From: Nicotiana tabacum
Taxonomy: Eukaryota; Streptophyta; Magnoliopsida; Solanales; Solanaceae
Length of the DNA: 64,000 bases
Direction: 5' to 3'
Assembly: GCF_000715075.1 (NCBI RefSeq)
Contig: NC_134093.1
Location: forward strand, 95,526,826 to 95,590,825
A program made the translations under genes and the position numbers. Shown here one piece after another: positions 1 to 64,000 of this stretch. Position 1 is the first letter of the stretch; each line of letters starts with the position of its first letter. The notes below the pieces were generated by a model, which had not been told where the DNA came from, made no database searches, and saw only the letters and a list, made by a program, of their open reading frames with translations.

Positions 1-1619
1 GGGTAGCTTGGCCTTTATTTCAGCAGAGAAGCGGCCACTAGCTTTGGACATTCAGTCCTTGGCTAACAGACTTGTGAGGTTGGATATTTCAGAGCTCAGC
101 CGAGTTCTTGCATGCGTCATTGCCCAGTCTTCACTATTGGAGCAGATCAAGGCTCGACAGCTTGATGATCCGCACTTGTTGGTCCTCAGAGAGACGGTAC
201 TATAGGGTGGTGCCAAAGAGGTTACTATCGGTGAGGATAGTGTTCTGCGACTACAAGGTCGTCTATATGTTCCTAATGATGTTGGCTTGAGGGAGAGGAT
301 TTTAGGGGAGGCACACAGTTCTCGATATTCCATTCACCCAAGTGCTACGAAGATGTATTGCGACCTGAGGCAGCATTATTGGTGGCGGCGAATGAAGAAA
401 GACATATTTGAGTATGTAGCTAGGTGCCTAAATTGCCAGCAGGTTAAGTATGAGCACCAGAGGCCAGGTGACCTACTTCAGCAGATGACTATACCTGAGT
501 GGAAGTGGGAGCGCATTACTATGAATTTCGTAGTTGGGTTGCCGCGGACCTTGCAGAAGTTCGATGCAGTTTGGGTCATTGTTGACAGATTGACCAAGTC
601 GGTGTACTTCATCCCAGTTGTGAATATGTATACTTCAGAGAGGTTGTCCCAGATTTATATTCAGGACATAGTTCGGTTGCATGGTGTGCCTATTTCCATC
701 ATATCATACAGAGGCTCTCAGTTCACCTCACATTTCTGGAGAGCAGTACAGAGTGAGTTGGGGACCCGTAAGAGCTCAGCACAGCGTTCCATCCACAGAC
801 CGACGGACAGTCAGAGCGGTCAGTTCAGATCTTGGAGGACACGCTCAGAGCATATGTGATTGACTTTGGAGGGCAGTGGGATCAATTCTTGCCCTTGGCC
901 GAGTTTGCTTACAATAACAGTTACCAGTCCAGCATCGAGATGGCTCCATTTGAGGCTTTATATGGTCGGCGATGTCATTCTCCCATCGGGTGGTTTGAGC
1001 CCGGTGAGGCTAAGTTATATGGTACTGATTTGGTGAAGGATGCCTCGGAAAAGGTAAAGTTGATTCATGAGCGACTTCGCACGGCACAGTCCAGATAGAA
1101 GATTTACGCGGATCAGAAGGCGCGTGATTTATCATTTACGGTGGGTGAAAAAGTTCTCTTGAAGGTTTCGCTGATGAAGGGGATTATGAGATTCGGGAAG
1201 AAGGGCAAGTTGAGCCCAAGGTTTATAGGCCCATTTGAGGTGTTAAGCCTAGTTGGGGAGGTTGCTTATGAGCTTTCCTTATCTCCCAGTCTATCGGGAG
1301 TTCATCTGGTTTTTCATGTGTCTATTCTCCGAAGGTATCATGCCGACTTGTCACATGTGTTAGACTTCAGCATGATTCAGTTAGATGAGAGCCTGGTTAT
1401 GAAGAGGAGCCAGTTGCCATTGTGGATATGCAGGTTCGCCAGTTGAGGTCCAAGAAGATTTCTGCGGTAAAAGTCCAGTGGAGGGACCAACCAGTCGAGG
1501 AGGCGACTTGGGAGTCCGAGGAGGACATGCGGAGCAGATATCCACATTTATTTGGCACTCCAGGTATGATTCTAGACCCGTTCGAGGACGAACATTTGTT
1601 TAAGATGTGGAGAATGTAA
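1..1619 (+). pseudogene. Gypsy pol 3' region: integrase and chromodomain (decayed)
   Basis: The reading frame carries the zinc-binding HHCC region (ending CLNCQQVKYEH, about 430-465), the integrase core (WERITMNFVVGLP, about 510-545) and a terminal chromodomain (VKVQWRDQPVEEATWES, about 1465-1520), ending at TAA 1617-1619. It is broken by a TAG at 203-205, a frameshift near 760-830, a TAG at 1096-1098 where element B keeps CAG, and a frameshift near 1385-1420. Two of the three DDE carboxylates are gone: the usual ITMDF reads ITMNF and the usual ISDRG reads ISYRG. The element is therefore dead for integration. RNA from this region could still be transcribed, but nothing here shows that. Confidence 0.88.
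1602..1614 (+). other. Polypurine tract of element A
   Basis: A purine run (AAGATGTGGAGAA) lies directly before the TG that starts the LTR. Element B has AGAGGTGGAGA at the same place. This is the expected plus-strand primer site for reverse transcription. Confidence 0.65.
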
Positions 1620-2338
1620 CAACCCGATCGGTCGTTTTGCTTTTTAGAACCCTGTTTCCCTAAATAAGACCCCCCCCCCATACGTGTTTCTACTTTTTAT
1701 GGCTTGCGGGGATGGTTAGTTCGGGATTTGGAAGGATTCGGGTTGAAATTGGAACACTTGATTCCTTAAGGTTGGCTAAAAAGGCTAAGTTTGACTTCGG
1801 TCAACGTTTCGAGTGAACGACCTCGGAATCAAGATTTAACGGTTCCAATAGGTTCGTATGATAATTTTGGACTTGGGCGTATGTTCGGATCGGGTTTTGG
1901 ATGACCCGAAAGCATCTCGGCGCCTAATAGTGAAAGTTGGTTCTTTGAAGGTTTTTAAAGTTCTTTAAATTTGGTTTGAAGTAGGTTTTGGTGTTATCGA
2001 GGTCCAAATGGAATTCTGAGACCGGGAATAGTTTCGTAATGTCATTTATGACTTGCACGTAAAATTTGGAGTCATTTTGAGTAGTTTAAGTATGTTTCGG
2101 CGCGTTGGGAGTAAATTAAAGAACTTGTAGTTCATATTTTGATTCAATTGGTTTGGGTGTGATTCTTAGTTTTGATGTTGTTTTGTACGTCCCGAGAGTT
2201 TGATAGAGTCCATTTTATGATTCCAAACTTGTTGGTATGTTAGGACGGGGCCTCGGGGGCCCTAGATGCCGTTCGGACGATGCGCGGATTGAGTTTGAAA
2301 CTAAAAAGGGCTGCTGGTTGCACCAGTTCTAGTGTAAT

Positions 2339-2636
2339 CGCACCTGCGAGCCTTGGGCCGCAGGTACGAGCCCACAGATGCATGGTTCGTGCCGTAGAAG
2401 CGGCTGGGAGCATTTGGCTATGGACCGTAGATGCGTGCGAGTTTGCGCACCTGCGAATGCACAGGTGCGATTGGGGAAACCGCAGAAGCGACTATGTTCG
2501 CAGGCACGCGTCGAAGGTCACAGGAGCGGCTCTAGATCCGCAGATGCGAACGTTGGCCAGCTGGGGGAGGACCACACCTGAGAGATTTCCTCCGCAGAAG
2601 CAGCACCGCAGGTGCGGCAGTGGCTTCGCAGGTGCG
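2339..2636 (+). repeat. Phased CGC-N4-GCG word array in LTR A
   Basis: About 14 copies of a 10-bp word of the form CGC-N4-GCG, with N4 = ACCT, AGGT, AGAA or AGAT and scattered single-base decay. Starts at 2339/2359, 2373/2393, 2426/2446, 2499/2519/2539 and 2607/2627 are exactly 20 bp apart; 2460/2481 is 21. Between pairs the steps include 14 and 33 bp. Some pairs (2339 with 2359) are near reverse complements and could fold. Confidence 0.85.
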
Positions 2637-3215
2637 AGATTCGCTGGGCTGTGAGGTTGTTTTAAATATGGGACTTAGGCATTTTGCCCACTTCTTGGGG
2701 GCGATTTTGGAGTTGGATAGAGAGGGTATTTTCATCAACTAATTGAGGTAAGTAATTTCTATCAAATGTGAGTTAAATACATAGTTTATGGGTAGATTAT
2801 AATATATAAATTAGTAAAAATCTTGGGGTTTAGGTGAAAACCTAGATTTTGATAAAGATAAGATTTAACCACATTTGATAAGGAACCTAGTGAAAATCAT
2901 ATATTTGAGTTCATAATGTCATGGGTAACAACTTTGTCCGAAAATTTCGGGAATCCGGGCACGTGGGCCCGGAGGTGAATTTTAGGAATTTTTCAAATAG
3001 GCTTGGGAAATCACTTTGATAGTTAAGATATGAACTTTTGAACATGTATTGATCATTTTATATAATATTTGACTAGTTTCGAGTCGTTTGAAGGTTTGAG
3101 CACAACCTTGGACCGAAAAGTAGGCTTTGAGACGAGGTACGTCTCTTTTCTAACCTTGTAAGAGGGAATTATCCCCATAGGTGAAATGATTAACATGTGT
3201 TTCTATTTGTGGGGG

Positions 3216-3253
3216 GCTACGTACGTACTAGGTGACGAGAGTCCGTACGTAGC
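3216..3253 (+). repeat. LTR hairpin with AGGTGACGAG loop (element A)
   Basis: The 10-bp arm GCTACGTACG at 3216 pairs perfectly with CGTACGTAGC ending at 3253, around a loop containing AGGTGACGAGA. The same loop with a different stem is found in LTRs B, C and D. Confidence 0.8.
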
Positions 3254-4390
3254 TACTAATTATGCTATTGCCCGGGTAGTCTAGGACACATATCATGCTA
3301 TACTTGAGATGTTTGCACCCTTAAATGTTAATTTAATTGCTTAAGTTAGATTGAAAACTTATAAAGGAATTTTTAAGAGGTTAAATTTCACTTACTTGAA
3401 GTTGTGAATGGAACATTTGACTGTTATTGAGAATTTATGTTTCTTTAAAGTATTTTTCTTTGTGGAGCTGGCCGAACACCTCGGTAGCAGATAGATGCAT
3501 CTATGGTTCGTGTCGTTCGACCCTCGGCAGTGCACAGTTTAAATATTTATGTTGGATCGGGTCGTATAACCTCGGCATAATTTGCGCATGATACATCTTT
3601 GGAATCATTTATAATTGATATTGCTTCATTGGCTTGAGATATAAATTATTAAATGATGAAAATTAATTCGGGACTTAGTACTTGTGAAAGAATTATTTAT
3701 TATTTCCTGTTATTGAGTTTTCAGTATTATTCACGAAATCCATGCTTAGTTGTAAATTTTGGCATATTATTGTTAGCCCATAGTAAGTGTCTAAGTCGAC
3801 CCCTCGTCGCTACTTCTTCGAGGTTAGACTGGATACTTACTGGGTATATGTTATTTATGTACTCACGCTACACTTCTGCACTTAAATGTGCAAGATCTGA
3901 GCCATGTGCATCTGGATATCAGTTCGGCGCGCGCACTTGATTACCACTTCGAGGCTTCATGGTGAGCTGCCTTCTGAGCTCGTTCTACAGCAACCAGAGT
4001 CTTTCTTTGATTGTATTTCCTTCTGAGCCCGTTCTGCAGCAACCAGAGTCTTTCTTTGATTGTGTTTTTTTTTTGTCTATTTCACTTCGGACAGTAAATT
4101 AGTATTCTTTTGTATATTCTACTAGATGCTCATACACTTGTGACATTCGGTCTTGGCACACACTAGTAGACTTGCGGCTTTGGTTTTATTCTGTGACTAT
4201 GGTTGCACACAGTTGCTTTCGTGTTATTTATTTTAGATCTGTTATTTCTCAAATTCTTTTTAAATTAAGGAAAGTTTAATTACTTGGAAAAAAATTGTTA
4301 AAAAGAGGAAATCACGTGACTAGTTCACAGTTGGCTTGCCTAGCGGCAGCGTTAGGCGTCATCACAAATGAAATTGGGTCGTGACAGTCT

Positions 4391-5415
4391 TTAATGAGTA
4401 ACTAATTCATCATCTGCTAAAATTCTCCCACACGAATGAAGTGATCCTCGTACTTCTTGATCCATTATCTCAAATAAGGTTAAGTATTGACCTACCTCTC
4501 CCTTCTTAGGGAACTCATCCTCTAAGAATATGACATCCTGTGATTCAAACTCAGTTACACTCCCACTGTCTTGCTGACCTATAAACACATAACCCTTTGA
4601 GGTTTCAAAGTATCTTATAAAGATACTTTTCTTCCCCCCCGGGTCCAATTTGCCATATTTGTGAGAGGAATCATGTGTATAGGCAGCACAACCCCAAGGT
4701 CTTAATACACTCAGGTCGGGTTGTCTTCCAGTCCATAACTCATATGGAGTAGTAGTAATTGATTTTGTAGGCACTCGGTTAAGTACAAAGGTGGCAGTAA
4801 GCAACGCATCACCCCAGTAACTAATTGGGAGGTTAGCTTGTGCCATCATTAACCTAACCATTTCTAGGAGCGTTCTATTTCTTCTCTCCGCAATACCATT
4901 TTGTTGTGGAGTATTTGGGATAGTCAACTGATGAACTATTCCCTTTTCATAACATAAATTATTAAACTGGGTTGATAAGTATTCACGGCCACGGTCAGTT
5001 AGAAGAGCTTTTATCTTCTTGTCTAATTGATTTTTCACTAAGCTCATATAGCGTTTGAAGCAACTTATTGCTTCTGATTTGTGGGAAATTAAATAGACAT
5101 AACTAAAACGGGTAAAGTCATCAATAAATGTGATGAAATAACTTGCTCTATGCCTAGCCCTAACATTCATAGGCCCATATATGTCTGAATGGACTAATTG
5201 CAAAGGATATTCAGCTCTAGTCGCCTGACCAAAAGGTTTTCTTGCAGATTTTCTAGCTAGACAATTTTCACAAGTGGACAATTCCATATGTTCAATGTTG
5301 GAAAGCAAACCTTATTTTGCTAACCTTTGCATTCTTTGTTGGCCAATATGAACAAGTCTAGCATGCCATATGTTTATATCACTATCATATTTATGTGAAG
5401 AAACAAACATAGAAA
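4391..5415 (-). pseudogene. Copia integrase (pre-integrase zinc finger plus core)
   Basis: The minus-strand frame gives IWHARLVHIGQQRMQ, then CENCLARKSARK (zinc-binding HHCC), then the integrase core with HSDIYGP, LLTDRGREY and PQQNGIAERRNRTLLEMVR. All three catalytic carboxylates (Asp, Asp, Glu) are visible. A TAA near 5311 interrupts the zinc-finger region (...RLAK stop GLLSN), and the frame ends at 4391, five bases from the border with element A. The link to protease upstream also needs a change of frame near 5430. This is a relic of a protein that would cut and join element DNA into the genome. Confidence 0.85.
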
Positions 5416-5429
5416 AACTAGCATTATTA

Positions 5430-5790
5430 TTAAATGAACATAATAATTAAACCTCCGGTCACATGACCAAAACCAAATAAAGTTGAACCAAAAGTCAACT
5501 TGGCAGAATTGCCATGACAAAACAAGTCAAATCCTAGCTTAAGCAAAACTGAAACTGAAATAACATTCCGGTGAATTATTGGTGCAAAGAGAACATCATG
5601 TAGTATTAGGTCTCGACCACCACGTAGGACTAACTTGTATGTACTGATCCCTTCAACATCAACTTTATTATTATTGCCAACATATATCCACTTTGCTCCA
5701 CATGAAACTCGTCCAAACTCAACAAAGGCACTGCGTTCCCAGGCTATGTGGTCTGTTGCTCCTGAGTCTACAATCCACAAAGGATTAGAT
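5430..5790 (-). pseudogene. Copia aspartic protease region
   Basis: The frame reads LWIVDSGATDHIAWE at its start, which is the copia protease active site (DSGA) with the usual following TxH. It runs to a TAA at 5430. The sequence after that continues in another frame into the pre-integrase region, so a frameshift lies near 5430-5440. A run of stops separates it from gag on the other side. Confidence 0.82.
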
Positions 5791-6703
5791 TAAGTTAGAA
5801 AAATAGAACTAGAAACACAAAGTTCACTAATTCGAGCATCGTGAAATACCTTTCGTGGAGGCTCAAAGCAATCTCTGGCATAGTGACCCATCTTGTCACA
5901 ATTATAGCATTTCACTTTAGCAACTTTGACACGTTTGGGATGTTTGTTCTTGCCTTTTTCAGTCTTTGCTCTTTTAGCAGGCTGAACTGCAGAGCTTGAG
6001 GTGGCCCTCTCTTCTTTCCCCAGTTCCTTTTCTTTGAATCACTCTTGGTTTTGGAGGTTGTTGCCATGTGCAACTCAGCTATTGGCTTTGCAGCCTCAAG
6101 TCATTCCTCCTCTAACTCAAGGTGTCTCTGGACATCTTCCAGAGTTGTGATTCACTCATTATGGGTCAAATGCATTTTTATATGATCCCAAGAACTAGGT
6201 AAAGAGAGTATGACAGCTTGGATTTGTTGTTCATCAGTCAACACATGACCAACATCTTTCAACTCCCCGATAATATTTGTCATTTGCCTCAGATGTGTTT
6301 TCATTGAATATTCTGGGCGTTTCTTATATGAATCAAATTTGATCGTTAAGGATCGTAGCCTTGCAGTGGAACAGGTACCAAACCTTTTCCTCAAATCATT
6401 CCAAAGATCCATAGCTCTTTGGTGATCCTTAAACTCCCTTAGAATGTGATCATCCAAGGTGCTCAACAACGTAATGCGAGCAATGGAGTTCTTTTTCTTC
6501 CAACTGTCATAGGCTTCACGCTCACGCCTATGTTGAGCAGTGTTACCTTCCTCAGGCTTATTCATGACATTGTTAATGGCCTCCAGAGCCTCTTGCTCCT
6601 CTAGCACATACTGGACTTTCAAGCTCCAGGTTTTGTAGTTATCACCATTGAGTTTCAACCCTTTGTTGAGCTCAGCAACAATGTTTTTCGAAGCAGTAGT
6701 CAT
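5791..6703 (-). pseudogene. Copia gag with CCHC zinc knuckle
   Basis: The ATG at 6703 opens MTTASKNIVAELNKGLKLNG and a copia gag domain with the typical NYKTWSLKVQYVLEE and LLSTLDDHILREF stretches. It stops at TGA 6152-6154. Beyond the stop the same protein can be followed in shifted frames (ITTLEDVQRHLELEEE) to a zinc knuckle CYNCDKMGHYARDC (C-X2-C-X4-H-X4-C) at about 5872-5914. At least one stop and one frameshift separate the parts. Confidence 0.85.
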
Positions 6704-7152
6704 TCTTTAACAAAATAAAAAAATATTATGAGGATCATGTAAAAATAAAAATGATGCAAGGCATGATGTTCGGCATACATACTTATTATGATACTAAGCA
6801 TCAATTGATTAAGTTAATAAACACATATATTAATCATGGAGTCGAAAGTTCACTATGTTCCCAATCATCGTCCAAGAATTAAAATATTATGAAAATTAAC
6901 ATATTCAATTATTTAGCTCAGTGTCTTAATCATTTTTAAGACAACATAATTATCTATCATGATTTTATAATCCCATGTGGATCATAAGTTAACAAATAAC
7001 TTATATTAGCATGCAAATAAAATTAATGTCAAACTAATTAACATTTATTACATGTTATACAAATTTACATGAAATTTATTTTAATGTTAAACTAATTATC
7101 ATATTAAACATGTTAAACAAATTAACAAGTATTCCTAATATTAAACTAATAA
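6704..7152 (-). other. Copia leader, no gene
   Basis: AT-rich sequence upstream of the copia gag ATG, rich in AATTAACAT-like words. I see no LTR end, primer-binding site or open frame. It is probably untranslated leader or the remains of the 5' LTR. Confidence 0.45.
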
Positions 7153-7602
7153 TGGCATGACCCAATTTCACCTATAGGTCGTGATGGCGCCCAACACTAC
7201 AGCTAAGTAAGCCAACTAGTAATTTGAACCCATATTCAATTCTTTTAAAATTAACCGAGTAATTTAAACTCTTCTTACTTGCTAGGATTAAAAACAATAT
7301 GAAAAGATCTGGTAAATTAAAATAACCAAGAAAATAATTAAATCAAAATATTCTACTAGTGTGTGTGCCAAGACCTGGTGTCACAAGTGTATGAGCATCT
7401 AGATTATACAAAAATTATAAATACTGTCTGGAATGAAATAGACAGAATAAAAATTCAGGAAGAGGCACTAGTTGTTGCAGAACGGCTCAGAAAGCAGATC
7501 ATTCTTAAAGTTTGATTAAAGTATTGCTAAGGTATCTCATACCTACTGTTTGATTTAAGTTTCATTCAGAAGTTGAGATGGTCCTTTAGCTAAATAGATA
7601 AA
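7153..7602 (-). repeat. Fragment of a gypsy LTR 3' end
   Basis: Begins TGGCATGACCC and follows LTR A in reverse complement through the GATGGCGCCCAAC, AAGCCAAC and GCAGAACGGCTCAGAA segments. It is cut at 7602 where the LTR of element B begins. The sequence right of element B (17573 onward) resumes the same LTR class in the same orientation about 100 bp further in, so the two may once have been one LTR. Confidence 0.7.
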
Positions 7603-8281
7603 TGTCACGACCCGAAATTTCCCACCGACGGGACCTTGATGGCGCCTAACATTTCACTTGCTAGGCAAGCCAACGTTAGAGAATCATTAAATCAATTCCT
7701 TATATCCATTCAGTAATTAACAATAATTAACTAAGATGAAATATAAAAAGTGCGGAATATCATAAAACTGTATTAACTACTACCACCCGGATCTGGAGTC
7801 ACAATTCACGAGCATTCTACAATTTGCTACAAGTAATAATCAGAAAGAAATACAACTGTCTAAATGAAAGAAACAGTAGAACAGAAAAGATAGACGGAGA
7901 CTTCAAGGTCTGTGAACGTCGACAGATCTACCTTGAGTCTCCGGACAGCGGACTAATAGCAAAATCTCGATCAACCCGAGCCGGTATCAAAATTTGCACA
8001 GAAAGTGCAGAGTGCAGTATCAGTACAACCGACCCCATGTACTGGTAAGTGTCGAGCCTAACCTCGACGAAGTAGTGATGAGGCTAAGACAAGGCACCTA
8101 TAAATCAACCTGTACAATTTAACAGTGTATATGCAAATAACAGAAATGAAGAACTAAACAGGAAATGTTAGGAGGGGAACATACTGAGGGGAATACAAGA
8201 TAAAGAACTACAACAGAATAATCACCGGAGCAGTCAATATACCATGAATCAACAGGAATAGTGAATACAGTAAGGAAAAAT

Positions 8282-8495
8282 GCACGGTATCACCCTTCGT
8301 GCTTTTACTTTAAATCTCACCATAAAATTAATAGAAACGGCACGGGATCACCCTTCGTGCATTAATACTCACAATATGGCACGGCATCACCCTTTGTGCA
8401 TTAACACTTACAATATGGTACGGCATCACCCTTCGTGCATTAACACTCACAATATAGCACGACATCACTCTTCGTGCATTAACACTCTCCCTTAC
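8282..8495 (-). repeat. 39-bp tandem repeat of small hairpins in LTR B
   Basis: Five units start at 8282, 8340, 8379, 8418 and 8457; the last four are 39 bp apart. Each unit has GCACG...CGTGC arms around CATCACCCTT, so each could form a small stem-loop. An open frame through the repeat is a by-product of the 39-bp (13-codon) period and is not called a gene. Confidence 0.85.
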
Positions 8496-8731
8496 CATAA
8501 TGCAATGCATAAATAACAACAGGGAGATAGAATAACAAGTACAAACCTTACTTCAACATTTGGTTCCATAATATCAATCTCAACTTTGAAATAAAAACTC
8601 AATTATCACCAGAAAATCCGTAAACATGATAAGAACGATAAATTGAACAATACTAGTATAACACGTAGCAATTTGGCATAGGAATGAGACAATATAAGAA
8701 AAACAGAGAAACATGAAAAAACAGGTAAATT

Positions 8732-8770
8732 GGCAGCGCATAAGTACTCGTCACCTTACATATACGCCGC
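8732..8770 (-). repeat. LTR hairpin (element B, left copy)
   Basis: Arms GGCAGCGCATAAGT and ACATATACGCCGC pair around the loop ACTCGTCACC (sense GGTGACGAGT). One arm position differs from the right LTR copy (GCAGCG here, GCGGCG there), which loses a pair. Confidence 0.72.
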
Positions 8771-9382
8771 TCACATGAATTTCACTTAGCAAGTAATCTA
8801 AGGTTCCTAATTTCCTCAAGTCAGGGTTAGACACAACACTTACCTCGCTCTGAAGTCCACTTTATTCTCAATCACAGCTTTTTCTTTGGAATTCACCTCC
8901 AAACCACTCGTATCTATTCAAAAATGACTCAATAATATCAAATATTGCTAAAGGAATCAATTACATTACATAAATTAAATTTCTCAAATTTTTCTCCAAA
9001 AAGTCGAAAAATCGACCCCGAGCCCGCTTGGTCAAAACCCGAGGTTCGGACCAAAATCTATTTACCCATTCATCCCCGAGCCCGAATATATAATTGGTTT
9101 TGGAATCCGACCTCAAATTGAGGTCTAAATTCTCAAATTCCCGAAATCCCTAGTTTCTACCCTAACCCCTAATTCTACCATGAAAACTCTAGATTTTAGG
9201 TTGATAATTCAAGAAATGTAATGGGTAATTGAAAGAAAATGGTTTAGAATCATTTACCAACACTTTGGGGAAGAAAATGACTCTTGAAAATCGCCTCTAC
9301 CCGTTTGGTTCTTGAAAAATGTTGAAGAAATGGCTTAAACCGGTGTTTGGAGTCTGTTTTAAGTCACTCGACATGCCTTCAT

Positions 9383-9682
9383 CGTGTTTGCGAGAGGTTT
9401 GTCGTGATCGCGATGCACAGCAGCCTAAGGCCTTCGCGTTCGCGAGTCTTTCTATGCGTTCGCATAAGGCAGCTCCCCCCAAGCCTTCGCGTTCACGACC
9501 CAGTGGACGCGTTCGCGTAGAAGAACATGACCCCCTCCCCCAGGTCCCTTAAACTATCGCGTTCACGTGAGACAGATCGCGTTCGCGAAGGGTACCACCC
9601 CCAACGCTTCACGTTCGCGAAGAAGAAATTTCCCCTGCCCCATTTTACCTTTCGCGTTTGCGACACTACCTACGCGAACGCG
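9383..9682 (-). repeat. Phased CGC-N4-GCG word array in LTR B
   Basis: Eleven 10-bp words, mostly CGCGTTCGCG, start at 9383/9403, 9435/9455, 9488/9508, 9558/9578, 9610 and 9653/9673. Every pair is exactly 20 bp apart. Decayed positions are mainly CpG losses. The array is wholly absent from the other LTR of the same element. Confidence 0.88.
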
Positions 9683-10418
9683 AAGAAGGGCACACCAGAA
9701 CTGCTGCTGCAGCAAAAATCTCAGATTTTCTAAGTGCAAATCACCATGTAGCCTATCCGAAACTCACCCGATCCCTCGGAGTTCCAAACCAAACATGCAC
9801 ACAAGTCTTAAAACATCATACGGACCTGCTCGCGCGATCAAATCGCCAAAATAACACCTAGAACTCCGAATTTAGCACCAAATCAAATGAAATTCTCAAG
9901 AATACTTTAAAATTACTATTTTCTCAACCGAAAGTCCGAATCACATCAAATCAACTCCGTTTCTCACCAAATTTTTCAGACATGTCTTAAATATCATAAT
10001 GAACCTGTACCGGGCTCCGGAACCAAAATATAGACCCGGTACTAACAATGCCAAACATAAATCAATTCTTAAAAACAATTAGTTTTCAGACTTTTAATTT
10101 TCATCAAAAACTCATAACTTGAGCTAGAGACCTCCGAATTCGATTCCGGGCACACGCCCAGGTCCCATAATTCGATACGGACCCACCGAGACCGTCAAAA
10201 TATGGATTCGGGCCCGTTTACCAAAAATGTTTATCGAAGTCAACTAAAATCAACTTTTAAGGCAAAAATTCTTATTTTCATTAGTTTTCAATATAAAAGC
10301 TTTTCGGAAACCTGTCCAGACTACGCACGCAAATCGAGAAGGGTAAAAATGAGATTTTTAAGGCTTAAGAGCGTAGATTCAAGTTCTAAAAAATAAGATG
10401 ACCTTTTGGGTCATCACA

Positions 10419-10434
10419 ATCTCCACCTCTAAAA
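10419..10434 (-). other. Polypurine tract of element B
   Basis: On the minus strand the sequence reads TTTAGAGGTGGAGAT directly before the LTR start TGTGATGACCC. It matches the tract before LTR A in position and character. Confidence 0.65.
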
Positions 10435-11960
10435 CAACCGTTCATCCTCGAACGGACATAGAAAAGTACCTGGGCTGGTGAAAAAGTGGGGATATCTACT
10501 CCGTATATCGGACTCGGACTCCCAAGTAGCTGCCTCAATAGGTTGACCTCTCCACTGCACTCGAACTGAAGGGTATCTCTTTGATCTTAACTGGCGAACT
10601 TGCCGAGCTAGAATTGCCGCCAGTTCCTCCTCGTAAGTCAAATCCTTGTCCAATTGGACAGAGCTGAAATCTAACACATGGGACGAATCGCCATGATACT
10701 TTTGAAGCATGGACACATGGAATACCGGATGAACAGTTGCTAAACTAGGTGGCAACGCAAGCCTGTAAGCCACCTCTCCCACTCTCTCCAGAATCTCAAA
10801 AGGTCTGATATACCTAGGGCTCAATTTGCCCTTCTTTCTGAACCTCATTACACCCTACATGGGTGATACCCGAAGTAACACTCTCTCTCCGACCATGAAT
10901 GTAACATCACAAACTCTACGGTCAGCATAACTCTTCTGCCTGGACTGAGCTGTGCGAAGTCGATCCTGAATAATCTAGACCTTATCCAAGGCATCATATA
11001 CTAAGTCTATGCCCAACAACCGAGCCTCTCCCGGCTCGAACCACCTAACTGGCGACCGACACCGCCTACCATATAATGCCTCATAGGGAGCCATTTGAAT
11101 GCTCGACTAGTAGTTATTGTTGTAGGCGAACTCTACAAGGGGCAAGAACTGATCCCACGATCCTCCAAATTCTATAACACAAGTGCGGAGCATATCATCC
11201 AAGATCTGAATAGTACGATCGGACTGTCCGTCCGTCTGAGGATGGAATGATGTGCTCAACTCAACCCGCGTACCCAACTCACGTTGTACTGCCCTCCAAA
11301 ATGCGAGGTAAACTGCGTACCTTGATCAGAAATGATATACACGGGCACACCGTGAAGACGGACGATCTCACGAATATAATCTCTGCTAACCGCTCCGAGG
11401 AATAGGTAACTGCCACAAGAATGAAATGTGCTAACTTAGTCAGCCTATCCACAATAACCCATACGGCGTCGAACTTCCTTTGAGTCTGTGGGAGTCCAAC
11501 AACAAAGCCCATAGTGATACGCTCCCACTTCCACTCAGGAATCTCCATCTGCTGAAGTAAACCACCGGGTATCTGATGCTCATATTTTACCTGCTGACAG
11601 TTTAGGCACCGAGCTACGTAAGCAACTGTATCTTTCTTCATCCTACTCCACTAATAATGTTGCCGCAGGTCATGGTACATCTTGGCAGTGCCCGGGTGAA
11701 TAGAATACCGAGAACTGTGAGCCTCCTCAAGGATCAACTCGCGAAGCCCATCCACATTAGGCACACAAATACGACCCTGCATCCTCAAAACTGCGTCTTC
11801 TCCAACAGTAACCTTCTTGGCACCACTGTGCTGCACTGTGTCTCTAAGGACAAGTAAATGAGGATCATCATCCTGCCGATCTCTGATGCGCTCAAACAAA
11901 GAAAATCGAGCAACTGTACAAGCTAGAACAAGGCTAGGCTCAGAAACATCTAACCTCACG
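10427..11960 (-). pseudogene. Element B integrase and chromodomain (decayed)
   Basis: From 11960 downward: the pre-integrase region (EEAHSSRYSIHPGTAKMYHDLRQHY), CLNCQQVKYEH zinc cysteines, core WERITMGFVVGLP (first catalytic Asp replaced by Gly), ISDQGTQF in a shifted frame, FEPGEARLLGIDL, and the chromodomain [17 protein letters not shown] at about 10500-10560, stopping near 10427. Breaks include TAG for Trp at 11651-11653, TAG at 11107-11109 where element A has CAG (YQSSI), a stop at about 10975-10977, TAG at about 10855, and several frameshifts. The chromodomain would direct insertion toward marked chromatin in a live element. Confidence 0.88.
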
Positions 11961-11962
11961 AA

Positions 11963-13535
11963 CTAGTTGGCCAAGGCCTGAACATCTAATGCAAGCGGTC
12001 TCTCACCAACTGGAATATATGCAAGGCTACACATGCTGACTGACTTTCTACTCAAAGCATCGGCCACCACATTGGCCTTCTCGAGATAATACAATATAGT
12101 GATATCATAGTCTTTCAATAGCTCCAGCCACCTCATCTACCTCAAATTGAGTTCCTTATGCTTGAACAAATACTGCAAGCTATGATGATCAGTGAATACC
12201 TTACATGGCACGCCGTAAAGATAGTGCCTCCAAATCTTCAGCGCGTGAACAATGGCTGCCAGCTCTAGATCATGAATAGGGTAATTCTTTTCGTGAACCT
12301 TCAGCTGCCGTGAAGCATATGCAATAACCTTTTCACCCTGCATCAATACCGCACCCAGACCAATACGAGATGTGTCACAATATACTGTATAAGATCCTAA
12401 ACCTGTGGGTAACACCAATACCGGTGTCGTGGTCAAAGCAGTCTTGAGCTTCTGAAAGTTCGCTTCACACTCTTTTAACCACCTAAACGGGGAACCCTTC
12501 TGGGTCAATCTGGTCAACAGGGCTGCTATGGATGAAAACCCCTCCATAAATCGACGGTAATAGCCCGCCAAACCCAGAAAACTACGGATATCTGTAGCTG
12601 ATGTGGGTCTAGACCAATTCTGGACTGCCTCAATCTTTTTAGGATCCACCTGAATACCCTCTGCTAATACAATGTGACCCAAGAAAGCAACTAAACTCAA
12701 CCAAAACTCGTATTTTGAGAACTTAGCATATAACTGGCTGTCTTTCAGAGTCTGAAGAACGATCCAAAGGTGCTGCTCATGCTCCTCTCGACTGTGGGAG
12801 TAGATCAAGATATCATCAATAAACACAACCACAAAGAAATCCAAGTAGGGTTTGAACACCCGGTTCATCAAATCCATGAATGTTGCTGGGGAATTTGTCA
12901 ACCCAAATGACATCACTAGAAACTCATAATGCCCATACCGAGTCCGAAAAGTTGTCTTAGGAACATCGGATGCCCTAATCCTCAACTGATGGTAGCCAGA
13001 TCTCAAATCAATCTTGAAAACACCTTGGCACCCTGAAGCTGATCAAATAAATCATCAATCCTCGGCAATGGATACTTGTTCTTGACAGTGACTTTGTTCA
13101 ATTGCCGATAATCTATACACATCCTTATCGGTCCATATTTCTTCTTCACAAACAATACCAGTGTACCCCAGGGCGAGACACTAGGTCTAATGAAGCCCTT
13201 ATCAAGCAAATCTTGCAACTGCTCCTTCAATTCTTTCAACTCTAGCGGGGCCATGCGATATGGCGGAATGGAAATAGGCTGAGTGCCCGGAGCCAAATCA
13301 ATGCAGGAATCAATATCCCTGTCGGGTGGCATCCTTGACAGGTCTGCAGGAAACACCTCTGGAAACTCACGAACAACGGGCACCGAATCTATGGAAGGAA
13401 CCTCCGCACTAGAACCACGGACATAAGCCAAATAAGCTAGACACCCCTTCTCGACCATATGCCGAGCCTTCACATAAGAGATAACCCTGCTGGCAGAATG
13501 GCCAAGATTCCCTCTCCACTCTAATCGAGGCAACC
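11963..13535 (-). pseudogene. Element B reverse transcriptase and RNase H (decayed)
   Basis: The N-terminal part has [20 protein letters not shown], then [40 protein letters not shown]; the second part has the polymerase centre [20 protein letters not shown], and the RNase H motifs [29 protein letters not shown] and [10 protein letters not shown]. Both catalytic Asp of the FIDD box are present. A one-base deletion near 13003-13010 shifts the frame between the two parts, TAG at 12137-12139 and 11963-11965 interrupt the end, and another stop lies near 13537. Clearly recognisable but not translatable as one protein. Confidence 0.9.
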
Positions 13536-13965
13536 CCTACAAGGCTAAGGTCACCGTCTTGGCATGACAATCTAATATAGCATGATAAGGTGACAGCCAA
13601 TCCATACCCAGTATGACATCAAAATCAACCATGTCAAGAAGTAAAAGATCTACACGAGTCTCAAGACTCCCAATGGTGACCAAACACGAACAATAAACAC
13701 GATCTACAACAAATAGGAAGCAAAATAGGATGACACATAGGAGTAAGTAGATCCCGGATCAAATAAAACTGAAGCATCTCTACTGCAAACCGAAACAGTA
13801 CCTGTGATAATAGCGTCAGATGACTCAGCCTCGGGCGTGGCTGGGAAAGCATAACATCGAGGCTGGGCCCCACCACCCCGAACTACGTCCCTGGGACGGC
13901 CTCTAACTGGTTGGTCTCCACCTCTAATGGCCTGACCTCCATCTCTAACTATCTGGCCCCTACCT
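13536..13965 (-). pseudogene. Element B aspartic protease region
   Basis: In the frame of gag-pol one can read RCYAFPATPEAESSDAIITG, then VLFDPGSTYSYVSS, the Tekay-type active-site region (DPGS in place of DTGS), and further on VDFDVILGMDWLSPYHAILD. The stretch between these two motifs is frame-shifted, and a stop interrupts the junction to reverse transcriptase. Confidence 0.75.
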
Positions 13966-15430
13966 CTGGCTGTCTGACCCCTGCCTCTGGCTAGCTGAGT
14001 AGGTGGTGCAGCAACTGGTGCCGGAACTATGGCATGCGAACTCTGATGTTGTGAGCTGCCCGTTGCCCGAGGGCAAAATTTAGCAATGTGCCTCGGATCA
14101 CCACAAGTATAACATAACCTCGGCTGCTGTGATTGTTGACCCTAAAACTGACCCTGTCGACCTGAATAACCACCCTGATAACTCTGGAGTGGAGGTGCAC
14201 TAATAGGAGCTGGTGGTGCATTATAGGCTAGCTGGTCGGAATAATGCATCTGAGGGCCACGGCCACCTGAGGCACCGTGGGATGCATGGAGCGCTGAATG
14301 AAACGGCCTGGGAGGATGGCCTCTACCAAAAGTACTCCTGACTCTAGATAAGGCACCGCTGAACTCACTGGAATGACGAGGCCTCTTGTCAGACCCCTGA
14401 CCTCCCTGAGTAAGAACCATTTCGACTCGTCTGGCGATATTAGCAGCCGCATGAAAAGAAATCTCACTCCCAGTCTCCTTAGCCATCTGCAATCTGATAG
14501 GCTGAGCAAGTCCATCAATAAACCTCCTCACCCTCTCTCTCTCGGTCTCTCTCTCTCGGTGGGAAGCAGAAGAATGGCATGAGGGGCCAAATCCACAAAA
14601 TGGGTCTCATACTGAGTAACAGTCATACTGCCCTACTGGAGACGCTCAAACTTACGGCGATGCTCCTCTCTCAATGTGATAGGCAGAAACTTCTCTTTGA
14701 AGAGCTGAGAGAACTGGTCCCAAGTAAGAGCGGGCGACCCAGCTGGTCTGGTCAACAAGTAATCTCTCCACCATTTCTTGGCAGAACCAGTCATCTGAAA
14801 TGCAGCAAAATCAACCCCATTGGTCTCTACTATACCCATGTTTCGTAGAACCTTGTGACAGCTGTCAAGATACACCTGGGGTCCTCTGAAGAAGCACCAC
14901 TGAAGTGAATAGGAAAGAGCTTGGTAAACCTGTCCAATCTCCATAAATCCTCAAAAGACATAGCTGGCCCATCTCCGACATGTGCTGCAATAACTAACCG
15001 GCAGAACTAATCCGACTGGCTGAGCTACTGGAGCATGATACTGGGGAGCTATCTGCTCCAGAGTGGGAATGGTGGGAGTCTGGGCTCCTCCTCCAGCCTG
15101 AGAGACTGCTGGTGCCATGGGAAATGCGCCAGTCTGGGCCACACTCTCCATAAGGCCCACCAAACGGACCAAAGCGTCCTGAAGTACTAGGGTAGCAATG
15201 AACCCCTCCGGAACCTGAGCTGGTCCGGCAGGAACAGTCTGGGCTGGAACCTCCTCATCAAGCTCTATCTGAGGCTCCACTGCTAGGGCTGCTGCTCGGG
15301 CCCTAGGCTGAGCCCTACCCTTGCCTCGGCCTCTGGCACGGACTCGGCCTCGACCTCTGCCCCGCGTAGGAGCTGTCACTGGAGGCTCTGGCTGCTACTC
15401 AGCTGAGGAAGCGGTACGTGTCCTCGCCAT
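13966..15430 (-). pseudogene. Element B gag with zinc knuckle (decayed)
   Basis: The ATG at 15430 opens MARTRTASSAE, followed by an Arg/Gly-rich basic N-terminus, the capsid-like part (WWRDYLLTRPAGSPALTWDQF, VRRFIDGLAQPIRLQM) and a zinc knuckle CYTCGDPRHIAKFC at 14073-14114. After the knuckle come RG-rich repeats (ARGRGQTARGRGQ). Three in-frame TAGs lie at 15395-15397, 14633-14635 and 14142-14144, each at a place where CAG (Gln) is the likely ancestor. An AG-dinucleotide-rich tract near 14533-14570 (ERERETERERE) may be a slippage-prone site. Confidence 0.88.
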
Positions 15431-15632
15431 TTGCGAGAGAATAAGAGTAGAAGAGTTCAATCAGCATTGAGAAAGCAAAATCACACTACAGAGAAGAAAA
15501 GAAGTGAAACTTGTTCCTAAACTTCATAACCTCTGGAAGATAAGCACAGACGTCTCCGTACCGATCCTCCAGACTCAACTAAGCTTGCTCGTGAATCGTG
15601 AGACCTAGGCAACCCAATAAAATATCACCCTT
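15431..15632 (-). other. Element B leader
   Basis: Untranslated stretch between gag and the 5' LTR. The sequence next to the LTR (AATATCACCC) looks like a worn version of the Met-type primer-binding site seen in element D, but I cannot call it firmly. Confidence 0.4.
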
Positions 15633-16224
15633 TGTCATGACCCGAAATTTTTTACCGACGGGACCGTGATGGCGCCTAACATTTCACTTGCTAGGCAAGC
15701 CAACGTTAGAGAATCATTAAACCAATTCCTTATTTCCATTCAGTAATTAACAATAATTAACTAAGATGAAATATAATAAGTGCGGAATATCATAAAACTG
15801 TATTAACTACTACCACCCGGATCTGGAGTCACAATTCACGAGAATTCTAGAATTTGCTACAAGTAATAGTCAGAAAGAAATACAAATGTCTGAATAAAAG
15901 AAACAGTAGAACAGAAAAGATAGACGGGGACTTCAAGGTCTGTGAACGCCGACAGATCTACCTTGAGTCTCTGGACAGCAGACCAATAGCAAAATCTCGA
16001 TCAACCCGAGCCAGTATCAAAATCTGCACAGACAAGGCACCTACAAATCAACATGTACAATTTAACAGTGTATATGCAAATAATAGAAATGAAGAACTAA
16101 ACAGGAAATGTCGGGAGGGGAACATACTGAGGAGAATACAAGATAAAGAACTACAACAGAATGATCACCGGAGAAGTCAATATACCATGAATCTACAGGA
16201 ATAGTGAATACAGTAAGGTAAAAT

Positions 16225-16440
16225 GCACGGCATCACCCTTCGTGCTTTTACTCTAAATCTCACCATAAAATTAATAGAAACGGCACGGCATAACCCTTCA
16301 TGCATTAACTCTCATATCATGGCACGACATCACCCTTCGTGCATTAACACTCACAATATGGCACGGCATCACCCTTCGTGCATTAACACTCACAATATGG
16401 CACGGCATCACACTTCGTGCATTAACACTCTCCCTTATCA
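16225..16440 (-). repeat. 39-bp hairpin tandem repeat, second LTR
   Basis: Counterpart of the repeat at 8282-8495, again with five units of GCACG...CGTGC. Unit sequences differ slightly from the partner LTR (for example CATAACCCTTCATGC in the second unit), showing independent decay. Confidence 0.82.
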
Positions 16441-16673
16441 CAATGCAATGCATAAATAACAACAAAGAGATAGAATAACAAGTACAAACCTTACTTCAAC
16501 ATTTGGTTCCATAATATCAATTTCAACTTTGAAATAAAAACTCAATTATCACCGGAAAATCCGTAAACATGATAAGAGCGATAAATTGAACAACACTAGC
16601 ATAACACGTAGCAATTTGGCATAGGAATGAGACAATATAAGAAAAATAGAGAAACATGAAAAACAGGTAAATT

Positions 16674-16712
16674 GGCGGCGCATAAGTATTCGTCACCTCA
16701 CATATACGCCGC
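16674..16712 (-). repeat. LTR hairpin (element B, right copy)
   Basis: GGCGGCGCATAAGT pairs with ACATATACGCCGC around a loop containing TTCGTCACC. The stem is better than in the left LTR copy. Confidence 0.72.
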
Positions 16713-18207
16713 TCACATGAATTTCACTTAGCAAGTAATCTAAGATTCCTAATTCCCTCAAGTCAGGATTAGACACAACACTTACCTCGCTCCGAAGGCC
16801 ACTTAATTCTCAATCACAACTTTTTCTTTAAAATTCACCTCCAAACCACTCATATCTATTCAAAAATGACTCAATAATATCTAATATTGCTAAAGGAATC
16901 AATTACATTGCATAAATAAAATTTCCCAAATTTTCCTCCAAAATGTCAAAAAATTGACCCCGGGCCCGCTTGGTCAAAACCCGAGGTTCAGACCAAAATC
17001 CATTTACTCATTCATCCCTGAGCCCGAATATATAATTAATTTTGGAATCTGACCTCAAATTGAGGTCTAAATCCCCAAATTTCAGAAATCCCTTGTGTCT
17101 ACCCTAACCCTAATTCTATCATGAAAAATCTAGATTTTAGGTTGATAATTCAAGAAATATAATGGGTAATTGAAAGAAAATGGTTTAGAATCACTTACCA
17201 ACACTTTGGGGAAGAAAATGACTCTTAAAAATAATTATTTTTAAACTTTTAATTTTCATCAAAAATTCACAACTTGAGCTAGGGACCTCCGAATTCGATT
17301 CCGGGCACACGCCCAGGTCCCATAATTCGATACGGACCCACCGGGATCGTCAAAACACGGATCCGGGCCCGTTTACCAAAACTATTGACCGAAGTCAACT
17401 AAAATCAACTTTTAAGGCAAAATTTCTTATTTTCATTAGTTTTCAACATAAAAGCTTTTCGAAAACCTGCCCGGACTGCGCACGCAAATCGAGGAGGGTA
17501 AAATGAGATTTTTAAGGCTTAAGAGCGCAGATTCAAGTTCTAAAATATAAGATGACCTTTTGGGTCATCACACGTGTACCCAGTAAGTATCAAGCCTAAC
17601 CTCGAAGAGGTAGAGACGCGACGACCGACTTTGACACTTACTAAGGGTCAATAATAATAATGGAATTAAAACTAGAATATCCAAATCAACATGATTCACA
17701 GAGTTAACAATAATTTTATTTAACCACCAAAAATAATTAAATTCCTTCAAATGCAACAATTTCCAATCTATTAATTAAATTCACAAACTGCAATAAAAAT
17801 ATCAAGGCATCGAATAATAATTATTATTATTAGGCATGATTTCTGCCGAGGTCGTACGGCCTGATCCAGAGTGTCGTGTACACTGCCGATGGACGTGCGA
17901 CGCGATCCATAGATGCATCTATCCTACCGAGGCATTCGGCCCGCTCCACAAGAAATGAGGACATTTTCCTATGTATCTCTGGAAGGAGAGTATATTTATT
18001 ATAAGATCAATTCGAGAGGATGAACAATTTATTTTAACAATTAATTAATTTAAACAAAAAATTGAGCATATGATATTTTCATCTTTTAATATTTTCCCCT
18101 ATCAATTCACAATATATACCAAATAATTTAATTAAATAACGGATACAATTTACACAAGTAATCCATGCTTTGAGTCCTAAAATACCCGAATTTTAGCACT
18201 AATAGTT

Positions 18208-18245
18208 GCTACGCACGGACTCTCATCACCTCGTGCTTACGTAGC
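18208..18245 (-). repeat. LTR hairpin (segment C1)
   Basis: GCTACG-CACG pairs with CGTG-CTTA-CGTAGC around a loop with TCTCATCACCT. Compared with LTR A the inner stem has changed GTACG/CGTAC to GCACG/CGTGC, a compensated change; a CTTA bulge is present on one side. Confidence 0.72.
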
Positions 18246-18832
18246 CCCCACAATTAGCAACAATTATTAATTTAATTACCTATGGGGTAATTTTCCCCTC
18301 ACAAGATTACACAAGAGACTTACCTCAATTTGCTCCAATTTAATCCACTAGAAGGTCTTTTCCACGATTATCCAACTCTGTGTGGCTCGAATCTAGCCAA
18401 AATAATTCGATACAATCACTAAAATTTATAGGAATCAATTCCATAAGAAAATACTACATTTTTTAATAAAAATCCAAAATTAATTCAAAAATCGTCCGTG
18501 AGGCCCACATCTCGGAATCCAGTGAACGTTATGAAATATGAACGCCCACTCAACTACGAGTCTACCTATACCAAAATTACTTCCGATAACAATTCAGCCC
18601 TCAAATCCTCAAATCTATTCAAGAGGGTTTTCAAAAATTTTCAACTTAATTCACCAATTAAATGATAAAAATAGTGATGGATTTGGGTAATTTAACCAAT
18701 ATTGAGTTAAGAACACTTACCCCGTTGTTTTCTCTGAAAATCTCCCAAAAATCGCCACAATCCGAACTCCAAATCGATAAAAATGGAAAATCTGCCCAGT
18801 GACAAATTTTTACTGCCCAGAAAATAACCCTA

Positions 18833-19021
18833 CGTGATCGCAAACAATGCCACGCGATCGCGATGCACAAACTGGCCCAACTTACGCGATCGCGGACTTG
18901 CCCACGCGATCGCATAGAACAAATTTTTCTGTTGTCCAATTAAGCCTACGCGATCGCAACCCCATTCACGCGATCGCGTAGAACAAAGTCGCCTCTGCCC
19001 AAATTACACTACGCGATCGCG
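18833..19021 (-). repeat. Phased CGCGATCGCG array in LTR C1
   Basis: Seven words with N4 = GATC (a perfect palindrome) start at 18833/18853, 18885/18905, 18949/18969 and 19012. The three pairs are exactly 20 bp apart; pair-to-pair steps are 32, 44 and 43 bp. The word is preceded alternately by T (odd) and C (even members), and the even members are followed by TAGAACAAA-like text twice, so the array looks like amplified pair units. Confidence 0.9.
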
Positions 19022-19520
19022 TATAAGGAAATCAGAAGAAAAATACCAGCAGCTATCAGCAGTCTCCCAAAGGCCAAAAGTGATCCGTTAGCCGTCTGAA
19101 ACTCACCCGAGCCCCTCGGGACCTCAACCAAATATACTAACAAGTCCCAAGACATCATCCGAACTAAGTCGAACCCTCAAATCACACCTAACAATGCTAA
19201 AACCATGAATCATCCTCCAATTCAAGCTTAATGAAACTTAAGATTTCCAACTTCTACATTCGGTACCGAAACCTATCAAATCAAGTCCGACTGACCTAAA
19301 ATTTTGCACACAAGTCATAAATGACATAACAGAGCTATGAAATTTTTCGGAACTGGATTCCGACCCCGATATCAAAAAGTCAACTCTCCGGTCAAACTTC
19401 CAAACTTAAATTCTTGTTTTAGCCTTTTCAAGCCTAATTTAACTACGGACTTCCAAATAAAATTCTGAATATGCTCCTAAATCCAAAATCACCATACGGA
19501 GCTATTAGAACCGTCAAATC

Positions 19521-20154
19521 CCGATTCTGGGAGCGAGTCCACTTCTGCCAAACACTGACCGCACCTGCGATCCCAGCTGGGCAGGTTCAATCCCGCTTCT
19601 GTGACTCGAGGGCCGCTTCTGCGGTGCTGCACCTGTGGCCCAAAATGTGAAGGTGCAATTGCACCAAACACAGCAGTGCTTCATCAATCACACATGTCCA
19701 AAATTGTTCTGGGGTCGATCCGAATCATACCCAGAAACCCTGGGACCCCATCCGAATATACCAACAAGTTTCAAAACACATAACGGACCTACTCTAGGCA
19801 AAAAATCACATCAAACAACATCGATTCAATGAATCGCAACCAAATTCAAGCCTATTGAAACTATGAACATACGAATTCCAAAACTAATGTCGATTCATAC
19901 CAAAACAACTCTGATTGACTTCAAGTTTTACACATAAGTCATAAATGACATGACATACCTATTCCAACTTCCGGAATCGGAATCCGAACCCGATATCAAT
20001 AAAGTCAATTCCCGGTCAAACTTCTCAACCTTCCAAACCTTTAACTTTTTAATCTTCGCCAATTCAAACTGAAGCGACCTACAGACTTCAAAATCAACAT
20101 TCGGACACGCTCCTAAGTCCAAAATACCATACAGGGCTATTAAATAATATGCAA
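19521..20154 (-). repeat. LTR segment C2, second partial LTR in tandem
   Basis: After C1 the LTR text starts again at the word array and repeats the downstream part (ACCCTGGGACCCCATCC, CATAAATGACATGACA, TCCGGAATCGGAATCCG, CATACAGGGCTATTA). C1 and C2 are diverged copies of the same LTR portion but carry different words. The right edge near 20154 joins gag-derived sequence of element F. Confidence 0.65.
19522..19657 (-). repeat. Phased word array in LTR C2 (TTCT/ACCT type)
   Basis: Words CGCACCTGCG and CGCTTCTGCG with decayed relatives start at 19540/19560/19580, 19594/19614 and 19628/19648, all 20 bp apart; steps between groups are 14 bp. The words belong to the LTR A type, not to the C1 type lying 500 bp away. 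Confidence 0.75.
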
Positions 20155-20240
20155 AGACATCGTCCACCTTGCTCTCCCAATTAAGGTAGGAATTCAGACC
20201 ATGAATTCCTTCAAAGAATGGTATCGATATTTTATAGTTT
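20155..20240 (-). pseudogene. Element F gag fragment, left of element E
   Basis: Minus-strand reading gives KISIPFFEGIHGLNSYLNWE followed by SKVDDVFAYY, which resembles the conserved start of a Ty3/gypsy gag (usual form KIPPFxGKNDPxxYLEWExKVxxVF). The text is cut by element E on one side and by LTR C2 on the other. Joined across E, it continues the sequence at 26142-26180. Confidence 0.6.
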
Positions 20241-21747
20241 TGACGAGTGTAAAACACAACACGAAATTGATGATCGCTAGCCAAAGATAGTATAGTTAAA
20301 TTATCGTCTCCATAAGGATTGGATTTAAATAATATCCAAATAACTTACGATTTTCTGCTATTCTGGATGATCAATATTTGATTTGAAGTGATTATTAACT
20401 ATAATTAACTACTAAATTAAGATTACTACTAATTAGACTTGATCACAGAGAGTGAGATTTGAACTAAAACAGATTTTAACAATATGAGAAATAAGGATCA
20501 CGACAGGATATGTGTAAGATAGCTAGTTGGAATCTAATTCTGTTTTAATTTACTTCTAATGTTCTAATGATTCTTACGAATTCACTCGATGATTAGCTTA
20601 AACGTAAGGTTAAGATTCCTCTCTCGATTAAATCTGAACTCTACAAAATAAACTAATATAAAATAATTTGAAGATACGCAAGAATACGCTATGAACTAGT
20701 CTTTAGGAAAATGTCTCTCGAATATTCTCCTAACTTGGTTTAATCAACAATCCAAAAAGCTCTCGATTACGTAGAAGAATCACTAAATTAAACCAAATGA
20801 AATAATGCAAAGATAATCACAAAAATATTTCTCTTTCGATTAAATAAATCGGTGAATAATTTAGCAATCAATTCAAAGAAAAATAAATGTATTCAAACAA
20901 TTAAACAAGAGTTAAATCCACAAACAACACTCAAAACACCATATCCGTCAAAACTCTAGGGAAGATCTACTCCATATATATGGATAAAGTCATCACGAAT
21001 ACGTTTAAGAACATAGAAAACATCAAAGATAACTTTACGATACAAACTCCTATATTGCGCCGATTGTTGACAAGAGAATTGATGAAATGGTGTGTTCAAG
21101 CCGTAGTAACTCTCCAAAACTCTCCTAGGTCGAATCTCCATTCCAAAATTATGTTTACAGTGTATTTATACGGAGTATGGACGGACCTGGACTAAAATAT
21201 CCTCTCTAAACTGAAATAGGATTAACTGTGCGAAAAAATTCACATACGCATTGCATTAAGCATCCCATTATGCATCGCGTTCTTCAGAGACTTGGCCAAT
21301 TTCATTTCTGTTACTATTTTCTCTTGGCTAATGATGAATTGGGCATCCACCTAGTGTGGACACGTCAACTTGCATTCATAATTTTAAAGGATTCAATTCC
21401 TTAATATCTTATGAGAATTTTGGCTAGCCACTTCATGTGGCACGTCTTCCAAGAAGGCATGATAGGCCATTTACATGGCCTTGAGCATTTTTCTTTCACT
21501 TTTCATATGCATATGCAGTCCTCGACCCCTCGAACTCGATATCGGCTTAACTCTCGAACTTTTACTTAGACTTCAAAGTTTTTTTTCCACTTTAGCTCCA
21601 AAAAACTCGTCTTAGCCTAATCACAACCTATGCAACAAGAAACACATTATGAGTATAAATTCTTCATATTTTAGCTCACTACAATTAAAATATAGCAAAT
21701 AATAGGTACAATATAGCCAAAAATTAGTATTTTTATCCTACCATCAA
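20241..21747 (-). repeat. 3' LTR of element E (1.51 kb)
   Basis: Closely follows the copy at 24621-26136 along its full length with scattered substitutions and small indels. Inside it are TTTAGCTCCAAAAAACTCG and an AT-rich first half. No coding sequence. Confidence 0.87.
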
Positions 21748-24620
21748 CACCCCACACTTAAACCATTGCTCGTCCCTAAGCAATCAAACTGCACTTTAAA
21801 TAGAGACGATCTGTGCAAGCAACTCTCCTAACTCATCATACCAAGAATATTTAAAACAAAGTAAGCACCATGCCGTAACATCTTAGCCTAAAGACTCCAC
21901 TCACAATCACCACGTATTTTTCGAAACCTGCTCATTTACTCCAATACAAAGGCCAAAGACACTACCTTTCCTTTGCAAATCATGTGCCCTTACACCAGAA
22001 GTAGAGAGTGTTTCTACACATAATAAAATTCAAGAACAAATAGGAATTCAAGATAGAAAAAATTCACTCACTCTTAGAATTAAGATTCATATGTTATAGA
22101 AGACGTACCATAGGCTTGCCCGTAGTGTAATTCTCTACTAATTCAAGCTCATTCAGTATGGGTCAAGTAGGACTTAATTTGGTTGCATTATAGGCTGCGG
22201 GACTGATATGATACATATAGATAATAATAACTATACATCCCTAAGCATTTCAATATATATACATTAACATGTCAACCCCACACTTACGTTGAACCAAACC
22301 CCAACCTTCACACATAATAGCATCAAGCTCCCAATTTCTTTAAGCACAAATAAGATGAGAACTATCATTAGCAAGGAATTAATTTTTTTTTTCTCTTTTC
22401 AAAGTTCTAATTTTTCTTCTTCTTTTTCATTTTCTTCTAGCAAATTCACTTTTTTTTTTTAATTCCCTACAAGTGACTCTCATAATTTTCAAACAGTGCA
22501 CATTTCTCTATTTTCTCAGTTCCACTCAAAAGCCAGCTCTACCTCTACTTAGTCTTTAACAAGCTTATAACAATTTCAAGTGTTCAAGAGAGGTAAAAGA
22601 TTCAAACAAATAGTCAATTCAAACAAAAAAGGTTCAGGCTCGTAGTGTGGTTGCCAAAGAAAATAGGATTATAGGCTCAAAAGGGCTAACTAAGATACAC
22701 ATTAACTAGGTGGGTAGAAACATGTATTTAGCTCAACAAAGAAATGCCTCTATCAATTCCTAAACTGGCAAGACTGCTATTTCGCTTTGCAAATACATCG
22801 GGCAAGTTCTAGACATCAACTGACATGCACAAATTATCAATAAAAATATCATATACATTGGCACATAACTCACTCAGGATCATATCTATCCCGACTCTCT
22901 AATCAACACAGTTAAGCAAAGTCACAGTCAAATAATTTAAGGCACTTATACATGAGTCAAGAACTAAGCTTAGGGTCACAACTACGACACTCACTGCTAT
23001 TAAGGCACAACAAAGTCAAGAATAGTTATCTCCATTTAGCACCATAGCACAAGACTTCATTAATCCTATCAAACAAAAAACTAATTACACCCGGTTCAAG
23101 TAAAAACCCTTGGAAAAGAACAGCAACACAAAGAAAATTTAAGGGAAAATTGTTACAATACCTAAGAAAAAAATAAAAAAAAATAAAAGACATATTTTTG
23201 TATTATCAACTTTTTTTTTAATTTTTTGGTATTTTTGTTCGACTTTAATCCCTCAAGAAGACGGTCGAGAAAATCCATCGTCGGGAAAAGTCAAATTTTT
23301 TTCAACTAATACTAACGGGGAAAAAACACAATCATACATATACATATTTACATTCCTCACCCCACACTTTAAATTGTGGCATGTCCCCATGGCACACAAA
23401 GAAAAAGCAAGAGGTAAAGAAAACTCCCCTGAATTTTTTTGGTTTTCGAGAACTTATGAACTCAAACCCTAATTCTGAATTCATTCCCCGTTTTTGCTCT
23501 TTGGGGTTCTTTATGTAGCTCATTAGGCCCAAGTCTTCTAAGGATATCTGCAAGCCCCTCTTTTCTTTCTTTCTTGGCCTCATTTCGAGCGGTGAATTAT
23601 TTTTGTAGTATTAGCCTCAACTTGTTTCTGTATTCTTTCACAAGATCAATCTATGCATATTCCTGTAAATTCCCAAAAATAAATTCCACATTATCAAGGT
23701 TAGAATAAGAAAACAAATAAGAAAGATCATGTGAATATTCATGCGGTATGTCCGAGACCATTTGTTTCTCATTCTCTTTTACTAATGGTTGTAACTGCGG
23801 AGAGGTGGATAGAGATTTGAACTCTTCCTCCATTGCTTCACAATCAACCAAAGCCTCATCTTCAATCATCTCAATTGAATCAGAGTATTCTTGCAGAGTG
23901 ATAACTTATCTTTGTAGATGCCCATCCTCTCGGGTAGGCTCATTCTCATAGGGTATCTTCTCCATGTATTCACTATCACGATGCAATGAGCTTTCAGAAA
24001 GTATACTTTCTATTTGACTCTCTTGCGTTGTTAAGTTCTTAATGGCTTCAACATTTTGTATAAGTCATTCTTGATTTTGTATAAATCTTTTTTTGACACT
24101 ATTCATGAACTTATACATAAGCTATTCTAAACTACCATTCTCCTCTTGAGGTGGTTGTCTCACTTCGCTTTCATTCCAATCATAATAAGGGTATTCATCC
24201 CAACCAGAGTTAAGATTATGCCCATATAAAATGTCATACCTGTACGAACTCGAATCAGAGTCAGACTTTTCAAAAGATGAACCATAGGAGGAATAGTTAC
24301 CTGCTTGACAGTCAACCCATAGATGATTTTCACAACATTTAAAATAAATTGCAGACTTGTGATAATGTTCAGCTGCTAACTCTGCAACCGTTTTCTTAGG
24401 TTGGTTATGCTCCACCTTCACATCATTTAGAGTTCAATATCAAGAATATTTCCTTCAAGTTTTCTTCCTAGTACTTGTCAAGCACTACAAAAGAAATCTT
24501 TAAGAGAAGTTAACTAATCAAAAAAATAAAAAGAAAAGAAAATAAATGAATTCCCGAATTAGCACCAAAAATTATTTTGAACACTATTGATTGCCAATTC
24601 CTGACAACGCCGCCAAAATT
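21748..24620 (-). other. Element E interior, no recognisable pol
   Basis: The interior holds a polypurine tract at 21748-21762, homopolymer-rich stretches (about 22380-22460 and 23160-23230) and two short minus-strand frames at 24122-24421 and 23651-23869. The first encodes a 99-residue acidic, Ser/Tyr-rich peptide (MKVEHNQPKKTVAELAAEHY at the start, KSDSDSSSYRYD inside); the second a 72-residue acidic peptide. I recognise neither. They might be degenerate gag or an element-specific protein. The primer-binding site lies at about 24601-24616. Confidence 0.6.
24122..24421 (-). CDS. Unrecognised acidic Ser/Tyr-rich ORF in element E
   Basis: A 99-codon open frame close behind the primer-binding site, where a gag start would lie. 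It begins MKVEHNQPKKTVAELAAEHY, has three cysteines (CCENHLWVDC) and then a Ser/Asp/Tyr-rich half. No known domain is evident. It sits in a region rich in stops in all frames, so chance is possible; the position and composition make a leftover gag N-terminus the better guess. Function unknown. Confidence 0.3.
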   Translation of the reverse strand: MKVEHNQPKKTVAELAAEHYHKSAIYFKCCENHLWVDCQAGNYSSYGSSFEKSDSDSSSYRYDILYGHNLNSGWDEYPYYDWNESEVRQPPQEENGSLE

Positions 24621-26136
24621 TGACTAGCACAAAACACAACACGAAATTGATGCTCGCTAGCCAAAGATAGTATAGTTAAATTATCGTCTCCACAAGAATT
24701 GGATTTAAACAATGTCCAAATAACTTATGATTTTCTGCTATTCTGGATGATCAATATTTAATTTGAAGTGATTACTAACTATAATTAACTACTAAATTAA
24801 GATTACTACTAACTAGACTTGATCATAGAGAGTGAGAGTTGAACTAAAATAAATTTTAACAATATGAGAAATAAGGATCACGACAGGATAGGTGTAAGAT
24901 AGCTAGTTAGGATCTAATTCTATTTTAATTCACTTCTAATGTTCTAATAATTCTTACGAATTCACTCGATGATTAGCTTAAACGTAAGGTTAAGATTCCT
25001 CTCTCGATTAAATTTGAACCCTACAAAATAAACTAATATAAAGCACTGTGAAGATATGCAAGAATACGTTAATGAACTAATCTTTAGGAAAACGTCTCTT
25101 GTATTCTCCTAACTTAGTTTAATCAACAATCCAAAAAGCTCTCTTGATTACTTAGAAGAATCACTAAATTAAACCAAATTAAATAATGCAAAGATAATCA
25201 CCAAAATATTTCTCTTTCGATTAAATAAATTGGTGAATAATTTCGCAATCAATTCAAAGCTATATAAACGTATTCTAACAATTAAACTAGAGTAAAATGC
25301 ACAAACAACACTCAAAATACCATATCCGTCAAAACCCTAGGGAAGAACTATTATGTAGATATGGATAAAGTCATCACAAATAAGTTTAAGAACATAGAAA
25401 ATATCAAAGACAACTTTACGATATAAACCCGTATTGTACCGATTATTGGCAAGAGAATTGATGAAATCTTATGTCTTCAAGTCGCGGTAACTCTCCAAAA
25501 CTCCTAGGTTGAATCCCCCTTCAAAAATCATGTTTACAGTATATTTATATCGAGTATGGACGGACCTGGACTAAAATACCCTATCTAAACCAAAATAGGA
25601 TTAACTGTGTGAAAAATTACATAGACGCACCGTATTAGGCATCGTATTGTGCGTGGCTTTAGTGGTCTTTTTAAGAGACTTGGACAATTTCATTTCTACT
25701 ACTATTTTCTCTTGGATAATGATGAATTGGGCAGCCACCTAGTGTGGACACGTCAACTTACATTCATAATTTTGGAGGATTCAATTTCTTAACATCTTAC
25801 GAGAATTTTGGCTAGCCACTTCATGTGGGACGTCTTCTAACAAGCCGTGATAGGCTATTTACAAGGACTTGAGCATTTTTGTTTCGCTTTTCATATACAT
25901 ACGCGGTCCTCGACTACCGAGCTCAATATCGGCTTAACTCTCGAACTTCTACTCAGACTTCAAAGTTCTTTTTTTCACTTTAGCTCCAAAAAACTCGTCT
26001 TGCCTCGATATCACAGCCTATACAACAAGAAACGTATTATGAGTATAAATTCTTCATATTTTAGCTCAACTACAATTAAAATATAGCAAATAATAGGTAC
26101 AATATAGCCAAAACTAGTATTTTTATCCTACCATCA
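24621..26136 (-). repeat. 5' LTR of element E (1.52 kb)
   Basis: Partner of the LTR at 20241-21747. The two differ at several per cent of positions by eye, so this insertion is not recent despite the intact target duplication. Confidence 0.87.
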
Positions 26137-26141
26137 AGTTT

Positions 26142-27140
26142 CCCAGGATCAAACTTACCTCACTACCCTTGTAAATTATTTTCCATGTTTTTCTTTCATA
26201 TTCCTTGATTCAGCTCCATATCTTCCATGATTAGCATGATGGTTATCATACTTGTTAGTATCATACTCATAGGAATCATAACCATATGAATCATGATAAG
26301 GAACATACCATGTTTCGTCATTACTTGAGTCTTCACCTAAATCATGACAAGGAATATGCCCATCGTAGTGCTCACATGAATTATATGAATTGCTTCCTCC
26401 ATCATCTTCATCATAGGAATCCCAACACTCGACATCACTATATTCAACCATTTTTTCACCCCCAATCGCTTGAATTTGCAGAAGACATGCTTATAGGAAA
26501 AATAATTGATTAGTAATAAGAAGATCTCATAATAGCACACCTTTTGTATTTTAATTCAAACAAGCCCATTCAACCTCTTGTGTTTTATCTCACATTGATG
26601 AGTTTTCACTTTTCACTTGTGTATAACCTCTGCCTCACTCCTTAAAAATTCTCAAAGTTCGAGCTCAACTCACAAATTACCTATCTAAGAATGAGTTTTC
26701 TTGAAAGTAATTTAAGAGTGGAGTTTATGTAATCAAGAACAGACCTTTAACAATTAAGAACGAGAGCCAAGAAATTTCTATGAAAATAACGAGAAAAGCA
26801 CGAACGAATTGGCACGAAAAAATAGTTGATTTCAAATATTAAGAACGATTTAATGCGAACTAGCACTAGTTCGTCCTTAACAAGAATCCCCAATGAATCT
26901 TTCTCATCCAAAAGTAATCTTTCCTCAACAATCAATAAGAACACTTCAATAATTTATTTTCTGATTTTTTTTTGAAACTCGAGAAGATTTTTTTTTTTTG
27001 TAAGCAACACGACTGGGGTTTAGTTAAAAACAAGAGCTATACTTTTTTTGCCTTTTTTTCCCTAATTCGGATCTTGATTTCAAGACTGGAGAATGTGAGT
27101 TTTTTTAGAACAATACCCGAGTCTTCGCTCTGATAACAAC
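26142..27140 (-). pseudogene. Element F gag N-terminal region and leader
   Basis: The minus-strand frame 26176-26451 encodes an acidic/His/Tyr-rich peptide (YDSYEYDTNKYDNHHANHGRYG), followed past a stop by NNLQGSEV-like text that joins the gag start left of element E. This resembles the charged N-terminal part that precedes the gag core in Ty3/gypsy elements. From 26514 to 27125 there is leader-like sequence with T-runs and no frame. A Met-type primer-binding site (sense TTATCAGAGCG) lies at about 27126-27140, next to the LTR. Confidence 0.5.
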
Positions 27141-27906
27141 TGATACTATCCGAGATAGACAAAATAATGAAATATGAAAATAACAATAATTAAAGCAAAA
27201 CTAATGATATATTTGATTAAGATAATCAAAGTAGTCTGAATAATGAAGTATAGAAGAAAATTTAGAGCGCTAAGTGAACTTCTCAAGCAATAATCGAAAT
27301 ACTATCTGATCGCCTCCCAAGAACAACAAATTAGATATCCTAGATATAATGAAAGGAGAAAAAGATTACCCTCAATTACCCAAGTCTCGAAAACATGCAA
27401 TCCAAAGTCGAACTCGAACCAACAGGTTCCAAATCTCTCTCAAGAGTTTTCTTAAGTCAAAATATGTTAAGTGGTTAATGAAACAACCCTAGGCTATTAT
27501 AGATACACAATGGATAAAATAGAAAAAGTTTCACAGTTAATTTTCCAAAAAAACTCGCTAGGCCAAATCGTAACCTCAACCGTAACACACAGCTGAACCG
27601 TTGCGAACTCCAAAAGTTTATTTTCTTCAGCTCTTCAGGCCCCTCTTGAACCGTAGCCAACGATTGGTGAAACTGTGTCACACAGTTTGTCTTGGAATCT
27701 TGATTCTTCAATTCTTAAGACTCCAAACATGGTATTCTTTGCATGAATCCTCTACGTGATTCTCCAAACATCTTCTAATCACTTGTTGAAGATTATGTAG
27801 CTCCTTAGTGTGCATCCCTTGGGCGTTCTTGGACTTGGAATGGGTCAACGGTCCACTAGATAATTTGCGGTCATTCTTAATATTAGGACTATCCATTATC
27901 ATATCA
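27141..27906 (-). repeat. Probable 5' LTR of element F (766 bp)
   Basis: Bounded by TGATA and TATCA in inverted orientation (plus-strand TGATACTATCC at 27141 and CATTATCATATCA ending 27906) and directly abutting the primer-binding site. The minus strand inside it reads MIMDSPNIKNDRKLSSGPLT, then HSKSKNAQG, which resembles the GPxTRSxxK tail of gypsy polyproteins; in such elements pol ends inside the 3' LTR. No second LTR is seen in the window, so the outer border is inferred. Confidence 0.45.
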
Positions 27907-28186
27907 GCTGCTTTCTTTTTTTCTGTATTCATGTCCCATGTATCCAGGAGCTATTTTTTTTTCTTCTTCTTAGTTGTAAAACACTATTGTAGGTTACACT
28001 TAGGATTTCTTCTTCTTCTTAGTTGCAAAATAAGTTGTTAGATTTGTTGTTGTTTTGACAATTTGATGATTGGGGTTTGTTTTTTATAATATCTTAAAGT
28101 TATATTTCAAATTTGAGCTTATTTCGAGTAGATTTGGTGTTGAATTGTATGTTGAATTGTTGAAATTTGAAAAATAAATTTATGTT
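27907..28186. other. Unassigned spacer
   Basis: AT-rich with CTTCTTCTTAGTTGYAAAA present twice (about 27961 and 28012). I see nothing else. Confidence 0.4.
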
Positions 28187-28245
28187 TCAAAACTTAAAAT
28201 CCGATTTCTAAAGTTGCATTGAAGATATATAACTACTTAAGATCA
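28187..28245. repeat. Minisatellite unit left of element D
   Basis: One 43-bp unit plus part of the next (AAAATCCGATTTC, AAGTTGCATTGAAGA, ACTACTTAAGATC). The same unit is tandemly repeated on the far side of element D at 31600-31830. Confidence 0.75.
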
Positions 28246-29794
28246 TAGGAATAAGTGGAACCTAGATCAAATAAGACCGACACATCTCTATGACAAATCG
28301 GAACAATACCTTTAATGACAAAGTCTGAAGCAACTGCCTCTGTACGAGTAGGAAGAGCATAATATCTGGCCTGGCCTCCCACTCTAGGGCGACCCCTACC
28401 TCCCCGACCTCTACCTCCCCGACCTCTACCTCGAGCTGGTTGAGTAAGTGGAGTGGTAGCTTAGCATGAGGACCCGGTGGAGCACGTGATGCGTGAGAAG
28501 TCTGTGGAGGTGCACCCCTCCTAAGTCTGGGGCAATCCCTCACCATATGGCGAGTGTCTCCACACTCAAAACAAGCTCTCAGAGGGCGTGACTGTTATGA
28601 CTGGCTCGGGCTAGGTCTGCTGGACTGCCCACTGAAAGCACTATGTGTAGGAGGTACACTAGACATTGGCGGTGCATAATAAGGATCTTGGGTCCTAGAA
28701 GTGGTCGGAGTACCACTGGCAGCTGGAAGTGCTGAATGAATAGGGCGACTCACATAGCACCTACCATGACGAACTGCAGCAGGAGCACGAGTACCAGTAT
28801 AAGAGCCAGACTCTTGAGACCTCTTGGCCTCCCTCTCCTCTCTCTCCCGAGAAAGCATGCCCTCCACTCTCCTAGAAATACTCACAAACTGGTGGTATGA
28901 AATATCCATCTCCAACTCCCGGGCCATGCTAGTCTTGATGCTGGGATAGAGCCCCTCGATAAACCGACGGACCCTCTCTCGAACTGTAGCAGCCAAGGCT
29001 AGTGCATGTCTAGCCAAATCACTAAAACGAACTGCATACTCTAACACAGTCATAGCACCCTAGCGCAACTGTTCAAACTCGGCGCGCCATGCATCATTAA
29101 GGCTCTAGGGAACATACTCCCTCAAAAATATATCCGAAAACTGAGTCTAAGTAAGTGAAGCTGCCTCGGTTGGACTACCCAACTTATAAGTGCGCCACTA
29201 CTGATAGGCTGCTCTTCTAAGCTGGAACACAGTGAAAGAAACCCCACTCGACTCCGCTACACCCATAGTACAGAGGATACGGTGGAACTCCTCAAGAAAA
29301 CCCTCGGCATCTTCTGACACCAGGCCACTGAAAGTAGGAGGGTGGTACTTCTTGCACCTTTCGAGCCTAAGCTGATCCTCCTCAGAAGATGTTGCCCTAC
29401 CCTCGGGCCGAACTGGAGCTACCAGCTGCACTGGTATAACCTCTAGAATCTGATCGACCTGAACCTGCTACTCTAGGGTACGGGCGGCAGGAGTATGTGC
29501 TCCTCCCCCGGCCTGAGAAGTGGCAGGAGCAAGTGAAATCAACCCTACTTGAGCTAGAGTGCCAAACATGCTCAGGAACTGTGCAAGGGTCTCCTGAAGA
29601 GCTGGTGCAGTAACAGGCATCTCAGGTGCATGCGCTTCGACTGGAGCTACTGGTGGCTCATTTGAAGCAGCTCGTGCGGGTGCTCTGGCTGCACCACGTG
29701 GATGTCCTCGACCTCTACCCCCACACTGGCCTCTCGCGACTCTAGGAGGTGCGGGTGCCTGGTCATCTGATCCGGCTGTACGTGTCCTCACCAT
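28246..29794 (-). pseudogene. Element D gag and start of protease (decayed)
   Basis: The ATG at 29794 opens MVRTRTAGSDDQAPAPPRVA, an RG-rich basic N-terminus like element B. Capsid-like text follows (KYHPPTFSG, EEFHRILCTMGV, VRRFIEGLYPSIKTSM), then a zinc knuckle CFECGDTRHMVRDC at about 28535-28580 and the start of protease (VSVLFDLGST) at the broken end. Stops occur mostly as TAG where CAG is expected (AYQ stop WRTYK; EYVP stop SLND; EQLR stop GAM), plus one TAG for Trp and one TAA for Gln. No frame could give the full protein. Confidence 0.85.
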
Positions 29795-29982
29795 CTGTAA
29801 GAGAATAGAAGATAGAAGTTTAGACTTTTTGAAGTAAACAATTTCGCACGAAAAAGGAATCAAAAGAAGTGAGATTTTCCTAACATATTCATAGCCTCCC
29901 GAAGATAAGTACAAATGTCTCTGTACCGATCCGCAAGACTCTAACAAACCTGCTTGTGACTCATGATACCTATGAAGCTATA

Positions 29983-29994
29983 GCTCTAATACCA
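29983..29994 (-). other. Primer-binding site of element D
   Basis: Sense TGGTATTAGAGC, three bases from the LTR end, differs by one base from TGGTATCAGAGC, complementary to the 3' end of initiator Met-tRNA. Confidence 0.75.
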
Positions 29995-30614
29995 ACTTGT
30001 CATGAACCAATCCTCCCTCCGTGAGATGTCGTGATGACACCTAGTCTCTATGACTAGGTAAGCCTAACATTTGCCGAAAAACAAAGATGATAGCAAAACT
30101 TTAACAACTAACTGCAACAGATAATTAAATAACTGATAAAAATGCCGCTCGGCATGTGCAATTACCAACACTCGAGTAAACACAGTATTCACAAAATCCG
30201 GAACATGATAAGTCACAAGCTACGGAAGAAAACTAGTATCTCTATGCACCATAGTCTAAGAAAATGTACGGAAAGGTAAATGACATAGGATGGAATAGAG
30301 GGGAGGACACCGAAGTCTGCGGACGCGACAGATATACCTTGAAGTTTCCAAAGTCTCGCTGCTTACTAATGACGAGGCTGATACGAAGTACCTGGATCTG
30401 CACATAAACATGTGCAGAAGAGTAGCATGAGTACACCACAATGGTACCTAGTAAGTGCCAAGCCTAACCTTGGTCGAGTAGTGACAAGGTCAGATTAGGG
30501 ACCTACTGGTATATATAATAAATAAGGCAGAAAAATATTGCAGTGTAATAAGAAACTGGAATTTAACAAAGAGGAAACCACATCAAAATAACAGTATAGC
30601 AAACAGGGATAAAA

Positions 30615-30765
30615 TAACAGGGGATCTCCTGAGATACATTGTCGTAGTCCCAAAAGTAAATATGCAAGGAGATTTCCCGAGGTACCGCCTCGTAGTCTCA
30701 AAAGTAAATGTGCAGGGGAGATCTCCCGAGGTACCGCCTCGTAGTCCCAAAAGTAAACATAGTAA
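30615..30765 (-). repeat. 49-bp palindromic tandem repeat in LTR D
   Basis: Three units with GTAGTC landmarks at 30644, 30692 and 30741. Each has GGAGATCTCC-like and CGAGGTACCGCCTCG-like inverted text. It occupies the same LTR position as the 39-bp hairpin repeat of element B, with unrelated sequence. Confidence 0.8.
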
Positions 30766-30786
30766 AAACCAGATTTTACAACAATT

Positions 30787-30825
30787 AGCTCGTGTATGCA
30801 CTCGTCACCTTGCGTACACGATGCT
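30787..30825 (-). repeat. LTR hairpin (element D)
   Basis: AGCTCGTGTATGC pairs with GCGTACACGATGCT (one bulged A, one G-T pair) around the loop ACTCGTCACCTT, the same loop as in elements A, B and C. Confidence 0.75.
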
Positions 30826-31427
30826 CATATAAATACAACAGTACAAAATCCTAAGTGAATTTTTCCCACACAAGGTTAGGCAAGCCACTTACCTCGAACC
30901 AAGCTAAATCAATCAGTAAGGATGCCTTTTCCATAATTTTCCGACTTCGAATGACCCAAATCTAGCCAAAAGCAATTACATACCATAAATATAACTATAA
31001 GAAACTAATCTAATTAATGAGATCAAGGCTTAAACAAGAATTTAGAAAATCACCCTAAAAGGTTGACCCGGGCCCACGCCTCAGAATCAGGTAAAAGTTA
31101 CAAAATATGAACACTCATTCACTCACTAGTTCACTTGTACCAAATTATCCAAATCCGATATCAAAATCCCAATCAAAACTCAAATATTTGGTTGAAGAAC
31201 TTTTTCCATTTTCCCATAATTTTCAACCCAAATCCGAAATTAAAGGATGGAATCAACTATAGATCAATGGAATATAACCATAAATAAGTCAAGAATTATT
31301 GCCCAATAGCTTACTCAGAAAATCCCCCAAACTTTCGTCCAAATCCGAGCTCTCTATCTCAAGTTATGTTAAAAATGGCTTAACCCTCGATTTTGAAATG
31401 TTATATTCTGCCCAGGTATCCCTTCTT

Positions 31428-31573
31428 CGCGAACGCGAAAGAACCCTCGCGTTCGCGAATCACAAACTTGCTTCAGCCCAAAATTACTCATCGCGAACGT
31501 GATGACCTAAATGCGAACACGAAGCTTACTTAGCTCAACCCTACGGGAACGCGAGACCAACATCGCGAACGCG
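31428..31573 (-). repeat. Phased CGC-N4-GCG array in LTR D (GAAC/GTTC type)
   Basis: Six words start at 31428/31448, 31492/31512 and 31544/31564, each pair exactly 20 bp apart, with steps of 44 and 32 bp between pairs. N4 is GAAC or its complement GTTC. Confidence 0.88.
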
Positions 31574-31599
31574 TAGGCAGTAAAAGCATCAGAAAGATA

Positions 31600-31830
31600 G
31601 AAGAACTTAAGAACTGATTTTTGAAGTTGCATTGAAGAGATAGAATTACTTAAGATCCGATTTTTCTGAAGTTGGAAAGACAACTTCAAATCCAATTCTA
31701 AAGTTGCATTGAAGAGATAAAACTACTTAAGATTCGATTTTCTAAAGTTGCATTGGTAAAATAAAAGAACGTCATATTAGATTCTGAAATTGTATTGAAG
31801 AGATAAAAGAACTTCAGATCCCGATAAATA
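31600..31830. repeat. 43-bp minisatellite right of element D
   Basis: About five diverged units of ~43 bp with TTAAGATYCGATTTT, GAAGTTGCATTGAAGAGATA and AACTAC landmarks at about 31608, 31651, 31728, 31771 and 31813; one unit carries an extra ~34-bp insertion. Element D lies inside this repeat. Confidence 0.75.
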
Positions 31831-32454
31831 AATTTTGTAAATTTTTGTGCAATGCGGATATAACTTCAAACAGCGGCCCATAAAGTAGGTTTATGTGAAA
31901 AACTCCCCTTATACTCAAAGAAGTACAAAGAAGGCCTTCTTTTTGTAGCCCAACTATTAGAGAAGCCCAGGCCCAGAATTGGCTTTCCTTAGGTCCTGAA
32001 ATCAAAGACGGAACAAATCCAAAATTCGTCCCGCCGGTTAAGAACACCAACCAGCCCTATAGTCCCTGCCAACATTTTTAGCTTCACGTCGATCGACTCC
32101 GCCGCCTGCTTCTACTTTCCCGGTGTACCGGAAATGGTATAGCATCTGACTTTATGCACTTTGCTTTCGTTTCGCACTATTGAAAACCTAGTTCGAATCC
32201 CCCCCCCAAATAGATATATTAAATACTAGTTGTTATCAGTTATAAATACATAGAATCGGTTATTTTATAGCATAGTATAATAACTCGAACTGTTGAGCAT
32301 AATGATTGTTCATTTGTTGAATACTATAATTTCTCAATGTCGTGAAACTGGTACAGTAATACATAATACTTGTGTGAGAAGTAGAAACAGCCTTGATGAA
32401 GCTGTAATTTATACTTTTATACAATATTAAATATTTAAGACATATTGTACTTAA
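31831..32454. other. Intergenic sequence, no gene recognised
   Basis: Mixed unique sequence with a C-run near 32200. The minus-strand frame at 31814-32050 has no recognisable domain. I see nothing further. Confidence 0.4.
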
Positions 32455-32935
32455 GTAATTGAAAGTGTGTTATCTCTAATTGCTTAAGCTTTTAGACAGA
32501 GGCGGATCTAGAATTTGAACTTTATGAGTTTTAGAATCTAGGACAACGACCTCAAGTCCTAGTAACTTGGTTTTGAATTTAATTTGTGTACATATTTAGT
32601 GAATCTTTTAACATATATACAAGGTACGAGCCAAAGCTATTGAGTTTGAACCCGTATATTCAAGCCTATATCCGCCCTTGCTTGAGATGGTCACACATTT
32701 TAATATAATATCCGAACGGGTAAAGGTCCTGGGTTCAAATCACACCACTACCCAAAAAGCAGAAAAATAAAAAAAGTGTTTGGCCCATAAAAAAGAATTG
32801 GGCCCGCACGTAAGGGGGCGCATAAAGACAATATAAATAAGTAATTAAATGTGTGCTCTATCTAATAGCTTAATCTTTTAGATGAGATAGTCACGTACTT
32901 CAATAGTAATGTATACCTTTAGGTTTCATAAGACC
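32455..32935 (+). mobile_element. TRIM-like LTR-end remnants with a MITE inside
   Basis: Two copies of a segment like CTAATAGCTTAATCTTTTAG followed by GATGGTCACACATTTTAATATAAT (around 32470-32745 and 32850-32910). In this repeat type that text precedes a Met-type primer site; here only a worn AATATCCGAACGG and GGTCCTGGGTTCAAATC remain. Between 32499 and 32682 lies an element with inverted ends GGCGGATCTAGAA / TATCCGCC, a common Solanaceae MITE type. Confidence 0.35.
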
Positions 32936-34537
32936 AACTTGGAGAATATGACTTCCATCTTTCATTGCGTACGAGAGGATCCAGCTTAAGGAGTTCGATG
33001 AAGTTTTGCTTAAACGAGAAATTGTTTCTTTGTGATACTAGGAGCTAGAACAAATAACCATCTAGTGCAATTTTTCTTCTAACTTGCTGGATCCACCATT
33101 CTTAAAGGCATAGTTAAGACTTGATTAGGCCCTAAAATTCTGTGTAGATTTGTTTTAGTGTAGGCACCAAGGCGCTAAGCTATAAGTCTCAGCACTCATG
33201 AGCTTTATCTTAAAGTGGGGAACATTACCCAAAAGGTATAACTAGTAAAGTGATATATCAATTATTATGAAAACATTATGGATGAACATACTAGTGATTA
33301 GGAACGGAAATTAGAAATTTGGTGTGACCAAATTAATCATTAAATCTAAGTTACAAACTTCGTCTTGATAAAATGGTTTTGAACTTGATACATAGTTTTA
33401 TTGAATAAAAGAACCTTGACTGACATAGTTTTGATTTAGGCCTAATACACTTTTTTTATGACCGAGAGATCCGTTTGGAGCCAATCCTTTGGGCCAAACG
33501 TACCCTTCGGAACTCGGGAATGATGGGCCTGCCCCTCTATCCTCTGCCATTTAAATACTAAACTTAGGCCTAATACATAAAATGACATTCCGACTTGCAT
33601 GCAGTGTCCTACATAGACTTGTGGCACATCTACTTGTTAAAATCCCATTCATCAACAACTTTGGCACTTGACTTATACGTATGTGACATGAAAGCGGCTG
33701 AGCTGGTTTAATGGCACGTGAATTAGGCGTTTAGGGAGTGAGGATGTGAACAAAAAAGCTCGCTTTATCTTCTTTCTTCCATTGCTCTCCTCTTTCTCCT
33801 CTCCCTCCTCTCCTTGTACACCTCTACCCACCCCCTCTCTCTAAGAAAATCTCTTTACCTTCTCCATTCTCCGTTTCTCTGTACAACGGTCACATTCAAT
33901 CTCTACCCTACCTCCTCTCTCTAATTCATTCTCTTTTTATCGTACCGAACTTGGTCGTCGATGATAAGTTTCTGTCTCCTTGGAGGAAGAAGACACTTAT
34001 GAAGTCACTAAGTATGGTGTTGAACACTTTTGGGGAAATAATGTCGATTGTCACAGTTTGTGGGCTTTGAGTCATCGTCATCGCAGCTGCAGTGGCCGGT
34101 GGCGGAGGCTGCAGCAGTGGGTGGTTTAGAGGGTGTGAAGTAACAGGAGGTTTCTTTATTTTGTAGGAATGTCTGTTTACTTTAGAGAAGTTAGGAGGAG
34201 GACCTTGTAGTTCTCTCCTCATTGGAGATAGCGTTCCGTCAATTGGGCTCGTGGGAAACCCTGTGGTGGCAAGTCTATTTGGTAGATGATTATTTGTGGA
34301 TGTGTATGGTATAAGTGGGGTTTAAACAAGTAAATGCAGCTCCACTTGAAGATGCATGGATTTGAGTTTGAACTATGAAGTGAAGGTCAATAATAGTTCT
34401 ATGTGATAAGTTATGTGTTATCTACGTCAACACAATTGAGGAACATGTGCTATTTTAAACCCTTGTCCCTCTTTCAAATGTGTTTATTATGTGGAATTTT
34501 AACAAGTTGTTGCTCTAAACTGAAACAAGTTTAAGTA

Positions 34538-34815
34538 GGGGACCAGTTTTGCAAATGTGTGCAAGTTGGAGTTTCATTTCATGTATTAGGCCTTTTACTT
34601 AATATATTTTCACTTAATTGTAGTTTTGTTTTTCCAACTTATCAAAATATTTTCCAAAATGTCCATATAGTTTATAGGGGATCAGTTTTGCAAATGGGTG
34701 CAAGTTGGAGTTTCATTTCATGTATCAGGCCTTTTACTTAATATATTTTCACTTAATTGTAGTTTTTTATTTTTTCCAACTTACCAAAATATAATCCAAA
34801 ATGTTCATATAGTTA
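34538..34815 (+). repeat. 139-bp tandem duplication
   Basis: Units 34538-34676 and 34677-34815 both read GGGGAYCAGTTTTGCAAATG and share GTATYAGGCCTTTTACTTAA further on, with few differences. A related inverted stretch lies near 33565-33600. Confidence 0.85.
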
Positions 34816-34909
34816 TTTTTCTGGTTATAATTACTTGTCATTGCGATGTGTTTTCGTCATATAGTTATTTTTCTGGTTATAATTACTTGTCATTGCTGTG
34901 TAAGTTTTC
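34806..34909 (+). repeat. 52-bp tandem duplication
   Basis: CATATAGTTATTTTTCTGG occurs at 34806 and 34858, followed by the same TTATAATTACTTGTCATTGC. Confidence 0.85.
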
Positions 34910-35626
34910 ATGTGTGTTTGCGCATACACACACACACACTCTCATATATACACACATAGTATATATTCCTTCATTTGTATATTCTTCATTATAGCGCACA
35001 TTTTATATCTTGCCACTTCTCTAGGCTGTTTACCTTTTGACAATTATGCTGGAAGAAGATTCTCTAGAGGCGCTTTTGGTTCTCCAGACATAATCTTACA
35101 CTATCCACCACTTATTTGATTCTCTTTCCTCCGGGGATTCCGGTCGTTGAATGTTATTGGATGCTTTTGATACTTAGATTGGAACTTTTCTGTCTAATTT
35201 GCTTTTGGAAAAGGGGGCAGTATGCTTATTTTACAAGGCATGTTTAATTGTTAATTCATTCCTCTGGTCACGAACCCATACCATTAACTTAACCTGAGGT
35301 GCATTAATCTCTGATTATCAATAAGCCTATTTACTCTGCAAAAGAGATGGGGACTGGTAAAGCACCAAATATGAGAACAATGCACTGGCTGGTCTCTAAA
35401 TAAAACTGAGCTGAAGGCACTCTGCAATGTCTGAGGATTATGTGTTTGTTTCAATTCCACTGGTCCATTTTTTGAAACTTAAGCCCCTCTCATGTTAGCA
35501 GAAATTCCTTCCTCCTTTCATACCCTCAGTAATTTGGGTGCAATCATACCTTATAAGTTATTTTACTTGTTTATTTTTGTACTTGGTGCCCTCTCTGTCT
35601 CTTGCTAAGCAATTTTCGTTTTTCAG

Positions 35627-38600
35627 GTCATAAGCCTTTTGGAGTAACTATTAAAATAGAAAGAAGTTACACGAGGGATAAAAAGATTCTTTTGTTGAGA
35701 GTTATTTAGTCCATCCAGTCATGGACGAATACAAAAGAAATTTTCTCAAGCAACGCTCTAACCCCCAATTCAAGAGGAAGGGAGGCGCTAAAAATGCAAA
35801 GGGGAATTATGCTGGTCATGAACGGTCATCTGAAAGTTCTCGAAGTTCAGATACTACCTATTGTATACTTTGTCAATCCAAAAAAATTGGTAGTGTAATT
35901 GGAAAAGGTGGTAGCATAATCAAAGCCCTGAGAGAGGAAACTCAAGCAAAGATTAGGGTTGCTGACAGTGTGCCTGGTTCTGATGATAGACTAATAATTA
36001 TCTCTAGTCCCTCTACAAAGCTAGCTAGGAGACAAAACACTGACAACAACAATGAAAATCCAGAATTAAAGGAAGAAAATGGTAGCATGGAGCCACATTG
36101 TGCTGCGCAAGATGCTCTGTTAAAAGTTCACAATAGGATTGTTGAAGAAGACTTGCATGAAGCACAAGATGAGGATAAGAATGAAATTGTAATCATCACG
36201 CGTCTACTTGTTCCAAACAATTTGGTTGGATGCCTTTTAGGAAGAAAAGGCGATGTTATTCAGAAATTACGAAGTGAGACTGGGGCAAGCATTCGTGTTC
36301 AATCTGCTGAGCATCTTCCAGCTTGTGCTATGACCACTGATGAATTGGTCCAAGTAAGTTTCATGTTCTTTTCTATGGGTGCACAACTTATTTAGTTTCT
36401 TTATTATTTTTAAGGTGAGTGAGCTTTGAAATGAGCTTTTGTTACTTGGAGAGTATGATAGTGCAGAGGAGAAAGGGGAAGAGTACCGTTAAACACTTAA
36501 ACTAATTGTTCATCTGTACTGATCTTAGCTCTGCATGCAGCAGTTGCATTATATTCTTGCTCTGTCGTATGTTTGCCCTATGCTTATCTTCAAGCATCTA
36601 CTAGTCCTGATTCCTTAGTCCTAGAATATCTTCTGCTTATCTTCAAGCATCTACTACTAGTCCTGATTCCTTAGTCCTAGAATGTCTTTTTATAATCCAC
36701 CAATGTTTAGCTATTCAACGACTTGTAGGCTAGATCAGCTGTCGAGTAGCTAATGTTTATCTGACTGCTAGTTTCCTCATTTATCTTTTATCTTGAAAAA
36801 CAAGGTGCCCCTTTGACAAGCTGAAAGTTTCTGTGCACTTAGTTAATGTCTACGCTCTAAATTTTGCAATTGGTAACCGTGCCAAATATTTTGTTTGTTT
36901 CTCTGTGTGTGTGTGTCTTTTTGGGTATCCATGCTATTTCTTGTATGAAACATCTATAGATGATTAGAGGATTTGTGATTTCGATTTTGTTAAGTCTCTT
37001 GGTTTTATGGTGGTAATTACCTTTTTTAGGATACAATCATGTCCCGTACTACTTTTTTTTAACAATGAGTATCTTATTTTAGTTATTTTTCTTGCTGATA
37101 ATTTAGGAGTTACATATTAAGTGTCTCTTTTGGGCCATATCATGTCAAAAGAATTTTCAATATTGGTAGGGTTTTTCAGATATCAGGTAAACCTGCTTTG
37201 GTAAGAAAAGCCTTGTATGAAGTATCAACTCTGTTGCATCAGAATCCACGCAAAGAAAAACCTACCTCGAGTTTTCCCATGGTACATGGTGCTCAAGGTT
37301 TTCACCCCCCTGGTCCTCCCATGGAAAATATGATTCCTCCAGGAAAATCAATGTGGTCTCGAAGTAGATCTAATTTAAATGGTATGCCGCCTGTGTTAGG
37401 GATGGGAGGGTATAGGAACCAGCTTTCTGGATTTGGTCGTCCAGATTTTGATTATGATCCTCTCCCTTGTGCTGGTGAAGCTCCAAGTGATTTCACCATG
37501 AAAATTCTGTGTTCAGCTGCAAAAATTGGTGGCGTTATAGGCAAGGGGGGTTTCAATGTAAAACAACTGCAGCAGGAAACAGGAGCAAGTATACATGTTG
37601 AGGATGTCGTACCCGAATCTGATGAAAGAGTTATTCATGTCTCCTCTTTGGAGGTAATGTATCTCATTGAGGAATTCATAATATTAGCATCCTCATGAGC
37701 ATGTCACCAAGCCATTTTTTTCCTTCCAGTCTCTGTGGGATCCCAGATCACAAACTATTGATGCCATACTTCAACTTCAAAGTAAAACAAGTGAATTTTC
37801 TGACAAAGGAATTATCACTACAAGGCTTCTTGTTCCCTCAAATAAGGTTGGATGCATTCTTGGTCAAGGAGGACAGGTTATCAATGAGATGAGGAGGAGG
37901 ACACAGGCAGATATTCGTGTTATTTCCAAGGATGATAAACCCAGATGCGCATCTGCAGATGAAGAACTTGTGCAGGTGATTTATCTGTAGTCTGCAAGTT
38001 TAGACTAGTCACTTCCGGTTCACATATGCCCCACTTTCAGTTTTCTTGTGCATGTCGGTACTGTTGTTTCCACTATCTTGTGAGAAATTTCCATCTCAAA
38101 ATAATTGAAGTTGTATTTATTCAGATATCTGGAAGCTTTGGTGTTGCAAAAGATGCCTTGGTTGAGATTGCTTCTAGGCTTAGAGCAAGATCCCTTAGGG
38201 ATGTAAATAGCAAGGCGGAATCTGCTCCTGTTAGGCCACTTTCTGGATTTGGTCCTTCAGAGGATTTCCGAAGTGGAGATCCACAACGTTCAGGTGTGAT
38301 GGAAGCTGGCAGCTCTAGAAGATATGATCATTTGAAGGTATGGAAGATCATCTTGCTAATGTTGCTTCTACTGGAGTTAATACCTTTATTTTTTTTAAAT
38401 AACTGTGGCGCTTGGACCAATTCATACCTTCATTTCTGATTGTTTATATTTGGTGTTAGGAAAAGTGCGATATGTTTGTTGTAACCTCTTTACTAGGATC
38501 ATTTACAATAGGAGAACACAAAGTCGTAACAACATTGCACTACCATATTACCTGCAGAATGCATCATCTAATTCATTTAAAGGGTGGAGATGTTGTGGTG

Positions 38601-41600
38601 GTATGAGGCACCAATCCCGGACTCAAAATGAATTTACTGGAATTGTACAATAGACATGCCTATGTAGGGAAGCTTCTTAAATATTCTTATGCCTCATTTC
38701 TGTCCCATTCTTATAAAGGAATAGATTACAACTATTGGTGTCTATTAGGGGCATCATTGATGGTAAAGTTGAATATCCTCTGTACACTAGTTCACACAAT
38801 ATGGTGGGGTGTGGGGTTAGACCGTATGGATCTCAATTTGGCAAAGCGTGAGATATGTGGGAGTTGGGGCAGACAGGTGACCATGGATGACCATGCTGCT
38901 AAAATGATTTTGTTACCCTACCCCCACCTCAGGGGAAAAAATGGAAAATGTAAAAAAGGCCTTTTGGCTGCTGTCTGTTATATATGAGTCCTGCACTTGC
39001 CAATGTGAGTCTACCAAAGGCTCGCATTAATTTGATAAATCTAGCTAAAAGGCACAGTAAGTGGGTCTAGATACTTGTTGTTCATCATTGGTCTGACAGT
39101 TTAGTCAAATAGTTGGAGAAGTCGGGTGTCAACTATAATCAGTCATATCTATCAGTGATCTGTTTTTGGAAAACATAAGAAGAAAGTTCTTACAACTATG
39201 TGTTAGGGCTGTTCAAACTTTAGGGTGGTTTGTTTTCTTCTATTTGCACCTTTGAGAGCACTCCAAGTGGCAAAGTTATAGTGCAAAGATGAGATACATT
39301 GCATTGTGCTACAATTACTTTGTACAGTAAGAAGAGGTTACTAAATAATTTTTCTTGTTAAATAAGTCATTCTACCACCTTTTTAGTGATACTAGAATAA
39401 CAAGAAGATTGTGATAGAGTACTTTGGTAATTTTTTCTCTCTAAATTATGCACCTAAGCCTCATTAAGCCTCAGTACCAAACAAGTTGGAGTCGGCTATG
39501 TGAATCCTCACTTCTTCATTTAAGCTCAACTCATATCATCATACTAAATAAATAAAAGTGAAATAAGTTACACATATATTTTAATATATGTAAACAATAA
39601 TAGATAATACTAATAATGTTAGAAGTTCTCTAACAAGTCTAAAACTTATTCCCAACTAGTAGATATCATGCATATGAATCTTTTTCTTCTATTGTGTCTT
39701 ATCTTTAGCTAAGCTTGCATTGATTCCAAGGATTTGTAGGTCTTTCTAAGACAACTTCCTTCTATGTGATTTTAGGCCTACTGGAGCTTTAAGTACAAAA
39801 ACAACAACTAAGCCACAGTACCAAATAAGTTGGGGTTGGCTATGTGAATCCTCACTTCTTTCATTTAAGCTCAATTAATGTCATCATCATATCATATCAA
39901 ATAAAATAAAAGTGAAAAATAAGTTTTACCTATTTTAGTAGATATCACGCATATGAATCTTTTTGCTTCTATTGTGTCTTATCTTTAGCTAAGCTTGCAT
40001 TGATTCCAAGGATTTGTAGGTCTTTCTAAGACAACTTCCTTCTATGTGATTTTAGGCCTATCCCGTTCCCTTTATAACACCTTCACTCACCATAGTTTCA
40101 CACCTACGGACTGTGTATATGCAGGTTGATGCAGTACATGACCAAACCATCTCAAGCGACCTTCTGCCATTTTATCCTCAATGCGTGTAGTCATTTCTAA
40201 ATTTGTCTAATCTTTTTTTATCGCACTTCCATCTTTGCATCCGCATCTCTACAACACTCATCTTGTGGATATGTTGGACTTTGGTGGTCGGGTATTCATT
40301 ACCATATAGCATTGCGGGTCTTGTAGCTCTTCGGTAGAGTTTATCTTTCACTTTGGTAGGCATCCTTTTATCACATAACAACCCAGTATACTTATCCATT
40401 GCAACCATCCGATTCTAATCCTATGAGTAACATCTTCATCTACCATTCCATTCTCCGGAAACAACGAGCCTAGATGTTTAAATCGTTTTCATTTTTTCAC
40501 CACAATCTCTAGTCTCACCTCAACTTCGCTCTTCTTATGCTTGCTAAACTTGTAGTACATGTATTTAGTCGTACTTCTTCTTATCCTAAAACCCTTACTC
40601 TCGAGGTTGCTTTTGCATAGTTCAAGCTTTTGGTTGACAACCTCGTAGTTTTGTCAATTAACACAATATCATCAACAAATAACATACACCATCAAATAAC
40701 ATACACCATGAGATTTATATTGTATTATGTTGGTTTGCTCATCCTTAACTAGGGTAAACTAGTAGGGGCTGAATGCCGATCCCTGGTGTAGACCCACTAT
40801 TATGAAAAACTCCTCAGTATCTCCTACTAATGTTTTCAGGCTAGTGGCGGCTCTGTCCATTATGACAACTCCCTCCGTTTCAATTGAGATGACACACTTT
40901 CTTTATTAGTCCGTTCCAAAAAGAATGGCAAATTTCTATATTTAGAAACAATTTAACGTTAAACTTTTCATTATACCTTCTTTACCCTTAATGAGAATCT
41001 TTTATAGCCACACAAATATCATGACCCCACTAAGGTTTTGCCCCTTAAGCTTTTAGCACCACATGTTTCAAAAGTTTCTTTTATTTCTTAAATTTTGTGC
41101 GAAGTCAAACTACCTTATCTAAATTGAAACAGAGGGAGTATGTAATATGAATTCCATCACTCACCAAAGGGCCTTTTGTGGTACTCTATCATATACTTTC
41201 TCGAGGTCAATGAACAAATGTGTAGATCTTTCTTCCGTTCGCGAGAAATTTCCATCAATCTTTCTAGCAAGAATGTAGCCTCCGTTTTAGATCTAAAGGA
41301 CATAAATCCAAATTGGTCGTCTGTCACTCTTGTCTTGTTCTTAAGTCTACGTTCTATCACTTTTTCTCCCAGATTTTCATCGTATGATTGGGTATCTCCT
41401 TTGTTCTTATAGATTGGAATCATGATACTCTTCTTCCACTCATCGGGCATCCTACCATTTTTTAGTATAGCATTGGATAGCTTGGTGAACCATTCTAATC
41501 CAAAGTCCAAGCTCTCCAAGACACATTGCAACTCTATAGGGATAGTGTCTGGACCACAAGCTTTTCTAATCCTCATATTTTTCATAGCATCATTTACCTC

Positions 41601-44600
41601 TGTCGACCTAATTTTACGAGTGTAGCTAAAGTTTTTACCGTGCGCAGACGTGTGGAGCTTTAAGTACAAACGGCAACTAAAACACGAGCTTCAATGAAGA
41701 AAGGAGCTGATGAAGGAAAATAAGAAAAAATACATGTAATGCTAGAAAAGAAGGACAAAGTACGAACAACAATTTTATGGACCAAAGAATTTAAAACAAC
41801 GACCATCACAACTACTATGTCTCAATGTTAGACTAGTTGGGTTGGTTATATGAATCCTCTATATTTATTTTGCTGTATTTGAGTCCCTTTCATTTCAGTG
41901 CTTAATATTTTGTCTTTTAGGAGAAATTTATTGTAACTGGGAGTGAACCAAATAATTGAAAAACTGCACTTTGATTAGAATATTTGGCGTGAAAATCATG
42001 CTAATCAAATTCAAAAATTGTTTTAAATTTCTGATTCATATGCAAGTTTCTTGTTCAGAATAATGACTAGTTTTTTTCTTACTATATTCTATTTTCTTAT
42101 TCTTCATTATTAACATATTCATCCATGAAATTCCATTAATGAATTAGTATATCGTGTTGTCATCTATGTCAAATGTAGTGTTAGACAAAGCCTATAGTAG
42201 TTGTGTTCCGCACGCTGCATAAATGAAAGTGACAATTGGGCGAGTGAGGCCCCTGGCCTGCACTGAGCTGAACTCTAGGAGTTTAAGCATGCCTAAACAA
42301 GCCTTTAGCAGCATTGTTCTTTTCTAGCTTGTAGTTGGATGAGGCATAAAACATTAGTGAAGATTCCTTTCGCTAGTTTATGAGGCTATATAGGTGGTTT
42401 TCAAGATGGGTGTCTTGTTCCGTCAATTCTTACCATTTCAGTATTATGGATGAAAGATTGTACTCTCTCTGGCTGCAAGATTTCAAGTTAAATGTCTTGT
42501 TTGACCTTTTCAAAGTTTCTAAAGATATGAATAGTGATTATCTATTGAGTTTGGAGACTAAAATTGGGCAATGTCTAATGTAAAAAGGGAAGAGAATACG
42601 AATTAACAATATTTTATGGAATCAACTCTTGTCACTACAAGAGGAGCTGCTTAAATTAGGAGCAATAATCTATAAAACAAGTAATTATTTTCTAATAATG
42701 AAGAAAATAAATTTGAGTTTGCTTATTTTGGAAACAAAGAAAGTAGCCTGCAAAATCATGCTAAAAAGCTATTTCCAAGACAATTGCTGGAAAAATGCAT
42801 ATTGCCACTAGAATTGATTTCGGAAAGAGAGTGGCACCGCACCCAAGAAGAGAGGAAAGGTGCTAGTTGCTAAAGAGGAGGTGTTGGACGCTTGAGAAAG
42901 GAGGTGACTGTTGCTGTAAAGAGGACGTGGCAGTCACTAGAAATAAAGAAATAAAGAAAAGAAAACACCGACCAGGTCACCAGGCAGGCGGAAGGCCTTC
43001 CACCTGTAGAGAAAGCTATTTGAGTTTCTAGAAAAATCGTAGAGGCTCTGATACCATGTAAAAGACGTAGAGAAACTGAGAAGAGAATACTTCTTATTGA
43101 AGTGAATCTGGGTACTACAAGGGGAGCTCCTTAAGTAAAATAAGATCAGTGATTATTCTATGCAAACTATAAAAAGTAGTAATGAATGTAAATATTCATA
43201 GTTTTGCTTTTTGCGATTTTGTTGATGTGAAGCACACCGTCACTACTGAAACAGATCGAACTATTCAGAAAACATCTGTTGCTTTTGCTTTTAGGGTGTT
43301 GAAAACTTTTTTGTATTTTGACCAAAACTAATAGCCTTATAAGGAAGGTGGTGAATTGATTGTAATTTCCCCTTGAACATATATTTGGATGTTGAATGAG
43401 TGACTTGTCACACTATTCTGGGTTATGGAAACCATTTGCTGCCATGGTCTTTTCAGTTGGACCAGTTGACTAAAGAAGTGTCACATTCTCTCTGTAGGGT
43501 GCTGTTCGTGAATATGACCATCCGAGTTATCCAGATCTTCCCATTGCTACTAGGTACTACCAGTACCCATTGCTGAATGCGTTCATTTTTCCTTGCTTTT
43601 TCTGTTGTAGTTCATCTGATCACCATTGTGAACTCTAGATACCCAAGTATCAGTAGTCCTCTGGAGGTGAAGTTTCCAGACCATTCTTTTGGCTCTGCAA
43701 AAAGAACAGGAGGGTACAACATTAATGAGGTAAATTACTCTGCCTAGAGCTACAAAGAGGTGGTTTTGTGAGTTATTCTTTTTGTCTCGTTCTATCCATT
43801 TTATTTCCAACTAGATAGAAGACTCTTACCTTGTGTTATTCCCTCCATTGGAGTTTTAATAGACCTATTGAGTGAATTGCTCGATATTTTTGCTCTGATT
43901 CCACCTTTTCCTTTTTGCGATACAGAATTATAAATCTCTCATGTTCTCCATTTTTATGTTATAATATATTTGGGACATGCTAGAGATAAATAGAAAAAAA
44001 TCACACGTCTTTTACATGTATTTTCATATTCCAGCCTTGATTCTTTAAAATGTTGTATGTCATATGTGTTTGATTTATCTTATGGTAAATTAATTTCTAA
44101 ATAGTGTAGTTCTTTTTTTCTTTATTGTTGTCTTTTTGTATTCTGCTATATGTATTATGATCTTTACATATGCGTAACAGTTGTTTGTAATGATATTCCT
44201 GTTAGTGATAATTATATTTTGATTCATGGTGTTATGTTAGAAAGCCTTATCCTCTCTCCATATCAATTTATGTGATACACTTTTCTTATTAGTCCGTTCC
44301 AAAAAGCATGACACATTTTTATATTTGGAAACAAGTTAACTTTATACTTTCCATTTTACCCTTAATTACAACAACAAAAAAAAATCAGTGTTGTCAAAGG
44401 CGCGCTTAAAGCGCGCTTAAGCCCTGAAGCGAGGCTCAAAACACGTTGAGCGCTTCGCCTCGCTTTGTGGGCGCTTTAGTGTCACATCAAATCTCTAAGG
44501 CATAATTTTCCTTGCCGATGAGTGTAATCCTGAAAAGGCGACCTTAAACAATTGGTATTTCACTTTATCGTGAATTTTTTTTCAATTTCTTTTTCCATAT

Positions 44601-47600
44601 ATTTGTTATTCATGCTTATAATGATTAGTCATGGACTACATGCATATTTTTACTTTTTTCTCCTGTTGCGCCTTTTTTCATTAAAGCTCACGCTTTATTT
44701 GCGCTTTGCACTTAAAGCCCCAACGGACCTTAGAGCGTTTTTGCGCTTTTCGCCTTTGATAACACTGCAACAAACCCAGTGTAATCCTACAAGTGGGGTC
44801 TGGGGAGGGTAGTGTGTAAGCAGACCTTACCCCTACCTTTGTGAAAGTAGAGAGGTTGTTTCTGATAGACCCTTGGCTAAAGAAACACTAAACAAGAAGC
44901 GACCAGCAGTAACAACACAAAGAAAAAAACAAAGACACTATGTGTACCAAAGATCTAAAAATAAGAAATACAAGAATACTACTAACAATACTGGTAAGAA
45001 TGACACAATATGGAATAACAAAGATCAAGGAACACAAAAATGTAAGAATAATACTAATACTGCAGGTATGATTAGGAGAAACTCTCGACTACTTATCAAC
45101 CTACAATCCTTATTTTCGACCTCCACACCTTCCTATCGAGGGTCATGTCCTCGGTAAGCTGAAGCAATGACATGTCCTGCCTAATCACCTCTCCCCAATA
45201 CTTTTTTGGCCTACCTCTACCCTTCCTCAAACCCGCCATGGTCAACTTCTCACACCTCCTAACCGGGGCATCAATGCCTCTCCTCATCACGTGCCCGAAC
45301 CATCTCAGCCTCGATTCCCGCAATTTCTCTTCCACGAGGGCCACTCCTACCTTGTCCCTAATAACTTCATTCCTAATCTTATCTTTCCCGGTATGCCCAT
45401 ACATCCACCTCAACATCCTCATTTCGGTTACTCATCTTCTGGACATGGAATTTCTTGACTGGCCAACACTCCGCACCATACAACATAGTCGGTCTAACTA
45501 CCGCTCTGTTGAACTTGCCCTTAAGTCTTGGTGGCACATTCTTATCACATAAAATCTCTCTCGGGAATGACTTGTGTATCAAGCTTCATGTCCACTTCTG
45601 CCTCATGCGTCCCCTCACTGAACTTGCACTCCAAGTATTCTGTTTTTGTCCTACTCAACTTAAAACCTTTAGACTCCAAGGTATGTCTCCAAACCTCTAA
45701 CCTAGCGTTAACTCCATAGCGTGTCTCGTCAATCAGCACTATATCATATGCAAATAACATACACCATGACACGTCCCCTTGGATTTGTTGCGTCAACACA
45801 TCCATCGCCAGAGCAAATAAAAATGGACTAAGAGCCGATCCCTGATGTAATCCCATCAACACTGGGAAGTGTTTTGAGTCTCCTCCCACAGTCCTTACCC
45901 GAGTTTTAGCACCATCGTACATATATCTAATCACCCTAGTGTATGCTACTGGGATGCCACTAACCAAACATCTCCATAAGACCACCCACGGAACTTTGTC
46001 GTAGGCTTTCTCTAGGTCAATTAACACCATATGTAAGTCTTTCTTCCTCTCCCTATACTGCTCCACTAGTCTCCTCACAAGATGAATGGCTTCTGTGGTC
46101 GACCGTCCCAGCATGAATCCGAACTGGTTCTCAGAAATAGACACACTTCTTCTCGCCCTCCTCTCCGCCTCCCACTCCCAAACTTTCATAGTGTGACTCA
46201 ACAACTTGATACCCCTATAGTTGTTGCAATTTCCCCTTTATTCTTGTACACCGGTACTATCGAGCTCCACCTCCATTCATCGGGCATCTTCTGCGTCCTA
46301 AAAATGACATTAAACAATCCAGTAAGCCACTCCAAACCCGCTTCTTTCCAAAATTCTACCGGAATCTCGTCCGGCCCAGTTGCTTTACCCCTACTCATCT
46401 TCTGCATCACCCACTCAACCTCCTCCACCTTAAAGTGCCTGCAAAAACCATAATCTCGTTGGCTCTATGAGTTCTCCAACTCACCAAGTACGATGTTCCT
46501 GTCACTATCCTCGTTCAAGAGTTTATGAAAATATGTCTGCCACCTAAGCCTAATATACGCCTCATCCAACATATTTTATCATTAATTAGAAGTTTTTTAT
46601 AGCCACACAAACTGAAAGCCCCACAAAAGCTTTTATCCTTAAGCTTTTAAAACCACAAATTTCAAAAGTTTTTCCTTTTTTTCTTAAACTCCGTACTGAG
46701 TCAAACGCATCACACAAATTGAAATGAGGGAGTAACTATTACTCATAAGAGATACTCCCTCCGTCCCAATTTATTTCGGACTCTTTCTTTTTTAGTCGAT
46801 CTCAAAAGGAATGTCATACTTATTTAGAAACAATTTAATTTTATTTCATTTTACCCTTAATGAGATGATTTACAGCCATATAGATTTCTATTGCTTGTTT
46901 AGACCACAAGTTTAAAAAGTTCTCTTTTCTTTCTTAAACTCCGTGCCTAATCAAACACCGCCACATAAATTGGGACAGATAGAGTAACATATTTGTTGTA
47001 CAACAACAACAACAACAAAGACAGTGTAATCCCATATATGGGGTTTGGGGAGGGTAGTGTGTAAGTAGACCTTACCCCTACGTTATAAAGATACAATGCA
47101 CAAACCAGACCAAGCTTTATCTTAACCCTTTTTGCATGCCTAAATGAGTTGGATATGAGAAGATAATTTTGATGATTAGTTTGAACTTTGAACAAAATTG
47201 ATGTAACCCTTCGTGTTTTTGGCTAGTGAAGGGGGCAAGCTAGCTACTACTAATATTGTCATGATTTTCCCAGAACATTTCCACTAGTGTTTGTAGTTTT
47301 TTGCTAGACTTGGTATTTTGAGCATTCTAATAGTGTTTGGCCAAGTATTTATTTGGGCCAAAAGTGCTTTTGGCCAAAAATTGAGGTGTTTGGCTTAGCT
47401 TTTAGAAGGAAAAAAGTGCTTTTGAGGAGAAGCAGAATTTCAAAAGCACTTTTCTGAGAAGCACTTTTGAGAAAAACACTTTGAAGCAGTTTTCAAAAGT
47501 TTAGCCAGATTACTGCTCAAAAGTGCCTTTTAAATTAATTAGCCAAACACAAACTGCTTCTCACCAAAAGAACTTTTTTGAAAAGTACTTTTGAGAAAAA

Positions 47601-50600
47601 CACTTCTCAAAATAAGTTGATTTTAGAAGTTTGGTCAAACATGCTATAAGTGATGCTCTTATAGTTGTATAATGACTTTAGTCTTTTGTTTTAATATATT
47701 ATACTCTAATCATTAATTACCAAAAGTAAAACCTCTTTCTGATTTTGCTATCCATTATGTAATCAACTGTATTACTAAATTTTACATAGTTAATTGTAAT
47801 ATTCTCTTCCCTATACAAATATTGTTTGGTCTAGACTATAATTTTGTAGAAGCAGTTGTTTGCGACTATTACGTACCTGATACAGTCATTACACTCTTAG
47901 GATGCTCAGATTACCAAGTCTTAGCCAAAATATTGCAAACATTAGACGAAACACTTCTAGGAAAACTTGTTCCTGCTTTATTTGCCATTAACGAAGCAAT
48001 AACAAAATAAAGTGGAACTAGTTCATGACAATGTTAATATTAGCTAGCTTGGCCTCTTCACTGGCTAAAAACACGAAGGATTGCATCAATTCTTTTCAAA
48101 CTAATCATCTTAATTATCTTCTCATGCATCTAGAGATGATCTAATTATCGTTGTTTCAACATATGCTATACACTAAGCACAAGTTATGTTCACGTCTCTA
48201 ATGCCATGAACAAGAACTTTGGGAAGTAAACGATTTCGACCTCTAGAATTGCGAAGCCGAGTTTGAGGTACTTTGTGTAAATTGCTTGGACCAAGCATCC
48301 TGCTAAGAGCTTCTCGACATATCATCCATGTGGCTATACCATATGGTCGGTTCAGTAATCTCTGCAACACCTTGGCTCATTTTATGTAGTTACCCAACAA
48401 CAACAACAACAACAACGACGCAGTGAAATTCCACGAGTGGGATTTGGGGAGGGTAGTGTGTACGCAGACCTTATCCCTACCCCGAGGGGTAGAGAGGCTG
48501 TTTCTGATAGACCCTCGGCTCAAGAAGACGAAAAGATGACGAAAAGAGATAATCTATCAGTACCATCAATAAAACTATAGAAAACATAACAGCATCACAA
48601 GAACCAGAAAATAGATGAAAAGCAAAACAATAACCAGTAGATAAAGTCCGCCACTAAGAGAAACGAAAGAGTGGTGTGAACTCAACATTAACCACTAGCA
48701 GTCTAAGACTAAATCTTAACAGGCTAGCCTCACTCTGGAGTGCCGTAGAGATATGCACAAATCTCCCCTAACCTACAACCTTAATGCTCGACCTTCACAA
48801 CTTCCTGTCTAGGGCCATGTTCTCGGTAATTTGAAGCCACGCCATGTCCTGCCTGATCACCTCTCCACAGTACTTCTTGCCCCGCCCTCTCTCTCTTCTC
48901 GTACCTACCAAAGCCAACCGCTCACACCTCCTTACCGGGACATCTGGGCTTCTCCTCTGAACGTGCCCGAACCCCATATGAGCCTTGCTTCCCGCAGCTT
49001 GTCATCCATGGGGGCCACACCCACCTTCTCCCGAATATCTTCATTCCTAACCTTATCCATCCTAGTGTGCTCGCACATCCACCTCAATATTCTCATTTTT
49101 ACTACTTTCATCTTATGAATATGTGAGTTCTTAACTTGCCAACACTCAGCCCCATATGTAGTTACCCAACTTTAGTAATAATATTTCATAGTTATAGTTA
49201 CCCTGGTCAAGACCGGAAGCATGAGCAACTTCTTTCAAGGTGCTTATACTCTCATTGTTATCCCGGTAAGAAAAGTTATGTATTCTAATCAATACCATAC
49301 TTAAATTCTGCTCTACTCAACTTTTCAAGAAAGCAAATTCAACGGTATCATTATGTGGTAATTTGGCTAGGTTTCTTTCTAAATTAAGAAAGTGCTAAAA
49401 AGATTTTGAAAACCCAATGCCTCAAAATTCCTTACCGCTGCATTTATACGACACAGAATCCGATCATAAGTAATTCACATATATGGTAGGCCAATAAATA
49501 AAATGAAAAAGCACGTCTACAGAATTTACTTTAAAAATAATTCACTAAAAGAACATTACACTGTAGGAATATTTGTCAAATTCATGTCCATACTCATGTT
49601 TTTATCCATTTCAGTATATAAACTAGATGATGAATAGTTCAGTCTATTGCTTCTTTAAGTCTAGAACTTGTAAAGTGCAATAAGGTGTAAACTAGAATGA
49701 GTAGGTAAGTTTAAATTGATGTATTTATGAAAGGTAAGACCTATTGCTTCTTTAGGTCTATTTCTTTATGCCATTCCTTACACTGACCCATAAGCTCATT
49801 GTTCATCTTGATTTTCTTATGTATTGTGTTTACGTAATTGATTAATAGCATTTCTTTATATTTAATGTTGTTAGTGTGCCCTCTTATAATGGCCTTGGTT
49901 GATGCATCCACCTTCAGGAGTCGATGGATCAACGAAGGAAAATCATGTGAATGAGCCTTAGAATGTCTTTAGTTGACGCCCTAGGATATCGCTAATAGTG
50001 GTAGTGCTGAAAATCTGGTTGAGAAAGTATGTTCTCACGATGTGAAACTTAACTGGAGTTGGGGGTTTCTAGCCATAATTAATTCACTTATTAACGCATA
50101 CAAAGATGATTAAGATGAGCTTGGTTTGATTTGTCCATTGTTTATTGTGATTGAGCTGAATGTATACGAGTCATAGTATGCGTAATTACCCAAATAAGAA
50201 AATACTTAAAATGTATAGTTAATATACTACAACAACAACAACCTAGTTAAATCCCACTAGTGGGGTCTGGGGAGGGTAGAGTGTACGCATATCTTACCCC
50301 TACCCTGGAGGGGTGTACAGTTAATATAATAAGTCTTTTATAGAGCATAGAATAAATTCCTATCAATCTTTAACATTTACATAAATTGAAAATCTTGGCA
50401 TATGCATTTCCCAAGGAGATGTAAACATGAGGTTTCAGGATATTAGAGACTAACAAAGCATTGTTGGAAGGAAAAGAGATAGGAGGGCACTTTTGGGGAG
50501 AAAGCTCATAAGGGAGGAATTGGAAGGACAAAAATTAACTGTGTAATATTCTTCCTAATGCACCTTGAAGATACAAGTTGACCCGTTTCAATTTATATGA

Positions 50601-53600
50601 GGTAGTTTGATTTTGCATGGAGTTTAAGGAAAAAAAAAAAGACTTTTGAATCTCGTGGTCCTAAAAGCTTTGTGGGGTCATGATATTTGTGTGGCTATAA
50701 AAGTTTCTCAATAGGGGAAAAATAGGTAAAAATAAAAAGTTTAAAGTTAAATTGTTTTCAAAAGTTTAAAGTTAAATTTATTAATATATTGGATATGTTA
50801 CCATCTCAAAAAAAAAAAATTATTTTCAAATATAAAAATGTATCATTCTTTTTGAAACAAAGTAGTAAGTAAAGTGTGTCATATAAATTGAAACGGAGGG
50901 AGTAATATATAACTTCAGGGAATGGGAACTCAACGATTGAGTAGTCAGTCATTACCAAGCAATTTAGCGAGGAGGAGAATTACAGGCCAACCCTGGATAA
51001 AGTAACATTTCAGAGGATTAGTAGGGATGAAAGCGTAGCATTTGATAGACCTTTGATAAAGAAGAGAGTTGATGCAGGGACTAGCGAGGTCAGTAAGGTT
51101 CTGGGTTGTTATGGGTTTATGATGGTCTTTTTCCTTCGTTTCTGGGAATTAATGGACAATGATGTGATAGGATGCGTTCATTATTTTTATGTATGGTACT
51201 TTTGAGAAAGGTTATACTCATTTCATTTTGCTCATTTGGAAGATTGAGCCAAGGACATATAAAGAGTCTTTGCATCTATTATTTTCATGAATGGTACTTT
51301 TTAGAAGAGTGTTAGCTCATTTTCATTTTGCTCTATTGGAAGAATGGGGCCAAGGAGATATAAAGAGTCTTGCTCTGTTAGTTTGGTAGAGAATGTCTAT
51401 AAAATATTGTTGTTTTAACAAAAAAGGAGTCTATTAAGTAATTGCTTATGTTCCTATAGAGGAGGTTAAAAGCAATTGGGAATTTGTGTAAGTTGGGCTC
51501 ATGCTTACTGCAATTGTGAATTTTTTTGATACATTTGCTTGAGAGGATGGATTTTGAACATACCCAGAAAGAGGGATACACATTTCATATCTAATCATTA
51601 GAAAAGACGATACTTATCGAAAAGGTTTATTTTGTGCCTCACACAACTGAAACTAGTTGTGTGAGTCTTTTTTTTGTCTCATAAGTTGGTGGACCTAAAC
51701 CTTACACTTTTCGGTCTACAAACTTTGGGTCCACCAACTTGTGAGACAAAAAGAAGCCTCACACAATTAATGTCGGTTGTGTGAGGCACAAAGTAAATTT
51801 TTTCATACTTATCACCATTGCGCCCTAGGATGTGACCTAGTGGTCAATGAAGCTAGAATGAACCATGGGAGACCAGAGTTCAAATCCTAGCCGAGCGAAG
51901 AAGAAATCGTTAAGTGATTTCTTCCCATTTGTCCGAGTCTTAGTAGATAGAATTATTCGTTACCTATGATTTTAAGAGGTAGCAGATACAGTGATTTAAT
52001 GAAGGTGCACACAGGTGCCTAGATATCACCATTACTAAAATAAAAAGTAAAAAATGACATTGTTGAAATTAATCCTTTTCAAAGCATGCCCAGGAGGATG
52101 ATGAAAGAATTTTTGTGGAGCGGGAAGAAAGGAAGAATAAGTACCACTTGGTAGATTGGAAAAAAAAAATTAGCATTCGTAGCAATGGGTGGGGGCAAGA
52201 GATACGAACATTGTCCATATTTCAATAGGACATCTTTAGAGGAATAGTTGGGAAATTTGAACATAAGAGAACATATTATGGCGGATAGTGATGACGACTA
52301 AATGTGGGAGGTCGAATGAAGGTTGGTTTTTGGGAAGGTAAGAACTACATATGAATTGAACTTGAGGAAATGGATCATGACGGAAAAGGAAAATTTTACC
52401 AGATTTGTTGCTTAAAACATCAATAACAGCACCAAGATATGTTTTTTGGCGGGAGTAAAGCTGTGAGGGACAATTTTATTGGAGGCCTTTCCATGGGGTG
52501 TGCTATGGTGTATGGAAAGAGACGACAGTGGCATGATTATTCATATCTCTGTATATTTCAATTTATCAATTGCTTTTAAAGGATTTAAAATAACAAAAGT
52601 ATTTGCTTTAAAAAAATTTGTATAATCTATGCCTAGGACACCATTTATCGAACCATGAATGAAGTAAAGCATGAGAGAAAGCATATCGGCTAGTGATGTG
52701 AGGTCCCAATTCTTGACTGGTGGGGACACCAAAGGCATATGCCCTTCCATCCCTGCCATCTTTTTTTGAATAAGCCTAGGTCATATCTTTAAAAGATTTA
52801 GTTTCTTCTCTTTCTAAGCAATTTGGATAAATAATTTGACCTTCACAATATTTTTAGGTAACTAAGTTTAGGATTTTTCTTGCAAGTTTAGTTTGTTTGG
52901 TGCATTATCTTTTTCCTCTTGAAGATAAATATTTTTAAAAATTTATTACTTTAGTAAATACTTTATTACATCACAACCAATTTATCTTTTGCCAGTCAAT
53001 CTTTTAAACTATTTGGTTATCCTTTTCTTGACAGGAGGTTTTTTTTGGGGGGGGTGGGTGGGTGGGTAAATAAAGTTCTGTTGTACCTGCATCAATTTTG
53101 ATATGGTATGCCCCATCACTAGGGGAGGGCATAGTTTTGGCAAAACACTAATTCTATAATTTCAGATTTTGGTTTGGTGTTTTGGAATTACGGTTTGGAT
53201 TTTCGAATATCTGACTTCATACTTTATGTTTGGCCCTACCAATTCGACATTTGTCCATTCCTAAGCCCAATAGTAAATTAAATCAGACAACCACCGAAAA
53301 GGAGAATAGGGTTTCAAAGTATAACCAAGTATATTATTCTTTTCTAGTTTCTACACGGTACTCACCACACTCGCTGCTTTCTGAAGTTGAGTAGCTAAAG
53401 TGAACCACTTTTGTTGGTCTCACATACTTTTTGGTGTTACTCGAAAAAGTGGAGCACTCCGTATCTATTAGTGACTCATCTGCTGCTATTGTAAACAAAT
53501 TCAAGCTGACCAGTGGCATATTTCAAAGGTTTCATGGTTGAACGGGCATTTAATGCCTAAAAATCCTAACGATATATTACTTTGTTTTTTTTCTTTTCTT

Positions 53601-54965
53601 ATTGTAATACTTTTTCTTATATCAAGGGTTTGCATTTGTACTTTTTTTTAAGAACCGTAGTATCCGGGTCAGCTTGCGCTTACCTCGACTAATTCCATGG
53701 GATACCTGCTACCTCCCACCAACATCAGGTACCAGGTAACTCTATATACCAAGGCTTGGATAGATGGAAAGAAATCACCTAGTGTTTTTGCGTCCGCTGA
53801 GATTTGAATATGAGATCCTACCCACTTCATTGACCACTAGGCAATACTTTTGGGTGGTTTGCATTTGTACTTATAGTTGTCAAATGATTATGGTGGGAGT
53901 GTGGAATTATTAAGGCACTTGGCAAGGATACTTTATTTGGGCATTCACTTTTGTAGGAAGAAATCCAACTTATAGGCTCAAAACTGAAAATCCGAAATAA
54001 CCAATCCGAATAATTTGAAACCGAACTTTAAAGCACCTAATGAATCCGAGCTTATGTAGTTTGGGTTTGGTCTTAATTTCTAAAATCCGAAAATTGAAAA
54101 TCCAAACTGAAGTTTTCATAATCCAATCCGACCCCACCCTACCCATCACTCCTAAAACCCTTGCCAAGGAGTCAACTGACTTTTTCCCACTTTGCTACCT
54201 TAGCACTCTAACAGGCAACATCAAGGTTAGAGGTAGAGAATCCTTTCACTTGGTTATTTCCTACTTGTCAAAATATATCTTGCATTCTACTATGCATTTC
54301 CATTAAAGTTTTCAGTAGAAAGGCTATAAAGTGGATTACTTGTTAAATTATTGAAAGAGAATTAACTGCAGTATAAAAAGACACAAGAACTTAAAGCCAC
54401 TAGTTATTATTCATACCGATTTATCCACATAGATGGAAGTGGATTGTTTATTGAGGAGATGTTGCTTTCACGACTTGACTGTTTATTTCTACTTCATATG
54501 GTTCTTACTGCTAATTATCCTTGGTATAAATCACAGGTTGCTGGAAGTAGGGCAAGATTTCAGGATCCTCGTTCTATCAATCCTGGATTTATTGATGATA
54601 TTCGGGGGACTTCGGATTATATGAATGCTGGGCACAATGTTTTTCCTGGGTCTTCAGAGAATTTGAATGCGGGGCGCCCTACTTTTCAAGGATATGGGTC
54701 TCCTGCTGGACAGAGCAGCAATATTCAGCAAGGCGCTTACCACCAGAGTTATCCTGCTCAACAAAGTGCATATCAAAGTTACACAGCTAAAAGTGGCTAT
54801 CCTAGTGGTAGTCCTTCCCAATTGCCTTACCAAAACTATAATCCTCATCAAGCTCCATATCAGAGCATGAACTCACAGCAGCAGCCGCAGCCGCAGCCGC
54901 AGCAGCAGTATCAGCAGCAGCCGTCATACCAGAACATGACTGCACAAGGTTCCTACCATTATTGA
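35627..54965 (+). CDS. Five-KH-domain RNA-binding protein (HEN4/At4g18375-like), 7 coding exons
   Basis: Coding exons 35721-36353, 37180-37653, 37730-37975, 38125-38337, 43498-43553, 43639-43729 and 54537-54965 all have GT/AG borders and join in frame to 713 codons plus TGA. KH1 is at residues ~45-115 (GKGG loop 61-64), KH2 ~155-235 (GRKG 174-177), KH3 ~315-370 (GKGG 332-335), KH4 ~394-470 (GQGG 414-417), and a worn KH5 ~552-605 is split by the 10.8-kb intron. The C-terminal ~95 residues are Gln/Tyr/Pro/Ser-rich. Five KH domains in two pairs plus one is the plan of the plant HEN4/RCF3/FLK group, nuclear proteins in mRNA processing and flowering or stress control. The exact orthologue is not certain. 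The ATG at 35721 is the first after the leader acceptor. Confidence 0.85.
35721..36353 (+). CDS. KH gene coding exon 1 (KH1 and most of KH2)
   Basis: 211 codons. KH1 has [22 protein letters not shown]2 has [20 protein letters not shown] basic N-terminus ([13 protein letters not shown]) may act in nuclear import. The donor CAA|GTAAGT is phase 0. The exon itself begins at 35627 with 94 bp of leader. Confidence 0.88.
36354..37179 (+). other. KH gene intron 1 of the coding region
   Basis: 826 bp, GT-AG, T-rich. It contains an imperfect tandem duplication near 36575-36690 (CTTATCTTCAAGCATCTACT twice). No element recognised. Confidence 0.75.
37180..37653 (+). CDS. KH gene coding exon 2 (end of KH2, linker, KH3)
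   Basis: 158 codons after acceptor [23 protein letters not shown] completes KH2; a Pro/Gly/Met-rich linker follows; KH3 has [20 protein letters not shown]. Donor GAG|GTAATG, phase 0. Confidence 0.88.
37730..37975 (+). CDS. KH gene coding exon 3 (KH4)
   Basis: 82 codons after acceptor CCTTCCAG. KH4 has [20 protein letters not shown]. Donor CAG|GTGATT, phase 0. The region is intact. Confidence 0.87.
38125..38337 (+). CDS. KH gene coding exon 4 (end of KH4)
   Basis: 71 codons after acceptor [28 protein letters not shown] closes KH4, as [12 protein letters not shown] closes KH2. Donor AAG|GTATGG, phase 0, leading into a 5.2-kb intron. Confidence 0.87.
38338..39465 (+). other. KH gene intron 4, first part
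   Basis: Unique-looking intron sequence. Short frames at 38405-38653 and 38628-38987 show no domain and are not called genes. Confidence 0.6.
39466..39780 (-). mobile_element. RTE LINE 3'-end fragment (older copy)
   Basis: Carries the 3' tail TAAGCCTCAGTACCAAACAA, GTTGGAGTCGGCTATGTGAA and the segment GATTCCAAGGATTTGTAGG that recurs at 39960-40070 in the adjacent LINE. Minus orientation, truncated at TTTTAGGCCT. Confidence 0.7.
39800..41652 (-). mobile_element. RTE-clade LINE, 5'-truncated, with 18-bp target duplication
   Basis: Flanked by perfect copies of TGGAGCTTTAAGTACAAA at 39782-39799 and 41653-41670. The minus strand carries reverse transcriptase ([46 protein letters not shown]), a VDDIVLI box near 40650-40680 and C-terminal text ([37 protein letters not shown]). 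The tail starts with AAC repeats. Frames are broken, and a MITE (40869-41138) interrupts reverse transcriptase. It has no visible effect on KH exons. Confidence 0.88.
40869..41138 (+). mobile_element. CTCCCTCC-type MITE inside the LINE
   Basis: Inverted ends CTCCCTCCGTTTCAATT and AATTGAAACAGAGGGAG, with the internal landmarks of the family (TTAGTCCGTTCCAAAAAG, TTTTATAGCCACACAAATAT). 270 bp. A TA follows the right end, as in Stowaway-like insertions. Confidence 0.82.
41671..42578 (+). other. KH gene intron 4, middle part
   Basis: No gene or clear element. The plus-strand frame at 42380-42583 is not supported by any domain. Confidence 0.5.
42579..43200 (-). mobile_element. Small LTR/TRIM-like relic
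   Basis: A perfect Met-type primer-binding site (sense TGGTATCAGAGC) lies at 43045-43056, directly before TGTAAAAGACG at 43057. A second TGTAAAAAGGG start lies at 42579, and both starts share AGAGAATAC and CTACAAGRGGAGCTSCTTAA. The interval between is ~250 bp without coding sequence. LTR ends are not defined. Confidence 0.4.
43498..43553 (+). CDS. KH gene coding exon 5 (56 bp)
   Basis: Small exon after acceptor CTCTGTAG reading [18 protein letters not shown]. It ends in phase 2 (AG|GTACTA), and the next exon supplies the missing base. Confidence 0.78.
43639..43729 (+). CDS. KH gene coding exon 6 (first half of KH5)
   Basis: 91 bp after acceptor ACTCTAG, reading [19 protein letters not shown] then [11 protein letters not shown]. 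Exons 5 and 6 together make 49 codons. The domain start fits KH5, but the usual GSVIGxGG reads GSAKRTGG. Donor GAG|GTAAAT, phase 0. Confidence 0.8.
44251..44368 (+). mobile_element. CTCCCTCC-type MITE, left half, split by a LINE
   Basis: Matches the MITE at 40869 up to TTTTACCCTTAATTA and stops where a LINE begins. The right half resumes at 46582. Confidence 0.8.
44369..46581 (-). mobile_element. RTE-clade LINE inserted in a MITE (target duplication TTAATTA)
   Basis: TTAATTA at 44362-44368 and 46582-46588 flanks the insertion. The minus strand encodes reverse transcriptase ([65 protein letters not shown]) and the C-terminal region ([47 protein letters not shown]). The catalytic FADD box reads FAYD, so the enzyme is dead. 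At least two frameshifts occur (about 45400-45550 and 46200). The 3' tail with GGTAAGGTCTGCTTACACAC lies at 44768-44880 and ends in CAA repeats. Confidence 0.88.
44386..44767. mobile_element. DNA-transposon MITE inside the LINE tail
   Basis: Inverted ends CAGTGTTGTCAAAGGCG and CGCCTTTGATAACACTG enclose 382 bp rich in GCGC/GCGCTT words at both ends with an AT-rich centre. Probably hAT-like from end shape. The surrounding CAA-repeat tail hides any 8-bp target duplication. Confidence 0.75.
46589..46733 (+). mobile_element. CTCCCTCC-type MITE, right half
   Basis: Continues the MITE broken at 44368: GAAGTTTTTTATAGCCACAC, then AGCTTTTAAAACCACAAA, ending GAAATGAGGGAG. Confidence 0.8.
46755..46984 (+). 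mobile_element. CTCCCTCC-type MITE, complete, TA duplication
   Basis: 230 bp from CTCCCTCCGTCCCAATTTA to AATTGGGACAGATAGAG, flanked by TA on both sides (46753-46754, 46985-46986). Confidence 0.8.
47003..47085 (-). mobile_element. RTE/SINE 3'-tail fragment
   Basis: ACAACAACAACAACAACAA followed by the tail GTGTAATCCCATATATGGGG and GGGTAGTGTGTAAGTAGACC. Only the last ~80 bp of the family remain; no target duplication found. Confidence 0.65.
47334..47642. mobile_element. MITE with TGTTTGGCCA ends
   Basis: Ends TGTTTGGCCAAG and TTTGGTCAAACA are inverted; the interior is made of repeated AAAAGCACTTTT words in both orientations. This is a familiar Solanaceae MITE type, probably hAT-related. Confidence 0.65.
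47822..48370. other. Unassigned segment with two short open frames
   Basis: A plus frame 47822-48010 (62 codons, ending [11 protein letters not shown]) and a minus frame 48173-48370 (65 codons, [20 protein letters not shown]). Neither has a domain I know. They could be captured gene scraps. They lie in KH intron 6. Confidence 0.25.
48399..49154 (-). mobile_element. RTE-clade LINE, short 3' copy, 16-bp target duplication
   Basis: TATGTAGTTACCCAAC is repeated perfectly at 48383-48398 and 49155-49170. Inside, the CAA-repeat tail and GGGTAGTGTGTACGCAGACC text lie at the left, and C-terminal LINE protein on the minus strand ([32 protein letters not shown]) at 48795-48977. The 756-bp copy is heavily 5'-truncated. 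Confidence 0.9.
49171..50216 (+). other. KH intron 6, unassigned part
   Basis: AT-rich. The minus frame at 49741-49932 shows no domain. Nothing further seen. Confidence 0.4.
50227..50318 (-). mobile_element. 92-bp RTE/SINE tail insertion with target duplication
   Basis: AGTTAATATA at 50217-50226 and 50319-50328 flanks only the tail (CTACAACAACAACAACC, GTGGGGTCTGGGGAGGG, TCTTACCCCTACC). It is an extreme 5'-truncated copy. Confidence 0.8.
50576..50902 (-). mobile_element. CTCCCTCC-type MITE, reverse orientation
   Basis: Ends ACCCGTTTCAATTTATATG and AAATTGAAACGGAGGGAG; carries GTGGGGTCATGATATTTGTG in reverse order to the other copies, plus a local duplication (AAAGTTTAAAGTTAAAT). Confidence 0.78.
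50925..51600 (+). pseudogene. L1-type LINE relic, reverse transcriptase part
   Basis: Plus-strand text [34 protein letters not shown] and [11 protein letters not shown] resembles the PGPDGFTMAFFQxxW...VxDDV...FF stretch of plant L1 reverse transcriptase. A 98-bp imperfect tandem duplication (51181-51278, 51279-51375) follows. Very degenerate. Confidence 0.5.
51619..51804. mobile_element. Mutator-like fold-back MITE with 9-bp target duplication
   Basis: ATACTTATC at 51610-51618 and 51805-51813 flanks a 186-bp element whose ends are inverted (GAAAAGGTTTATTTTGTGCC and GGCACAAAGTAAATTTTTTC). The arms extend through GTGGACC/GGTCCACC and nearly meet, so the whole unit can fold. Confidence 0.85.
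51820..52023 (+). mobile_element. tRNA-derived SINE (204 bp), 10-bp target duplication
   Basis: TATCACCATT at 51810-51819 and 52024-52033 flanks the element. An A-box-like TGACCTAGTGG (51833-51843) and a B-box-like GAGTTCAAATCC (51876-51887) lie at tRNA spacing. The body matches the copy at 53644 in reverse. Confidence 0.85.
52080..52530 (+). pseudogene. L1-type LINE relic, C-terminal part
   Basis: Text such as [18 protein letters not shown] and a GGGKRYEHC stretch resembles the FLWSG...HLVxWxxIC segment after reverse transcriptase in plant L1 elements. Probably the same old element as 50925-51600, separated by the MULE MITE and SINE. Confidence 0.5.
53047..53066 (+). other. G-quadruplex motif in KH intron 6
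   Basis: Eight G followed by three TGGG units: four or more G-runs of at least three with one-base loops, on the sense strand. Confidence 0.75.
53644..53855 (-). mobile_element. tRNA-derived SINE, reverse, 17-bp target duplication
   Basis: GGTTTGCATTTGTACTT at 53627-53643 and 53856-53872 is perfect. On the minus strand CCTAGTGGTCAATGAAG (A-box side) and ATTCAAATCTCAGC (B-box side) match the SINE at 51820, and the T-rich end lies next to the left duplication. Confidence 0.87.
53873..54536 (+). other. End of KH intron 6
   Basis: Unique-looking sequence with several CCGAAA/AATCCG words. It ends in the acceptor AATCACAG. No gene seen. Confidence 0.5.
54537..54965 (+). CDS. KH gene coding exon 7 (end of KH5, Q/Y-rich tail)
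   Basis: 142 codons plus TGA after acceptor [26 protein letters not shown] and [11 protein letters not shown] fit the second half of KH5. The tail has tyrosine-spaced repeats (AYQSY, PYQNYN, APYQS) and a CAG/CCG run (54878-54921) encoding [15 protein letters not shown], a low-complexity, phase-separation-type composition. Confidence 0.85.
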   Translation, partial: VAGSRARFQDPRSINPGFIDDIRGTSDYMNAGHNVFPGSSENLNAGRPTFQGYGSPAGQSSNIQQGAYHQSYPAQQSAYQSYTAKSGYPSGSPSQLPYQNYNPHQAPYQSMNSQQQPQPQPQQQYQQQPSYQNMTAQGSYHY

Positions 54966-55400
54966 TGCTAGATACTAAGTTCCTCAAAATACTTATGGTA
55001 GGTTTTAGTCAGTCTTGTACCCTAATTTAATCTCATGTTGTGCTATACTTGTTTCTGAAAGTGTTACTAAAAGTAATTTAACTGCTTGCATTCTATGGAA
55101 CTTCCCCCACCCCCTTAGTGCATTGGTTAAGAGTAGCGTATTATGGTTGGAGAGGTTAAGTAGTTAAAGGTTTGGCAAATTTTCAGAGATCTCGCTTCAG
55201 TTTAACTCTGTAACATTTAACTTCCTTGTGGCTTACGGTAATACACTGAACTCCCTTATATAGATTTCTTTGTAATGAGATTGTTACTCTTTAGAATTTG
55301 TTTATTCTACATATATAAATCGATTGATTTACCTTGCTCTTTAAAATATGTTTATTCTACATAGATTAATTTAAGGGTAACAATAAACGTACAAGTACAT
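54966..55400 (+). other. Probable 3' UTR and end of the KH gene
   Basis: T-rich sequence after the TGA with AATTTGTTTATTC and AATAAACG near 55299-55390 as possible far-upstream and polyadenylation elements. The end is not determined. Confidence 0.35.
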
Positions 55401-55988
55401 TCAAGTTGTTCTTTGAGTAGGAGTACAGGTTATTCTTAACATATCTATCTTACCTCGTTAGCAGACCTGGTTCAACTATGCCATATTATTTTATTAGTCA
55501 ATATCTGGTATTCTCATTCTTATTCACCATTAGTACAAACCATGAATCATACATCCCTGTCGTTTGGTTCGCATTAGTAATGGCAAAATGGATAAAAATA
55601 ATAATTATCCATTCATATTATCCACTAAAAAATGGGTTGAATAATGAACTTAAAAATGGTTCAAATATGGATAAGATACTTATTATCCACTTAAAAAATA
55701 GATAACCAATATGTTTAATTTTTATTTTTGTAAAGACTCAAATAGGTGGAATTCTTTTCGGGTTTTTTTTTATCTAATTATACTATATTAGAAACTTATT
55801 TACCTATGTTCTCTGTGTTTTGTAGTTTTTAATAAGTATCTTAGGTTTTCTTACAAATTATGTAGATTGCTCTTTAAAAGGCTCTCATCCCATTATTAGT
55901 GCCTTCAATTAAGGGATTCAATTATATCATTTTCTTTTTTCCCTCTCCTCCTCTCTCTTTTTTTTTTTTACATCAAAATCCCTTAGAG

Positions 55989-56295
55989 CCCGTTTCGACA
56001 TAAAAAAAAATTCACATTTTTTCAAAAAAATTTTTAATTTTTTCCGAAATCAATGTTTGGCCATAAATTTTCAAATTTTACTTAGAAGATGGATTTTGGA
56101 ATTTTTCGAAAATTTTAAAAACTCCAAAAAGTTATTTTTTCAAAATTTTCACTCAGATCACTCACAAAATTTTAAATAACAACCCAAAATTATATTCATG
56201 TCCAAACACAACTCTAATTTTCAAATACCATTTTCACTTGAAAAAAAAATTCACTTTTTTCGGAATTTTACAATTCTTATGTCCAAACGCCCACT
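55989..56295. mobile_element. MITE with GCCCGTTTCGACATAA ends
   Basis: Left end GCCCGTTTCGACATAAAAAA and right end AATTCTTATGTCCAAACGCC are inverted; the interior is AAAATTTT-rich with TGTCCAAACACAACTC. Typical Solanaceae MITE, 307 bp. Confidence 0.7.
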
Positions 56296-56424
56296 TAATC
56301 TACGCCCAGAATCTCCATCTTCTCTCTTTCCACCATAGCCGACAACTATATATTATTAAAAAATCATCAATCGTTCTTTTGCTGGGAGACTGAACAACAC
56401 TGAAAATGAAGAAATATTCAGGAT

Positions 56425-56890
56425 TTGTATGATAATTGTATCATAATTGTATTTGAATTGTATCAGACACATCAATGCCTAAAACGTAACTGTATCATAC
56501 TTGTATCACAATTGTATCTAACTTGTATATAGTACATTAATACCCAAAATAATACCCGATACAATACTAATAAATTAATATATAATTATCATATATTTGT
56601 GATACAAACTGTGAAATTCGTCACGAACTCACAATTGCTCGTAACAATGTACAATGAATATACAATTATCATACATTTTTAATACAATTCCTTCAACAAT
56701 TATGATACATATACAATTATAATACAATCGCGATACATTTTTGAAAATTTGTGATACAATTATGATCTTCATCTTCTTCAAGTTTCAATCGCAACTCTAC
56801 ACTAAAAAGCTAATATAATCGTATTATAATTATATTAGTATTGTGTCAAGTATTGTTTTGGATATTGATGTATCATATACAAGTCACGTA
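56425..56890. repeat. Inverted repeat with many ATTGTATCA-type words
   Basis: Arms near 56515-56600 and 56815-56890 are inverted copies (ACTTGTATATAGTACATTAA versus ACTTGTATATGATACATCAA). Between and left of them ATTGTATCA and its complement recur every 10-30 bp. No coding content. Confidence 0.65.
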
Positions 56891-58321
56891 TAATAAAGAT
56901 TTTAGAAAGAAAGAAAACAAGATTCAAAAGTTACCTACAACTTGATTCTAGAGCAATATTTCGAATTTCGTCTGCATTGTATCAATAAGAAAGATAGATT
57001 TTGGGTGATTTGGTAAGAAAGAGGAAAATTGAGTTTGAAAAGCTTTGGAAACGAAAATGAATCGACACTTTGGGGGGATAACAGCGGGTATAAAAATTAA
57101 GAGAGATTTTGGGTGATTATTAAGAGAGAAAATATTTTTGAAATCCTTTGGAAAAGGAACATAATCTTAAATGTAGGGATTATTACAAATGGGGGTGGGT
57201 GTCATGTAACTGATAGGCTAAATTTAAGGGATCTTGAACTTTCATCTTTTTTATGGTTTTGCAAACAACATGATGAAAACAAGTATATAAAAAAAATAGT
57301 TGTTATATGCTAATACGTATACAGAGAACGTAACATAGCAAGTTGATTCAATATCCATTGTCTTCTTAGCCTTCAAATTTGTATTTCAAATCACAATATA
57401 CCTGCAAGTCCTGCATCACTAGTTGCTTAGAATTAGCACGTGATGGACATGGATAATAAGCATAATTTTTCAAGCTCATGAAGGAAATCAAATTAAAATT
57501 ATAAATTAATAAGCCTTATCTTTGAGGAAAATTACATCCTTGGAGTGGTGAACACCACGTTGGTTTTGTTAATTTGTGGTAAATAAATTTCTATTATAGT
57601 ATATGTAGGTAAAAATTCCTTTCTCAAATATGAGAGACTAGGAACCCTTCCAAAATTGATCTTATTTCAAAAAGTCATGGATAATATGAATATTCATATT
57701 GTTCGCATGTTAACCCATTTTTTATCTGCATTAAAAATGAGTCGAGTCTGATATTTTATTCGTTTTGTATTTACCCATTTTGACCCGCTCATATCCGACC
57801 CGACCCATCAGTTTGTCATCACTAGTTTACATACTAGTTATGTGTATTTAACTACAAAAAAAAAGTGTAATCGTAATGTAGGAATTGATTGTGTGGTGAT
57901 TAATAATGACGAAATCTTATGCAATCATTGATTGATAATAAAGAGTTTATTATACAAGAATTTCTTAACTTTAAAGACAAAATGTCTTTAAATAGTTCAA
58001 TTTTCATTTTGTTGATACACGTATTCTTATTTCATATTTTACTATAAACTAATCAAAATAACTTAATTATGCGAGTAATATTTACTATTGCCAATCAAAC
58101 GTTAATGCTTGTGATTATTTTTTCATATGCAGCCAATCATACACAACATTAGTCATGTGACAATTATTTTCTTTTAATGCGGGTTTTTTCACTTGGGTTA
58201 ATTAAGCCAAAACAATCAAACAAACGACCAAAAGGATAATATGCTCAATCTAAAAATTTGGATATCACCTCTCTCCTTATAAAACTAGTTTTATGAAGTG
58301 TTGGGGACGAGATTTGGAGCA

Positions 58322-58508
58322 GAGACGGATCCAGGATTTAAATTCTATGGGTTCAATTTTTAACATTGAATCCATTATATATTTAAAGTTATCGGTTCAA
58401 ATTTATTATTTTTGTAATTTTAATAAATTTTTACACATGAATTTTGACTCCGCGTCAAAAATTATGGGTTCAATTGAACCCGTAACTCTCACACGTGATC
58501 CGCCTCGG
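58322..58508. mobile_element. MITE with GACGGATCCAGG ends
   Basis: GAGACGGATCCAGGATTTA at the left and CACGTGATCCGCCTCGG at the right are inverted; the interior has ATGGGTTCAATTTTTAACA and its relatives. Same type as the copy near 32499 and the fragment near 62958. Confidence 0.6.
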
Positions 58509-60242
58509 TTTGGAGGTCAATCTTTCTCTATTGAGGGTATAATTATTTCATCAATAACAAGTTGGTCAAAATTGAATACTCTTAAGAGTGGTCTCTTCCA
58601 CAGTTCCACGCATCCTTCATCTATAACAAGATAAGAATAAAGACAAATTGTTTCAAACATTAACGATTAGCAGCAATAAACAACTATAATAGCTATGTGG
58701 TCTCTATCAACTCTAGCTAGACTAGTGTATGCATGGGAACCCAAGTAGGAAGCAAAGGTTAATTTCTTCTTATAACGATTGTGTTTTAAGTCAATTTGTC
58801 CACATTTCCTCAACGATTCTATTATGTATTTGATATCTCTACCCGCACAAACTAGTAATTCTGTCTATAAAGGTTTAAACTGATGGAAAAAAATATGAAC
58901 TAAGATTCTTAATTTCTCTAAAATTAGGGATGGCAATGCGGCGGGCTACTTAGCTAAAACTATCAGATTCATTTTTTTTTTTGGCCACTAAGAGGGGCTC
59001 AAGAGGGAGGCTCGTAAAGTGTAAAAATTTATCTGCATCGAGTATTTATACCAAGTCAATGAAATTAAGACATTGTTTTGCATATACCCATTTTAGCACA
59101 CAACCATGGTTAAGTGATATGCATTTTTTATTTTAATTTGTTAATTATTAAGGTTAATTATTTAGTTAGGTGTAAATACTCGGTGTGAATAACTATTTAT
59201 ATTAGTAAAGCATTTGCTTTAGGCCCCTACAATTTTGGGGCTCCAAAAATTTTAAGAATTTGTTTTGGGACCCTTACTGAATTTTATGATATTTTTTTGC
59301 TTTAGTAAAAAAAATTACAAAACTTTATAAAAGAATAAAGAAAGAAAGAAAGAAAGATTGCTTACTTTTTAATAGTAGAAATATTTTATAACTTTCAGTT
59401 AAACTATTCAATCTTCATATTAGAAAATAAATTCTTTTATAACAAGATCCAAGGCAATGTATAACACATGACTAAACATCTTATTAACTTGAATTAATAA
59501 ATACTAATATTACTATGAGATATTTGTTGCAAACTTACATGCTTTATGTCTCATAAGAATATTACACTATAAATATAAAGTACGAAAGAAAAAAAGAAAG
59601 GCGATATAAGTTTTTGGATATGTATATGTATATAATTTAAGGTCTCTTATTAAAATTTAACTTTAGAACACTAATATTATTGAGCCGCCTTTATTACCCA
59701 TTTGTTATGCCACTCACGCCTCGTTTAGCACCCTTCCCCTCCCTTGATTGAATTAACCTCACCCTGTAAAGAAGCCCCTGATTGTGGAGAAGTTCCTATG
59801 GAGCTAATGTAACACCACCCCGTGGAGAAGGAGCAGCAGTCTCCACTGATGGTGTAGAAATAGGAGAAAAAGCCGATGCATGAATTATGTCTGACCACGT
59901 TCACAAATGCGAGGCAGCATTGAATTGTTTAATTTAGTTAGCTTATGATTTAACAATAAATAAAGATGAGAGAATGCTCACATATGTTAGTGTGCAATAA
60001 CTTTTGGAAATTAAAAGGAATGATGAACGGTAGGTTAAGATATACTCTTATTCGTTTTCAATAACCAATGGAGATGTAATTCAAGTGAACTGAAAACCGC
60101 ACTGTTACACTTGAATCCACTTCCAAATGCAATCTGCCAAATTCTGTCACCTATTGCATTCTTCCTTTAGCCTCAATGTAACTCAGTTCATACCACAGTG
60201 AAGATGAAGAAGGGATAACTAAGCTGACACGCCGGAGTTGGC
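58509..60242. other. AT-rich intergenic sequence
   Basis: No gene. GAAAGAAAGAAAGAAA microsatellite near 59338-59356. The strip 59220-59300 (GGCCCCTACAATTTTGGGGC) looks repetitive. Nothing else identified. Confidence 0.4.
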
Positions 60243-60974
60243 TGTTGGAAAATAATGTTTACCCGAAAAACGGATAGAGTTGAATTTGTACGTAGTTCTA
60301 AGGATATGTGGTATAGCTTGATACAAATCGTAGGGATAAATAGAAATATCAAATATGGATTGCAAAGTATGCAAAATAAATAAGGTTGGAAAGAAGATGA
60401 TTTTTAGAACTAAGCACAATGAATCAATTAATGAAGATTAAAAGAATAATCCTTGAATATAGGAGAATATTGTGCTTGAATTACAATGTAAGCAAAAAAT
60501 GCCCTCTACAGAAATGTAGACATCCTCTTTATAGTAGAGGATCCTACTTTAGATATAATTAAAAATACATAGTGGAGAACCCATGATAAATCAGTTTTTC
60601 CCTAATTTCCGCCGAGATTCTCTCCCTTAGTGTGTTTGCAACGGCTCTTGTCTGTGAGCTAGAGCTCGATCGGCCTCGGTGTTGGTCGGTATTGCTTCTA
60701 GAGCTCGATATGGACTCGGGATCAGGTGATGATTCGGACTCGGACCCGGTTGGCCTCTGCCCCTTAAGTTCGAAATCATCTCATCATAGTTCGATTCAGA
60801 CACGAGCTCGATAATGACTTCGAACTCGGAGTTTGACCTATACCCGAAATTTGAAGCTTGTTTGTACCATCTTCGGAACCCATCTCGATATTACGAAATC
60901 TTTCTTCGATCCATTATGTTTCGACCTCGATCAATCGTACGAAAGTCGAAATCTATTTCGACCGTATACAAACA
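60243..60974 (-). repeat. Possible solo LTR
   Basis: A 732-bp stretch from TGTTGGAAAATAATG to CGTATACAAACA with TG...CA ends, rich in CTCGA/TTCGA words (60640-60960). The orientation is chosen because the minus strand starts TGTTTGTATACGGTCG, a familiar Nicotiana LTR start. No target duplication is seen, so the borders are tentative. The plus frame at 60632-60814 is not called a gene. Confidence 0.4.
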
Positions 60975-61084
60975 AAAATATGTGATTTAATAAATTAGAA
61001 CCCATTGTGGGGTGCAACCAGGGAACTATTTCCCACTTTCGTCGCTACTTTGATTCAAAAGTAACCTACTGGTCTGTTACCTGT

Positions 61085-61370
61085 TGAGATATAATATTTT
61101 TAGGTAATAAAAAGTTTGATGTCTTTTATATTTTAAAATTTTAGATAAGATAGTTACTGGATTAATTTAATATAATATCAGAGGTCACTCAAATCTACGT
61201 AGAAATGACACCAGTGTGGCACCCTAGGCAAATCCCACATCGACAAAACACGGGAGAGATGCTGGGTATATAAGTAGACATGCCTTAGACCCTAGTGACG
61301 CGTTTTAAACCCGTGAGGGCCTAGCCCCAGAGCGGACAATATCATTAGCGGGCTGGGCTATTACAACCAG
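61085..61370 (+). mobile_element. LTR-retrotransposon/TRIM-like fragment with TATA box
   Basis: TTTTAGATAAGATAGTTACT then AATATCAGAGG (Met primer-site-like, 61170-61182), followed by ATCCCACATCGAC, GGGTATATAAGTAGACATGC and AGCGGACAATATC. The TATATAAG at 61267-61274 looks like a retrotransposon promoter. Boundaries uncertain. Confidence 0.4.
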
Positions 61371-62957
61371 GTAGCCACTTTAAATGGCTGCTACTTAGGA
61401 ATTAGCCAGTGCGTCTTGAATTTCAGTTTTTCAGTTCAAATTTATAGGACAAAAATATCCTGCATTGTCCTGAAGTTAAGAGTTTTAGTTTAAAGTTTCG
61501 AGATAAAAAATAAATACTGGCTAATCTCTAAATAGCATCCCTGAGAATGAAAATATGTGCACTTGTCCCAAATATTATTGCCACCCAAAAGACAATATTT
61601 TCACATGTTTAGCCCACGAAGGTGTGTTGAGACATATTCACATACTGTATTTCATTCTATATGATACTCTTTTGTTTTTAGTTTGTTCCAAATTAAAAGA
61701 ACAAAACCTTTCTATTTTGAAAATTCTTTGACTTTAAAGTTATTATTTTACATTTAATGACATGTTCTTATAACTATAAGAATATCATGTCATGTTTAAC
61801 ACCACAAGTTCGAAAGGTAACTTTTAGAATTTGTCAAAAGCCTTTCTTTTTTATATTCTATATTCAGTCAAATATTATCATACAAAATAAAAAGGACAGT
61901 AAATATAATTAAGTAGTGAAAAGTGTAATTTCTCTAATAATTTAAACTTTTTGATGGGATAGTCACGAGATTTAATATTATTGACTCGGTGCAGTGTCTG
62001 TCATTCTTGAAGCCTCAACCACCCGCATGGATACAGAAGTGTCCGAAAGCTTGCTTGAAATCAGGAATGTCAAAATTTCCCTTCGGAGTTGAAAATTTTC
62101 CTGCTAATGTGTGAGGAGAAAAAGCAGCTGCTCTGATGCTGGGAGAAGTAAAGGACCAATTATTGTAATGTTTGATTTCAAAGCTTCCCCTGCTATTATC
62201 TGTTGCGACATAATATAACTAAATAATAAAATATCAAATCCTACTGTCACCAAAAATGAAAAAATATTTTCACGTACTTGACCTATACAACAACATACTC
62301 GGTGTATTTTCACAAGTGGAGTATGGGTGTACTTGACCTATGAAATAATATATTACATTACCATAAGGTCTTTGGAAAGGTTATACCAACTTTGCCCTGT
62401 GGATCTTCTTGTTCAAAAACACATCTAAAAGGCCTTATCATCTGCACCTTTGTGTGTTCTAACAACATTCATTAAAAACAAGCAATAATGCTAGAACATT
62501 TTATGTTACTTTTCAACTTGTATTTGTTCACTACCATAGCTGATAAAGATGGAGTTGAAGGTGAACTTCAGCACATTTGGCATGATTCTAGAACCTTTTT
62601 GGAAGAAAGTTTTTATGGTATTTACCCCAATTTGGATGCTCAGTCGAATTTGGATCATTCCAAAAGGGCACGAGGATTCTTTAGGAAGTCTCACATTAGT
62701 TAGGCATAACAGATTTAAGAAAACAGTGGTACTTTCCCAAATTTGAAGAGTGACAACCTTAATTAATTGACTATGACAATGGTTTTTTATTTATTTCCTG
62801 TGATAGATTCTTTGTCTAGCGGATTTGGTGCCCAGTATTATTCATCTAAGTCTTTTCTGCGGTATATAAAAGTTAAACTTGATATAGTAATCACTTCAAA
62901 ATATGCTACCAAGCAATAATAGCTTGTCATATTAATAAGTTTGTTGGCCCCTCCCAA
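61371..62957. other. Unassigned intergenic sequence with one short frame
   Basis: Mostly AT-rich. A plus-strand frame at 62488-62703 (71 codons, GVEGELQHIWHDSRTFLEES) has protein-like composition but no known domain; it may be an exon scrap. A piece near 61905-61985 resembles the TRIM-like LTR end of 61085. Confidence 0.3.
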
Positions 62958-63180
62958 AGGCGGATCCACGATATAGGAAGATGGGTGCATATTACAAAAG
63001 GCGAATTCAGAATATTAATTTTACAAGTTCAACTTTTAGTTCTTACTATTGCACCTATTACACTCCTTAAATTATAAGTTTCCTTTCTTTTTTTTAAAGT
63101 AGTGATTTACTATCATCTAGATTTGTACTCCGTGTGGAAAATATTGGAATTAATTGGACTCACTTATTATATGCTACACC
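62958..63180. mobile_element. MITE-like fragment (GGCGGATCCACG type)
   Basis: AGGCGGATCCACGATATAGG and TTGTACTCCGTGTGG resemble the GGATCCAGGATTT family at 58322. The right end is not resolved. Confidence 0.4.
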
Positions 63181-63924
63181 ATCCATTACAACTAATTTTA
63201 ATATACATATTTCGTTTAATCATATAAGATTTTAAGATGACAAAAGAAAAATAGGAGTTTCAGTGGGTGTGAATTTTTTAAAAAATAAACCAAACGAAGA
63301 AAGAAAAAAGTAGTACTTGATTAATACACAAAATTGACACCAGACATGACCATCTCCCGTAGGCGCCTAGTTCTATAAGAAAAAGAAAAAAAAAGATTGA
63401 TATAAGATTTGAACTCGCAACTTCACATGCAGAGGTGTATCCGATAATCATCGCATGATATATGATACTTTGAGCTTGAATGTGCCCCGTGGACCTTCCC
63501 CTAGATACACCCCTGCCCCCTTCTATGCCCACAACTGCGACTTTTAAAACAAGTCACTTTAATATTTTTTAAACTAGTTTAATGGAATTTCACATTTTGG
63601 GACGGCGTATTTCTCTTGCCCTTTTGGTACAAACTTAATCATTTCCAGTTTCCTTGGACAAGGAGAAGCAATTTTGCACAGTTTGTTTTGTTTAGGCAGT
63701 AAATAAAAACAAGCTTAAAGCAGTTCCAAACTTCCAATCAATCAAACAAATTATATGGATCAAATCAACTTCTATATCATATTCTCTATGCTGCAACAAA
63801 CACCTTGACAACCAGAATTACGTTTATATTTTAATTTTCACGGACTATGTTCTCCGAAAAAGTCAATATCAGGCAATTATATGCCTTTCGATTTACCACG
63901 GGGAGTAGTCATGCGATGCAAATG
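63181..63924. other. Intergenic sequence, nothing recognised
   Basis: AT-rich. GTATCCGATAATCATCGCAT and CCTAGATACACCCCTG near 63435-63515 may be repeat remnants. The minus frame at 63278-63532 has no domain. Confidence 0.35.
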
Positions 63925-63928
63925 AATA

Positions 63929-64000
63929 TAGGGTGTACGCAGCCTTACCCCTGTTATGAGAAGGTAGAGAGGTTGTTACTGATCTGTTGTTCAACACCAT
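63929..64000 (-). mobile_element. RTE/SINE tail at the window edge
   Basis: GGGTGTACGCAGCCTTACCC and GGTAGAGAGGTTGTTACTGA match the LINE tails at 44800 and 48450. It continues beyond the window. Confidence 0.6.

Follow-up and report, generated by a model that had tools for sequence, protein, structure and literature searches.

Introduction

The closest described system that we found is the RM boxes of Sireviruses, which the available part of the original description reports as palindromic, CG-containing and present in at least 8 copies per element, lying upstream of the TATA box in the LTR, forming CpG islands and having an untested function (Bousios et al. 2010, PMC2829016). Sirevirus palindrome clusters have also been reported to be rich in small RNAs (Bousios 2016, via PMC10760457). 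A survey of Del (Tekay) LTRs reported a 5' CpG island, described as plastic, from monocot groups; among the five eudicots sampled, with no Solanaceae, no CpG island was reported in the accessible text (Cruz et al. 2014, PMC4029996). The Tnt1 superfamily of Solanaceae LTR elements is described as having diversified its U3 independently of coding sequence (PMC1838419). In VANDAL transposons, VANC21 motifs are reported to lie in one orientation and to have spread by tandem repeats (PMC5735166).

Here we analyzed a 64-kb stretch of tobacco DNA (the window) in which 10-bp words of the form CGC-N4-GCG are arranged in arrays within LTR elements. Tekay-type elements can make up a large share of big plant genomes. 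The arrays and the Sirevirus RM boxes are both palindromic, multi-copy, CpG-rich and upstream of TATA, with middle bases that vary and in RM boxes are element-specific (PMC2829016), and a TATA-like box followed 28 of the 47 arrays collected here. The RM core is CGG...CCG whereas the words here are CGC-N4-GCG, and RM boxes are hosted by Ty1/copia elements whereas these arrays lie in chromodomain Ty3/gypsy elements. The arrays resemble RM boxes in plan without membership, as core and superfamily differ. Unlike here, neither fixed pair spacing nor block exchange is described in the available part of the RM report (PMC2829016), nor word grammar, spacing or TATA register in that of the Del survey (PMC4029996). 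Modular evolution is common to Tnt1 and the arrays, but Tnt1 is a Ty1/copia superfamily with whole U3 variants and, in the accessible description, no palindromic paired words (PMC1838419), whereas replacement here is limited to the array, with homologous flanks retained on both sides. The arrays share with VANDAL/VANC the presence of motif arrays of family-specific sequence in non-coding transposon DNA, but VANDALs are described as DNA transposons with their own binding protein (PMC5735166). The VANC likeness raised in the original prediction proved loose, as near-palindromes with largely unrelated spacers are compared to one-orientation motifs in tandem repeats; spacers here are near random and N4 was repeated directly in 8 and inverted in 6 of 50 pairs, with the qualification that the linkers of array C1 are partly repeated. 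No plant LTR paper with the CGC-N4-GCG letters was found in the literature searched (title and start of abstract), and no description of a fixed 20-bp pair, a TATA register or array block exchange was found there, mostly in titles and abstracts. Palindromic LTR boxes before TATA and a modular U3 are of a known kind; the 20-bp pair, the TATA register and the block exchange of arrays appear to be new.

LTR elements of the window

LTR elements occupy the first third of the window (Table 1). Elements A and B, in which this was tested, have the Ty3/gypsy order with a chromodomain at the integrase end, and their 2772 and 2816 bp LTRs fall within the 2-4 kb of the long-LTR Tekay/Del elements. Judging from chromodomain and LTR length the elements are probably of the Tekay/Del type, the label given in the original prediction; the termini, together with LTR length, would likewise suit the Tekay name. 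Among database matches of the element B reverse transcriptase, a Solanum verrucosum protein scored best (69% identity). An ORF scan found three ORFs of at least 150 aa between the element B LTRs: the RT/RNase H, another with a weak RT match, and a 154-aa ORF (14142-14606) with no Pfam match, positioned where gag is expected. LTR C (minus strand) resembles the element A LTR both to the right of element B (17573 to ~20238) and to its left (7153-7602), so element B probably sits inside LTR C. Element D is on the minus strand with its 5' LTR to the right of ~29998 (the LTR 3' end), and its primer-binding-site-like sequence is one that we take to correspond to tRNA-Met. The 5' LTR of element B has no counterpart of 9292-10066 and hence no array. 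About 775 bp including the array are missing from this LTR, with a junction overlap of ~10 bp, and the two element B LTRs are otherwise ~93-95% identical. Rfam gave no match at the gathering threshold, and no relatives were found in viral contigs searched by RT and by LTR start.

Table 1. LTR elements, word arrays and associated features, in window positions.
Feature	Position	Strand	Remarks
Element A chromodomain ORF	1389-1619	+	directly upstream of 3' LTR
Element A 3' LTR, TGTAACAACCCG...GGGTCGTGACA	1615..4386	+	2772 bp; ends by pattern
Array A, class II words CGCA-NN-TGCG and variants	2339..2636	+	14 words
TATA-like box of element A, TTTAAATATGGG	2661..2672	+	24 bp past last word
GGTAAG splice-donor-like site, element A	2747..2752	+	
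Element B 3' LTR, array present	7603..10418	-	2816 bp
GGTAAA splice-donor-like site, downstream of array B	9253..9258	-	
Array B, class I CGCG-NN-CGCG, mostly GTTC on + strand	9383..9682	-	11 words, five 20-bp pairs
Element B integrase C-terminal SH3 and chromodomain ORF	10429..10854	-	
Element B integrase piece	11279-11650	-	below Pfam cut-off
Element B reverse transcriptase/RNase H ORF	12137..13042	-	
Element B 5' LTR, without array	15633..17572	-	
GGTAAG splice-donor-like site, downstream of array C1	18716..18721	-	
Array C1, class I words GATC	18833..19021	-	7 words
Array C2, class II words ACCT/TTCT	19560..19637	-	4 words
Primer-binding-site-like TGGTATTAGAGC of element D	29983..29994	-	just past 5' LTR
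Array D, class I words GAAC/GTTC	31428..31573	-	6 words, three 20-bp pairs

Words are paired at 20 bp in the window and across the genome

The 64 kb held 20 exact CGC-N4-GCG words, all 20 within five arrays. Perfect words formed 3 pairs exactly 20 bp apart, 13 pairs were found when one C-to-T or G-to-A change was allowed per word, and 18 pairs inside arrays when two such changes were allowed; in many of the imperfect words the deviation is the transition (C to T or G to A) that methylated CpG is expected to undergo. Random placement gave a mean of 0.96 pairs at 20 bp as compared to 12 observed, and 12 pairs were reached in 0 of 3000 placements, at 20 bp or any distance. The spacing of words by 20 bp in five LTR arrays, as originally claimed, is therefore real, and of the 21 such intervals reported the excess was upheld while the exact count came to 18 with degenerate words. 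Hand curation gave 42 words with consecutive intervals of 20 bp (18 times), 14 bp (4 times), 32-34 bp (7 times) and 43-44 bp (4 times), reproducing the recurring steps of 14, 32-33 and 43-44 bp that had been noticed. The distance from array to LTR 3' end was ~1.78-2.08 kb in B, 1.75-2.05 kb in A and 1.43-1.58 kb in D, in line with the ~1.4-2.1 kb first proposed. Array C2 had been placed at 19522-19657; its words were found from 19560 on, with none at 19522. The N4 was mixed in array A (AGGT 4, AGAT 3, AGAA 3, ACCT 2, AGGC 1, AGGA 1), which has steps of 20, 14, 33 and 54 bp, and was GTTC in 7 of 11 words of B, GATC in 7 of 7 of C1, ACCT and TTCT (2 each) in C2 and GAAC in 5 of 6 of D.

Genome-wide abundance was assessed by scanning the window's own genome (3,996,098,646 bp) with the pattern read backwards as the control. 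Exact pairs at 20 bp were found at 154,243 places as compared to 194 for the control, with 11,815 (84 in the control) at 19 bp and 24,819 (27) at 21 bp. A second sample of 200 kb was made up of 20 stretches of 10 kb chosen by coordinate alone; words were present in 11 of the 20 stretches, with 63 words versus 5 reversed words and 15 pair distances of 20 bp. In this sample a gap of four between CGC and GCG was the only one enriched (63 versus 3-10 for gaps 0-3 and 5-10). When the order was turned to GCG-CGC, gaps of 2 (42) and 10 (32) stood out, as expected from the interior of the class I word and the space between paired words. Because the 20-bp excess is sharp both genome-wide and in the position-only sample, the lack of a genome-wide excess, named in the original prediction as the outcome that would speak against it, does not apply. 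In 15 held-out arrays picked for 19/21-bp pairs the intervals were 20 bp in 37 cases, 21 bp in 18 and 19 bp in 4. For most pairs the dissimilarity of the spacers led us to reject a recent tandem duplication as the origin of the spacing; for some linkers in C1, D and B such a duplication was accepted. We also considered whether all intervals are in helical phase, since those other than 20 bp show clustering (R 0.60 at 10.5 bp, n=19), and dropped the idea because the 14-bp steps and shared ancestry spoil the clustering.

Arrays lie directly before a likely core promoter

Arrays were defined as at least 3 words, at least 2 of them exact, with neighbours within 130 bp, and smaller clusters were excluded. 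This gave 32 arrays: the window contributed 5, the 200-kb sample 12 and the 20-bp pairs 15 (at 14 places). A further 15 arrays taken from the 19- and 21-bp pairs brought the total to 47. Arrays were oriented by their likeness to known downstream regions ahead of the TATA count, with C2 turned by hand. Of the 47 arrays, 28 had a TATA-like box (permissive pattern) in the 90 bp downstream and 3 had one on the other side (21/32 and 7/15 downstream versus 3/32 and 0/15 in the two sets); 19 had no downstream match, among them B, C1 and D. GGTAAG or GGTAAA lay within 200 bp downstream in 34 of 47 arrays versus 2 of 47 on the other side (21/32 and 13/15 versus 2/32 and 0/15), which suggests a conserved leader intron in the predicted transcripts of these LTRs. 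At the three sites in Table 1 and at related loci this splice-donor-like sequence stands ~107-156 bp after the last word.

The TATA-like box begins 19-30 bp past the last word in 22 of the 28 arrays that have one and at exactly 19 bp in 11 of 29 class II and III arrays, and genome-wide word-N19-TATAAA was found at 3,080 places versus 118 for the reversed pattern. The word pair nearest the promoter lines up among the four window LTRs (A, B, C1 and D): its spacing is 20 bp in all of them, and its N4 pair differs in each. As a TATA-like box and then a splice-donor-like leader site follow downstream, the array has the appearance of an upstream element of the promoter, placed directly before its likely core.

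Whole arrays are exchanged as blocks between LTR lineages

Sorting the 32 arrays by N4 gave 12 in class I, 13 in class II and 7 in class III, so that the array comes in at least three versions. Class I words are CGCG-NN-CGCG with commonest steps of 20, 32 and 44 bp; class II words are CGCA-NN-TGCG with a mixed middle and steps of 20, 14, 33-34 and 54 bp; class III words are CGCA-WW-TGCG with steps of 20 and 34 bp, then 35, 44 and 55 bp. The labels are imperfect, as the array L036 carries the label III but shows homology to arrays of class II. Flank trees, each of 31 rows, required 9 class changes on the downstream side and 10 on the upstream side, where the minimum is 2 and shuffled labels gave means of 14.5 and 14.4. 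Both trees place array A (class II) close to L027 (class I) and group L028 (class I) with L003, L010, L030 and L034 (class II).

We then compared arrays whose flanks were both related (46 arrays). Of 102 same-class pairs, 84 had homologous arrays (z of at least 4), as against only 2 of 100 different-class pairs, a comparison in which pairs share members and are not independent, and mean flank scores were roughly comparable (0.94/0.92 for same-class versus 0.91/0.75 for different-class pairs). As homology of the array follows class in this way, the array is replaced as a block, or cassette, and whole arrays are exchanged as blocks between LTR lineages. The class I array of L027, taken with no flank letters, matched B (z 7.0), D (z 5.4) and L012 (z 7.4), which was reached by 0 of 200 shuffles, and did not match array A (z -0.5) though the two are close relatives by both flanks. 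Homology confined to the array was also seen across clades between L028 and D (z 7.0). Same-class arrays with unrelated flanks were homologous in 4 of 17 pairs in class I, 2 of 9 in class II and 0 of 11 in class III; block replacement thus holds for classes II and III, while a donor from another lineage is best shown for class I. Across classes, linker homology (z of at least 5) was found in 0 of 156 I-II, 3 of 84 I-III and 4 of 91 II-III pairs; L036, whose class is ambiguous, takes part in three of these four II-III pairs. LTR C carries class I and class II arrays in tandem (18833-19637), the upstream flank being present twice, once with each array, and this tandem stretch looks like an intermediate of a class switch.

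These results correct the original view of one array that is kept while its N4 changes by lineage, since homologous flanks enclose different rulers and non-homologous linkers. Nor does N4 follow LTR phylogeny throughout, different classes lying together in both flank trees. Concerted rewriting of N4 within a lineage was rejected, as the flank trees join different classes whose arrays are non-homologous.

A proposed promoter element of paired dimer sites and its alternatives

Our preferred explanation, to which we give a probability of roughly 0.6, is that the arrays are an upstream promoter element of Tekay/Del-type LTRs composed of paired dimer sites and exchanged as cassettes. Each CGC-N4-GCG word, usually CGCR-NN-YGCG, would be a near-palindromic site for a candidate dimeric DNA-binding protein, two sites 20 bp apart (about two helical turns) would act together as a cooperative unit, and several such units in a row, in most cases ending 19-30 bp before the TATA-like box where one was found, would activate the promoter. 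The three cassette families (I, II, III) have been passed as whole blocks between LTR lineages, probably via template switching during reverse transcription. We favor a dimeric cooperative protein because the word has four-base arms in near-palindromic arrangement around a variable centre and recurs about two helical turns apart before a TATA box; word positions 4 and 7 were complementary in 80 of 100 words versus 49.8 expected by composition. The dimeric or cooperative protein already proposed for these words agrees with the 20-bp spacing, the promoter position, the near-random spacers and the lack of covariation, and the binding itself we infer. Counting against this explanation, the 14-bp step misfits one helical face, the N4 diversity of class II is large for one protein, and 32 of 118 array intervals changed in length, which speaks against rigid spacing. 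We tentatively consider an extension in which the three classes serve as interchangeable locks on the promoter, with a separate host or element protein reading each class and the locks being swapped whole between lineages. If true, escape from silencing or saturation would come by recombination and not by point mutation, with core promoter and flanks kept, which would amount to a modular arms race. The site grammar, at 154,243 exact places and tied to TATA-like boxes, offers a handle on promoter activation or on a silencing shield, and the exchange of array blocks between otherwise stable LTRs is a natural experiment on promoter modularity.

The words could instead matter for their CpG content, a dense methylatable array recruiting methyl-CpG readers (anti-silencing of the MBD7-IDM1-ROS1 type) with the N4 hardly mattering. 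Each word brings 2-4 CpG, and CpG observed/expected was 1.50 in B, 1.95 in C1 and 2.05 in D versus 0.65 in the window. In 13 close pairs CpG was better kept in word arms (0.786 of 459) than in flanks (0.658 of 596), and mismatch was 0.158 in arms, 0.166 in N4, 0.381 in other array letters and 0.197 in flanks, counts that are partly biased, as words were defined in one of the two sequences compared and the alignment may pair words that do not truly correspond. However, a CpG platform needs neither an exact N4 length nor 20-bp pairing, both of which are sharp, and class II/III words are poorer in CpG at the same position (observed/expected 0.98 in A and 0.63 in C2), making this explanation unlikely. 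It is possible that a CpG platform keeps the LTR promoter open, alone or besides protein sites. Somewhat less plausible still are neutral repeat dynamics, in which an old tandem array was amplified, shuffled and swapped without selection on word or spacing. Linkers are partly alike (C1-C1 z 5.3, C1-D z 3.8, B-C1 z 3.2), 9 of 111 within-array spacer comparisons were 7-10/10 identical, and array length varies with intervals shifting by one base, all of which a neutral history would produce. On the side of the promoter-element explanation, spacers are unlike one another where words are alike: mean identity of 10-bp spacers was 3.57/10 within arrays and 3.02 between arrays, with 2.63 expected from composition. 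Among related arrays interval length changed in 32 of 118 array intervals, a figure inflated by the 15 of 46 arrays picked for 19/21-bp pairs, versus 130 of 832 flank intervals; 29 of the 32 array changes were of one base, and 61 of the 130 flank changes were larger. Drift of this kind does not account for words remaining similar while adjacent spacers reach 50% mismatch (in 74 related same-class pairs, with 86 word pairs kept at 20 bp, N4 0.238, spacer 0.502 and flank 0.258, with the same bias in word definition and alignment), nor for a word plan before TATA that recurs in cassette families with little linker homology.

Paired words might also fold into RNA or DNA hairpins that feed RNA packaging or silencing by small RNAs. 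Pairing between CGC and GCG is always available, arrays A and B gave stronger folding than shuffled sequences (z -3.65 and -2.24), and the excess of small RNAs on Sirevirus palindrome clusters, as argued for maize in the accessible part of PMC10760457, points the same way. Compensatory N4 change between paired words is what this would leave behind, and its absence led us to reject hairpins as very improbable: in 50 pairs taken from the start of contig C1, some sharing one array, N4 was exactly inverted in 6 and exactly direct in 8, inverted identity within classes was no higher than after re-pairing (p 0.37, 0.89 and 0.52), and positions 5/6 were complementary in 17 of 100 words, below the 28.1 expected. 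Of the RNA-folding module suggested originally, folding modestly above shuffles is what stands, and N4 covariation is what does not. We give least credence to VANC-like anti-silencing, in which an element-encoded matching protein would bind each class and demethylate its own family. Motif arrays in non-coding DNA that change by class and are rapidly replaced do recall VANDAL/VANC as portrayed in the available text of PMC5735166, but LTRs with the same flanks bear different classes, the motif plan differs, and a shallow scan of the element B ORFs recognised no candidate binding protein.

Other observations

A possible E-box (CANNTG) occurs inside class II/III words, in 23 of the 63 words of the position-only sample. 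Pieces of Ty1/copia integrase and gag on the minus strand (4391-6706) adjoin element A. The right half of the window contains a KH-domain ORF on the plus strand at 35682-36395 and a further reverse transcriptase ORF on the minus strand at 45545-46237.
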